DNA from: Trichomonas vaginalis G3 | Taxonomy: Eukaryota; Parabasalia; Trichomonadida; Trichomonadidae | Direction: 5' to 3' | NCBI RefSeq assembly: GCF_026262505.1 | Contig: NC_067203.1 | Span: 26,269,411 to 26,333,410 of the forward strand | Length of the DNA stretch: 64,000 nucleotides | Shown here: piece after piece, positions 1 to 64,000 of the stretch | How the letters are laid out: each line of letters starts with the position of its first letter | Numbering within the stretch: the stretch's first letter is position 1 | Program-made: the position numbers and the translations under genes | The notes under the pieces: generated by a model | Told to the model about the DNA's origin: nothing | Databases searched by the model: none | What the model saw: the letters and a program-made list of their open reading frames with translations, nothing else

Positions 1-3000
1 TCATGCAGCTTCCGCTCTTCTTCAAGATGCTTCCTCTCTTCATCAAGATGCTTCCTCTCTTCATCAAGATGCTTCCTCTCTTGCTCAAGATGCAGCTTCC
101 TCTCTTCAACAAAGTACTTCCTCTCTTGATCAAGGTGCTTCCTCTCTTCATCATGCAGCTTCCTCTCGTCTTCAAGATGCTTCCTCTCTTCAACAAAGTA
201 CTTCCTCTCTTCTTCAAAGTACTTCCTCTCTGGATCAAGATGCTTCCTCTCTTCTTCAAGATGCTTCCTCTCTTCTTCAAAGTGCTTCCTCTCTTCAACA
301 AAGTGCTTCCTCTCTTCAACAAAGTGCTTCCTCTCTTCAACAAAGTGCTTCCTCACTACATCATGCAGCTTCCTCTCTTCAACAAAGTGCTTCCTCTCTT
401 CTTCAAAGTACTTCCTCTCTTGATCAAGGTGCTTCCTCTCTTCATCATGCAGCTTCCGCTCTTCTTCAAGATGCTTCCTCTCTTCATCAAGATGCTTCCT
501 CTCTTGCTCAAGATGCAGCTTCCTCTCTTCAACAAAGTACTTCCTCTCTTGATCAAGGTGCTTCCTCTCTTCATCATGCAGCTTCCTCTCGTCTTCAAGA
601 TGCTTCCTCTCTTCAACAAAGTACTTCCTCTCTTCTTCAAAGTACTTCCTCTCTGGATCAAGATGCTTCCTCTCTTCTTCAAGTGCTTCCTCTTCTTCAA
701 AGTACTTCCTCTCTTCTGCAAGATGCTTCCTCTCTTGATCAAGGTGCTTCCTCTCTTCATCAAGATGCTTCCTCTCTGCAACAAAGTACTTCCTCTCTTG
801 ATCAAGGTGCTTCCTCTCTTCATCATGCAGCTTCCTCTCGTCTTCAAGATGCTTCCTCTCTTCAACAAAGTGCTTCCTCTCTTCTTCAAAGTACTTCCTC
901 TCTTCTTCAAGATGCTTCCTCTCTTCTTCAAGATGCTTCCTCTCTTCTTCAAAGTGCTTCCTCTCTTCAACAAAGTGCTTCCTCTCTTCAACAAAGTGCT
1001 TCCTCTCTTCAACAAAGTACTTCCTCTCTTCTTCAAAGTGCTTCCTCTCTTCTTCAAAGTGCTCTCTTCATCCAGCTTCCTCTCTTCAACAAAGTGCTTC
1101 CTCTCTTCTTCAAAGTACTTCCTCTCTTGATCAAGGTGCTTCCTCTCTTCATCATGCAGCTTCCGCTCTTCTTCAAGATGCTTCCTCTCTTCATCAAGAT
1201 GCTTCCTCTCTTCATCAAGATGCTTCCTCTCTTGCTCAAGATGCAGCTTCCTCTCTTCAACAAAGTACTTCCTCTCTTGATCAAGGTGCTTCCTCTCTTC
1301 ATCATGCAGCTTCCTCTCTTCTTCAAAGTACTTCCTCTCTTGATCAAGGTGCTTCCTCTCTTCTTCAAAGTACTTCCTCTCTTGATCAAGATGCTTCCTC
1401 TCTTCATCAAAGATGCTTCCTCTCTTCTTCAAAGTGCTTCCTCTCTTGATCAAGGTGCTTCCTCTCTTCATGCAGCTTCCTCTCTTCAACAAAGTGCTTC
1501 CTCTCTTCAACAAGTACTTCCTCTCTTCTTCAAAGTACTTCCTCTCTGGATCAAGATGCTTCCTCTCTTCTTCAAGATGCTTCCTCTCTTCTTCAAAGTA
1601 CTTCCTCTCTTCTGCAACAAAGTACTTCCTCTCTTGATCAAGGTGCTTCCTCTCTTCATCATGCAGCTTCCTCTCTTCAACAAAGTGCTTCCTCTCTTCT
1701 TCAAAGTGCTTCCTCTCTTCATCAGCAGCTTCCTCTCTTCAACAAAGTGCTTCCTCTCTTCTTCAAAGTGCTTCCTCTCTTCTTCAAAGTGCTTCCTCTC
1801 TTCTTCAAAGTGCTTCCTCTCTTCATCAAGATGCTTCCTCTCTTCTTCAAAGTACTTCCTCTCTTCATCATGCAGCTTCCTCACTACATCATGTAGCTTC
1901 CTCTCTTCATCAAGATGCTTCCTCTCTTCTTCAAAGTGCTTCCTCTCTTCTTCAAAGTGCTTCCTCTCTTCATCATGCAGCTTCCTCACTCATCATGCAG
2001 CTTCCTCTCTTCAACAAAGTGCTTCCTCTCTTCTTCAAAGTACTTCCTCTCTTGATCAAGTGCTTCCTCTCTTCTTCAAAGTACTTCCTCTCTTGATCAA
2101 GATGCTTCCTCTCTTCATCAAGATGCTTCCTCTCTTCATCAAGATGCTTCCTCTCTTGCTCAAGATGCTTCCTCTCTTCAACAAGTACTTCCTCTCTTGA
2201 TCAAGTGCTTCCTCTCTTCATCATGCAGCTTCCTCTCTCTTCAAGATGCTTCCTCTCTTCATCATGCAGCTTCCTCTCTTCTTCAAAGTGCTTCCTCTCT
2301 TCTTCAAAGTGCTTCCTCTCTTCATCATGCAGCTTCCTCTCTTCAACAAAGTGCTTCCTCTCTTCATCAAAGTGCTTCCTCTCTTCTTCAAAGTGCTTCC
2401 TCTCTTTCAAGATGCAGCTTCCTCTCTTCAACAAAGTACTTCCTCTCTTGATCAAGGTGCTTCCTCTCTTCATCATGCAGCTTCCTCTCGTCTTCAAGAT
2501 GCTTCCTCTCTTCTTCAAAGTACTTCCTCTCTTGATCAAGTGCTTCCTCTCTTGATCAAGTGCTTCCTCTCTTCTTCAAAGTACTTCCTCTCTTGATCAA
2601 GGTGCTTCCTCTCTTCTTCAAAGTACTTCCTCTCTTGATCAAGATGCTTCCTCTCTTCATCAAGATGCTTCCTCTCTTCTTCAAAGTGCTTCCTCTCTTG
2701 ATCAAGTGCTTCCTCTCTTCTGCAAGATGCTTCCTCTCTTCTTCAAAGTGCTTCCTCTCTTCTTCAAAGTGCTTCCTCTCTTCATCATGCAGCTTCCTCC
2801 TCATCATGAGCTTCCTCTCTTCAACAAAGTGCTTCCTCTCTTCTTCAAAGTACTTCCTCTCTTGATCAAGTGCTTCCTCTCTTCATCATGCAGCTTCCCT
2901 CTTCTTCAAGATGCTTCCTCTCTTCATCAAGATGCTTCCTCTCTTCATCAAGATGCTTCCTCTCTTCTCAAGATGCTTCCTCTCTTGATCAAGGTGCTTC

Positions 3001-6000
3001 CTCTCTTCATCATGCAGCTTCCTCTCGTCTTCAAGATGCTTCCTCTCTTCAACAAAGTGCTTCCTCTCTTCTTCAAAGTGCTTCCTCTCTTCTTCAAAGT
3101 GCTTCCTCTCTTCATCAAGATGCTTCCTCTTCTTCAAAGTACTTCCTCTCTTGATCAAGATGCTTCCTCTCTTGATCAAGTGCTTCCTCTCTTCTTCAAA
3201 GTACTTCCTCTCTTGATCAAGATGCTTCCTCTCTTCTTCAAGTGCTTCCTCTCTTCTTCAAAGTGCTTCCTCTCTTGATCAAGGTGCTTCCTCTCTTCTC
3301 AAGATGCTTCCTCTCTTCTTCAAAGTGCTTCCTCTCTTCAACAAAGTGCTTCCTCTCTTCATCAAGAGCTTCTCTCTCTTCATCATGCAGCTTCCTCTCT
3401 TCATCAAGATGCTTCCTCTCTTCTTCAAAGTGCTTCCTCTCTTCATCAGCAGCTTCCTCTCATCATGCAGCTTCCTCTCTTCACAAAGTGCTTCCTCTCT
3501 TCTTCAAAGTACTTCCTCTCTTGATCAAGTGCTTCCTCTCTCATCATGCAGCTTCCTCTCTTCTTCAAGATGCTTCCTCTCTTCATCAAGATGCTTCCTC
3601 TCTTCATCAAAGACTTCCTCTCTTCTCAAGATGCTTCCTCTCTTCAACAAAGTGCTTCCTCTCTTCATCATGCAGCTTCCTCTCTTCACAAAGTGCTTCC
3701 TCTCTCATCAGTAGCTTCCTCTCTTCATCAAGATGCTTCCTCTCTTCTTCAAAGTACTTCCTCTCTTGATCAAGTGCTTCCTCTCTTCATCATGAGCTTC
3801 CTCTCTCTTCAAGATGCTTCCTCTCTTCTTCAAAGTACTTCCTCTCTTGATCAAGGTGCTTCCTCTCTTCATCATGCAGCTTCCCTCTTCTTCAAGATGC
3901 TTCCTCTCTTCATCAAGATGCTTCCTCTCTTCATCAAGATGCTTCCTCTCTTCTCAAGATGCTTCCTCTCTTCAACAAAGTACTTCCTCTCTTCATCAAG
4001 TGCTTCCTCTCTTCATCAGAGCTTCCTCTCTTCTTCAAGATGCTTCCTCTCTTCAACAAAGTGCTTCCTCTCTTCTTCAAGTACTTCCTCTCTTGATCAA
4101 GATGCTTCCTCTCTTCTTCAAGATGCTTCCTCTCTTCTTCAAAGTGCTTCCTCTCTTGATCAAGGTGCTTCCTCTCTTCATCATGAGCTTCCTCTCTTCT
4201 TCAAGATGCTTCCTCTCTTCTTCAAAGTACTTCCTCTCTTGATCAAGGTGCTTCCTCTCTTCATCATGCAGCTTCCTCTTCTTCAAGATGCTTCCTCTCT
4301 TCATCAAGTGCTTCCTCTCTTCTCAAGATGCTTCCTCTCTTCACAAAGTACTTCCTCTCTTGATCAAGTGCTTCCTCTCTTCATCAATGAGCTTCCTCTC
4401 TCTTCAAGATGCTTCCTCTCTTCACAAAGTGCTTCCTCTCTTCTTCAAAGTACTTCCTCTCTTGATCAAGATGCTTCCTCTCTTCTTCAAGATGCTTCCT
4501 CTCTTCTTCAAAGTGCTTCCTCTCTTATCAAGTGCTTCCTCTCTTCATCAGCAGCTTCCTCTCTTCTTCAAGATGCTTCCTCTCTTCTTCAAAGTACTTC
4601 CTCTCTTGATCAAGGTGCTTCCTCTCTTCATCATGAGCTTCCTCTCTCTTCAAGATGCTTCCTCTCTTCAACAAGTGCTTCCTCTCTTCTTCAAAGTACT
4701 TCCTCTCTTGATCAAGGTGCTTCCTCTCTTCTTCAAGATGCTTCCTCTCTTCAACAAAGTACTTCCTCTCTTCAACAAAGTGCTTCCTCTCTTCTCAAGA
4801 TGCTTCCTCTCTTCAACAAAGTACTTCCTCTCTTGATCAAGTGCTTCCTCTCTTCAACAAAGTGCTTCCTCTCTTCACAAAGTGCTTCCTCTCTTCAACA
4901 AAGTACTTCCTCTCTTCTTCAAAGTGCTTCCTCTTCTTCAAAGTGCTTCCTCTCTTCATCATGCTTCCTCACTACATCATGCAGCTTCCTCTCTTCACAA
5001 AGTGCTTCCTCTCTTCTTCAAAGTACTTCCTCTCTTGATCAAGTGCTTCCTCTCTTCATCATGCAGCTTCCTCTTCTTCAAGATGCTTCCTCTCTTGATC
5101 AAGATGCTTCCTCTCTTCATCAAGTGCTTCCTCTCTTCTCAAGATGCTTCCTCTCTTCAACAAAGTACTTCCTCTCTTGATCAAGTGCTTCCTCTCTTCA
5201 TCAGCAGCTTCCTCTCGTCCAAGATGCTTCCTCTCTTCAACAAGTACTTCCTCTCTTCTTCAAAGTACTTCCTCTCTGATCAAGATGCTTCCTCTCTTCT
5301 TCAAGATGCTTCCTCTCTTCTTCAAAGTACTTCCTCTCTTCTGCAAGATGCTTCCTCTCTTGATCAAGGTGCTTCCTCTCTTCATCAAGATGCTTCCTCT
5401 CTGCAACAAAGTACTTCCTCTCTTGATCAAGGTGCTTCCTCTCTTCATCATGCAGCTTCCGCTCTTCTTCAAGATGCTTCCTCTCTTGATCAAGATGCTT
5501 CCTCTCTTCATCAAGATGTTCCTCTCTTCTTCAAAGTATCCTCTCTTTCTGCAAGATGCTTCCTCTCTTGATCAAGGTGCTTCCTCTCTTCATCAAGATG
5601 CTTCCTCTCTGCAACAAAGTACTTCCTCTCTTGATCAAGGTGCTTCCTCTCTTCATCATGCAGCTTCGTCACTACATCATGTAGCTTCCTCTCTTCTTCA
5701 AAGTACTTCCTCTCTTCATCATGCAGCTTCCTCTCTTCAACAAGGTGCTTCCTCTCTTCTTCAAAGTGCTTCCTCTCTTCTTCAAAGTGCTTCCTCTCTT
5801 GCTCAAGATGCAGCTTCCTCTCTTCTTCAAAGTACTTCCTCTCTTGATCAAGGTGCTTCCTCTCTCATCATGCAGCTTCCTCTCGTCTTCAAGATGCTTC
5901 CTCTCTTCTTCAAAGTACTTCCTCTCTTGATCAAGGTGCTTCCTCTCTTCATCATGCAGCTTCCGCTCTTCTTCAAGATGCTTCCTCTCTTCATCAAGAT

Positions 6001-9000
6001 GCTTCCTCTCTTCATCAAGATGCTTCCTCTCTTGCTCAAGATGCAGCTTCCTCTCTTCTTCAAAGTGCTTCCTCTCTTCTTCAAAGTACTTCCTCTCTTC
6101 TTCAAAGTACTTCCTCTCTTGATCAAGGTGCTTCCTCTCTTCATCATGCAGCTTCCTCTCGTCTTCAAGATGCTTCCTCTCTTCTTCAAAGTACTTCCTC
6201 TCTTGATCAAGGTGCTTCTCTCTCATCATGCAGCTTCCTCTCGTCTTCAAGATGCTTCCTCTCTTCTTCAAAGTACTTCCTCTCTTGATCAAGGTGCTTC
6301 CTCTCTTCATCATGCAGCTTCCGCCTTCTTCAAGATGCTTCCTCTCTTTCATCAGATTGCTTCCTCTCTTCATCAAGATGCTTCTCTCTTCATCAGATGC
6401 TTCCTCTCTTGCTCAAGATGCAGCTTCCTCTCTTCACAAAGTACTTCCTCTCTTGCAAGGTGCTTCTCTCTTCATCATGCAGCTTCCTCTCGTCTTCAAG
6501 ATGCTTCCTCCTTCACGTACTTCCTCTCTTCTTCCAAAGTACTTCCTCTCTTGATCAAGATGCTTCCTCTCTTGCTCAAGATGGCAGCTTCCTCTCTTCT
6601 TCAAGTGCTTCCTCTCTTCTTCAAAGTACTCCTCTCTTCTTCAAAGTACTTCCTCTCTTGATCAAGGTGCTTCCTCTCTTCATCATGCAGCTTCCTCTCG
6701 TCTTCAGATGCTTCCTCTCTTCTTCAAAGTACTTCCTCTCTTGATCAAGGTCTTCCTCTCTTCATCATGCAGCTTCCTCTTCTTCATGCAGCTCCTCTCG
6801 TCTTCAAGATGCTTCCTCTCTTCTTCAAAGTACTTCCTCTCTTGATCAAGGTGCTTCCTCTCTTCATCATGCAGCTTCCGCTCTTCTTCAAGATGCTTCC
6901 TCTCTTCATCAGATGCTTCCTCTCTTCATCAAGATCTGCTCCTCTCTTGCTCAGATGCAGCTTCCTCTCTTCAACAAAGTCTTCCTCTCTTGATCAAGGT
7001 GCTTCCTCTTCATCATGCAGCTTCCTCTCGTCTTCAAGATGCTTCCTCTCTTCAACAAAGTACTTCCTCTCTTCTTCAAAGTACTTCCTCTCTGGATCAA
7101 GATGCTTCCTCTCTTCTTCAAGATGCTTCCTCTCCTTCTTCAAAGTGCTTCCTCTCTTCAACAAAGTGCTTCCTCTCTTCAACAAAGTGCTTCCTCTCTT
7201 CAACAAAGTGCTTCCTCACTACATCATCAGCTTCCTCTCTTCAACAAGTGCTTCCTCTCTTCTTCAAAGTACTTCCTCTCTTGATCAAGGTGCTTCCTCT
7301 CTTCATCATGCAGCTTCCGCTCTTCTTCAAGATGCTTCCTCTCTTCATCAAGATGCTTCCTCTCTTGCTCAAGATGCAGCTTCCTCTCTTCAACAAAGTA
7401 CTTCCTCTCTTGATCAAGGTGCTTCCTCTCTTCATCATGCAGCTTCCTCTCTTCATCAAGATGCTTCCTCTCTTCAACAAAGTACTTCCTCTCTTCTTCA
7501 AAGTACTTCCTCTCTGGATCAAGATGCTTCCTCTCTTCTTCAAGATGCTTCCTCTCTTCTTCAAAGTACTTCCTCTCTTCTGCAAGATGCTTCCTCTCTT
7601 GATCAAGGTGCTTCCTCTCTTCATCAAGATGCTTCCTCTCTGCAACAAAGTACTTCCTCTCTTGATCAAGGTGCTTCCTCTCTTCATCATGCAGCTTCCT
7701 CTCGTCTTCAGATGCTTCCTCTCTTCAACAAAGTGCTTCCTCTCTTCTTCAAAGTACTTCCTCTCTTCTTTCAAGATGCTTCCTCTCTTCTTCAAGATGC
7801 TTCCTCTCTTCTTCAAGTACTTCCTCTCTTCTGCAAGATGCTTCCTCTCTTGATCAAGGTGCTTCCTCTCTTCATCAAGATGCTTCCTCTCTGCAACAAA
7901 GTACTTCCTCTCTTGATCAAGGTGCTTCCTCTCTTCATCATGCAGCTTCCTCTCTCTTCAGATGCTTCCTCTCTTCAACAAAGTGCTTCCTCTCTTCTTC
8001 AAAGTACTTCCTCTCTTCTTCAAGATGCTTCCTCTCTTCTTCAAGATGCTTCCTCTCTTCTTCAAAGTGCTTCCTCTCTTCAACAAAGTGCTTCCTCTCT
8101 TCAACAAAGTGCTTCCTCTCTTCAACAAAGTACTTCCTCTCTTCTTCAAAGTGCTTCCTCTCTTCTTCAAAGTGCTTCCTCTCTTCATCATGCAGCTTCC
8201 TCTCTTCAACAAAGTGCTTCCTCTCTTCTTCAAAGTACTTCCTCTCTTGATCAAGGTGCTTCCTCTCTTCATCATGCAGCTTCCGCTCTTCTTCAAGATG
8301 CTTCCTCTCTTCATCAAGATGCTTCCTCTCTTCATCAAGATGCTTCCTCTCTTGCTCAAGATGCAGCTTCCTCTCTTCAACAAAGTACTTCCTCTCTTCA
8401 TCATGCAGCTTCCTCTCGTCTTCAAGATGCTTCCTCTCTTCATCATGCAGCTTCCTCTCTTCAACAAAGTGCTTCTCTCTTCTTCAAAGTGCTTCCTCTC
8501 TTCATCATGCAGCTTCCTCTCTTCAACAAAGTGCTTCCTCTCTTCTTCAAAGTGCTTCCTCTCTTCATCATGCAGCTTCCTCTCTTCAACAAAGTGCTTC
8601 CTCTCTTCAACAAAGTACTTCCTCTCTTCTTCAAAGTACTTCCTCTCTGGATCAAGATGCTTCCTCTCTTCTTCAAGATGCTTCCTCTCTTCTTCAAAGT
8701 ACTTCCTCTCTTCTGCAACAAAGTACTTCCTCTCTTGATCAAGGTGCTTCCTCTCTTCATCATGCAGCTTCCTCTCTTCAACAAAGTGCTTCCTCTCTTC
8801 TTCAAAGTGCTTCCTCTCTTCATCATGCAGCTTCCTCTCTTCAACAAAGTGCTTCCTCTCTTCTTCAAATTGCTTCCTCTTCTTCAAAGTGCTTCCTCTT
8901 CTTCAAAGTGCTTCCTCTCTTCATCAAGATGCTTCCTCTCTTCTTCAAAGTACTTCCTCTCTTCATCATGCAGCTTCCTCACTACATCATGTAGCTTCCT

Positions 9001-12000
9001 CTCTTCATCAAGATGCTTCCTCTCTTCTTCAAAGTGCTTCCTCTCTTCTTCAAAGTGCTTCCTCTCTTCATCATGCAGCTTCCTCACTACATCATGCAGC
9101 TTCCTCTCTTCAACAAAGTGCTTCCTCTCTTCTTCAAAGTACTTCCTCTCTTGATCAAGGTGCTTCCTCTCTTCTTCAAAGTACTTCCGCTCTTGATCAA
9201 GATGCTTCCTCTCTTCATCAAGATGCTTCCTCTCTTCATCAAGATGCTTCCTCTCTTGCTCAAGATGCAGCTTCCTCTCTTCAACAAAGTACTTCCTCTC
9301 TTGATCAAGGTGCTTCCTCTCTTCATCATGCAGCTTCCTCTCGTCTTCAAGATGCTTCCTCTCTTCATCATGCAGCTTCCTCTCTTCTTCAAAGTGCTTC
9401 CTCTCTTCTTCAAAGTGCTTCCTCTCTTCATCATGCAGCTTCCTCTCTTCAACAAAGTGCTTCCTCTCTTCTTCAAAGTGCTTCCTCTCTTCTTCAAAGT
9501 GCTTCCTCTCTTGCTCAAGATGCAGCTTCCTCTCTTCAACAAAGTACTTCCTCTCTTGATCAAGGTGCTTCCTCTCTTCATCATGCAGCTTCCTCTCGTC
9601 TTCAAGATGCTTCCTCTCTTCTTCAAAGTACTTCCTCTCTTGATCAAGGTGCTTCCTCTCTTGATCAAGGTGCTTCCTCTCTTCTTCAAAGTACTTCCTC
9701 TCTTGATCAAGGTGCTTCCTCTCTTCTTCAAAGTACTTCCTCTCTTGATCAAGATGCTTCCTCTCTTCATCAAGATGCTTCCTCTCTTCTTCAAAGTGCT
9801 TCCTCTCTTGATCAAGGTGCTTCCTCTCTTCATCATGCAGCTTCCTCTCGTCTTCAAGATGCTTCCTCTCTTCTTCAAAGTACTTCCTCTCTTGATCAAG
9901 GTGCTTCCTCTCTTCATCATGCAGCTTCCTCTCGTCTTCAAGATGCTTCCTCTCTTCAACAAAGTGCTTCCTCTCTTCTTCAAAGTACTTCCTCTCTTGA
10001 TCAAGGTGCTTCCTCTCTTCTTCAAGATGCTTCCTCTCTTCAACAAAGTACTTCCTCTCTTCAACAAAGTGCTTCCTCTCTTCTGCAAGATGCAGCTTCC
10101 TCTCTTCAACAAAGTACTTCCTCTCTTGATCAAGGTGCTTCCTCTCTTCATCATGCAGCTTCCTCTCGTCTTCAAGATGCTTCCTCTCTTCAACAAAGTG
10201 CTTCCTCTCTTCTTCAAAGTGCTTCCTCTCTTCATCAAGATGCTTCCTCTCTTCTTCAAAATACTTCCTCTCTGGATCAAGATGCTTCCTCTCTTCTTCA
10301 AGATGCTTCCTCTCTTCTTCAAAGTGCTTCCTCTCTTCAACAAAGTGCTTCCTCTCTTCATCAAGATGCTTCCTCTCTTCTTCAAAGTACTTCCTCTCTT
10401 CATCATGCAGCTTCCTCTCTTCATCATGCAGCTTCCTCACTACATCATGCAGCTTCCTCTCTTCAACAAAGTGCTTCCTCTCTTCAACAAAGTGCTTCCT
10501 CTCTTGATCAAGGTGCTTCCTCACTACATCATGCAGCTTCCTCTCTTCAACAAAGTGCTTCCTCTCTTCTTCAAAGTGCTTCCTCTCTTGATCAAGGTGC
10601 TTCCTCTCTTCATCATGCAGCTTCCTCTCGTCTTCAAGATGCTTCCTCTCTTCAACAAAGTGCTTCCTCTCTTCTTCAAAGTACTTCCTCTCTTGATCAA
10701 GATGCTTCCTCTCTTCTTCAAGATGCTTCCTCTCTTCTTCAAAGTGCTTCCTCTCTTGATCAAGGTGCTTCCTCTCTTCATCATGCAGCTTCCTCTCGTC
10801 TTCAAGATGCTTCCTCTCTTCTTCAAAGTACTTCCTCTCTTGATCAAGGTGCTTCCTCTCTTCATCATGCAGCTTCCTCTCGTCTTCAAAGTGCTTCCTC
10901 TCTTCAACAAAGTGCTTCCTCTCTTCTGCAAGATGCTTCCTCTCTTCTTCAAAGTGCTTCCTCTCTTCATCATGCAGCTTCCTCACTACATCATGCAGCT
11001 TCCTCTCTTCAACAAAGTGCTTCCTCTCTTCAACAAAGTGCTTCCTCTCTTCATCATGCAGCTTCCTCACTACATCATGCAGCTTCCTCTCTTCAACAAA
11101 GTGCTTCCTCTCTTCTTCAAAGTACTTCCTCTCTTCTTCAAAGTGCTTCCTCTCTTCATCATGCAGCTTCCTCTCGTCTTCAAGATGCTTCCTCTCTTCA
11201 ACAAAGTGCTTCCTCTCTTCTTCAAAGTGCTTCCTCTCTTGATCAAGGTGCTTCCTCTCTTCTGCAAGATGCTTCCTCTCTTCTTCAAAGTACTTCCTCT
11301 CTTGATCAAGGTGCTTCCTCTCTTCATCATGCAGCTTCCTCTCGTCTTCAAGATGCTTCCTCTCTTCTTCAAAGTACTTCCTCTCTTGATCAAGGTGCTT
11401 CCTCTCTTCATCATGCAGCTTCCGCTCTTCTTCAAGATGCTTCCTCTCTTCATCAAGATGCTTCCTCTCTTCATCAAGATGCTTCCTCTCTTGCTCAAGA
11501 TGCAGCTTCCTCTCTTCAACAAAGTACTTCCTCTCTTGATCAAGGTGCTTCCTCTCTTCATCATGCAGCTTCCTCTCGTCTTCAAGATGCTTCCTCTCTT
11601 CAACAAAGTGCTTCCTCTCTTCTTCAAAGTACTTCCTCTCTTGATCAAGATGCTTCCTCTCTTGCTCAAGATGCAGCTTCCTCTCTTCAACAAAGTACTT
11701 CCTCTCTTGATCAAGGTGCTTCCTCTCTTCATCATGCAGCTTCCTCTCGTCTTCAAGATGCTTCCTCTCTTCAACAAAGTGCTTCCTCTCTTCTTCAAAG
11801 TACTTCCTCTCTTGATCAAGGTGCTTCCTCTCTTCTTCAAGATGCTTCCTCTCTTCAACAAAGTACTTCCTCTCTTCAACAAAGTGCTTCCTCTCTTCTG
11901 CAAGATGCAGCTTCCTCTCTTCAACAAAGTACTTCCTCTCTTGATCAAGGTGCTTCCTCTCTTCATCATGCAGCTTCCTCTCTCTTCAAGATGCTTCCTC

Positions 12001-12480
12001 TCTTCAACAAAGTGCTTCCTCTCTTCTTCAAAGTGCTTCCTCTCTTCATCAAGATGCTTCCTCTCTTCTTCAAAATACTTCCTCTCTGGATCAAGATGCT
12101 TCCTCTCTTCTTCAAGATGCTTCCTCTCTTCTTCAAAGTGCTTCCTCTCTTCAACAAAGTGCTTCCTCTCTTCATCAAGATGCTTCCTCTCTTCTTCAAA
12201 GTACTTCCTCTCTTCATCATGCAGCTTCCTCACTACATCATGCAGCTTCCTCTCTTCAACAAAGTGCTTCCTCTCTTCAACAAGTGCTTCCTCTCTTCAT
12301 CATGCAGCTTCCTCTCATCATGCAGCTTCCTCTTCTTCACAAAGTGCTTCCTCTCTTCTTCAAAGTGCTTCTCTCTATCAAGTGCTTCCTCTCTTCATCA
12401 TCAAGATTCCTCTCTTCTTCAAAGTGCTTCCTCTCTTCTTCAAAGTACTTCCTCTCTTCATCAAGATGCTTCCTCACTCC
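1..12480. repeat. 21-bp minisatellite array (~12.5 kb)
   Basis: Almost uninterrupted tandem array of a 21-bp unit of the form CTTCCTCTCTTCTTCAAAGTG. Variation is confined to the second half (TTCTTCAAAGTG, TTCAACAAAGTG, TTGATCAAGGTG, TTCATCATGCAG, GTCTTCAAGATG and others). A 24-bp variant ending GCTCAAGATGCAG recurs. Because 21 and 24 are multiples of three, several frames stay open for kilobases. Plus frames read as heptads of the ASSLLQS, LPLFFKV and CFLSSSK types; minus frames read as EERKHFE (coiled-coil-like) and KKRGSTL. The EERK frame has essentially no ATG. It meets a stop just past the right edge of the array, in the 12.5-kb flank, with no ATG between that stop and the repeats. No frame has a convincing non-repeat start. 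I annotate it as a repeat, not a gene. Single-base indels are common in the first ~7 kb and rare from 8.9 to 12.3 kb. Confidence 0.93.
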
Positions 12481-12542
12481 ATTATGCAGCTGCTTCTTTT
12501 CTTCATCAATTCCTCTTCACCCTGGAGCTCCTCAGCTTTATA

Positions 12543-14087
12543 TCATTTTAATTGGATTTTTTGAAATCCACCTGCAGTAGGATAAAGGAGATGTAACTCA
12601 CGACTAAGAACCTGGCCATATGCTCTATTCCAGGCCAAAACAGATTGCATAGCCACAAACAGATTGAAATACCAATCCTGTTGCTGCATGGGGCGTCCAT
12701 ATTCCATTTGGAAGACTTGCATCATCACATTTGGATCTGTAAGGACTTTGTCGTTGACAAAATTGGGCCTTGCAGGAGGAACTCCATTTGCTACAATGTA
12801 TCTGGAAGCAAGAGGTTTGTTCATATCCAATGGATAGATTCCTGTTGCTTTAAAAGCATTTTCGATGTTTGTAGCTGTGCAAGACACACTACATGCATCA
12901 AGGAAGCTGCGAACCATGATATAGCGCAGTTCTCTGGCGTTCCATACATAATTGATCACCATATGCCCTTGCTGATCGTACCGGATAGTCGCCATATCAA
13001 ACAACTTCTTGAATTGGGCCTTCAAGGGAGAAAAAATCCCAACATCAAGAGGTTGTAAGATATGAGATGTATGGCCTGGGAGAACAAGAAGCTCGATATT
13101 GAAGGCGCTCAAGAGGCGAACGGCCAAGAAAGAGAGCCTGGATGGATGACCATCTACAATTAGGAGAAAAGGTACCTGGGCATCAAACACATTCATTTGA
13201 GACCTTTTCTCCTGTACTTTGCAGATGAACATGATACAGTATACCATAAAAAGGTATTTGTTCATCCATCCACTCTCGGAGCGAACAAAAAAGGCGTCCA
13301 GATCTTCCAATTCCGCATCAAGGGTCTTCTTTTGTGGAAGTATCACCATTGGCTTCATAGTTGTACCATCTGCAAAGATGGTACAGACCCCTGTAAGATG
13401 TGGAAGCTGAGACTTTTCAGCGCGAACTGGGCGATTCCGGCCAGCAGTAAGAACTTTATAGCGACGTTTGGAATAGAGCATTGTCTCGTCCATATTCGCA
13501 ATAAACTTCTTCCTGCGGGCAAAGTATCTATGCTTGGAGAGGAAAAATTGGCGAATATGGTTTGCGTCACAGGTAGAGCGTCGGATCATATCAATAGTTT
13601 GGGAGCTCACAATCCGAATTGACAATCTTGTGGCGATATGATTAAGCCAGCCACGGGATGGTGATGGGCAGTAATCATCGAGCTTCGCTAGAAGATGCGG
13701 GCATCTTGCAGCGATTAGTACCCGCGCCGCAAATTTTAATCTCCTATTTTGTAATTCCGTACAGACAGCAATGGCCATTGATGTTGTAATACAGTTCAAG
13801 TCGTCTGCCATCTCTTGAACAAGTTTTTTGAACTGCATTTCATCTGGTAGTGACAAAAGGGTCATACCACCCCCTGACTGACCTTTTGGCCATGAACGAC
13901 AAGTAGCAGTGCGCATGATTGCGCGTGCTACTGTCGTCTTTGAAATTGAGTAAACATTTCGTATTTGTTGATAAGACTCGCCATTTACTCTTCGATAGAG
14001 TAAATCGAGTTGCATCTGGGTCAATAGCCCAAGATTTTTATAGTTTTCTAATTCTGCAAACTCGGGAATTCGTGTTCTTGGTTGCAT
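12543..14087 (-). CDS. pogo/CENP-B-like DDE transposase (DDE_1 superfamily)
   Basis: 514 codons, intact, starting ATG. The N-terminal ~65 residues contain a helix-turn-helix (GESYQQIRNVYSISKTTVAR), followed by a second DNA-binding-like region. The DDE_1 core shows D200 in the ANMDET motif, D312 in IVDGH and D348 in LQPLDVG. The last two are separated by 35 residues, giving the DDxD triad usual for pogo-type Tc1/mariner relatives. LPGHTSHILQPLD is the hallmark segment of DDE_1 proteins. It would cut and paste its own element. No clear terminal inverted repeats were found by eye. The stop codon lies about 60 bp from the end of the 21-bp minisatellite, so the element's 3' end may have been overrun by the repeat. 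Base composition is closer to 45% GC than the flanking DNA. Family assignment is firm; mobility is not shown. Confidence 0.88.
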   Translation of the reverse strand: MQPRTRIPEFAELENYKNLGLLTQMQLDLLYRRVNGESYQQIRNVYSISKTTVARAIMRTATCRSWPKGQSGGGMTLLSLPDEMQFKKLVQEMADDLNCITTSMAIAVCTELQNRRLKFAARVLIAARCPHLLAKLDDYCPSPSRGWLNHIATRLSIRIVSSQTIDMIRRSTCDANHIRQFFLSKHRYFARRKKFIANMDETMLYSKRRYKVLTAGRNRPVRAEKSQLPHLTGVCTIFADGTTMKPMVILPQKKTLDAELEDLDAFFVRSESGWMNKYLFMVYCIMFICKVQEKRSQMNVFDAQVPFLLIVDGHPSRLSFLAVRLLSAFNIELLVLPGHTSHILQPLDVGIFSPLKAQFKKLFDMATIRYDQQGHMVINYVWNARELRYIMVRSFLDACSVSCTATNIENAFKATGIYPLDMNKPLASRYIVANGVPPARPNFVNDKVLTDPNVMMQVFQMEYGRPMQQQDWYFNLFVAMQSVLAWNRAYGQVLSRELHLLYPTAGGFQKIQLK

Positions 14088-14316
14088 TTTTTTTAAACGG
14101 GAACTTCACAAATTTGGTTCATGGCCATAAAAACTCATTCAATTTTTCTGAGATTTTTTTTCATCACTCACTCAAAACGCAGAGGACCATTCTTCTCAAA
14201 ATTGAATTATTTTCTCAAATATTGAGTGAGTAAAATGGGCACGTTGTGTAAATTGATTCAAAATTTTTTATTGGTACACGACCTTTGAAATTGGTCTCGG
14301 GCTATTCAACCTACGG

Positions 14317-14483
14317 TATATGCCTATGAAAAGTACTCTCAAAACTAACTTTTTCCTAATTATAATTAAATCTAGAATATTGTATTATGCTTAGTATTAT
14401 TTCATTTTTCTCATTCAATTTAGAATTTACAAATGTCAAAAAATTGAGAGCTGTCACTTTTGATGAATTTCTGTTTATTACAG
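14317..14483 (+). repeat. 167-bp inverted repeat, left copy
   Basis: It matches the reverse complement of 22672-22838 at all but one position that I can see. The inner end reads CACTTTTGATGAATTTCTG and then TTTATTACAG. A shorter degenerate copy of its inner part lies at about 15853-15905. The pair brackets an 8.2-kb gene island. Confidence 0.9.
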
Positions 14484-16045
14484 GAGTATATTTGGAATTC
14501 TTCCTTCAAATGACTTTTGAGAAAACTGTTCTCAAAAAAAATTTGAATTAAACTTCGTAATATTGCTTATTATTGCATATTATGCATAATTGCAATTATT
14601 AAAATTGTTGATATAACTCTTTCAATAATTAAGATATCAATGGTTTTGCAGCGCCATAAGCAACACCATATTGTGTGCAATAGTGTAACAGAGAGCTTTT
14701 TTTTTGATTTTGTTTTTTGGAATATATCGAATTTTGTAAAGTTGTAATATCGATCTTAGATCAACGTGAATGTATTTAAAATTTCACACATTATTTGGGC
14801 TTGTGTAAAATTTTGCATTTAATATTTTGTATAATGAAATTTGGAAAAAATTATCCTCTTTTGTAGAGACTCTCGTATTTTCCTTGTTATGATGATGTTT
14901 ATTTTGATGATTTGAGGATGTAGATTAAAACATTTTAAGAATCTTTTTGAAATTTCGAGAATGAATATAAGAATATTGACAAAAACTAGGAATTCAAGCA
15001 TGTGGTGTAATGTACAGCTGATTTCCAGGCAAATGGGAGATTTTCAAGTTTCCAAAAAAATCTTAAAAATCAAAATCTGTCCTAAACTTCATCATTTTTA
15101 GTGACATTTTTTTATACTTATTTTTTTTAATTTTTTTCCTGCATTTGATGTTGAATCTATATTATTTCATAATACAAACTCATTAGGAAGATTTTAGAGC
15201 GGCAAAATTGTGTATTAATTAGTATATTATTTTTTTAATATAGAAAATATTCATAAATCTGAAAAATGAAGATTCAATAGATTCAAAATGACATTTTTCT
15301 TATAATTTCCTCACTATTCACAAAGGCAAGTAAAGTTATTAACTTGTTTGCCTTTTCTTCTAGATGGCAAATAATTTAGATTAAAAATTGATTTTGATTC
15401 TAAAATTATACGGTAATTTTAGATACCCCAATCAATATGTCGATAAGAAATCATTTTCTCTGTTGCATATTCTTATTTTTCAATTGTGGATAAGCTATTC
15501 ATTGAAGTTTGAATAATTCTCAAACATATTCCAATAAGCACATTAATTTTAGAATATAGTAACAATTCATGAATGACCTATCGGTAAGATGCTTGATTGC
15601 GGTGCACCTAATTTAAAATGATAATTTTGCTTATGTTGCAAAATCAAAAAAATATATCGTTCCGAAGCCTATTACAGGTATATACCATGTTTCTGATCTC
15701 ACATATTATTCTCAACTAATATGAAATAATTTCAATTTATAAGTCAATATCCAAGCCTATAATTTTGGGAAATATATTTATTTCACATGAAGATATTATT
15801 TCTATTATTTAAATAGAAAAATAAAATAGCAGGAGAGCCTTAACTCAAAAGTAGATTTACAAATGTCAAAAAATTGAATAGTGTCACTTTTGATGAATTT
15901 TTGAATATAACACAGTATCACTCTTTGGTCGGAGAGAAGCCTTAAAATTTCAAAATACCATGGTTTTAGATGATTTTCGCGAAAAATGAAATAATAAATA
16001 CTCCTCATAATATAATGGTTTATTATCTTTCATCAACTCCAAAAA
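14484..16045. other. AT-rich intergenic region
   Basis: No credible gene on either strand. It contains a partial degenerate copy (about 15853-15905) of the inner end of the 167-bp inverted repeat, and many A/T homopolymers. The last ~30 bp hold TCATCAACTCC before the ATG at 16046, a weak match to the parabasalid Inr (TCAY...). Confidence 0.6.
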
Positions 16046-18948
16046 ATGTTCAGCAGATATCGAGAAAAAGTACATTACAAATTGAGACCGTCAAAAAATT
16101 CTGAAGTTTACTTACGGACTACAGCGCACACTTTAAGTTCGTTATTTTGGATGGAGAAATCCGTTTTATCACTTGAAGAATTCGGGAAAATAGCTGATAA
16201 GCCAGAAGAGGCATACAAAGTCGTTGGCGACAAAGCTCTCAAGCTTATTCAAGCTCAAAGACGTGGTGCACTGATTCCAAACGGATTTATTGTAACAAAT
16301 ACTGCCTATCAACAGTTCATGCAAAGTGGAGCAAAGGAATTACCAGAAAATGTCTGGGATGAAGTTCTTTCCTACATTAAATTGATTGAACAGAAGACAA
16401 GCAAAAGATTTGGCTTAAATATTTCACCGATTCTTCTTTCAATTCGCTCTGATAGCAATCCATCATTACCTCTCATGCTTGATTCAATCGTCAACATTGG
16501 CCTGAATGATGTCACCGCAATTGCTCTAGAACGTTTGTCTGGTAACAAATCATACGTTTACAGCTCATATTGCGATTTTATCCAATCCTTCTCAACAGTT
16601 GCTCTTAACATTGATCCTCACGAGTTTGACGAAATGTTCCAAAAATTCTCAGAATCAAGAAACTTATCGAATACCAATGAATTCAATTCTATCGATTGGA
16701 TTGATTTAACTAGACTTTACAAGTCAATAGTCGTCCGCCACACAGGAAAAACAATTCCACAAGATCCATTCGAACAATTAAAGCACTCTCTTAAGGCTGT
16801 ATATCAGAAAATGAATAGTAAGAAGGTTCAAAACTACATTGACTATCACAAATACAAAAACGTCAACTTTTCTTTAATCATTTCACAAATGATTCCCGGA
16901 AATATCACTCCACAGTCGTGTGCAGGTATTATATCCACTCATGATCCAATTACAGGCGAACTTACCAACTCAGGAGACTATATTGTCGATGGAACTCTCT
17001 TAGATATCATCAAACATCGCGGTCATATGCATCCAATCCAGAATTTGTCACGTCAGATACCAGATGTCAAGAACAAATTGTTCCCAATCTTCACATCTAT
17101 TGCAGAAAAGTTCGGATCGCCAGTTACACTCGAATTTATTTATGATGGCCAACAAGTTTACATTTTGCAGGTTTCTCCTTTAGTTTTCAGCTACAATGGG
17201 CTTATGAGATCCGTTGTTCTCTCGAAAAACAAAGGAAAAACACCGAAAGAAGGACTTTCTTTTGTCCAAATCGAAGACATTACTTCTGCAAATCTTCCTG
17301 ACCTCCAGGATGTATCTGAGCAGCCATTTGCTTCAGGTATCGCTTCAGGACACGGTGCTGTTGTTGGCAAAGCTGTCTTTTGCACAGAAGAATGCGTAAA
17401 AAGAGCTAAAAACGGCGAAAAAATCGTTTTATTCAGAAAATCATTGCAACCATCTGATTTCGCTGCAATCTCTGCTGCTTCAGCAATTGTTACAGCGTCA
17501 GGCAATCTATACACAGCATCAACATTGATCTGCAGGATGTGGAGAAAGACAACAGCAATTGGTTGCCAAATAAATATAGATGAAAAAGAACAAAAAGTGA
17601 CAGTTGATGACAAAACCGTCAACAAAGATGATATTGTTTCTATTGACAGTAATGGTAAGGTATACATTGGAGAGCAAGCTCTTGGTAATCCAGGAATTAC
17701 AGGCGATGCACAACAAGTCTGTGAATGGGCAGATTCAGTTCGTGGAAATCTTAAAATCATTTCTCAAGCGAAATCAGCTGAAGAAGTCACTAAATCAGTT
17801 GAAAATGGTGCAGAAGGATTCGCTCCAATTGCCCTGGATGACTTATTGCATGATGTATTACCTGAAATCGCATTGGGATTGCTAAAAGACCACGAGAACC
17901 AAGAAATTCTTCAAAAATTGGAGACTTCTATTTCTGAAAATTTGACACAAATTTTGGCTGCTGCAAAAGGATTGGATATTACAGTCAAATTACTCGATAA
18001 ACCATTATCCGTTTGGCTTCCTGATCTCACAAATCAGTCCAGGAATTGTCCAGACTCAAAGTCATCAAAGAAAACTCTGGAAACGAAAATCCAAACACAT
18101 CGACAGAAGTTTCTCAGTCTCAAACAGAAACAGAGAAATCTGAGACAGAAACAGAATCAGAAAAGACGCAGGAAAGCGAGGCGCCAGAACCACCAAAAGA
18201 AACAACAGAACAACCCAAAGAAGGCGAAGAGGCTCCAAAAGAAAATACAAAGATCGAATTTTCAGAAGAAAACGAACAAGAACTCCAAAGGTTGACTGAA
18301 ATTGTCGATATTACAAAGAAGCATAAAGAATCCAATCCATTGATGGGCGTGTGCGGCATAAGAATGAACTTAGTAACACCACATTTGTTGGAAACATCAA
18401 TGAATGCTATTGTTTCTGCTTGCACTAATTCATCAATTGAAAACATTTCAATTTTGTTGCCAAATGTCACATTAAAACAAGAAGTGTTAAAAGCAACAGA
18501 ATTGGTTCAGAAAGCCCTTGAAGGAAAGAACTTACATGCAAAAATTGGTGCTGAATTGGGAACTCCTCGAGGATGTTTAGTCACAAAGGAATTGGCCGAA
18601 GTTTGCGATTTCTTGACGATCGATTACAACAAATTAGGAATGATTTTGTATGGTATGTGCACCGCAGACTTGGAATCATTCATTCCTCAGTATGAGAAGC
18701 TTAATATATTCAAGGATCCATCAAAGAACTTTGATAAAGAAGCTGCTTATGATTTGATTAAGAAAGCAATCAACGAAGCAACTCAAACAAAGAATGATTT
18801 GGAGTTTTACATCTATGGCGATAGCTTATCAAGTGATGTCGCTCCTCTATTATGTGAAGCAGGTGTTACTAAGATTATGTCTAAACCAGAAGATGTTGTT
18901 CTCACGAAATTCGCGGCTGCACTTCATATCCTCAAAACTCAACAATAA
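16046..18948 (+). CDS. degenerate pyruvate phosphate dikinase-like protein, one frameshift
   Basis: The two reading frames join into one ~930-960-residue PPDK-like protein. The first runs from ATG 16046 (alternative ATG 16151, MEKSVLSLEEF) to a shift near 18030. The second continues to 18948. Recognisable parts are the N-terminal nucleotide-binding domain (GDKALKL, LLSIRSDSN, MLDSIVNIGLND), the phosphohistidine swivel domain (SGHGAVVGKAVF) and the C-terminal PEP/pyruvate TIM barrel (KLLDKPLSVWLPDL, SNPLMGVCGIRM, AELGTPRGCLVTKELAE). Key residues are missing. The GGxTSHAAVVAR segment reads ASGNLYTASTLICRMW with no catalytic His. The QTR arginine of the ATP site is QVS. The C-terminal SCSPFRV cysteine segment reads MSKPEDV. 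A ~60-residue Glu/Thr/Ser/Pro-rich insertion sits between LPDL and NPLMG. Homology is clear; enzymatic activity is unlikely. The frameshift may be real or a sequence error. Confidence 0.85.
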
Positions 18949-19147
18949 ATAAATCAGTTTTAACTTTTTTAATATGAATTACAACACGCTATTAATAGCT
19001 GGTTATAATAACAGAGCCTGAAAAACAATAATTAAATTCTCTATATTTTATATTCCTCCACTTTTTAGCAATGTTTTAACAGGAAAAATTATAATGATAA
19101 TCACAAAGCTAAAAAACATTTTATTAAAAATATTAAAAAATTGTTAA

Positions 19148-20245
19148 TTATTTCTCTGGTTTTGAATCTGGATTGTGACTTTGCAGTGGATTTGTAGATT
19201 CTTCTACTGACTCTTTGTCATTGTGCTCATCTCCTCCTTCTTCTTTTTCTTTCGGCGATAAATCTTCTTGTTTATTTTCATTCTCTTCTTGAGAATCTTC
19301 ATTAGATTGATCAATATTTTCTTCTGTATGTTCTTCATTTATTTCTCTATTTTGTTCTTCCTCATCTTCCTCTTCGTTCTTTTTTTGCGAATCTGGACTA
19401 AATATTTCTTCACGAAGTTGATCAACATCAACAATTCCATCTGTGTATCCAATGTCTTTCATTCTGTAATTGAGTTCTTCAATTCTATGCAAAAGGAAGT
19501 CAAGATGAGCTTTGTATTTGATTGGATGTCTTTGAAGTTTCTCTTCTGAGATTTGTATGGCCAACTTTGTTTCGATACCATTTGTAAGTGTTTTACGTTG
19601 ATCTTTTGCCTCCTTTGTGTTAAGAGGGTTTCGCGATGGAGTCATTGAGTCAATTTCATTCTTAGCTTGAATAACTCTTTGGCGTAAATAGTTTCTCTTC
19701 TTGAGAGCTTTATCGTACTGGAACTCTAAATCAACTGCTCGACGGTAACGGTTTGAAGTTACAATTAAAGCAGCTTGATTTCTGCATTGGTCACCAGTAC
19801 TAAGTGCGTTTAAGTAACCCTTTTGGTACCTTTGCTTCTCGAGCAAGTAATATGCCTTTTCTTTTTGTAATGAAGCAGTAACGGCTGGTTGCGCCTGAGA
19901 TGTATATTTTTGTAACTCTAGATCTGCTTCCTCTGTCTTATTCTGTAATTCTTCAAGTTCTTTCTTCAGTTGTATTTCCTCTGTTGCACCTTGAGTATCA
20001 GAATCCATGAAACTAGCAAGCGCATTTGAATAACCTTCTCTTTCCATAAGTGTACTACGTGCGCGTGCAAGTTCTTCTTCGGCAGATTTCAAATCGTCTT
20101 CAGCTTTTGCTCTATCAAGAAATAACTTTGAATATTCTGCTTCAAGATATTCCTTTTCTTTTAATTCATTACCACCTCTCCAATAAAATATCGGCATTTG
20201 ATGTTGCGATGGAGGACGCTTAGCAAACGGCATTTTTTTCGTCAT
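19148..20245 (-). CDS. coiled-coil protein with acidic C-terminus, unknown function
   Basis: 365 codons from ATG 20245; a second in-frame ATG (MPFAKRPP) follows 12 bases later. After a basic, Pro-containing N-terminus (~25 residues), residues ~30-130 and ~150-270 are rich in E, K, L and Q with heptad-like spacing and without Pro, so a long coiled coil is expected. Residues ~285-365 are almost entirely E, D, N, K and S, a disordered acidic tail. There is no signal peptide, membrane segment or recognisable enzymatic motif. It is convergent with the PPDK-like gene, with 199 bp between stop codons. I do not recognise the family. A cytoskeletal or structural role is only a guess. Confidence 0.7.
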   Translation of the reverse strand: MTKKMPFAKRPPSQHQMPIFYWRGGNELKEKEYLEAEYSKLFLDRAKAEDDLKSAEEELARARSTLMEREGYSNALASFMDSDTQGATEEIQLKKELEELQNKTEEADLELQKYTSQAQPAVTASLQKEKAYYLLEKQRYQKGYLNALSTGDQCRNQAALIVTSNRYRRAVDLEFQYDKALKKRNYLRQRVIQAKNEIDSMTPSRNPLNTKEAKDQRKTLTNGIETKLAIQISEEKLQRHPIKYKAHLDFLLHRIEELNYRMKDIGYTDGIVDVDQLREEIFSPDSQKKNEEEDEEEQNREINEEHTEENIDQSNEDSQEENENKQEDLSPKEKEEGGDEHNDKESVEESTNPLQSHNPDSKPEK

Positions 20246-21238
20246 TCAACTAAAATTTTTACGTTTTTTCACTTTTCGATCAATGTCACTTTTTGGAATT
20301 CAGAGAGAGAAATCACATCCTTATAAAGAAGTACTCCAGAAGTGTTTCAACCTCCAATTGAATACAAAGTAAAAAAAGTGAGTGTGGTAGAATTTACGAA
20401 AAAGTGATACCAGAAAAGTGACACTTTGTAAACTTGCATAATTTAAATAATAACCTTAAAACTGGCTATGTTTATTGTACCAATGATTTGATAAAAAGAA
20501 AAATCATGGCGCTCGATCAAAATAATGAGAAAAATAAACATGCTAAAATTTTTTCGAAAATCATGTTTTTCCGAATGTTTTTCTAAATCCATCAAAAAGT
20601 TGATATTAGACCACCAAAGCTATATATGATATGAAGATACCATATGTGATTCTAAATGATCTATATTAATCGAAAAAAATATATTCCTGTAAAGAAAAAA
20701 ATGAGTTTTTATTAATTTGGAGGATTAGCAAATTGATAGAACTCTCAGAAAAAATTGAAGACTTTTTAATCCTCGTAGTGCACCCTTAAAGTTGTTTTTT
20801 TAATTATTTTTTTTATTTTGTAAAGTGTCAAAAATTTTAACGTTAATTTTTAAGTTTATTTTTAAAAAATTATTTTTTATTTTGTGTAAACGTCAAAAAT
20901 TTATTTTGTAAAATTGACGATAACGATTATTTTGTCAAAACTATAATTTTGGTTCCGAGGGGTGTAGACCCTTGGTACCAAAATTATGGATACTAACTAG
21001 GGATTGATGGTACATTTCTCCTTCTGCGTTCAAGATTTGATGACGTGTTTTACCTTGAGTTGAAACTTTTATTCATTCTCAAAAATATGAGAGATTATAA
21101 ACATTTAAATTTTATTTCTCAGTCAATACTATGCCAAAAGGATATTCAGCAATTTTTGGGGTAGGGATTTGTGGGGGAGCGACCGAAAGGAGCCCCCAAA
21201 AAAATCCCTACCCCAAAAGTGAATAACATTTTGCAAAA
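20246..21238. other. AT-rich intergenic region between divergent genes
   Basis: About 1 kb without a gene, between the coiled-coil gene (minus) and the glycosyltransferase gene (plus). It has several GTCACTTTT/AAAAGTGAC copies (20284-20294, 20401-20408, 20415-20425) that resemble host Inr-type sequence. An imperfect hairpin lies around 20945-20988 (AATTTTGG...CCAAAATT), and a strong GC-rich hairpin sits right before the downstream ATG. Confidence 0.6.
21153..21218. repeat. strong inverted repeat upstream of GT61-like gene
   Basis: TTTTGGGGTAGGGATTTG followed by a GGGGG run pairs with CCCCCAAAAAAATCCCTACC then CCAAAA, leaving a ~13-nt loop. It ends ~20 bp before ATG 21239 and is strikingly GC-rich for this region. 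Confidence 0.75.
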
Positions 21239-22486
21239 ATGACACACAAGTTCAACAAGAATTTTCATGTTGAAAATATGTTTCTCTTAGTTATATCATG
21301 TCTACCAAGCTTTTCGATTTGTTTATGGCCATATAATGATAACATAATAAATACTAATTGTAGTATAACATCTTTATTCACAGAAATTACGGATTCTTGC
21401 GGATTTCATCAAGGAGTTCCAGAAAATGCAATAATAGATACTATGCGGATTATATGGAAAAACATTCCCGAGTCTTCAAGCGTGTTCGTATTATATGATC
21501 AATTCCAATTTTGGGATGGAACAACAAAAATTAACAATAACATTAACTTGAATAACAACAGAATATACCATCTACGGAATTGCTATGTATCTGGTTATGG
21601 TGCCGTATTTTTTGAAGATAAATTTATTAATTCCACACTTCCATATGAATCATTAAGGGCCATTTACAAACCTCTCTCTGGAAAAGTTATAGCGCATCGT
21701 AATCTTGCTATAAACACTGGACATTATGCTTCAATGAATTTCGGTCATTTTCTACAAGATACAATATCACCTTTGATACAATTTCCAAAAGAAATTTTGA
21801 AGCAAGCAACCGTTTTCACTTGCAACTCACATAAATATCTAATGGATACGTATCTTCCCCTTTTTGAATTTAAAGAAGCAATTACAATGACGGGAAATGA
21901 GTGGTTATATGCAAAAGAATTATATATCAATTTAAATCCAAGGTGTCATGTTGCTCATCTCGGTCCTTGCTGGCATAAACTTACCCTTCTAATAAGGAAA
22001 AAGTTTAACTTAACGAATGCAAAGCCTTATAGGTATGTTTTATCCCAAAGAAATCATAACGGAAATAGAACAGCTCGATACATTCACAATTTGAATGATA
22101 TATTTAATAGTGTTAAACGCGTTTATCCAGATATTAATTTTGAAATATTTCTCCTTGATAATAAGCCATTAAACGAAACAATAAAGGTCTGGTCAACAAC
22201 AAAGATTTTATATACAGTTTGTGGTTCTAATTGTTTCAATTGCATTTTTTTCCATCCAACTACTATATGCATCATTGTGTTTGATGAGCTATTTGATAAT
22301 TCAGCCCTAGCAGTGGTTGCAGCAAACTTTCATAAAGTTATTCTTTATCAAGAGCCAAGTATCAAACATATTTATTCATACAATATATTGAACATTTCAA
22401 GAGCTCTTTCAGCTTTCAAAATTGCAATACACCTGGATAAATATGGAGTTTGGCCTAATGAAACTTATGGAAAGTTCTTTATATAG
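21239..22486 (+). CDS. GT61 (DUF563)-like glycosyltransferase, type II membrane protein
   Basis: 415 codons. A short N-terminal tail is followed by a hydrophobic segment (MFLLVISCLPSFSICLW, from residue 14), as in a Golgi/ER signal-anchor; ATG 21278 is an alternative start giving a signal peptide. The body matches the GT61 pattern: NFGHFLQDTISPL at ~167 (family N[YF]GHWLxD), YRYVLSQRNHNGNR at ~264 (the Y-x-S-R-x5-R segment), and VCGSNCFNCIFFHP at ~326 (family GAGLANLxFxPP). Here the usual G-A-G-L is replaced by CGSN. Several N-x-S/T sequons are present. Expected role: transfer of a sugar to glycan or glycoprotein in the secretory pathway. The acceptor cannot be told. Gene appears intact. Confidence 0.75.
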   Translation: MTHKFNKNFHVENMFLLVISCLPSFSICLWPYNDNIINTNCSITSLFTEITDSCGFHQGVPENAIIDTMRIIWKNIPESSSVFVLYDQFQFWDGTTKINNNINLNNNRIYHLRNCYVSGYGAVFFEDKFINSTLPYESLRAIYKPLSGKVIAHRNLAINTGHYASMNFGHFLQDTISPLIQFPKEILKQATVFTCNSHKYLMDTYLPLFEFKEAITMTGNEWLYAKELYINLNPRCHVAHLGPCWHKLTLLIRKKFNLTNAKPYRYVLSQRNHNGNRTARYIHNLNDIFNSVKRVYPDINFEIFLLDNKPLNETIKVWSTTKILYTVCGSNCFNCIFFHPTTICIIVFDELFDNSALAVVAANFHKVILYQEPSIKHIYSYNILNISRALSAFKIAIHLDKYGVWPNETYGKFFI

Positions 22487-22671
22487 TAGCCATTTTTTAC
22501 TTTAAAAAAGTGACGTGGGCAATTATGTCACGTGCTCGTTTTAATAAATTCCTTATAAAACATATCACTATAAGACATTGATAATATTTCTCCTTTCTAT
22601 TTTTAATAAATTTGAAATTATGTAACATTTACATCAGATATTGATTACTGGTCATCATGTTAGACTTGGTT

Positions 22672-22838
22672 CTGTAATAAACAGAAATTCATCAAAAGTG
22701 ACAGCTCTCAATTTTTTGACATTTGTAAATTCTAAATTGAATGAGAAAAATGAAATAATACTAAGCATAATACAATATTCTAGATTTAATTATAATTAGG
22801 GAAAAGTTAGTTTTGAGAGTACTTTTCATAGGCATATA
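22672..22838 (-). repeat. 167-bp inverted repeat, right copy
   Basis: Reverse complement of 14317-14483 with one visible mismatch (near 22800). It ends a few bases before the outermost part of the first palindromic element. Confidence 0.9.
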
Positions 22839-22932
22839 GAATGAAATCTTCTGAAAAATAATATCACATAAACTCATATTATTTTCTAATATATAACTAT
22901 TTTATATAAAAATCAAATTCAATGATCTTAAA

Positions 22933-23675
22933 AGCGAATGATAAACCTCAAAATTTACGAATATAATGAGTGGGAATATAATGCTTATCTATCATAAAAC
23001 CATATGAAATATCAATTTTTGCTTTACGCCTAATTTTTGACGACAATTAGCAAAAAATGTTAAATGTTAACACTCAGTCCATTTGAATATGAAAAATAAA
23101 ATTGACTTTGATTAAATGTTTTTATTTATCATGCAATTCTTCTTGCGACCAAAGATTTGAATAAAATTTCAAAAAAAAAGATAGCTTAAAAAATAATACA
23201 CGGTAGTGTTTACTAATAGATGAATAGTATATAAATTCTATTAAAATGGATTTGATCCAAAAAAATATATAAAATTTGATCATAAATAAATCGTTTTAAA
23301 TTACTTCTTCATTTAAATTATAACAATTATTTTTGGTTTTATATTTTTTTGGATCAAATCCATTTTAATAGAATTTATATACTATTCATCTATTAGAAAC
23401 ACTACCGTATATTATTTTTTAAGCTATCTTATTTTTTGAACTTTTATTCAAATCTTTGGTCGCAAGAAGAATTGCATGATAAATAAAAACATTTAATCAA
23501 AGTCAATTTTATTTTTCATATTCAAATGGACTGAGTGTTAACATTTAACATTTTTTGCTAATTGTCGTCAAAAATTAGGCGTAAAGCAAAAATTGATATT
23601 TCATATGGTTTTATGATAGATAAGCATTATATTCCCACTCATTATATTCGTAAATTTTGAGGCTTATCCTTCGCT
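22933..23675. mobile_element. foldback element (~335-bp arms)
   Basis: The left arm, from AGCGAATGATAAACCTC, is mirrored by the right arm ending GAGGCTTATCCTTCGCT, around a central ~70 bp. It has no coding capacity. It lies exactly at the left border of the first palindromic element (GTTATAGACC begins at 23676). The corresponding right border (30371-30395) lacks it, so the empty-site sequence can be read there. Confidence 0.8.
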
Positions 23676-24255
23676 GTTATAGACCGAAAATAGATTTTTT
23701 CGGTTTTCTCTTCAAATAATTGAAAGAATGATACTATTATAGGTTTATTATATTATATAGCATATACTCATGCTATAGCCGAAAATTATAAGTTTTGAGA
23801 AGATTGAATATAACACAAATAAATTTGAATGTAAGTTAAATTGCTTGTTGTTTTTAATAGCTATTTAATGAGAAATCCAATATTGCAAAATTCAAATTGA
23901 ATGATTGAAAGAACAGAAAAAGTCATTCTTTTCAATTTCGAATATGTTTCATTGTATTTATAATTATATGGCAAATAAGATATTTAAACTTGATTTTTGA
24001 AGGGAAATTCACAAAATTGAATGAATTCAAATAATTTTTATTCAAAAATAAACTAGTTATTTGAGTTTAATACTAATTATCTATTCAAACTACAAAGTTT
24101 GTAATTTAAAATATTTTGTGAGATCAGATTGAATTAATTCAAGGTTCTTTTTAATTAATATTAATGACCATATTACGCATTTTCGAACATTCTAAACCAA
24201 ATATATAAAAATGGGAGACGAATGTTAAATTTGCTAGACATGGGGGAGTTGTCTG

Positions 24256-24860
24256 CAAAGTTTTAGCTCTTATCTCTAACAAAAAATTAATTTTTTAAAA
24301 AAATGACCGAATACGTTTCACAGCGAAAAAAATAAAAGGCAAGATAGAATTTTCTAGACATAAAGAAGTTGTTTACCGAGTTTTAGCTCTTATCTCTAAA
24401 AAAATTAATTTTTAAAAAAATGACCGAATACGTTTCACAGCGAGAAAAAATAAAAGGCAAGATAGAATTTTCTAGACATAAAGAAGTTGTTTACCGAGTT
24501 TTAGCTCTTATCTCTAACAAAAAATTAATTTTTAAAAAAATGACCGAATACGTTTCACAGCGAGAAAAAAATAAAAGGCAAGATAGAATTTTCTAGACAT
24601 AAAGAAGTTGTTTACCGAGTTTTAGCTCTTATCTCTAACAAAAAATTAATTTTTAAAAAAATGACCGAATACGTTTCACAGCGAGAAAAAAATAAAAGGC
24701 AAGATAGAATTTTCTAGACATAAAGAAGTTGTTTACCGAGTTTTAGCTCTTATCTCTAACAAAAAATTAATTTTTAAAAAAATGACCGAATACGTTTCAC
24801 AGCGAGAAAAAAATAAAAGGCAAGATAGAATTTTCTAGACATAAAGAAGTTGTCTACCAA
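24256..24860. repeat. ~120-bp VNTR, P1 left arm (5 copies)
   Basis: Unit contains TTTTAGCTCTTATCTCTAAC, an A/T block, GACCGAATACGTTTCACAGC and GACATAAAGAAGTTGTTTAC. Five copies by counting CACAGCGA. The first copy has the boundary variant TTGTCTGCAAAG and the last TTGTCTACCAAGTG. Confidence 0.9.
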
Positions 24861-25271
24861 GTGTCAGCTGTTACTTCTTCTCAATACTGATATAAAATAA
24901 AAATCTTTATTATTTATTTAACCTTTATTGTTTCATTAAACTTCATTTATTTTATATTATAGTTTTATTCTTTTAGCTACTTGTAAACTAATCTAATTTT
25001 ATATCATCATTTTACCGGATTATTCTTCAGTACATCGATTGTGTATCTAAAATAATATCATTATCCTTATTCTGTTTTTTCCAAAATTCTTTTAAATATC
25101 TTTTTTGGTTAGATTACTTTATACTTTTTACTTTTATTTTTTAATTTCAAAAAAAAAATTTGGTGATTGTTCTATTCTGTTACAATGTGCATTATCATAT
25201 TCTAATGAATTATTCATTACATACATTTAAAAAAACTTGTTAAAAATGAAATTAAAAAATTATGTTTATTA

Positions 25272-26138
25272 TTACGCTGTGAATGTGTCAACAGCGGTCA
25301 TGCCTGTATCTGTATCCCATATTTGCCACAACCTTTCTGTATCTGCATTTGTGTATTTCGGTTTCAGCTGATACATTTGATTTGGCGTGTAATTTGTTCC
25401 AGTTAATGGATTAATTGGGAGATCTTCATGCGGTGTGTTATTATTGTACTCCCAAATAAAGGCAGGAATAGCCTGAATGCTTTGGCAGCGCTCCAATGTC
25501 GGCCAGAATCTCTCAATCTTCCCATTTTGGTAGGGAGAATGAGAGTCTGTATGCCGCCATTGGACGCCCCAAAGATCAAGTAGATCTTGAAAGGCGCCCC
25601 TATTTTCTGAACCGTTGTCGGTCCAGAAACAATAAGGGGCGCCAAATTCAATGAAGGCGGAAGCCGCAACGTTCGCTGTCGTCGCTGCCAGCATATCTGG
25701 TATTTGTATACACGCTAGGACTTTGCGGCTAAAATCGTCGATTATGCCATAAATATACTGGCCACGAACACCCCTAAAATAATGAACATCTGCGTGCCAG
25801 ATAAGATTGGGTGAAAGCGCCCAATATCTTACTGCTGTTTCTGGCCCGGCATGCTCTAATCGCGTCTTGGTGAAATGATTTTCTTTGAAGTATCTGCGTA
25901 CTTCTCTATAAGATAAATCAATTTGTTGTATCATAAGACGAAATGGTGGAAGTGAACTCAAAATAAGAGTAATTAGGTTATTTTGCCGACCAAATATATT
26001 TACAAGGCAAAATATCATATTACATGTCAACCTATTATCAGTATGTTTTGATAAAAAAAATTTATCAAATATCATATTAAAATTAACATCTATATCTATA
26101 TCAATATCTACACTATAAATTTTTTTATTCAATATCAT
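25272..26138 (-). CDS. rve-type DDE integrase/transposase, copy A
   Basis: 288 codons from ATG 26138; a TTG extends it by three codons. The N-terminal ~75 residues are AT-biased and have no known fold. Next comes a helix-turn-helix-like stretch (LSYREVRRYFKENHFTKTR) and then an integrase core: WHAD117VHYF, GIIDDFSRKVLACI, FWTD174NGSE and GKIE209RFW. 34 residues lie between the second D and the E. The C-terminal part (FIWEYNNNTPHEDLP...TPNQMY) resembles the tail of bacterial IS3/IS481-type transposases and of Ginger-like integrases. It would catalyse strand transfer for the palindromic element. Protein identical to the other full-length copies in the window. Confidence 0.85.
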   Translation of the reverse strand: MILNKKIYSVDIDIDIDVNFNMIFDKFFLSKHTDNRLTCNMIFCLVNIFGRQNNLITLILSSLPPFRLMIQQIDLSYREVRRYFKENHFTKTRLEHAGPETAVRYWALSPNLIWHADVHYFRGVRGQYIYGIIDDFSRKVLACIQIPDMLAATTANVAASAFIEFGAPYCFWTDNGSENRGAFQDLLDLWGVQWRHTDSHSPYQNGKIERFWPTLERCQSIQAIPAFIWEYNNNTPHEDLPINPLTGTNYTPNQMYQLKPKYTNADTERLWQIWDTDTGMTAVDTFTA

Positions 26139-27299
26139 AGATTTCAAAAATTTATTTCAATTTTAAATTAATTTATGGTTTTCATCAAAATTGTTTTTTA
26201 TTAAAAAGCATGTTTCACAATTTTTACGGTTTCTTTCAAAAGTTATAAAAAGAGAGTCAATAAGAAATTTCAACGCTTCAAGAAGGAATCAAAGAAATTG
26301 ACGAAGTTCCAGAATTTTATTCAACAATTCTTAATCAATTAACAAAAACTATACCGAAACTTATCTTACCATCCAAATCAAATCACATTACATACGGAAT
26401 AAACATTTAATCTTTTACCATTAAAATTATATTTATACGTTATTTAATTTTTTACGTCTAAGTTGAATAGGATAATAGCCGAAGATATAAAGTAACTATA
26501 GTTTACAAGCTAAGGAACAAATCAGCATTGAAACTAAAAAATAACGTATTTGAATAATTTCGTAAAAAATTAGAATTACTCGATATTAAGCATATTGCTT
26601 TTCTATCATATATGCTTATATTCTACAATAGTGTTACCAAACATCGGGCAACATCATACGTATAATACAACTTTTTCGTACTTCTTTATCGAATTTAAAT
26701 AGAACTAAGTTTTTATTTTAAATAAAAGAGAAATAATTCTAATTTATAATCTCATTATTAATTTATTCTCATTTTAATATTTCATCGATTTTTTATTATC
26801 GATATTCAATACAAATGAATTCATATTATAATAGTATCTAGTATAACTAGGTATTCTATCACAGTATTTCTTCAATTTATTATAATATTTCAGCATTTTT
26901 TAGTTTCAATGCTGATTTGTTCCTTAGCTTGTAAACTATAGTTACTTTATATCTTCGGCTATTATCCTATTCAACTTAGACGTAAAAAAATTAAATAACG
27001 TATAAATATAATTTTAATGGTAAAAGATTAAATGTTTATTCCGTATGTAATGTGATTTGATTTGGATGGTAAGATAAGTTTCGGTATAGTTTTTGTTAAT
27101 TGATTAAGAATTGTTGAATAAAATTCTGGAACTTCGTCAATTTCTTTGATTCCTTCTTGAAGCGTTGAAATTTCTTATTGACTCTCTTTTTATAACTTTT
27201 GAAAGAAACCGTAAAAATTGTGAAACATGCTTTTTAATAAAAAACAATTTTGATGAAAACCATAAATTAATTTAAAATTGAAATAAATTTTTGAAATCT

Positions 27300-28166
27300 A
27301 TGATATTGAATAAAAAAATTTATAGTGTAGATATTGATATAGATATAGATGTTAATTTTAATATGATATTTGATAAATTTTTTTTATCAAAACATACTGA
27401 TAATAGGTTGACATGTAATATGATATTTTGCCTTGTAAATATATTTGGTCGGCAAAATAACCTAATTACTCTTATTTTGAGTTCACTTCCACCATTTCGT
27501 CTTATGATACAACAAATTGATTTATCTTATAGAGAAGTACGCAGATACTTCAAAGAAAATCATTTCACCAAGACGCGATTAGAGCATGCCGGGCCAGAAA
27601 CAGCAGTAAGATATTGGGCGCTTTCACCCAATCTTATCTGGCACGCAGATGTTCATTATTTTAGGGGTGTTCGTGGCCAGTATATTTATGGCATAATCGA
27701 CGATTTTAGCCGCAAAGTCCTAGCGTGTATACAAATACCAGATATGCTGGCAGCGACGACAGCGAACGTTGCGGCTTCCGCCTTCATTGAATTTGGCGCC
27801 CCTTATTGTTTCTGGACCGACAACGGTTCAGAAAATAGGGGCGCCTTTCAAGATCTACTTGATCTTTGGGGCGTCCAATGGCGGCATACAGACTCTCATT
27901 CTCCCTACCAAAATGGGAAGATTGAGAGATTCTGGCCGACATTGGAGCGCTGCCAAAGCATTCAGGCTATTCCTGCCTTTATTTGGGAGTACAATAATAA
28001 CACACCGCATGAAGATCTCCCAATTAATCCATTAACTGGAACAAATTACACGCCAAATCAAATGTATCAGCTGAAACCGAAATACACAAATGCAGATACA
28101 GAAAGGTTGTGGCAAATATGGGATACAGATACAGGCATGACCGCTGTTGACACATTCACAGCGTAA
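27300..28166 (+). CDS. rve-type DDE integrase/transposase, copy B
   Basis: Inverted duplicate of the gene at 25272-26138, with identical protein and all three catalytic acids. It keeps the T8 run at about 27378 that is T7 in the plus-strand copies of P2 and P3, so the full 288-residue frame is open. ATG 27300 is preferred over the upstream TTG. The start codons of the divergent pair are ~1.16 kb apart and the spacer holds no other gene. Confidence 0.85.
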   Translation: MILNKKIYSVDIDIDIDVNFNMIFDKFFLSKHTDNRLTCNMIFCLVNIFGRQNNLITLILSSLPPFRLMIQQIDLSYREVRRYFKENHFTKTRLEHAGPETAVRYWALSPNLIWHADVHYFRGVRGQYIYGIIDDFSRKVLACIQIPDMLAATTANVAASAFIEFGAPYCFWTDNGSENRGAFQDLLDLWGVQWRHTDSHSPYQNGKIERFWPTLERCQSIQAIPAFIWEYNNNTPHEDLPINPLTGTNYTPNQMYQLKPKYTNADTERLWQIWDTDTGMTAVDTFTA

Positions 28167-28574
28167 TAATAAACATAATTTTTTAATTTCATTTTTAACA
28201 AGTTTTTTTAAATGTATGTAATGAATAATTCATTAGAATATGATAATGCACATTGTAACAGAATAGAACAATCACCAAATTTTTTTTTTGAAATTAAAAA
28301 ATAAAAGTAAAAAGTATAAAGTAATCTAACCAAAAAAGATATTTAAAAGAATTTTGGAAAAAACAGAATAAGGATAATGATATTATTTTAGATACACAAT
28401 CGATGTACTGAAGAATAATCCGGTAAAATGATGATATAAAATTAGATTAGTTTACAAGTAGCTAAAAGAATAAAACTATAATATAAAATAAATGAAGTTT
28501 AATGAAACAATAAAGGTTAAATAAATAATAAAGATTTTTATTTTATATCAGTATTGAGAAGAAGTAACAGCTGA

Positions 28575-29800
28575 CACTTGGTAGACAACTTCTTTATGTC
28601 TAGAAAATTCTATCTTGCCTTTTATTTTTTTCTCGCTGTGAAACGTATTCGGTCATTTTTTTAAAAATTAATTTTTTGTTAGAGATAAGAGCTAAAACTC
28701 GGTAAACAACTTCTTTATGTCTAGAAAATTCTATCTTGCCTTTTATTTTTTTCTCGCTGTGAAACGTATTCGGTCATTTTTTTAAAAATTAATTTTTTGT
28801 TAGAGATAAGAGCTAAAACTCGGTAAACAACTTCTTTATGTCTAGAAAATTCTATCTTGCCTTTTATTTTTTTCTCGCTGTGAAACGTATTCGGTCATTT
28901 TTTTAAAAATTAATTTTTTGTTAGAGATAAGAGCTAAAACTCGGTAAACAACTTCTTTATGTCTAGAAAATTCTATCTTGCCTTTTATTTTTTTCTCGCT
29001 GTGAAACGTATTCGGTCATTTTTTTAAAAATTAATTTTTTGTTAGAGATAAGAGCTAAAACTCGGTAAACAACTTCTTTATGTCTAGAAAATTCTATCTT
29101 GCCTTTTATTTTTTTCTCGCTGTGAAACGTATTCGGTCATTTTTTTAAAAATTAATTTTTTGTTAGAGATAAGAGCTAAAACTCGGTAAACAACTTCTTT
29201 ATGTCTAGAAAATTCTATCTTGCCTTTTATTTTTTTCTCGCTGTGAAACGTATTCGGTCATTTTTTTAAAAATTAATTTTTTGTTAGAGATAAGAGCTAA
29301 AACTCGGTAAACAACTTCTTTATGTCTAGAAAATTCTATCTTGCCTTTTATTTTTTTCTCGCTGTGAAACGTATTCGGTCATTTTTTTAAAAATTAATTT
29401 TTTGTTAGAGATAAGAGCTAAAACTCGGTAAACAACTTCTTTATGTCTAGAAAATTCTATCTTGCCTTTTATTTTTTTCTCGCTGTGAAACGTATTCGGT
29501 CATTTTTTTAAAAATTAATTTTTTGTTAGAGATAAGAGCTAAAACTCGGTAAACAACTTCTTTATGTCTAGAAAATTCTATCTTGCCTTTTATTTTTTTC
29601 TCGCTGTGAAACGTATTCGGTCATTTTTTTAAAAATTAATTTTTTGTTAGAGATAAGAGCTAAAACTCGGTAAACAACTTCTTTATGTCTAGAAAATTCT
29701 ATCTTGCCTTTTATTTTTTTCTCGCTGTGAAACGTATTCGGTCATTTTTTTAAAAATTAATTTTTTGTTAGAGATAAGAGCTAAAACTTTGCAGACAACT
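28575..29800. repeat. ~121-bp VNTR, P1 right arm (10 copies)
   Basis: Reverse-complement orientation of the left-arm VNTR. Ten copies by counting CTCGCTGTGAAACG, with a very regular 121-bp period. The outer boundary has the same variant (TTTGCAGACAACTC) as the left arm. Confidence 0.9.
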
Positions 29801-30791
29801 CCCCCATGTCTAGCAAATTTAACATTCGTCTCCCATTTTTATATATTTGGTTTAGAATGTTCGAAAATGCGTAATATGGTCATTAATATTAATTAAAAAG
29901 AACCTTGAATTAATTCAATCTGATCTCACAAAATATTTTAAATTACAAACTTTGTAGTTTGAATAGATAATTAGTATTAAACTCAAATAACTAGTTTATT
30001 TTTGAATAAAAATTATTTGAATTCATTCAATTTTGTGAATTTCCCTTCAAAAATCAAGTTTAAATATCTTATTTGCCATATAATTATAAATACAATGAAA
30101 CATATTCGAAATTGAAAAGAATGACTTTTTCTGTTCTTTCAATCATTCAATTTGAATTTTGCAATATTGGATTTCTCATTAAATAGCTATTAAAAACAAC
30201 AAGCAATTTAACTTACATTCAAATTTATTTGTGTTATATTCAATCTTCTCAAAACTTATAATTTTCGGCTATAGCATGAGTATATGCTATATAATATAAT
30301 AAACCTATAATAGTATCATTCTTTCAATTATTTGAAGAGAAAACCGAAAAAATCTATTTTCGGTCTATAACAAGGTTTATCCTTCGCTTTTAAGATCATT
30401 GAATTTGATTTTTACATAAAATAGTTATATATTAGAAAATAATATGAGTTTATGTGATATTATTTTTCAGAAGATTTTGTGTTCTTATTCAAAATTTTAT
30501 TTTTTTTATTCAAAAGAATCCTTACAAAATATACATTTACTTTAATTAATATTTAAAAACGTGCTCTATCAAAAGTTCCAAAAATTCAATATTTTAGCTT
30601 TTCTGAGGTGTCACTTTTGATGAATTTCTGTTTACAACAGTTCATTCAGATTTTTTTCGTGAACCGAAATGACACGATGACGAAACCACTATACTTAGAT
30701 TTGGTGACTACCTTATATAAAAACGATATGTGGTGTTTGGCCGGACGATAACCTCAAAAGATATGAATTGTGCACAGGTTCGATTGTTCCG

Positions 30792-31561
30792 TACCGAAAT
30801 GCATCACTAGAAAAGTGACAAAAAGTGACACTTACTCTTATTTTGTGCGGCAATTTTTCTAAGTTATTTTGTTAAGCTAAATATGTTATATATCAAATCA
30901 GCTTTATAAATATTATAGAAAAGTTTATTTATTTTTATTTTTAATTATTATTATTATTATTTTTTTAAATTAAAAGAAAACATTAGAATTATATGGATAT
31001 ATTTAAATTAATTATAAAAATAAAATTGAATATATTGAAGTTTGAGTTTATAGGTATACAAATTTTAGAGGCATTTTGGCTGAGAACTATGGTCTGCGAG
31101 GTACATAGATAGAATCAGTACCTCGCAGACTATAGTTCTCTATATGGCGCCGAAAATTTTTGGTGAAATGTCGTCGCATTTCACCAAAAATTTTTCGGCG
31201 CCATAGGAAGAATTGGAGGGTGTGAGATACTATTACATGCTATAGTACTCACACCCTCCAATTCTTAGCCAAAACGGCTAAAAATTGCTCACAATTTCAA
31301 CAATTGTGAGCAATTTTCAGCCATTTTGGCTGAGAACTATGGTCTGCGAGGTACATGGATAGAATCAGTACCTCGCAGACTATAGTTCTCTATATGGCGC
31401 CCAAAAAAAAATTTATGATTGTTTTTTATCAAATCTTATCCATATTATTCTATTAATGTTAATTATATTTTATCAATTATATTTTTTTAAATAATAAACA
31501 CAAAATCCACTAATTTAAAATTGGCGCCAAATGTCACTTTTGCTAGTGATGCATTTCGGTA
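30792..31561. mobile_element. TA-flanked MITE carrying a stem-loop array (S1)
   Basis: Ends TACCGAAATGCATCACTAG and CTAGTGATGCATTTCGGTA are inverted over ~30 bp and bounded by TA on each side, as in Tc1/mariner-type insertions. It has no transposase. The hairpin array 31071-31402 fills its centre. Identical copies occur at 41326-42097 and 53341-54111. Confidence 0.7.
31071..31402. repeat. stem-loop array, five hairpins (S1-1)
   Basis: Consecutive hairpins: H1 (TCTGCGAGGTAC/GTACCTCGCAGA), H2 (GGCGCCGAAAATTTTTGG/CCAAAAATTTTTCGGCGCC), H3 (AATTGGAGGGTGTGAG/CTCACACCCTCCAATT), H4 (AGCCAAAACGGCT... with an ATTGCTCACAATT stem), then H1 again and a half H2. Stems are 18-30 bp and nearly perfect. Confidence 0.85.
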
Positions 31562-31765
31562 TGATATAGTGACAACTTTACGTGTCAGATTTTATGAAAA
31601 TAAGGTATTTATCACAAATATATAATCAATATAATTATATTATAGAAGGCTATTTAATAAATCTATATTTATTATAAAATGATATTTAAAAAAATATGTA
31701 TAATTATTGAATTAATTTTTGATAAGGAGTCAAAAAATTTTTGACAAAATTGAAATATATTTAAG

Positions 31766-31962
31766 CTAAGAATTGGTGGTGTGAGATACTATTTCATGCA
31801 ATAGTACTCACACCCTTCAATTCTTCCTATGGCGTCGAGAAAATTTTGGTGAAATGCGACGACATTTCGCCAAAATTTCTCGACGCCATATAGAGAACTA
31901 TAGTCTGCGAGGTACTGATTCTATCTATGTACCTCGCAGGCTATAGTCCCCAGCCAAAATGG
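31766..31962. repeat. stem-loop array, three hairpins (S1-2)
   Basis: Same modules in reverse order: H3 (GGTGTGAG/CTCACACC), H2 variant (GGCGTCGAGAAAATTTTGG stem), H1 (CTGCGAGGTAC/GTACCTCGCAG), ending in the CAGCCAAAATGG half of H4. Confidence 0.8.
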
Positions 31963-32407
31963 TTAAAAATTGTTGTGCATGAAAAATAGCATGACTTCAC
32001 TTCTGATAAAAAGTGACAGTATTTGACAGTGTTTGACATCTATTTGTCATATTTGAAAAATGGAGAATAATGATGTAAGGTATACACTAATTAAAATTAT
32101 TTGAGATGAAAATTTGAAGTGAAAATAAAATTTTATTTTTTTTAAAAAAAATCATTAATATGTGATGTTTTAAATTTGTTATTATTAATTAATATCTGAA
32201 ACTATTGAATTATAACAGTTTATATGTTCTCAATTTAAAAAAAATTGTGAAGAATTTATATTTTTGGAGAAGGGTGTTTAACATTTGTGAGTGAGAATGC
32301 AAGTAGAAGTTTGGTGTTTTAAGGCTAAGTTAATATAGATTTGCTATTGCTATATATGTGAATATGTTGTGTTATAATACAAGATATAAAAATATATTAT
32401 TAAAATT

Positions 32408-32605
32408 TTCGACGCCATATAGAGAACTATAGTCTGCGAGGTACTGATTCTATTTATGTGCCTCGCAGACCGTAGTTCTCAGCCAAAATGGCTAAAAAAT
32501 GGGTGCAATGTAAAAAATTGCACCCAATTTTTAGCCATTTTGGCTAGGAATTGGAGGGTGTGAGTACTATCGTTTGTAATAGTTTCTCACACCCTCTAAT
32601 TCTTC
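32408..32605. repeat. stem-loop array, H1-H4-H3 (S1-3)
   Basis: Half H2 (TTTCGACGCCATA), then H1, then an H4-type hairpin with a different inner stem (GGGTGCAAT/ATTGCACCC), then H3 (GGAGGGTGTGAG/CTCACACCCTC). The order again follows the cyclic series read backwards. Confidence 0.8.
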
Positions 32606-34664
32606 GTATATACACATTATAAAATCATTCAAAACGATACACATATTTTCTAAAAAACAATCCGAAAATTTTATTATGATAATTTATTAAACTTTAATCT
32701 AATTCTTAAACCAATTGAATATATCGAATAACACAATTAATTGAATACATCTTTTGAAATTGAAAAGAAAAATTAATAAAAATAAAAAACTGAACTTTAT
32801 TAAATAAAGAAAAGGTATGAAAAGAAGTTTGAAAACAATAAAAAAATAATGTGATTGTTGATAAACGATTTTTATTTCGACAATTATTAGAAAGGATTAT
32901 GATAGAGTTTGTAAAATATGTTCGATCTGTGTATGTCAAATCGTGCCAAGTTAAGTATACTAGGGACACAAATTGAGACGAGAAAAGCAAATTGAGAGGA
33001 AAAAACCGTTCAAAATGTTGTAAACTTTTGAATTTTAGCCCAAAAATCGCGTTCTTATTTTTGACCTATTCAATTAATAATTTTAGTTTAAATAAAAAAT
33101 AATTGTTTAGTCTAACGACGACATTCTTTTGGAATAGGAAACAAGATGATTTAAAGGTGCACCCGTATATACGTTTATTTGAGAGGAGGAGGATTACCCT
33201 CTCAATTTTGAGGGATTCGTTAGTTTATTTTCTCGATGAATATGCAATAAAATTTGATTTTTACCTTATCAATATACTTCATATAATATACACATGTTCA
33301 TGTAAAAACTTTTTTCCAAAATCCTCAGGAATTAAGGGATTTTTGAATTTTAATAGGGTTGCTAGATTCCCGACGATAGGTGTCTTGGAAGATTTGCCTG
33401 GTGTCATCATAGTGTCTTTAAATCAATAATTTTATTTTCGAGTTAGTTTTATCGATTTTTCAATAAAAAACATTTCTAAAACAAGAAAATAAAACGATAA
33501 AATATTTATATTTTATATAAGGATCTTATATATTTAAAATAAATATCATTTTATTTTTTTCATTGGTGTCTGTCAAACCATAATACACTATTCAAAAATT
33601 CAATGTGTCTTGCGGCTTCAAAAGACACCTTCAAATTGAATGATAGCACAGACACTATTGAGTTTTACCCATTTTATTTAGTTTTTACCCTTTTTATTTT
33701 TAAGAATTAATGAATAAAACAGCCGTTTTGCTATAACCTCAATCACTTTTATTTATTATTTTAAATATTATTTAATTTTATTATTTGAATAGGCAAACTT
33801 ATATTTGAGAAGCTCAATTTGAGACCACTTAATACATTGAAATATCATAAATATTGAAATATTAAAAAGTGTATTTCAAAATATTGAAATTATAAAAATT
33901 TATAATACTGAAATTGAGACAAATTAATAAATTCAATGTGTTTTTTTGAAATAACTCTCAAATATTATTTTTTTGTTTATTTAATGATGAATAAATATGA
34001 TTGCTTTAGTCAATCATAAAAACTAATTCAAGTTTAAAATAATGAAAGGATAATTTAATCGTTTTTTAAAATACAATTATTTTTTGTTATAGACCGAAAA
34101 TAGATTTTTTCGGTTTTCTCTTCAAATAATTGAAAGAATGATACTATTATAGGTTTATTATATTATATAGCATATACTCATGCTATAGCCGAAAATTATA
34201 AGTTTTGAGAAGATTGAATATAACACAAATAAATTTGAATGTAAGTTAAATTGCTTGTTGTTTTTAATAGCTATTTAATGAGAAATCCAATATTGCAAAA
34301 TTCAAATTGAATGATTGAAAGAACAGAAAAAGTCATTCTTTTCAATTTCGAATATGTTTCATTGTATTTATAATTATATGGCAAATAAGATATTTAAACT
34401 TGATTTTTGAAGGGAAATTCACAAAATTGAATGAATTCAAATAATTTTTATTCAAAAATAAACTAGTTATTTGAGTTTAATACTAATTATCTATTCAAAC
34501 TACAAAGTTTGTAATTTAAAATATTTTGTGAGATCAGATTGAATTAATTCAAGGTTCTTTTTAATTAATATTAATGACCATATTACGCATTTTCGAACAT
34601 TCTAAACCAAATATATAAAAATGGGAGACGAATGTTAAATTTGCTAGACATGGGGGAGTTGTCT

Positions 34665-35275
34665 GCAAAGTTTTAGCTCTTATCTCTAACAAAAAATTAA
34701 TTTTTAAAAAAATGACCGAATACGTTTCACAGCGAGAAAAAAATAAAAGGCAAGATAGAATTTTCTAGACATAAAGAAGTTGTTTACCGAGTTTTAGCTC
34801 TTATCTCTAACAAAAAATTAATTTTTAAAAAAATGACCGAATACGTTTCACAGCGAGAAAAAAATAAAAGGCAAGATAGAATTTTCTAGACATAAAGAAG
34901 TTGTTTACCGAGTTTTAGCTCTTATCTCTAACAAAAAATTAATTTTTAAAAAAATGACCGAATACGTTTCACAGCGAAAAAAAATAAAAGGCAAGATAGA
35001 ATTTTCTAGACATAAAGAAGTTGTTTACCGAGTTTTAGCTCTTATCTCTAAAAAAAATTAATTTTTAAAAAAATGACCGAATACGTTTCACAGCGAGAAA
35101 AAAATAAAAGGCAAGATAGAATTTTCTAGACATAAAGAAGTTGTTTACCGAGTTTTAGCTCTTATCTCTAACAAAAAATTAATTTTTAAAAAAATGACCG
35201 AATACGTTTCACAGCGAGAAAAAAATAAAAGGCAAGATAGAATTTTCTAGACATAAAGAAGTTGTCTACCAAGTG
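34665..35275. repeat. ~120-bp VNTR, P2 left arm (5 copies)
   Basis: Same unit as in P1; five copies by counting CACAGCGA. Small A-run length differences between units. Confidence 0.88.
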
Positions 35276-35683
35276 TCAGCTGTTACTTCTTCTCAATACT
35301 GATATAAAATAAAAATCTTTATTATTTATTTAACCTTTATTGTTTCATTAAACTTCATTTATTTTATATTATAGTTTTATTCTTTTAGCTACTTGTAAAC
35401 TAATCTAATTTTATATCATCATTTTACCGGATTATTCTTCAGTACATCGATTGTGTATCTAAAATAATATCATTATCCTTATTCTGTTTTTTCCAAAATT
35501 CTTTTAAATATCTTTTTTGGTTAGATTACTTTATACTTTTTACTTTTATTTTTTAATTTCAAAAAAAAAATTTGGTGATTGTTCTATTCTGTTACAATGT
35601 GCATTATCATATTCTAATGAATTATTCATTACATACATTTAAAAAAACTTGTTAAAAATGAAATTAAAAAATTATGTTTATTA

Positions 35684-36550
35684 TTACGCTGTGAATGTGT
35701 CAACAGCGGTCATGCCTGTATCTGTATCCCATATTTGCCACAACCTTTCTGTATCTGCATTTGTGTATTTCGGTTTCAGCTGATACATTTGATTTGGCGT
35801 GTAATTTGTTCCAGTTAATGGATTAATTGGGAGATCTTCATGCGGTGTGTTATTATTGTACTCCCAAATAAAGGCAGGAATAGCCTGAATGCTTTGGCAG
35901 CGCTCCAATGTCGGCCAGAATCTCTCAATCTTCCCATTTTGGTAGGGAGAATGAGAGTCTGTATGCCGCCATTGGACGCCCCAAAGATCAAGTAGATCTT
36001 GAAAGGCGCCCCTATTTTCTGAACCGTTGTCGGTCCAGAAACAATAAGGGGCGCCAAATTCAATGAAGGCGGAAGCCGCAACGTTCGCTGTCGTCGCTGC
36101 CAGCATATCTGGTATTTGTATACACGCTAGGACTTTGCGGCTAAAATCGTCGATTATGCCATAAATATACTGGCCACGAACACCCCTAAAATAATGAACA
36201 TCTGCGTGCCAGATAAGATTGGGTGAAAGCGCCCAATATCTTACTGCTGTTTCTGGCCCGGCATGCTCTAATCGCGTCTTGGTGAAATGATTTTCTTTGA
36301 AGTATCTGCGTACTTCTCTATAAGATAAATCAATTTGTTGTATCATAAGACGAAATGGTGGAAGTGAACTCAAAATAAGAGTAATTAGGTTATTTTGCCG
36401 ACCAAATATATTTACAAGGCAAAATATCATATTACATGTCAACCTATTATCAGTATGTTTTGATAAAAAAAATTTATCAAATATCATATTAAAATTAACA
36501 TCTATATCTATATCAATATCTACACTATAAATTTTTTTATTCAATATCAT
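35684..36550 (-). CDS. rve-type DDE integrase/transposase, copy C
   Basis: Full-length 288-residue frame from ATG 36550, protein identical to copies A and B, with the D117/D174/E209 triad present. It reads outward from the P2 centre and is paired with the frameshifted copy at 37713-38578. No local promoter motif that I can name. Confidence 0.85.
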   Translation of the reverse strand: MILNKKIYSVDIDIDIDVNFNMIFDKFFLSKHTDNRLTCNMIFCLVNIFGRQNNLITLILSSLPPFRLMIQQIDLSYREVRRYFKENHFTKTRLEHAGPETAVRYWALSPNLIWHADVHYFRGVRGQYIYGIIDDFSRKVLACIQIPDMLAATTANVAASAFIEFGAPYCFWTDNGSENRGAFQDLLDLWGVQWRHTDSHSPYQNGKIERFWPTLERCQSIQAIPAFIWEYNNNTPHEDLPINPLTGTNYTPNQMYQLKPKYTNADTERLWQIWDTDTGMTAVDTFTA

Positions 36551-37712
36551 AGATTTCAAAAATTTATTTCAATTTTAAATTAATTTATGGTTTTCATCAA
36601 AATTGTTTTTTATTAAAAAGCATGTTTCACAATTTTTACGGTTTCTTTCAAAAGTTATAAAAAGAGAGTCAATAAGAAATTTCAACGCTTCAAGAAGGAA
36701 TCAAAGAAATTGACGAAGTTCCAGAATTTTATTCAACAATTCTTAATCAATTAACAAAAACTATACCGAAACTTATCTTACCATCCAAATCAAATCACAT
36801 TACATACGGAATAAACATTTAATCTTTTACCATTAAAATTATATTTATACGTTATTTAATTTTTTTACGTCTAAGTTGAATAGGATAATAGCCGAAGATA
36901 TAAAGTAACTATAGTTTACAAGCTAAGGAACAAATCAGCATTGAAACTAAAAAATAACGTATTTGAATAATTTCGTAAAAAATTAGAATTACTCGATATT
37001 AAGCATATTGCTTTTCTATCATATATGCTTATATTCTACAATAGTGTTACCAAACATCGGGCAACATCATACGTATAATACAACTTTTTCGTACTTCTTT
37101 ATCGAATTTAAATAGAACTAAGTTTTTATTTTAAATAAAAGAGAAATAATTCTAATTTATAATCTCATTATTAATTTATTCTCATTTTAATATTTCATCG
37201 ATTTTTTATTATCGATATTCAATACAAATGAATTCATATTATAATAGTATCTAGTATAACTAGGTATTCTATCACAGTATTTCTTCAATTTATTATAATA
37301 TTTCAGCATTTTTTAGTTTCAATGCTGATTTGTTCCTTAGCTTGTAAACTATAGTTACTTTATATCTTCGGCTATTATCCTATTCAACTTAGACGTAAAA
37401 AAATTAAATAACGTATAAATATAATTTTAATGGTAAAAGATTAAATGTTTATTCCGTATGTAATGTGATTTGATTTGGATGGTAAGATAAGTTTCGGTAT
37501 AGTTTTTGTTAATTGATTAAGAATTGTTGAATAAAATTCTGGAACTTCGTCAATTTCTTTGATTCCTTCTTGAAGCGTTGAAATTTCTTATTGACTCTCT
37601 TTTTATAACTTTTGAAAGAAACCGTAAAAATTGTGAAACATGCTTTTTAATAAAAAACAATTTTGATGAAAACCATAAATTAATTTAAAATTGAAATAAA
37701 TTTTTGAAATCT

Positions 37713-38578
37713 ATGATATTGAATAAAAAAATTTATAGTGTAGATATTGATATAGATATAGATGTTAATTTTAATATGATATTTGATAAATTTTTTTATC
37801 AAAACATACTGATAATAGGTTGACATGTAATATGATATTTTGCCTTGTAAATATATTTGGTCGGCAAAATAACCTAATTACTCTTATTTTGAGTTCACTT
37901 CCACCATTTCGTCTTATGATACAACAAATTGATTTATCTTATAGAGAAGTACGCAGATACTTCAAAGAAAATCATTTCACCAAGACGCGATTAGAGCATG
38001 CCGGGCCAGAAACAGCAGTAAGATATTGGGCGCTTTCACCCAATCTTATCTGGCACGCAGATGTTCATTATTTTAGGGGTGTTCGTGGCCAGTATATTTA
38101 TGGCATAATCGACGATTTTAGCCGCAAAGTCCTAGCGTGTATACAAATACCAGATATGCTGGCAGCGACGACAGCGAACGTTGCGGCTTCCGCCTTCATT
38201 GAATTTGGCGCCCCTTATTGTTTCTGGACCGACAACGGTTCAGAAAATAGGGGCGCCTTTCAAGATCTACTTGATCTTTGGGGCGTCCAATGGCGGCATA
38301 CAGACTCTCATTCTCCCTACCAAAATGGGAAGATTGAGAGATTCTGGCCGACATTGGAGCGCTGCCAAAGCATTCAGGCTATTCCTGCCTTTATTTGGGA
38401 GTACAATAATAACACACCGCATGAAGATCTCCCAATTAATCCATTAACTGGAACAAATTACACGCCAAATCAAATGTATCAGCTGAAACCGAAATACACA
38501 AATGCAGATACAGAAAGGTTGTGGCAAATATGGGATACAGATACAGGCATGACCGCTGTTGACACATTCACAGCGTAA
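37713..38578 (+). pseudogene. rve-type DDE integrase, copy D, N-terminal frameshift
   Basis: Sequence matches copy B except for one T lost from a T8 run near 37790, which breaks the frame at about codon 30. The downstream frame is open from ATG 37832 and still contains the whole core with all three catalytic acids. A shorter, ~248-residue protein could therefore still be made. The same deletion is present in copy F. Confidence 0.8.
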
Positions 38579-38989
38579 TAATAAACATAATTTTTTAATT
38601 TCATTTTTAACAAGTTTTTTTAAATGTATGTAATGAATAATTCATTAGAATATGATAATGCACATTGTAACAGAATAGAACAATCACCAAATTTTTTTTT
38701 GAAATTAAAAAATAAAAGTAAAAAGTATAAAGTAATCTAACCAAAAAAGATATTTAAAAGAATTTTGGAAAAAACAGAATAAGGATAATGATATTATTTT
38801 AGATACACAATCGATGTACTGAAGAATAATCCGGTAAAATGATGATATAAAATTAGATTAGTTTACAAGTAGCTAAAAGAATAAAACTATAATATAAAAT
38901 AAATGAAGTTTAATGAAACAATAAAGGTTAAATAAATAATAAAGATTTTTATTTTATATCAGTATTGAGAAGAAGTAACAGCTGACACT

Positions 38990-40330
38990 TGGTAGACAAC
39001 TTCTTTATGTCTAGAAAATTCTATCTTGCCTTTTATTTTTTTCTCGCTGTGAAACGTATTCGGTCATTTTTTTAAAAATTAATTTTTTGTTAGAGATAAG
39101 AGCTAAAACTCGGTAAACAACTTCTTTATGTCTAGAAAATTCTATCTTGCCTTTTATTTTTTCTCGCTGTGAAACGTATTCGGTCATTTTTTTAAAAATT
39201 AATTTTTTGTTAGAGATAAGAGCTAAAACTCGGTAAACAACTTCTTTATGTCTAGAAAATTCTATCTTGCCTTTTATTTTTTTCTCGCTGTGAAACGTAT
39301 TCGGTCATTTTTTTAAAAATTAATTTTTTGTTAGAGATAAGAGCTAAAACTCGGTAAACAACTTCTTTATGTCTAGAAAATTCTATCTTGCCTTTTATTT
39401 TTTTCTCGCTGTGAAACGTATTCGGTCATTTTTTTAAAAATTAATTTTTTGTTAGAGATAAGAGCTAAAACTCGGTAAACAACTTCTTTATGTCTAGAAA
39501 ATTCTATCTTGCCTTTTATTTTTTTCTCGCTGTGAAACGTATTCGGTCATTTTTTTAAAAATTAATTTTTGTTAGAGATAAGAGCTAAAACTCGGTAAAC
39601 AACTTCTTTATGTCTAGAAAATTCTATCTTGCCTTTTATTTTTTTCTCGCTGTGAAACGTATTCGGTCATTTTTTTAAAAATTAATTTTTTGTTAGAGAT
39701 AAGAGCTAAAACTCGGTAAACAACTTCTTTATGTCTAGAAAATTCTATCTTGCCTTTTATTTTTTTCTCGCTGTGAAACGTATTCGGTCATTTTTTTAAA
39801 AATTAATTTTTTGTTAGAGATAAGAGCTAAAACTCGGTAAACAACTTCTTTATGTCTAGAAAATTCTATCTTGCCTTTTATTTTTTTCTCGCTGTGAAAC
39901 GTATTCGGTCATTTTTTTAAAAAATTAATTTTTTGTTAGAGATAAGAGCTAAAACTCGGTAAACAACTTCTTTATGTCTAGAAAATTCTATCTTGCCTTT
40001 TATTTTTTTCTCGCTGTGAAACGTATTCGGTCATTTTTTTTAAAAATTAATTTTTTGTTAGAGATAAGAGCTAAAACTCGGTAAACAACTTCTTTATGTC
40101 TAGAAAATTCTATCTTGCCTTTTATTTTTTTCTCGCTGTGAAACGTATTCGGTCATTTTTTTAAAAAATTATTTTTTGTTAGAGATAAGAGCTAAAACTC
40201 GGTAAACAACTTCTTTATGTCTAGAAAATTCTATCTTGCCTTTTATTTTTTTCTCGCTGTGAAACGTATTCGGTCATTTTTTTAAAAATTAATTTTTTGT
40301 TAGAGATAAGAGCTAAAACTTTGCAGACAA
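38990..40330. repeat. ~121-bp VNTR, P2 right arm (11 copies)
   Basis: Eleven copies by counting CTCGCTGTG. Single-base differences in A/T runs mark individual units. Confidence 0.9.
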
Positions 40331-41325
40331 CTCCCCATGTCTAGCAAATTTAACATTCGTCTCCCATTTTTATATATTTGGTTTAGAATGTTCGAAAATG
40401 CGTAATATGGTCATTAATATTAATTAAAAAGAACCTTGAATTAATTCAATCTGATCTCACAAAATATTTTAAATTACAAACTTTGTAGTTTGAATAGATA
40501 ATTAGTATTAAACTCAAATAACTAGTTTATTTTTGAATAAAAATTATTTGAATTCATTCAATTTTGTGAATTTCCCTTCAAAAATCAAGTTTAAATATCT
40601 TATTTGCCATATAATTATAAATACAATGAAACATATTCGAAATTGAAAAGAATGACTTTTTCTGTTCTTTCAATCATTCAATTTGAATTTTGCAATATTG
40701 GATTTCTCATTAAATAGCTATTAAAAACAACAAGCAATTTAACTTACATTCAAATTTATTTGTGTTATATTCAATCTTCTCAAAACTTATAATTTTCGGC
40801 TATAGCATGAGTATATGCTATATAATATAATAAACCTATAATAGTATCATTCTTTCAATTATTTGAAGAGAAAACCGAAAAAATCTATTTTCGGTCTATA
40901 ACAAGGTTTATCCTTCGCTTTTAAGATCATTGAATTTGATTTTTATAATAAAATAGTTATATATTAGAAAATAATATGAGTTTATGTGATATTATTTTTC
41001 AGAAGATTTTGTGTTCTTATTCAAAATTTTATTTTTTTTATTCAAAAGAATCCTTACAAAATATACATTTACTTTAATTAATATTTAAAAACGTGCTCTA
41101 TCAAAAGTTCCAAAAAATTCAATATTTTAGCTTTTCTGAGGTGTCACTTTTGATGAATTTCTGTTTACAACAGTTTCATTCAGATTTTTTTCGTGAACCG
41201 AAATGACACGATGACGAAACCACTATACTTAGATTTGGTGACTACCTTATATAAAAACGATATGTGGTGTTTGGCCGGACGATAACCTCAAAAGATATGA
41301 ATTGTGCACAGGTTCGATTGTTCCG

Positions 41326-42097
41326 TACCGAAATGCATCACTAGAAAAGTGACAAAAAGTGACACTTACTCTTATTTTGTGCGGCAATTTTTCTAAGTTA
41401 TTTTGTTAAGCTAAATATGTTATATATCAAATCAGCTTTATAAATATTATAGAAAAGTTTATTTTTATTTTTATTTTTAATTATTATTATTATTATTTTT
41501 TAAATTAAAAGAAAACATTTAGAATATATATGGATATATTTAAATTAATTAAAAATAAAATTGAATATATTGAAGTTTGAGTTTATAGGTATACAAATTT
41601 TAGAGGCATTTTGGCTGAGAACTATGGTCTGCGAGGTACATAGATAGAATCAGTACCTCGCAGACTATAGTTCTCTATATGGCGCCGAAAATTTTTGGTG
41701 AAATGTCGTCGCATTTCACCAAAAATTTTTCGGCGCCATAGGAAGAATTGGAGGGTGTGAGATACTATTACATGCTATAGTACTCACACCCTCCAATTCT
41801 TAGCCAAAACGGCTAAAAAATTGCTCACAATTTCAACAATTGTGAGCAATTTTCAGCCATTTTGGCTGAGAACTATGGTCTGCGAGGTACATGGATAGAA
41901 TCAGTACCTCGCAGACTATAGTTCTCTATATGGCGCCCAAAAAAAAATTTATGATTGTTTTTTATCAAATCTTATCCATATTATTCTATTAATGTTAATT
42001 ATATTTTATCAATTATATTTTTTTAAATAATAAACACAAAATCCACTAATTTAAAATTGGCGCCAAATGTCACTTTTGCTAGTGATGCATTTCGGTA
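41326..42097. mobile_element. TA-flanked MITE carrying a stem-loop array (S2)
   Basis: Second copy of the element at 30792-31561, with the same ends and TA flanks. A few single-base indels in A/T runs. Confidence 0.7.
41606..41938. repeat. stem-loop array, five hairpins (S2-1)
   Basis: Copy of 31071-31402: H1-H2-H3-H4-H1 and half H2. Confidence 0.85.
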
Positions 42098-42302
42098 TGA
42101 TATAGTGACAACTTTACGTGTCAGATTTTATGAAAATAAGGTATTTATCACAAATATATAATCAATATAATTATATTATAGAAGGCTATTTAATAAATCT
42201 ATATTTATTATAAAATGATATTTAAAAAAATATGTATAATTATTGAATTAATTTTTGATAAGGAGTCAAAAAATTTTTGACAAAATTGAAATATATTTAA
42301 GC

Positions 42303-42499
42303 TAAGAATTGGTGGTGTGAGATACTATTTCATGCAATAGTACTCACACCCTTCAATTCTTCCTATGGCGTCGAGAAAATTTTGGTGAAATGCGACGACA
42401 TTTCGCCAAAATTTCTCGACGCCATATAGAGAACTATAGTCTGCGAGGTACTGATTCTATCTATGTACCTCGCAGGCTATAGTCCCCAGCCAAAATGGT
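42303..42499. repeat. stem-loop array, three hairpins (S2-2)
   Basis: Copy of 31766-31962: H3-H2-H1 and half H4. Confidence 0.8.
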
Positions 42500-42942
42500 T
42501 AAAAATTGTTGTGCATGAAAAATAGCATGACTTCACTTCTGATAAAAAGTGACAGTATTTGACAGTGTTTGACATCTATTTGTCATATTTGAAAAATGGA
42601 GAATAATGATGTAAGGTATACACTAATTAAAATTATTTGAGATGAAAATTTGAAGTGAAAATAAAATTTTATTTTTTTTTAAAAAAAATCATTAATATGT
42701 GATGTTTTAAATTTGTTATTATTAATTAATATCTGAAACTATTGAATTATAACAGTTTATATGTTCTCAATTTAAAAAAAATTGTGAAGAATTTATATTT
42801 TTGGAGAAGGGTGTTTAACATTTGTGAGTGAGAATGCAAGTAGAAGTTTGGTGTTTTAAGGCTAAGTTAATATAGATTTGCTATTGCTATATATGTGAAT
42901 ATGTTGTGTTATAATACAAGATATAAAATATATTATTAAAAT

Positions 42943-43140
42943 TTTCGACGCCATATAGAGAACTAAGTCTGCGAGGTACTGATTCTATTTATGTGCCTCG
43001 CAGACCGTAGTTCTCAGCCAAAATGGCTAAAAAATGGGTGCAATGTAAAAAATTGCACCCAATTTTTAGCCATTTTGGCTAGGAATTGGAGGGTGTGAGT
43101 ACTATCGTTTGTAATAGTTTCTCACACCCTCTAATTCTTC
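42943..43140. repeat. stem-loop array, H1-H4-H3 (S2-3)
   Basis: Copy of 32408-32605, with one base missing from the left H1 stem (GAACTAAGTCTGCG). Confidence 0.8.
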
Positions 43141-43909
43141 GTATATACACATTATAAAATCATTCAAAACGATACACATATTTTCTAAAAAACAATCCGA
43201 AAATTTTATTATGATAATTTATTAAACTTTAATCTAATTCTTAAACCAATTGAATATATCGAATAACACAATTAATTGAATACATCTTTTGAAATTGAAA
43301 AGAAAAATTAATAAAAATAAAAAACTGAACTTTATTAAATAAAGAAAAGGTATGAAAAGAAGTTTGAAAACAATAAAAAAATAATGTGATTGTTGATAAA
43401 CGATTTTTATTTCGACAATTATTAGAAAGGATTATGATAGAGTTTGTAAAATATGTTCGATCTGTGTATGTCAAATCGTGCCAAGTTAAGTATACTAGGG
43501 ACACAAATTGAGACGAGAAAAGCAAATTGAGAGGAAAAAACCGTTCAAAATGTTGTAAACTTTTGAATTTTAGCCCAAAAATCGCGTTCTTATTTTTGAC
43601 CTATTCAATTAATAATTTTAGTTTAAATAAAAAATAATTGTTTAGTCTAACGACGACATTCTTTTGGAATAGGAAACAAGATGATTTAAAGGTGCACCCG
43701 TATATACGTTTATTTGAGAGGAGGAGGATTACCCTCTCAATTTTGAGGGATTCGTTAGTTTATTTTCTCGATGAATATGCAATAAAATTTGATTTTTACC
43801 TTATCAATATACTTCATATAATATACACATGTTCATGTAAAAACTTTTTTCCAAAATCCTCAGGAATTAAGGGATTTTTGAATTTTAATAGGGTTGCTAG
43901 ATTCCCGAC

Positions 43910-45506
43910 TATAGATCCAAGGTGATGTGATTTTTGCATCCCTGGGATGGACGATACACCCAAAGTGTCACCTTTTTTGGGATAACATGAATTTTAAATA
44001 TCATGAGAGTTCTGCAAACCATATGCACAATATCTATTCAGCCTGACTTCTTGTATATATGAGTTAGACTTCTTAAATATTGTGCTTGGGGCGATATAAG
44101 TATTTCCGAGATTACCATCGTGCTCTATAGTATGCTACTTCTCCCTGGTTCTAGCTCAGTTCCAAGGATATTGGCGTTCAAGGATTTGGCAAGGTCCTTC
44201 CGAAGTCTCTCATTCGATGAGAGATTTCGGAAAAATCTTGCCTTAAAGTACTCCAACTCTTGTTCTTTTGTTCCTAAATAGTGAGAAAAGTTATTTGACT
44301 ACTTAAGGTAGAGATTATCCGAGGTCCCTCATTTGATGAGAGGCCTCGGATAATCTCTGCTTTAAAATTGTACACTTGTAGTCCATGAGAGTGTAAGTAT
44401 ACATTGATAGGACAGCTTTCTTCTGAAGTCTTAGATTTGATGAGAACCTCAGAAGAAAACTGTCATATTTTATAGTAAAAGGAGTTTCAGGAGCTCCAAA
44501 GCTCCCTTTCGTAAGGATTAGGAGCTTTGGAGCTCCTGGTTCGTAGATGTGTTTCGCATCTTTCATCAGCAAAGGACATTTACCATCTGGGACTCTGTTG
44601 ATGGAGACTCAGGAGCTCCAAAGCTCCCTTTAGTAAGGATTAGAAGCTTTGAAGCTCCTGGTTCGTAGACGTGTTTCGCATCTTTCATCAGAAGAGGCCC
44701 AAATGGTAAATAGCCTCTGCTGATGAGCTTCAGGAGCTCCAAGACTCCCTCTCGTAACGATTAGGAGCTTTGTAGCTCCTGAAGGTAAGGTAGGATTGCT
44801 CTGATCTCTAATCAGTAGATGCCATGCCTCATTATGAACTCTACTGACAAGAGATCAAGAGCTCCAAGGACTCCTTTTTTAGTTAGTGGCGTTCTCACCA
44901 TTTAGTAGGATTGCTGATCCTACTAATGAAGTGATCACTTAGTATACGTTTTGAATAAATTGAATTTTTTTTAGAATTTAGTATTTTTATAGACATCACA
45001 TGTATATTATAAATACATAAATATATTCTTTAATTCAAAAAATTCAATTCGGTTTTGGGATGGGCATCCCAGCCCCAAGTATTCAATTTTATTCAATTTT
45101 TAAAGAATTTTGGGTTGGGATGCCCAGACCAAAACAAGCTTTATATTTTGATGTGTAGATACGTATGTGTGCATCATTGTTGTGTTATATATTATGTTTT
45201 TAATGAAAAAAAATCTGATTCAAAAAAAATTATCACTAATTAGTTGATAATATAAAGAAAAAATAGATAAATTGTATGTTTTGAGAGTATTTATCCACAT
45301 TCACTCATATGAATTTCATTAAATAGTGTCTTTTTACTCCCAAATTTATTTTGAATTATTGAAATCAAAGAAAAAAAAACAGAAAAATTTCTCGAAATTT
45401 TTATTTTCAAAAAAAATTTGGATTTTATATTGAAAACTGACACTGGGAGGACGATAGGGCTGGGATTGGAGATACCCCGCTCACTTGGGAAAAATACGGA
45501 TCTATA
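43910..45506. mobile_element. non-autonomous DNA transposon with 8-bp target duplication
   Basis: 1597 bp starting TATAGATCC and ending GGATCTATA, flanked on both sides by TTCCCGAC (43902-43909 and 45507-45514). The empty site in S1 (near 33370) has TTCCCGAC once. An 8-bp duplication is usual for hAT and P superfamilies, but the termini are not diagnostic. No transposase frame. The centre (about 44200-44880) holds hairpins, such as AGGAGCTCCAAAGCTCC with GGAGCTTTGGAGCTCC, and CTCATTCGATGAG-type stems, repeated several times. Confidence 0.85.
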
Positions 45507-46794
45507 TTCCCGACGATAGGTGTCTTGGAAGATTTGCCTGGTGTCATCATAGTGTCTTTAAATCAAAAATTTTATTTTCGAGTTAGTTTTATCGATTTTT
45601 CAATAAAAAACATTTCTAAAACAAGAAAATAAAACGATAAAATATTTATATTTTATATAAGGATCTTATATATTTAAAATAAATATCATTTTATTTTTTT
45701 CATTGGTGTCTGTCAAACCATAATACACTATTCAAAAATTCAATGTGTCTTGCGGCTTCAAAAGACACCTTCAAATTGAATGATAGCACAGACACTATTG
45801 AGTTTTACCCATTTTATTTAGTTTTTACCCTTTTTATTTTTAAGAATTAATGAATAAAACAGCCGTTTTGCTATAACCTCAATCACTTTTATTTATTATT
45901 TTAAATATTATTTAATTTTATTATTTGAATAGGCAAACTTATATTTGAGAAGCTCAATTTGAGACCACTTAATACATTGAAATATCATAAATATTGAAAT
46001 ATTAAAAAGTGTATTTCAAAATATTGAAATTATAAAAATTTATAATACTGAAATTGAGACAAATTAATAAATTCAATGTTTTTTTTGAAATAACTCTCAA
46101 ATATTATTTTTTTGTTTATTTAATGATGAATAAATATGATTGCTTTAGTCAATCATAAAAACTAATTCAAGTTTAAAATAATGAAAGGATAATTTAATCG
46201 TTTTTAAAATACAATTATTTTTTTGTTATAGACGAAAATAGTTTTTTCGGTTTTCTCTTCAAATAATTGAAAGAATGATACTATTATAGGTTTATTATAT
46301 TATATAGCATATACTCATGCTATAGCCGAAAATTAAGTTTTGAGAAAATTGAAATACACAAATAAATTTGAATGTAAGTTAAATTGCTTGTTGTTTTTAA
46401 TAGCTATTTAATGAGAAATCCAATATTGCAAAATTCAAATTGAATGATTGAAAGAACAGAAAAGTCATTCTTTTCAATTTCGAATATGTTTCATTGTATT
46501 TATAATTATATGGCAAATAAGATATTTAAACTTGATTTTTTGAAGGGAAATCACAAAATTGAATGAATTCAAATAATTTTTATTCAAAAATAAACTAGTT
46601 ATTTGAGTTTAATACTAATTATCTATTCAAACTACAAAGTTTGTAATTTTAAAATATTTTGTGAGATCAGATTGAATTAATTCAAGGTTCTTTTTAATTA
46701 ATATTAATGACCATATTACGCATTTTCGAACATTCTAAACAAATAAACCAAATATATAAAATGGGAGACGAATGTTAAATTTGCTAGACATGGG

Positions 46795-47290
46795 GAGTTG
46801 TCTGCAAAGTTTTAGCTCTTATCTCTAACAAAAATTAATTTTTAAAAAAATGACGAATACGTTTCACAGCGAGAAAAAAATAAAAGGCAAGATAGAATTT
46901 TCTAGACATAAAGAAGTTGTTTACCGAGTTTTAGCTCTTATCTCTAACAAAAAATTAATTTTTAAAAAAATGACCGAATACGTTTCACAGCGAGAAAAAA
47001 ATAAAAGGCAAGATAGAATTTTCTAGACATAAAGAAGTTGTTTACCGAGTTTTAGCTCTTATCTCTAACAAAAAATTAATTTTTAAAAAAATGACCGAAT
47101 ACGTTTCACAGCGAGAAAAAAATAAAAGGCAAGATAGAATTTTCTAGACATAAAGAAGTTGTTTACCGAGTTTTAGCTCTTATCTCTAACAAAAAATTAA
47201 TTTTTAAAAAAATGACCGAATACGTTTCACAGCGAGAAAAAAATAAAAGGCAAGATAGAATTTTCTAGACATAAAGAAGTTGTCTACCAA
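46795..47290. repeat. ~120-bp VNTR, P3 left arm (4 copies)
   Basis: Four copies by counting CACAGCGA, one fewer than in P1 and P2. Confidence 0.88.
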
Positions 47291-47701
47291 GTGTCAGCTG
47301 TTACTTCTTCTCAATACTGATATAAAATAAAAATCTTTATTATTTATTTAACCTTTATTGTTTCATTAAACTTCATTTATTTTATATTATAGTTTTATTC
47401 TTTTAGCTACTTGTAAACTAATCTAATTTTATATCATCATTTTACCGGATTATTCTTCAGTACATCGATTGTGTATCTAAAATAATATCATTATCCTTAT
47501 TCTGTTTTTTCCAAAATTCTTTTAAATATCTTTTTTGGTTAGATTACTTTATACTTTTTACTTTTTTTTTTTAATTTCAAAAAAAAAATTTGGTGATTGT
47601 TCTATTCTGTTACAATGTGCATTATCATATTCTAATGAATTATTCATTACATACATTTAAAAAAACTTGTTAAAAATGAAATTAAAAAATTATGTTTATT
47701 A

Positions 47702-48568
47702 TTACGCTGTGAATGTGTCAACAGCGGTCATGCCTGTATCTGTATCCCATATTTGCCACAACCTTTCTGTATCTGCATTTGTGTATTTCGGTTTCAGCTG
47801 ATACATTTGATTTGGCGTGTAATTTGTTCCAGTTAATGGATTAATTGGGAGATCTTCATGCGGTGTGTTATTATTGTACTCCCAAATAAAGGCAGGAATA
47901 GCCTGAATGCTTTGGCAGCGCTCCAATGTCGGCCAGAATCTCTCAATCTTCCCATTTTGGTAGGGAGAATGAGAGTCTGTATGCCGCCATTGGACGCCCC
48001 AAAGATCAAGTAGATCTTGAAAGGCGCCCCTATTTTCTGAACCGTTGTCGGTCCAGAAACAATAAGGGGCGCCAAATTCAATGAAGGCGGAAGCCGCAAC
48101 GTTCGCTGTCGTCGCTGCCAGCATATCTGGTATTTGTATACACGCTAGGACTTTGCGGCTAAAATCGTCGATTATGCCATAAATATACTGGCCACGAACA
48201 CCCCTAAAATAATGAACATCTGCGTGCCAGATAAGATTGGGTGAAAGCGCCCAATATCTTACTGCTGTTTCTGGCCCGGCATGCTCTAATCGCGTCTTGG
48301 TGAAATGATTTTCTTTGAAGTATCTGCGTACTTCTCTATAAGATAAATCAATTTGTTGTATCATAAGACGAAATGGTGGAAGTGAACTCAAAATAAGAGT
48401 AATTAGGTTATTTTGCCGACCAAATATATTTACAAGGCAAAATATCATATTACATGTCAACCTATTATCAGTATGTTTTGATAAAAAAAATTTATCAAAT
48501 ATCATATTAAAATTAACATCTATATCTATATCAATATCTACACTATAAATTTTTTTATTCAATATCAT
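47702..48568 (-). CDS. rve-type DDE integrase/transposase, copy E
   Basis: Full-length frame from ATG 48568, protein identical to copies A-C, catalytic triad complete. Paired with copy F across the P3 centre. Confidence 0.85.
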   Translation of the reverse strand: MILNKKIYSVDIDIDIDVNFNMIFDKFFLSKHTDNRLTCNMIFCLVNIFGRQNNLITLILSSLPPFRLMIQQIDLSYREVRRYFKENHFTKTRLEHAGPETAVRYWALSPNLIWHADVHYFRGVRGQYIYGIIDDFSRKVLACIQIPDMLAATTANVAASAFIEFGAPYCFWTDNGSENRGAFQDLLDLWGVQWRHTDSHSPYQNGKIERFWPTLERCQSIQAIPAFIWEYNNNTPHEDLPINPLTGTNYTPNQMYQLKPKYTNADTERLWQIWDTDTGMTAVDTFTA

Positions 48569-49730
48569 AGATTTCAAAAATTTATTTCAATTTTAAATTA
48601 ATTTATGGTTTTCATCAAAATTGTTTTTTATTAAAAAGCATGTTTCACAATTTTTACGGTTTCTTTCAAAAGTTATAAAAAGAGAGTCAATAAGAAATTT
48701 CAACGCTTCAAGAAGGAATCAAAGAAATTGACGAAGTTCCAGAATTTTATTCAACAATTCTTAATCAATTAACAAAAACTATACCGAAACTTATCTTACC
48801 ATCCAAATCAAATCACATTACATACGGAATAAACATTTAATCTTTTACCATTAAAATTATATTTATACGTTATTTAATTTTTTTACGTCTAAGTTGAATA
48901 GGATAATAGCCGAAGATATAAAGTAACTATAGTTTACAAGCTAAGGAACAAATCAGCATTGAAACTAAAAAATAACGTATTTGAATAATTTCGTAAAAAA
49001 TTAGAATTACTCGATATTAAGCATATTGCTTTTCTATCATATATGCTTATATTCTACAATAGTGTTACCAAACATCGGGCAACATCATACGTATAATACA
49101 ACTTTTTCGTACTTCTTTATCGAATTTAAATAGAACTAAGTTTTTATTTTAAATAAAAGAGAAATAATTCTAATTTATAATCTCATTATTAATTTATTCT
49201 CATTTTAATATTTCATCGATTTTTTATTATCGATATTCAATACAAATGAATTCATATTATAATAGTATCTAGTATAACTAGGTATTCTATCACAGTATTT
49301 CTTCAATTTATTATAATATTTCAGCATTTTTTAGTTTCAATGCTGATTTGTTCCTTAGCTTGTAAACTATAGTTACTTTATATCTTCGGCTATTATCCTA
49401 TTCAACTTAGACGTAAAAAAATTAAATAACGTATAAATATAATTTTAATGGTAAAAGATTAAATGTTTATTCCGTATGTAATGTGATTTGATTTGGATGG
49501 TAAGATAAGTTTCGGTATAGTTTTTGTTAATTGATTAAGAATTGTTGAATAAAATTCTGGAACTTCGTCAATTTCTTTGATTCCTTCTTGAAGCGTTGAA
49601 ATTTCTTATTGACTCTCTTTTTATAACTTTTGAAAGAAACCGTAAAAATTGTGAAACATGCTTTTTAATAAAAAACAATTTTGATGAAAACCATAAATTA
49701 ATTTAAAATTGAAATAAATTTTTGAAATCT

Positions 49731-50596
49731 ATGATATTGAATAAAAAAATTTATAGTGTAGATATTGATATAGATATAGATGTTAATTTTAATATGATAT
49801 TTGATAAATTTTTTTATCAAAACATACTGATAATAGGTTGACATGTAATATGATATTTTGCCTTGTAAATATATTTGGTCGGCAAAATAACCTAATTACT
49901 CTTATTTTGAGTTCACTTCCACCATTTCGTCTTATGATACAACAAATTGATTTATCTTATAGAGAAGTACGCAGATACTTCAAAGAAAATCATTTCACCA
50001 AGACGCGATTAGAGCATGCCGGGCCAGAAACAGCAGTAAGATATTGGGCGCTTTCACCCAATCTTATCTGGCACGCAGATGTTCATTATTTTAGGGGTGT
50101 TCGTGGCCAGTATATTTATGGCATAATCGACGATTTTAGCCGCAAAGTCCTAGCGTGTATACAAATACCAGATATGCTGGCAGCGACGACAGCGAACGTT
50201 GCGGCTTCCGCCTTCATTGAATTTGGCGCCCCTTATTGTTTCTGGACCGACAACGGTTCAGAAAATAGGGGCGCCTTTCAAGATCTACTTGATCTTTGGG
50301 GCGTCCAATGGCGGCATACAGACTCTCATTCTCCCTACCAAAATGGGAAGATTGAGAGATTCTGGCCGACATTGGAGCGCTGCCAAAGCATTCAGGCTAT
50401 TCCTGCCTTTATTTGGGAGTACAATAATAACACACCGCATGAAGATCTCCCAATTAATCCATTAACTGGAACAAATTACACGCCAAATCAAATGTATCAG
50501 CTGAAACCGAAATACACAAATGCAGATACAGAAAGGTTGTGGCAAATATGGGATACAGATACAGGCATGACCGCTGTTGACACATTCACAGCGTAA
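49731..50596 (+). pseudogene. rve-type DDE integrase, copy F, N-terminal frameshift
   Basis: Carries the same T8 to T7 deletion as copy D (near 49808). The frame is open again from ATG 49850 through the complete catalytic core to the stop. Confidence 0.8.
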
Positions 50597-51004
50597 TAAT
50601 AAACATAATTTTTTAATTTCATTTTTAACAAGTTTTTTTAAATGTATGTAATGAATAATTCATTAGAATATGATAATGCACATTGTAACAGAATAGAACA
50701 ATCACCAAATTTTTTTTTTGAAATTAAAAAAAAAAGTAAAAAGTATAAAGTAATCTAACCAAAAAAGATATTTAAAAGAATTTTGGAAAAAACAGAATAA
50801 GGATAATGATATTATTTTAGATACACAATCGATGTACTGAAGAATAATCCGGTAAAATGATGATATAAAATTAGATTAGTTTACAAGTAGCTAAAAAATA
50901 AAACTATAATATAAAATAAATGAAGTTTAATGAAACAATAAAGGTTAAATAAATAATAAAGATTTTTATTTTATATCAGTATTGAGAAGAAGTAACAGCT
51001 GACA

Positions 51005-52345
51005 CTTGGTAGACAACTTCTTTATGTCTAGAAAATTCTATCTTGCCTTTTATTTTTTCTCGCTGTGAAACGTATTCGGTCATTTTTTTAAAAATTAATT
51101 TTTTGTTAGAGATAAGAGCTAAAACTCGGTAAACAACTTCTTTATGTCTAGAAAATTCTATCTTGCCTTTTATTTTTTTCTCGCTGTGAAACGTATTCGG
51201 TCATTTTTTTAAAAATTAATTTTTTGTTAGAGATAAGAGCTAAAACTCGGTAAACAACTTCTTTATGTCTAGAAAATTCTATCTTGCCTTTTATTTTTTT
51301 CTCGCTGTGAAACGTATTCGGTCATTTTTTTAAAAATTAATTTTTTGTTAGAGATAAGAGCTAAAACTCGGTAAACAACTTCTTTATGTCTAGAAAATTC
51401 TATCTTGCCTTTTATTTTTTTCTCGCTGTGAAACGTATTCGGTCATTTTTTTAAAAATTAATTTTTTGTTAGAGATAAGAGCTAAAACTCGGTAAACAAC
51501 TTCTTTATGTCTAGAAAATTCTATCTTGCCTTTTATTTTTTTCTCGCTGTGAAACGTATTCGGTCATTTTTTTAAAAATTAATTTTTTGTTAGAGATAAG
51601 AGCTAAAACTCGGTAAACAACTTCTTTATGTCTAGAAAATTCTATCTTGCCTTTTATTTTTTTCTCGCTGTGAAACGTATTCGGTCATTTTTTTAAAAAT
51701 TAATTTTTTGTTAGAGATAAGAGCTAAAACTCGGTAAACAACTTCTTTATGTCTAGAAAATTCTATCTTGCCTTTTTTTTTTTCTCGCTGTGAAAAACGT
51801 ATTCGGTCATTTTTTTAAAAATTAATTTTTTGTTAGAGATAAGAGCTAAAACTCGGTAAACAACTTCTTTATGTCTAGAAAATTCTATCTTGCCTTTTAT
51901 TTTTTTCTCGCTGTGAAACGTATTCGGTCATTTTTTTAAAAATTAATTTTTTGTTAGAGATAAGAGCTAAAACTCGGTAAACAACTTCTTTATGTCTAGA
52001 AAATTCTATCTTGCCTTTTATTTTTTTCTCGCTGTGAAACGTATTCGGTCATTTTTTTAAAAATTAATTTTTTGTTAGAGATAAGAGCTAAAACTCGGTA
52101 AACAACTTCTTTATGTCTAGAAAATTCTATCTTGCCTTTTATTTTTTTCTCGCTGTGAAACGTATTCGGTCATTTTTTTAAAAATTAATTTTTTGTTAGA
52201 GATAAGAGCTAAAACTCGGTAAACAACTTCTTTATGTCTAGAAAATTCTATCTTGCCTTTTATTTTTTTCTCGCTGTGAAACGTATTCGGTCATTTTTTT
52301 AAAAATTAATTTTTTGTTAGAGATAAGAGCTAAAACTTTGCAGAC
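51005..52345. repeat. ~121-bp VNTR, P3 right arm (11 copies)
   Basis: Eleven copies; the seventh has a local change (TTTTTTTTTTCTCGC and GAAAAACG). Confidence 0.9.
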
Positions 52346-53340
52346 AACTCCCCCATGTCTAGCAAATTTAACATTCGTCTCCCATTTTTATATATTTGGT
52401 TTAGAATGTTCGAAAATGCGTAATATGGTCATTAATATTAATTAAAAAGAACCTTGAATTAATTCAATCTGATCTCACAAAATATTTTAAATTACAAACT
52501 TTGTAGTTTGAATAGATAATTAGTATTAAACTCAAATAACTAGTTTATTTTTGAATAAAAATTATTTGAATTCATTCAATTTTGTGAATTTCCCTTCAAA
52601 AATCAAGTTTAAATATCTTATTTGCCATATAATTATAAATACAATGAAACATATTCGAAATTGAAAAGAATGACTTTTTCTGTTCTTTCAATCATTCAAT
52701 TTGAATTTTGCAATATTGGATTTCTCATTAAATAGCTATTAAAAACAACAAGCAATTTAACTTACATTCAAATTTATTTGTGTTATATTCAATCTTCTCA
52801 AAACTTATAATTTTCGGCTATAGCATGAGTATATGCTATATAATATAATAAACCTATAATAGTATCATTCTTTCAATTATTTGAAGAGAAAACCGAAAAA
52901 ATCTATTTTCGGTCTATAACAAGGTTTATCCTTCGCTTTTAAGATCATTGAATTTGATTTTTACATAAAATAGTTATATATTAGAAAATAATATGAGTTT
53001 ATGTGATATTATTTTTCAGAAGATTTTGTGTTCTTATTCAAAATTTTATTTTTTTTATTCAAAAGAATCCTTACAAAATATACATTTACTTTAATTAATA
53101 TTTAAAAACGTGCTCTATCAAAAGTTCCAAAAATTCAATATTTTAGCTTTTCTGAGGTGTCACTTTTGATGAATTTCTGTTTACAACAGTTCATTCAGAT
53201 TTTTTTCGTGAACCGAAATGACACGATGACGAAACCACTATACTTAGATTTGGTGACTACCTTATATAAAAACGATATGTGGTGTTTGGCCGGACGATAA
53301 CCTCAAAAGATATGAATTGTGCACAGGTTCGATTGTTCCG

Positions 53341-54111
53341 TACCGAAATGCATCACTAGAAAAGTGACAAAAAGTGACACTTACTCTTATTTTGTGCGGC
53401 AATTTTTCTAAGTTATTTTGTTAAGCTAAATATGTTATATATCAAATCAGCTTTATAAATATTATAGAAAAGTTTATTTTTATTTTTATTTTTAATTATT
53501 ATTATTATTATTTTTTAAATTAAAAGAAAACATTAGAATTATATGGATATATTTAAATTAATTATAAAAATAAAATTGAATATATTGAAGTTTGAGTTTA
53601 TAGGTATACAAATTTTAGAGGCATTTTGGCTGAGAACTATGGTCTGCGAGGTACATAGATAGAATCAGTACCTCGCAGACTATAGTTCTCTATATGGCGC
53701 CGAAAATTTTTGGTGAAATGTCGTCGCATTTCACCAAAAATTTTTCGGCGCCATAGGAAGAATTGGAGGGTGTGAGATACTATTACATGCTATAGTACTC
53801 ACACCCTCCAATTCTTAGCCAAAACGGCTAAAAATTGCTCACAATTTCAACAATTGTGAGCAATTTTCAGCCATTTTGGCTGAGAACTATGGTCTGCGAG
53901 GTACATGGATAGAATCAGTACCTCGCAGACTATAGTTCTCTATATGGCGCCCAAAAAAAAATTTATGATTGTTTTTTATCAAATCTTATCCATATTATTC
54001 TATTAATGTTAATTATATTTTATCAATTATATTTTTTTAAATAATAAACACAAAATCCACTAATTTAAAATTGGCGCCAAATGTCACTTTTGCTAGTGAT
54101 GCATTTCGGTA
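53341..54111. mobile_element. TA-flanked MITE carrying a stem-loop array (S3)
   Basis: Third copy of the element at 30792-31561; the hairpin array occupies 53621-53952. Confidence 0.7.
53621..53952. repeat. stem-loop array, five hairpins (S3-1)
   Basis: Third copy of H1-H2-H3-H4-H1 and half H2. Confidence 0.85.
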
Positions 54112-54219
54112 TGATATAGTGACAACTTTACGTGTCAGATTTTATGAAAATAAGGTATTTATCACAAATATATAATCAATATAATTATATTATAGAAGGC
54201 TATTTAATAAATCTATATT

Positions 54220-54528
54220 AAAAAAAAAAAAAAAAAAAAGGTAGTGGGGCTTCCAGGCACTTCGTGCCTTCTAGCCCTGAAGATGTTTAGTATAAATGAA
54301 GTTCTTATATACGGGTCTTCCAGGAGCTTTTCACAAATTATATATGTTTTCATGTTTTGTCAAGACTTCTTCGTAAAATCAGACAAAAATAATGTTTAGG
54401 GTAGAAGGTTAGATATAACCTCTTTTCTAACCTCTTTTCTACCCTCTTGAATTTTCAAGACTTCTTCGTACATGTTTTGTCACTTTTCTGTCACTTTTCA
54501 GGGAAAAAACATTTTTATTAAATATAAA
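54220..54528. other. Maverick left end, non-coding
   Basis: A20 tract at 54220-54239, then GGTAGTGGGGCTTCCAGGC and a short hairpin (GGCACTTCGTGCC). After that come repeated words: CATGTTTTGTCA and AGACTTCTTCGTA twice each, and AACCTCTTTTCTA in tandem. Probably part of the terminal inverted repeat. Confidence 0.5.
54511..54528 (+). promoter_or_regulatory. Maverick-type promoter motif before methylase
   Basis: ATTTTTATTAAATATAAA directly before ATG 54529. The same TTTTTA(T/C) core occurs before 55487, 55868, 59660, 59835 and 60433. Confidence 0.5.
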
Positions 54529-55347
54529 ATGAATTTTACAAAACCACCGTTACCCTTCTTTGGAAATAAGAGTAGATGTAAAGATATTCTATTGAGAGAA
54601 CTTAAGAAACTACCGAATGGTCTAACATTTGTAGACTTGTTCGGTGGAAGTTTCTATATATCTCATTTGTGCCATACAATATTTCCTGACTCAAAGATTA
54701 TATGCAATGACTTCGACAACTATATGGACCGTCTCAAACATATTCCAGACACAAACAATATATTGAAAGCGTTAAAAGAAAAGATACCTATAGGTAAGAT
54801 GGAACGTATACCATTAGATAAGAAAAATATTGTGAGAGAGGTTTTGAAAAAAGCAGAATATATAGACTGGGATAGTATATCTGCTAGACTATTATATAGT
54901 GGTGCTATAAGAGTTCATGACATTGAAACACTTATGTCAAAAGTTTTATATCTTAACTATACAAATGTTTTCAAAGAGGACATAGAAAAATATATTGAGG
55001 GTATAGAGTTTGTGAGATGTCATTGGACAGAGTTGTATGAAAAATATAAAGACAAGGAAAATGTTTTCTTTATAGTGGACCCACCGTTCTATAACACATG
55101 GGATTTTCAATACCAAGTAGACTGGACTTTGAGAGACTCTTTAGAAACTTTAGACGTTTTACATAACCATCCATGCTTTTACTTTACATCCGATAAAAGT
55201 GGTTTGGAAAGTGTCATGAGATGGTTAGAGGACATACATGACTATGAGTTTAGATACGATAAGATAGAATATGAGAGAGGTCCTATAAACTGGAGAAAGT
55301 GTCATAACAAAGAAATTTTACTAGTAAGTAAATGTGGTTTGAAATAG
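54529..55347 (+). CDS. D12-class DNA adenine N6-methyltransferase (Dam-like)
   Basis: 272 codons. Motifs in order: PFFGNKS at 9-15 (the FxGxK SAM-binding segment), FVDLFGGS at 34-41 (DxFxGxG), NDFDN near 60, and IVDPPFY at 182-188 (the DPPY catalytic motif, with F in place of Y). It would methylate adenine N6 in DNA; the target sequence cannot be read from the protein. ATG 54529 is preferred to the in-frame ATG 54472 because the element's promoter motif lies between them. It is the first gene of the element and overlaps the next small gene by 16 bases. Family assignment rests on the two diagnostic motifs and length. Confidence 0.85.
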   Translation: MNFTKPPLPFFGNKSRCKDILLRELKKLPNGLTFVDLFGGSFYISHLCHTIFPDSKIICNDFDNYMDRLKHIPDTNNILKALKEKIPIGKMERIPLDKKNIVREVLKKAEYIDWDSISARLLYSGAIRVHDIETLMSKVLYLNYTNVFKEDIEKYIEGIEFVRCHWTELYEKYKDKENVFFIVDPPFYNTWDFQYQVDWTLRDSLETLDVLHNHPCFYFTSDKSGLESVMRWLEDIHDYEFRYDKIEYERGPINWRKCHNKEILLVSKCGLK

Positions 55348-55463
55348 GACTACTTGTTTTAGGTTTTTTCCATTGTGTCATTTACTTATTTGACGTGGCA
55401 GAAAGATATAGAGAATATGAAGATGAACCAATGCCTGCAAATGTTCAGTATATGTACTCGTAA
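55332..55463 (+). CDS. 43-residue single-pass membrane protein
   Basis: Small frame overlapping the 3' end of the methylase: MWFEIGLLVLGFFHCVIYLF is a membrane segment, followed by a charged tail (DVAERYREYEDEP...). It stops 23 bp before the next gene. No homology recognised. Tight packing and a clean membrane-plus-tail pattern support it, but it is short. Confidence 0.45.
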   Translation: MWFEIGLLVLGFFHCVIYLFDVAERYREYEDEPMPANVQYMYS

Positions 55464-55486
55464 GAGATATTTTTATCTAATATTAA

Positions 55487-55849
55487 ATGGACGCACAGAA
55501 CTTAGCGAATGCACAGCAACCTGGACAACCAAACCCAGAGAATATTCCAAATGAAGTTAGAATACAAACTGCAATGGCAAACTATGGTCAAGTGCCAACA
55601 GATGTACAAATGCAAACTGCCATGTCAAATGACGCTGCGTTAGGTTTGCCACCATGGTATGCAAATATGAGATGGAAAGAGTTTTATACAAACCCTGAAG
55701 TGGGATATAAACAACTTTATGCAGATGACGCGAACACAGGAGTTGACCCAGAATATGTTTTCTACCAGAGGAGAAACAGAATGTATGAGCTCCAGTTAAA
55801 GAATGCTATGGAACTCAACAGGAAACGTAAGAGACTAGGCGGACATTAG
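55487..55849 (+). CDS. small Maverick protein, unknown function
   Basis: 120 codons. The N-terminal ~50 residues are rich in N, Q, P and A and contain an internal duplication (VRIQTAMANYG / VQMQTAMSND). The middle is aromatic (PPWYANMRWKEFY). The C-terminus is basic (RKRKRLGGH). It is preceded by ATTTTTATCTAATATTAA. It lies between the methylase/membrane gene and an amphipathic peptide gene. Possibly a virion or DNA-binding protein; not recognised. Confidence 0.65.
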   Translation: MDAQNLANAQQPGQPNPENIPNEVRIQTAMANYGQVPTDVQMQTAMSNDAALGLPPWYANMRWKEFYTNPEVGYKQLYADDANTGVDPEYVFYQRRNRMYELQLKNAMELNRKRKRLGGH

Positions 55850-55867
55850 ATTTTTACATATAGTAAA

Positions 55868-56110
55868 ATGGGTTTCTTTGGAAGAATAGGAAACTTCTTT
55901 CGAAATGTTGGAAGAGGTATATGGAATGGAATAAAATCTGTCGGAAAAGGAATTTGGAACGGAGTCAAAAATATTGGTAAAAGAGTAGGTCAGTTTGTTG
56001 GTATTATACCTAAAGACCCTGAACCAGAAGAACAAGCTCCTGTTATACAACAGCCTGAACCTGCACCACAGTCTAGTTGGCAACCAAATCCAACACCTCA
56101 ACCGTATTAA
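55868..56110 (+). CDS. small amphipathic, basic protein (MGFFG...)
   Basis: 80 codons. Residues 1-50 are a glycine-spaced amphipathic basic helix (GRIGNFFRNVGRGIWNGIKS...GIWNGVKNIGKR) with an internal repeat. Residues 50-80 are Pro/Gln-rich. Membrane-active minor virion proteins of adeno-like viruses have this build, but I see no sequence homology. It shares the MG-x-FG start with the protein at 59239. ATTTTTACATATAGTAAA precedes the ATG. Confidence 0.6.
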   Translation: MGFFGRIGNFFRNVGRGIWNGIKSVGKGIWNGVKNIGKRVGQFVGIIPKDPEPEEQAPVIQQPEPAPQSSWQPNPTPQPY

Positions 56111-56114
56111 AAAA

Positions 56115-56961
56115 TTATATTTTTATCGTTCGATAGTAGTTGTATATGAAACTAAGTTCTAAGTAAAACGCATGGTATAATGGAATTATTCTTTTTCTTC
56201 CATCTGTAGTAAACCATACTTGAAAGTCTGAAATACTTCCACTTGGTGGTTCGTATAACTTTGTAGGTTTTTCGTAAAAGTCATTTGCCAAGCATAAGAA
56301 AGAGTTTTGGGCGCCAGAAAATGAAGCATGAACAATAATAGCAGCTGGGTCGAAAACATCTTTAAATAAATATGGTTCATCTCTTGCATATCGACTGTAA
56401 ATATTTGCTAAAGGAAGTTCGACTTTCTGATTTAACATTCTTTGCAAATAATACCATGACATTGCAGTGAATTCTGTATATATTTGTTCGTCTTTCTTTG
56501 GATTGTCTTCGTAGATTTGAAATGACACTTGTGAATTTTGTTTGTCATATACAATTCTCACATAAAGTGTGCTCTCGGTATTTGCATATTCATCAGCATA
56601 TTTTGCATAACATGAATTTATTTTATCTTCTATTTTTTAACGCAGTCTGTAGAGAAGATGAAAGGTCAACTTGTATTAGCTCAATTTCTTCCCACATTTT
56701 TCGTTTCCCTTCAGATATATAATCTATATGAAACCTTACAATAAATGGAAAACTTTTATCTTCTACAGACACAAACTTCATTCTACGAAAGCCAATAGCT
56801 TTTGTGACAGATGGGTCTCTTAGCCATCTAAGTGGGTAGTCAAAACGATAGCCTTCATGCTTTACGGTCTCTGTCTCAAACTTTTGACCGACATTCGTAA
56901 AAAGTTCATCTAATGGTTTAGTTGTAGCAACTCTTGAATTTTCTTTTTCTATTGGAAGCAT
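56115..56961 (-). CDS. penton/minor capsid candidate, split by one frameshift
   Basis: Two adjoining minus-strand frames, 56961-56623 and then 56639-56115, fit one protein of ~280 residues. They join across an A6 run (TTAAAAAATAG), where a one-base shift restores reading through KIEDKINSCYAKYADEYANTE. The second half has no ATG near its start, which supports a single gene. The part around RFDYPLRWLRDPSVTKAIGF and the alternating beta-type hydrophobic pattern would suit a jelly-roll minor capsid (penton) protein of Polintons. That is an inference from size, position and pattern, not from a motif. It shares a bidirectional promoter with the fibre gene. Confidence 0.5.
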
Positions 56962-56979
56962 ATTTTATCTAGAATAAAA
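56962..56979. promoter_or_regulatory. 18-bp bidirectional promoter (capsid candidate / fibre)
   Basis: ATTTTATCTAGAATAAAA is nearly palindromic, so each gene sees TTTTAT(T)CTAGA before its ATG. Both start codons abut it. Confidence 0.6.
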
Positions 56980-58266
56980 ATGTCGAAAGAAACAGCGTCT
57001 ATGAGAGAAATACAACACAACCGACAACTCATTATGCAAGCTCTAAATAAGAACACAACAAACTTTTCAAACTATTCTAAGATATCTGAGTCATTGAAAG
57101 AAGGAAACTTAAAACTGACGATAAACCCAATGACAGACGAGTTTCTGTTTCAAGACAGTAAGAACCATACTGTTTGTATAAATCCAACAAAAAGAACTTT
57201 AAACGAGAAACCTATAGATGAACTTCTTTTGAAGGCAGATATTGACAACAAAGCTGACAAAGAGTATGTCATTGAAAAAGTTCAAGAAGAACATGACAGA
57301 GCAGATGCAACATATGCAACGAAAGAACATACTCATCCTGAACTAGCAGATAAAACATATGTTGACAATAAAATGTCAAGTGAAGTGACAAGAGCTGACA
57401 AAGAATATTCTAAAAAGACTCATACACATACCATTGCAAATATTACAAACTTACAAGAAACCTTAAACAGGAAAAGTGACGTTGGACATACACACGATTT
57501 CTTCGCAACTGTTGGTATAGAAAATATTGCAGGAACGGTTGAAGAACCTGATGGAACTGGTGGGGATGTATTAAATTGGAAACCTCCTAACTTTCCACAA
57601 GGTTTAACATCGGAGGATGACATAACAACGATGAAAGACATTAAATGTAGAAATGTCTATGTCATGGAGGATGAAAACAAAGTTAAATTCACTGCTCAAG
57701 ATTTATATGATAAAAAAGCTGACAAAACATATGTTAACGATGAGTTAGATAAAAAAGCTGACAAAACATATGTTAACGATGAGTTAGATAAAAAAGCTGA
57801 CAAAACAGAGCTTCAAACGTTAAAGACAGAAATACTTCAAACACTATATCCTATAGGCTCTATTTATACGTCAATGAACTCTACCAGACCAGAAGTAGTA
57901 CTTGGTTTTGGAACTTGGACTCAAATAGTCGACAGGTTTTTGTATTGTGCAAACTCTTCAAAGGAAACAGGTGGAAGTAAAACGATTTCAGGTGCAAATT
58001 TACCTGCGCACAGTCACTACATAAATTTAAGTACATCTGAAGCAGGTTTGCATAGTCATAGATTTTGGGATTGGTCAGGAATGACAAAAGGTAAAGGATA
58101 TGATGTTAAAGAGGACGTTAAGTTTGCTATAAATTGTTACTGGAGTAACACTGAGGTAGGAGGAAGCCATACACATCGCGTTTCAGGGTATACGCAAACA
58201 ACGGGACAGAGTAAAGACTACATGCCACCTTACATGACAGTTTACGCATGGTATAGAAATGCTTAG
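56980..58266 (+). CDS. phage-type fibre protein with collar-like, His-rich tip
   Basis: 428 codons. The N-terminal ~80 residues may anchor it. Residues ~80-290 are a rod of short repeats (KADKTYV/ELDKKADK, including a perfect 14-residue duplication at ~247-275). From ~290 a domain of the phage tail-collar/gp10-like type begins (YPIGSIYTSMNSTRPEVVLGFGTWTQI...), followed by ANLPAHSH. Six HxH motifs lie at about 117, 148, 170, 344, 358 and 397. In the phage T4 long tail fibre tip such motifs bind iron in a trimer. Expected role: trimeric receptor-binding fibre of a virion. It ends 4 bases inside the convergent integrase gene. The frame is intact. Confidence 0.8.
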   Translation: MSKETASMREIQHNRQLIMQALNKNTTNFSNYSKISESLKEGNLKLTINPMTDEFLFQDSKNHTVCINPTKRTLNEKPIDELLLKADIDNKADKEYVIEKVQEEHDRADATYATKEHTHPELADKTYVDNKMSSEVTRADKEYSKKTHTHTIANITNLQETLNRKSDVGHTHDFFATVGIENIAGTVEEPDGTGGDVLNWKPPNFPQGLTSEDDITTMKDIKCRNVYVMEDENKVKFTAQDLYDKKADKTYVNDELDKKADKTYVNDELDKKADKTELQTLKTEILQTLYPIGSIYTSMNSTRPEVVLGFGTWTQIVDRFLYCANSSKETGGSKTISGANLPAHSHYINLSTSEAGLHSHRFWDWSGMTKGKGYDVKEDVKFAINCYWSNTEVGGSHTHRVSGYTQTTGQSKDYMPPYMTVYAWYRNA

Positions 58267-59221
58267 TCGTCATTTTCAACTTCTTTAGCATATTCGTCAG
58301 GAGTTGTCTTATATTTGTTAGGAACTGTCTTTGAAAGTATACCACCTTGAACTTTGACAAGTTTGAAACGAGGTCTGACAATAGTAGTTTTATCTTCTGC
58401 TTGCAGTGTGTACATTTTGCCATGTTTGCCTAAAACTTCATAATATTCTCTTGTATACTTTCTTCTATTTTTACGAACACGAATGCGAGTACCTGTCGAG
58501 TTCCCATTGTTGTCATAGTCAATAGTATTTTCATATGGGTCGCGTTTAGGTATTTCTATTTTTACTTTGTCACCTTTCTTAAGTTTGAAGCCTGGCATTC
58601 TTTCTTGTTTGTCTCTTTTGACTAAACTATTAAATATATAGTCTTTCTCTAAGTCGGGGTTGTTTTTCATTTCTTCGGGGGAGTGGTTTCCCAAACCTTT
58701 TTGTTTACGGCTATTGTAAATATTTAAAACTTGTCTCATCTTTGCCATGGAGAAGTGTCTATATTTGTCGTCATATGACATTTCATCTACCTCACCACCT
58801 TGTGGTTGATTTAAGTCTCTTAAGATTTTTATACAACTGTCAATGACACCAAGAGCAGAATGGTTTTGGTCGACAATGAAATATTGGTTTACATTTTTTG
58901 AACGCAGATAGTTTTTAATATCGTCTGATTTGAAAGAACTTTCACAGTCAGATGTCAGTTTTGTTGGATGGTATTTGTCAAAAATATTGTCAAAGCAGTT
59001 TTCACATCTAAAATATTTTTGGACTGTAATGGTATGGCTTCACAGTATCTTGTGTTTTGACCGACAAATATTAGCCAGTATGGTGGTCCATCTTCTCTAT
59101 ACCTCGGAATGTTTTCCAAGATATCCATAAACCAAGCATTTGGTGTTGAACTAAAGATTTTTATCATGAGTGCTTTCTTTGTTGCCTTAGAAACATAGGG
59201 GTCCTTGTTTGGATTCGTCAT
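58263..59221 (-). CDS. Maverick rve integrase, one frameshift
   Basis: Reading starts at ATG 59221 (MTNPNKDP). The core begins NAWFMD...YWLIFVGQNTRYCEAIPLQSKN. The frame breaks at a five-A run on the plus strand (58980-58984). Adding one base restores DKYHPTKLTSDCESSF and QNHSALGVID, with 35 residues between the last two acids. The third acid is D rather than the usual E. The remainder (58781-58263) has the KKGDKV...YEVLGKHGKMYTL beta-barrel/chromo-like C-terminus found in Polinton integrases. It would insert the element. The frameshift makes this copy non-functional unless it is a sequence error. Confidence 0.8.
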
Positions 59222-59238
59222 TTTTTACCCTATAAGAA
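59222..59238. promoter_or_regulatory. 17-bp bidirectional promoter (integrase / amphipathic protein)
   Basis: TTTTTACCCTATAAGAA separates two divergent ATGs. The plus-strand gene has the TTTTTA(C) motif; the integrase has TTCTTATAGGGTAAAAA. Confidence 0.6.
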
Positions 59239-59640
59239 ATGGGTTTATTTGGCGCATTAGCAGGAGTTGCATCCAGATTTTTGCCCGCAGTGGGAACAAT
59301 AGCCAGAGGTGCATTTGGAATTGGAAGGAAGATTTTGAGTACATTAGGTATACTTAAAGAGAAAGCACAACCTATTATACAAACTGTACAGAAAGGTTGG
59401 GATGTAGCACGAGATGCAGCAAATCTTATTCCAAATCCTGAAACAAGAGGAAAAGTTCAAGGATGGATGGACAATGTAGGAAGACAAGCAGGAAACTACT
59501 ATAACAAAGCAAATGACTACTATAACCAAGCAGGGCACTACATGGACCAAGGTGAAAGATTCTTTAACAGAGGATATAACCATGCACAACAGTGGGTAAA
59601 CAACAACCAACCGCAACCGCCTCAAACGTGGGGAATGTAA
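59239..59640 (+). CDS. amphipathic virion-like protein (MGLFGA...)
   Basis: 133 codons. It begins MGLFGA, which fits an N-myristoylation signal (G2, A6). Residues 3-55 are a glycine/alanine-rich amphipathic helix region. Residues ~75-120 are Tyr/Asn-rich (NYYNKANDYYNQAGHYMDQG), and the end is Pro/Gln-rich. Same overall plan as the protein at 55868. Adeno-like viruses and Polintons encode small membrane-penetration proteins of this type; homology is not shown. Confidence 0.6.
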   Translation: MGLFGALAGVASRFLPAVGTIARGAFGIGRKILSTLGILKEKAQPIIQTVQKGWDVARDAANLIPNPETRGKVQGWMDNVGRQAGNYYNKANDYYNQAGHYMDQGERFFNRGYNHAQQWVNNNQPQPPQTWGM

Positions 59641-59659
59641 ATTTTTTTACTGAGATGAA
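59641..59659 (+). promoter_or_regulatory. Maverick promoter, copy 1 of a duplicated leader
   Basis: ATTTTTTTACTGAGATGAA before ATG 59660. Nearly identical to 59816-59834. Confidence 0.6.
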
Positions 59660-59815
59660 ATGAACAATACAGCATTGAGACAAATGGGCTCAAGATGGAT
59701 TTGTCGGCTTCCAGCAGTTACACAACCACGTGTTTGTCAAGTTCTTCCTATACCTCAAGAAGTTTTAGACCGACTTAAAAAACCTAAACAACCAGTTGAA
59801 AACAAACCAAACTAA
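59660..59815 (+). CDS. 51-residue protein, unknown
   Basis: MNNTALRQMGSRW... ending in a K/P-rich tail (RLKKPKQPVENKPN). It sits between two genes and has the same TTTTTTACTGAGATGAA leader as the next gene, which is good support for a real short gene. No homology recognised. Confidence 0.55.
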   Translation: MNNTALRQMGSRWICRLPAVTQPRVCQVLPIPQEVLDRLKKPKQPVENKPN

Positions 59816-59834
59816 AATTTTTTACTGAGATGAA
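59816..59834 (+). promoter_or_regulatory. Maverick promoter, copy 2 of a duplicated leader
   Basis: AATTTTTTACTGAGATGAA before ATG 59835. Shares TTTTTTACTGAGATGAA with 59641-59659. Confidence 0.6.
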
Positions 59835-60401
59835 ATGACCGAAGAAGTTGAAACGGTAGATTTGACACCACAAACAAAAAGTTCAGAACCATTGTCAAAA
59901 CCTGTCAAAGAACTTACAGATGAAGAGAAAAATTCAATAATAGAAAGTGCCAGGTCTGGAAATACAAACCCTAACTACAAAGTCACTTTTCATAGAAATG
60001 GAACGGCTAGTATCTCAAAAAAGAAACAGACTCTCACAAATAAAATATTGAAGTCTGAAGGAGCTTTCGAGACAACAGATGGAAAAGTTTACTTCACTGA
60101 CCAACAGTTCATTATAGAACATCTCATTGACTTAGAGTCGAAATATTCTAAACTTTACAACAAACACAAAAAGTTGAAAGGAAAACAAAAACAAATGGCA
60201 TATGATATTTATGAAGATGTTGACGACACAACCATACCTGCAAGTGAGGTAAAGTCAGAGGAACCGAAAAGTGACGAAAAACCGATAGAAGAAGGGAAGC
60301 CAAAAACTGAAGATAAACCAAAACCAAAGGTTAGTCAACCTTCATTAGCTGGTATGGGTTGGCGTCAAAGACTTATGGCAGCCGGTGGTTACGTAAAGTA
60401 A
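59835..60401 (+). CDS. charged Maverick protein, unknown function
   Basis: 188 codons. The N-terminus is acidic and Ser/Thr/Pro-rich. Residues ~45-115 form a more ordered basic segment (YKVTFHRNGTASISKKKQ...FIIEHLIDLESKYSKLYNKHKKLK). Then comes an E/K/P-rich linker, and the conserved-looking end SLAGMGWRQRLMAAGGYVK. Not recognised; position next to the polymerase suggests a virion or DNA-associated protein. Confidence 0.6.
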   Translation: MTEEVETVDLTPQTKSSEPLSKPVKELTDEEKNSIIESARSGNTNPNYKVTFHRNGTASISKKKQTLTNKILKSEGAFETTDGKVYFTDQQFIIEHLIDLESKYSKLYNKHKKLKGKQKQMAYDIYEDVDDTTIPASEVKSEEPKSDEKPIEEGKPKTEDKPKPKVSQPSLAGMGWRQRLMAAGGYVK

Positions 60402-60410
60402 AGAAAAAAA

Positions 60411-60432
60411 ACATTTTTTTATTTTTATAAAA
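60411..60432 (+). promoter_or_regulatory. Maverick promoter before polymerase
   Basis: CATTTTTTTATTTTTATAAA followed by A and the ATG; two overlapping TTTTTA(T) motifs. Confidence 0.5.
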
Positions 60433-62585
60433 ATGCCCCCATATAGAATGGATAGAAAGTCTGCTAGAATAAAAGCAGAGTTAGAAAGATATGGTTGGAA
60501 AGTTTCGAAGAATTTTAAATATAGGAAGGGAAGACCCATAAAAGTCTATGACAAACTGTCTGGTCTTCGCTATGAAATGGACTTGGAAACAGCGCGCGCC
60601 AATTATCCAAACAGACTAGAGAGGTTAGAAGAAGAACGTCTTATGGACATGCCTTTCGATGTTTCTGAACCTCAAGTTGAAGGACACGACGGCTTTGCCA
60701 GATTCTACTGGAAAACGACGAACAATTGCATCCTTTGAGAAGGAAAAAAGGAAAAGGTGAAGACAAACATGCTCCCATGGAAAGAACAAGATATGCATAT
60801 GAAAAGTACCGTGAAGTTAGAAGTCAAATTACATCTGGTCGAACCTTTACAGTAAACTTTGACGAAGGAAAGAACAAAGAAGGCTTCATGGGAGTACTTG
60901 CTGCCATACAAGACGGAAATAAGAAAGGATACAATCTCAGACTAACCGTAACAGATTTGGACGGTCATATATACTATGCACATGGCAATGTCACAACAGC
61001 TGCAATGCTTCTTGACGCTTTCAAGACTACAAAGAGAGAACAAATGGTTGACTCCGACTCAGACATTTTGAATGCAATTGAAGGAATTGCAAGTGTAAAA
61101 TTTGAATGGTACCAACCTAACCCTCAAGCAGTCAGACAACATGCTGGATACTTCCCGTTCATAAATAAGTCTGACATTGACTTGACAAGGTATGGAATTT
61201 ACAATTCAATTGAAACAATTGTCAATGAACCTTGTATTCTTACATGTCTCAGGAACTCTGGTCTTGTTACAGATGAGAAGATGAAGTATCTTGAGTCATG
61301 TGTGAAGACAAGGTACATTCTCAGAGGTCAATTGGCAAAAGTTGCACCGTTGGCAAATGTCAATATCCGAGTCAACATACCTACAGCTAAAGGTTCTTCA
61401 CATGACGACTATGTTGTTGACAAAGACTTACCATGGTTGAAGATTGTAATTGTCCACAACCACTTCATGTTGAACGAAAGTCTTACAAACCCATTGTTCG
61501 GAAAAGGCAAGTGCAACATTGTCAGAGCTGTAAACATTCTTTTCGAGAAAGGTTTGTTGGAACCAATTCCAGATGACAAGCTGACAGAAACTTTTGTACC
61601 AAAAGACGAAACAAACTTTTCATTGTTAGCAAGACCAAAAGTTGTTCCAGACAAAGTTCTAGCACAAAAGAAGTACACAGTTCCAAAAGGAGTTGGATTG
61701 TTCGGATACCAACCTGAACCAGAAGAACTTCCAATGAGGTTGCAAGAACTTCAAGATGCTATAAACAAACTTCCATTGAGACATCCAATTGACGTCAAAT
61801 TGTATTGGAGAGCATCTGAGTTAGGTCAGAAGGTTTTATATGAAACAGGTTGCTTCGACGATGTTTATGAGATAGCAGGCGAAGTTTCTCAGAAGATAAG
61901 AGACTCACTTGAATTTCCACGAACTGGACCCATTGGTTGCGACAAGTTCGACTCAGATGAAAAGATATACTATGTCGACCTTAACGCTGCGTACATGAGG
62001 TTCGTCCAATATATCCCGACTGGAATTCCAAACGAAGACGGTGAGTTCCCAGGAAGGAACTATACAGTTGGAAAAGTCATACAACAACTGTATGATATTA
62101 GGAAAGCTTCAAACCCCAAACTTGCAATGACACTCAAATTGCTTATGAATTCGACATGGGGATATTCCATTAAGAAACCTCAAAAGATGAAGAGTAAACA
62201 CTATGAGAAGGTCGACAACTTTGTTGAAAGGTTCTCCCCTTTTGTTTTGAAATACGAATTTACTCAAGGTCAAGGTGGCTTAGTAACCACAGTAAAACCT
62301 ATTGTCGAACATTGGTCTTACCCTCAGTTCGCAAAGGCAGTCCTTGACAACTACAACAAATTCTTCTCCGAAGTTAAATCCAAAGTGAAGGTTTACTATG
62401 AGAACATCGATGCGCTCATGACGAACGAAGAAGGCTATAACAAACTCATTGAAATGGGAATGGTCGGTGAAAAGATGGGTCAATTCAAATTGGACAAAAT
62501 TTTCACCGAAGTTCATGTCCTCTCCAAGCGTAAGTACTGGGGCATACTTGAAGACGGCACAGAAATAAAACATTGCATGAAATAA
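60433..62585 (+). CDS. family B DNA polymerase, frameshifted and possibly truncated
   Basis: A first frame (60433-60738, from the promoter-linked ATG) and a second (open to 62585, first ATG 60777) overlap and differ by one base near 60723. They are best read as one ~717-residue polymerase. Motif A is YYVDLNAAYMRF, motif B KLLMNSTWGYS, and motif C YYENIDALMTNEE. The usual YxDTDS is thus N-I-D-A, with the first Asp replaced. Motifs A and B are only ~50 residues apart, so no TPR1-like insertion is seen. I found no clear exonuclease DxE motif. The frame stops just after KRKYWGILEDGTEIKHCMK, where the thumb would be expected. Role: protein-primed replication of the element. Confidence 0.8.
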
Positions 62586-62592
62586 AAAATTT

Positions 62593-62700
62593 TTATTCGA
62601 ATTTGAATCGGACAGGTCGAGTTACACCATTCTTGGTCTCAAACTCATATATAACCTGTTTGTCTGTATTTTCGTCGACTATGGCACGAGACACGAACAT
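62593..62700 (-). CDS. 35-residue frame, doubtful
   Basis: MFVSRAIVDENTDKQVIYEF... from ATG 62700 to TAA 62593, opposite the polymerase terminus. Codon use looks protein-like, and it fills the gap between two genes. It has no promoter motif and no recognised homologue; it could be a remnant. Confidence 0.25.
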   Translation of the reverse strand: MFVSRAIVDENTDKQVIYEFETKNGVTRPVRFKFE

Positions 62701-62730
62701 TGACCAAACGGACAAAAAGTGTCATTTCGG

Positions 62731-62994
62731 ATGGTCCCGCAGCCAATCGCATTCGAGCACTTCGAAGAAGCCTTACGTTCCAAGGGAGAGGGTGTCTGGT
62801 GCAAGGCAGAGGTCATGAGACTCTACGAGCAGTACATCCTCAATGCCTGGGAGGACAAATCGTCCTTGGAATGGCAATTCTACCAACTCCTCTGGGACGA
62901 CCTCCTACGCAACTGGGATGACGAAAGAGTCCAATTCAGAGGTCAGGAACTACTTGTCCAAATTATCCTTAATTTAAGCCGCTTACGCAACTAA
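62731..62994 (+). CDS. 87-residue protein, unknown function
   Basis: ATG 62731 lies 7 bases after TCATTTCGG, a good match to the host initiator TCAYTW. The protein is helical and acidic with many Trp (NAWEDKSSLEWQFYQLLWDDLLRNWDDE). Codon use is more GC-rich than in the Maverick genes to the left. An in-frame GTG at 62719 would add four residues. Not recognised. Confidence 0.55.
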   Translation: MVPQPIAFEHFEEALRSKGEGVWCKAEVMRLYEQYILNAWEDKSSLEWQFYQLLWDDLLRNWDDERVQFRGQELLVQIILNLSRLRN

Positions 62995-63043
62995 AAACTT
63001 AAATTTACTCGGGGTTTCCCCCTAAAATAAAATTTTTTTACTC

Positions 63044-63748
63044 TTAGAACCACTCGAGGTTCTCCTTACGGTTGTTGAGCTTGTCACCGTCAATGTGTCT
63101 GACCTTCGTCCTCTTGTTTGGATTTGGAACCCATTGAATTGCGACAAGCTTGCCCATGGAGATTGAACCGTAATTCCGAAGGGTAAGGTTCAAGTGTCCC
63201 AAGTTGTTGAGAACTGGGGTAAGAACCTTGCCGGTCTCCTTGTTGCGGATTTGGTATGGGTAGGGTTGGGAAATTTCGTAAGTGTCATCGGCAACAAGGG
63301 TTGCCCAAACTTCCTCTTCTTCGTGTTTCTCTTCTTCCTCTTCTTCCTCTTCCTCTTCTTCGTGTTTCTCTTCTTCCTCGACAATTCCTTCGGCAATTCT
63401 GTGTTCACGAAGTACGGTGTTGGAGGTTCTGTCCTTTCCGAGTACCTTCCAGATGGCGTCTATCTCTTCGAAGAAACGGTAGATGAGTCTGGCAAGGTCT
63501 CGGTTCTCTCTCGCGTAAATGCGCAAGGTTTCCGTCAAATCGTTCAGGACTTTCTCATTGGAAGCTTGGTTCATGAGGAACTCACCTTTAAGTCCCTTCA
63601 TCTCTTCCATAAGACTACTTTGGAGAGTCTTAACGGTGTTTGTCAGATGAGCTTTCAAATTCAAAATTTGAATTTGAACTGGGCGCTTGTCTGGCAACAT
63701 TGAAAGGACATCTTCCATTGTGTTCGGCTTCGGTGCTTGTTCGGACAT
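63044..63748 (-). CDS. coiled-coil protein with NUMOD4/HNH-like C-terminus
   Basis: 234 codons from ATG 63748. Residues ~25-110 are helical, probably coiled coil. Residues ~122-147 are an almost pure glutamate run interrupted by KH pairs. The C-terminal ~80 residues match the NUMOD4 + HNH pattern: YPYQIRNKETGKVLTP, GHLNLTLRNYG, WVPNPNKRTKVRHIDGDKLNNRKENLEW (H-I-D-G...NN...EN). It may be a homing-type endonuclease or a DNA-binding protein derived from one. TTCATTTTTTCG before the ATG fits the host initiator. It ends with little sequence after the HNH core. Confidence 0.7.
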   Translation of the reverse strand: MSEQAPKPNTMEDVLSMLPDKRPVQIQILNLKAHLTNTVKTLQSSLMEEMKGLKGEFLMNQASNEKVLNDLTETLRIYARENRDLARLIYRFFEEIDAIWKVLGKDRTSNTVLREHRIAEGIVEEEEKHEEEEEEEEEEEKHEEEEVWATLVADDTYEISQPYPYQIRNKETGKVLTPVLNNLGHLNLTLRNYGSISMGKLVAIQWVPNPNKRTKVRHIDGDKLNNRKENLEWF

Positions 63749-63780
63749 CGAAAAAATGAAGTGGTTTGAGAATGACGGTT

Positions 63781-64000
63781 TTACTTCAAAAAGCTTGTTA
63801 TGACGGTTAAGTCATACAACAAGTTTAAAATAATATCTTGTTCTTCTTCTGAACGTTTGTTGTCTCTTCCGATAAAAGTTTCGAACATGAGAACCAAAAA
63901 ACGTTTTTTGAGATTGCGGAAGAGTTCAGGCAAACGTTCATATTCTGGATATGTTGGGAGCAGTTCAAAACATCTGAGCTGACTTTCGGACAAAATTGGG
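63781..64000 (-). CDS. partial frame at window edge, unknown
   Basis: Open from the window edge (no ATG inside the first codons; TTG at 63993) to TGA-side stop at 63781. Helical, Leu/Phe-rich (LPTYPEYERLPELFRNLKKRFLVLMFETF). The N-terminus lies outside the window. Same strand as and upstream of the HNH-like gene, with a 32-bp gap. Confidence 0.4.
   Translation of the reverse strand, partial: PILSESQLRCFELLPTYPEYERLPELFRNLKKRFLVLMFETFIGRDNKRSEEEQDIILNLLYDLTVITSFLK

What the first reader, a model, noticed from the sequence alone, without database searches (positions are those of the whole stretch)
23676..30371. Giant palindromic element with two divergent integrase genes
The element is an almost perfect inverted duplication of ~3 kb, ending in GTTATAGACCGAAAATAG. 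Each arm carries the same rve-type DDE gene reading outward. Autonomous elements normally carry one transposase. A whole-arm inverted duplication with a complete enzyme in each arm, present three times here, points to a distinct transposon architecture (mirror element) or to a palindromic replication/recombination intermediate that became fixed. The family could be Ginger-like or an IS3/IS481-like import; this is inference.
Basis: partly seen in the sequence, partly recalled or inferred. Interest (0 to 1): 0.8.

Follow-up and report, generated by a model that had tools for sequence, protein, structure and literature searches.

The report
Mirror-image transposon made of broken halves
In the parasite Trichomonas vaginalis, one half of a known kind of jumping gene has been copied in mirror image around a piece of a second jumping gene; the product has two good ends but two shortened enzymes, and it sits in a repeated block of DNA.

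Summary
The palindrome is real: 23675-30372, arms practically identical outside a 121-bp tandem array, 352-bp spacer, 15-bp target-site duplications (14 of 15 match; a related unfilled site lies in the window). The genome matches T. vaginalis G3. The element belongs to IS481EU, described in 2023 (TGT..ACA ends, 15-bp duplications); ordinary copies are about 3.3 kb with one 324-residue transposase. Each arm is the right part of an ordinary copy (residues 107-324), cut by a second IS481EU-like element, X; the first 70 codons of the 288-residue ORF are X DNA. So it is a non-autonomous derivative with two right ends and two truncated transposases. The three copies are not three insertions: they are units of a tandem array best explained by two insertion sites 3.7 kb apart and unequal crossing-over (one site-1 left end and one site-2 right end in the genome; 25 arms, found only here and in five small contigs). 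Likely origin: repair of a broken left half by copying the right half through inverted homologies. Galileo of Drosophila shows the same kind of end extension; this is a larger case in another superfamily. Mobility of the palindrome itself is likely but unproved.

The parts
23675..30372 (.). Palindromic element, copy A
   Evidence: TGT..ACA ends, arms, TSD
23660..23674 (+). Left target-site duplication AGGCTTATCCTTCGC
   Evidence: 14 of 15 match to right copy; related unfilled site is the reverse complement of 22920-22960; this left junction occurs once in the genome
30373..30387 (+). Right target-site duplication AGGTTTATCCTTCGC
23675..24258 (+). Left terminal inverted repeat, non-array part
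   Evidence: 584 of 584 identical to 29789-30372
29789..30372 (-). Right terminal inverted repeat, non-array part
24259..24873 (+). 121-bp tandem array, 5.1 units
28565..29788 (-). 121-bp tandem array, 10.1 units
25272..25928 (-). Transposase 3' part (residues 107-324 of the family protein), left arm
27510..28166 (+). Transposase 3' part (residues 107-324), right arm
25929..26542 (+). Left part of element X (starts TATCATAAGACG; IS481EU-like, 4-bp TSD elsewhere)
26895..27509 (-). Inverted second copy of the left part of X
26543..26894 (+). 352-bp spacer, the loop of X's internal 263-bp inverted repeat
30373..34084 (+). 3.7-kb flank that is part of the tandem unit
   Evidence: matches the region right of copy B, there interrupted by a 1.6-kb insertion; its end joins the next element at its terminus
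34071..34084 (+). Site-2 duplication ATACAATTATTTTT left of copy B
   Evidence: same 14 bp right of the last copy in contig C82; unfilled site at 306 places
34085..40903 (.). Palindromic element, copy B
46224..52921 (.). Palindromic element, copy C (left end with single-base indels)

Best explanation
A non-autonomous, double-right-ended derivative of an IS481EU DNA transposon. SHOWN: ordinary copies have nearly identical terminal repeats (0.65-0.96 kb in the 8 compared), one 324-residue transposase and usually perfect 15-bp duplications; the palindrome holds only their right part, twice, joined to a mirrored part of element X; copy A sits between 15-bp duplications; internal copies show a second insertion site 3.7 kb away; element plus 3.7 kb is tandemly repeated. 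INFERRED: (1) X inserted in the transposase gene of an ordinary copy; (2) the left half of that copy was lost or broken, and both broken ends had inverted homology on the right (left TIR to right TIR; X arm to X arm), so gap repair or fold-back copying replaced it by a mirror copy of the right half; (3) full-length transposase from other copies moved the product in trans, which can work because the two ends of this family are almost identical; (4) unequal crossing-over between copies at sites 1 and 2 built the array.
For: Family: paper; 11 of 15 distinct end pairs with perfect 15-bp duplications; best NCBIfam model IS481, E 1.6e-24, though below its curated cut-off. Truncation. X is a separate element, with 4-bp duplications CTAC and CAAT. 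Target sites. Array; in the whole genome the site-1 left end occurs once (copy A) and the site-2 right end once (last copy of C82), as unequal crossing-over predicts. Copying between inverted ends: within-element end identity median 99.9% (16 elements) against 99.1% between elements (480 comparisons), own partner among the nearest for 28 of 32 ends; one ordinary copy has no direct duplication and has 141 of 141 identical inverted flanks. Precedent in Galileo.
Against: No donor (ordinary copy with X at this codon) was found (0 hits at up to 3 mismatches). Step 3 is not proved: a duplication would also survive if the palindrome formed in place. The site-1 duplication has one mismatch; site 2 matches over 14 bp, and the end there has one changed base. 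4 of 15 ordinary end pairs lack the 15-bp duplication, and one of 16 elements has ends only 98.1% alike. Array size rests on one assembly with small extra contigs, two of which gave identical stretches.
Confidence: 0.72

Rival explanations
1. The palindrome formed in place at site 1 by inverted gap repair and never moved; the site-2 element was an ordinary copy later converted by its neighbour. All copies then come from crossing-over.
For: Gap repair keeps the original duplication; ends of this family do exchange sequence; all 25 X/transposase junctions found lie in this window or in five small contigs.
Against: The outermost arm at each end of the array (A left; last C82 copy right) carries the X junction, so conversion would have to reach the far arm of the site-2 element.
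Confidence: 0.25
2. Assembly artefact: fold-back or chimeric long reads produced the palindromes.
For: Palindromes and tandem arrays are error-prone; copy C has many single-base indels.
Against: A 352-bp asymmetric spacer, unequal array lengths in the arms, matching duplications at two sites and two different array-end flanks are not expected from fold-back reads.
Confidence: 0.06
3. An autonomous mirror transposon with two working enzymes.
For: The rve core is intact in both ORFs.
Against: 106 N-terminal residues missing; the ORF start is X DNA; found only at one locus and in five small contigs while single-gene copies are dispersed.
Confidence: 0.03

Closest known systems
IS481EU (Kojima & Bao 2023, PMC10045372); Banshee is probably the same, as that paper says
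   Same: IS481-like DDE transposase, TGT..ACA ends, 15-bp duplications, T. vaginalis
   Different: [quoted passage not shown] here the family has 0.65-0.96-kb TIRs with a tandem array, and the derivative is a palindrome with two truncated genes. Which numbered family it is could not be tested (supplement not available).
Galileo of Drosophila (P superfamily), extended or recombinant TIR copies (PMC4168063, PMC3573991)
   Same: Long TIRs with internal tandem repeats; end of the transposase ORF and a fragment of another element present in both TIRs; non-autonomous copies with different TSDs
   Different: Unrelated transposase; just over 0.5 kb of ORF recruited there against 0.66 kb plus 0.61 kb of X here; here all but the 352-bp spacer is mirrored and the element is tandemly amplified
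Foldback-type elements such as Tetris (PMC4079207, search listing only)
   Same: Foldback architecture with tandem repeats, by the listing
   Different: Not compared in sequence here

Membership tests
IS481EU | IS481-like DDE transposase | tested here: met
   NCBIfam IS481 best model, E 1.6e-24, 86.9 bits, below its curated cut-off of 224; Pfam rve
IS481EU | Terminal signature TNT..AYA | tested here: met
   TGT..ACA
IS481EU | TSD of about 4, 15 or 25 bp | tested here: met
   Ordinary copies: 11 of 15 distinct pairs perfect 15 bp, 4 of 15 not; palindrome: 14 of 15, site 2: 14 bp
IS481EU | One transposase protein per autonomous element | tested here: not met
   Met by the ordinary copy L039, not by the palindrome: it is a non-autonomous derivative of the family, not an autonomous member
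IS481EU | Parabasalid host | tested here: met
   Family protein named T. vaginalis G3, contig length equal to C4 of this genome
IS481EU | Position in the published tree | not tested
Ginger1/Ginger2 | 4-5 bp TSD | tested here: not met
   15 bp; lengths for Ginger from PMC10045372
Polinton/Maverick | 6-bp TSD | tested here: not met
   15 bp; length for Polinton from PMC10045372
Galileo | P-superfamily transposase | tested here: not met
   rve/IS481-like
Galileo-type TIR extension (works like) | Internal ORF and foreign-element DNA in both inverted arms | tested here: met

The most novel reading that the evidence does not exclude
The palindrome is a mobile lineage of its own: a double-right-ended IS481EU derivative that was moved at least twice in trans (sites 1 and 2), showing the birth of a foldback-like element from an ordinary transposon by inverted copying, with two copies per element of an N-terminally truncated transposase that could inhibit the family.
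Probability: 0.45. Interest if true: 0.5.

Novelty: new variant of a known kind. Interest (0 to 1): 0.36.

Why it matters
It offers a readable case of how long-armed, foldback-like transposons can arise: both inverted homologies that would guide the copying (TIR to TIR; X arm to X arm) are still visible. [quoted passage not shown] this is a larger case in an unrelated superfamily. It also shows a palindromic element inside a tandem array with units of about 10.4-14.3 kb, useful for anyone assembling T. vaginalis genomes.

Tried and rejected
Rejected: two complete enzymes; three independent insertions; Ginger or Maverick membership (duplication length). A transposase match on C5 (5696124-5696906), which one search aligned from query residue 26 and so seemed to include X codons, was fetched and is a truncated ordinary copy without X. 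Contigs C14, C81 and C56, which have one arm, looked like possible donors, but their second arm is cut by DNA like that starting at window 54220, which I take for a Maverick end. The 10.8-26-kb end pairs on C1 looked like giant elements: the two stretches read inside the 26-kb pair look Maverick-like by eye (no family search was run on them), so that one is most likely a nested insertion; the stretches read in the 16.5-kb and 10.8-kb pairs held family transposase pieces, so what enlarges them was not seen. Donor junction search negative. The AlphaFold model of the 324-residue protein (6-row alignment) has pLDDT under 50 for most of residues 1-139, so it says nothing on the N-terminal domain; Foldseek's best 50 matches are mostly retroviral integrases and intasomes. 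Rfam: 0 hits in 12000-64000. One search had an error of mine (flanks of minus-strand ends not read) and was replaced; one search crashed and was replaced. One search used 16 elements (7 of the 12 loci that had both exact ends, 8 of the 10 C1 pairs, and copy A); the two C1 pairs left out are L045 and L050 again.
Full report
OBSERVATION. The window is G000:C1:26269411-26333410 of a 180.85-Mb genome in 86 contigs. A cluster of the family's transposase is named Trichomonas vaginalis G3 and lies on a contig of 40,211,917 bases, the length of C4 here. The reported palindrome is there: arms 23675-26542 and 26895-30372 around a 352-bp spacer. Between the 121-bp array and the spacer the arms agree in 1669 of 1670 columns, the only difference being a gap, and the terminal 584 bp agree fully. 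Array lengths differ: 5.1 and 10.1 units.

WHAT FAMILY. The terminus TGTTATAGACCGAAAATAGATTTTTTCGG occurs 231 times forward and 230 times reverse in the genome (up to 3 mismatches; reversed control 0 and 0). I fetched 12 loci around good transposase matches; 7 of 12 had both exact ends, 3041-3532 bp apart, and 6 of these 7 have a perfect 15-bp duplication. On C1, 10 end pairs within 40 kb could be built from the 30 loci returned; 6 of 10 have a perfect 15-bp duplication. Two pairs occur in both sets, so 11 of 15 distinct pairs have it and 4 do not. An ordinary copy (L039) is 3296 bp with ~0.84-kb inverted ends and one ORF of at least 100 residues, 324 long. In the 8 copies compared the inverted ends run about 654-961 bp (for L045 this leaves out 141 bp of flank). 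These are the traits of IS481EU: TNT..AYA ends and ~4, ~15 or ~25-bp duplications in parabasalids (PMC10045372, parts 1-3 of 5 read). The NCBIfam model that fits best is IS481 (E 1.6e-24), below its curated cut-off.

WHAT THE ARMS HOLD. Compared with ordinary copies, each arm carries only the right part, from transposase residue 107 to the right end. The 288-residue ORF therefore starts in other DNA: residues 71-288 are transposase, residues 1-70 come from X (the alignment to the family protein, residues 67-288, has 218 of 222 identical). The rve core is kept; the N-terminal 106 residues are gone. PMC10045372 reports weak helix-turn-helix similarity for this region in the superfamily; my own Pfam scan of the 324-residue protein found only integrase-core models. 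So neither arm holds a complete enzyme.

ELEMENT X. The inner 612 bp and the spacer occur elsewhere (40 matches scored of 288 candidates; 113 matches, many partial). At C1:3828028 (L052) X is a 1612-bp element inserted in DNA like window 59555-61528, with TAT..ACA ends and a 4-bp duplication CTAC/CTAC; at C4:31469541 (L069) it has CAAT/CAAT. Locus L070 shares X's other parts and holds a 317-residue ORF with an rve match. X has an internal 263-bp inverted repeat around the 352-bp loop. In the palindrome X's left end abuts transposase codon 107, and beyond the inverted repeat X's own right part is replaced by a mirror copy of its left part.

INSERTION SITES. Left and right of copy A stand AGGCTTATCCTTCGC and AGGTTTATCCTTCGC. 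The target is itself a palindromic repeat; its other arm, in the window at 22920-22960, shows the related unfilled site (one further base change), and both flanks of A overlap on it by exactly these 15 bp. The unfilled sequence is common in the genome (1119 + 1113 places, up to 3 mismatches). Inside the array the left flank is ATACAATTATTTTT joined to the terminus (11 places at up to 2 mismatches: copy B and contigs C11, C14, C56, C81, C82; copy C has it with indels). The last copy in C82 has the right flank ATACAATTATTTTTGATGATTTGC (its terminus has one changed base), and the unfilled form of this second site occurs at 141 + 165 places. Hence two insertion sites 3.7 kb apart.

ARRAY. The X/transposase junction was found 25 times: C1 6 (all in this window), C11 3, C14 1, C56 1, C81 1, C82 13 (two letters of the pattern were mistyped, so more diverged junctions would be missed). 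By position these make 10 arm pairs and 5 single arms; three of the singles are cut by other DNA, and one lies near a contig end. The right junction with site-1 flank occurs 9 times, plus once with a 1-base change. In the whole genome the site-1 left end occurs once, at copy A, and the site-2 right end once, at the last copy of C82. One left end and one right end are what unequal crossing-over between an element at site 1 and one at site 2 would give. Copy-to-copy spacing is 10.4 and 12.0 kb in the window and 10.5-14.3 kb in C82. C14 and C81 gave identical fetched stretches and may be one sequence, so the count is uncertain.

HOW IT AROSE. In the 16 elements the two ends of one element resemble each other more than ends of other elements (median identity 99.9% of 16 within, 99.1% of 480 between; own partner among the nearest for 28 of 32 ends; the exception with 10 mismatches is L031/L032). 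So the ends are probably copied onto each other. One ordinary copy (L045) has no direct duplication; its flanks are inverted repeats, 141 of 141 identical, as if copying ran beyond the end. In the X-bearing ancestor a gap in the left half would leave two ends with inverted homology on the right half: the left TIR and X's arm. Repair from the right half gives the palindrome seen. Fold-back copying from X's inverted repeat gives the same product. I cannot tell these apart, and no donor was found. For Galileo, PMC3573991 (passages only) proposes repair of one TIR from the other with a longer tract, and PMC4168063 (abstract, passages, section 10) describes copies with transposase ORF segments and another element's fragment in both TIRs.

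FUNCTION. The element most likely moves, if at all, in trans with transposase from the dispersed ordinary copies; that its two ends are both right ends should matter little because left and right ends are nearly identical. The truncated proteins might inhibit the family; this is inference without test. Against mobility: the palindrome is known only from this array and small contigs.

LITERATURE LIMITS. Searches 'IS481EU', T. vaginalis with chromosome-scale and Maverick, 'Banshee' with Trichomonas, transposon with palindromic/inverted duplication, foldback with long TIRs, T. vaginalis with palindrom, T. vaginalis with Hi-C and TIR extension showed no description of this palindrome in the titles and abstract starts listed. 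They cover open-licence PubMed Central papers only, and long lists were shown in part.

On re-reading, the flank counts were corrected (10 of 11 right junctions, not all), two searches for the array ends were added and a C5 match that might have been an X-bearing copy was fetched and excluded.

Noticed in passing
L045, C1:10215437-10218716: An ordinary family copy with no direct duplication but 141 of 141 identical inverted flanks, as if repair copied one flank to the other side.
   Followed up: partly
C1:168703-195049, 4430753-4441545, 16214106-16230639: Family end pairs 26.3, 10.8 and 16.5 kb apart with perfect 15-bp duplications; the two stretches read inside the first look Maverick-like by eye.
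   Followed up: partly
43910-45506: A 1.6-kb insertion present between copies B and C but not between A and B, with ends TATAGATCC/GGATCTATA and an 8-bp duplication TTCCCGAC, read by eye; about 1 kb of it is also next to X on C5 (L068).
   Followed up: partly
22926-23683: The site-1 target is a palindromic repeat; its sequence around the insertion point occurs over 2200 times in the genome, and among the 100 places listed many are inverted pairs about 730 bp apart.
   Followed up: partly
1-12560: A 12.5-kb array of imperfect 21-bp units that keeps long ORFs open in several frames on both strands.
   Followed up: no
54220-64000: Maverick-like region starting in the right flank of copy C, with a phage-tail-like protein and a borderline HNH match.
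   Followed up: no
G000:C4:10370000-10775000: A dense cluster of X-related spacer sequence with repeats 253 bp apart; several copies lie about 14-15 kb from the next.
   Followed up: no
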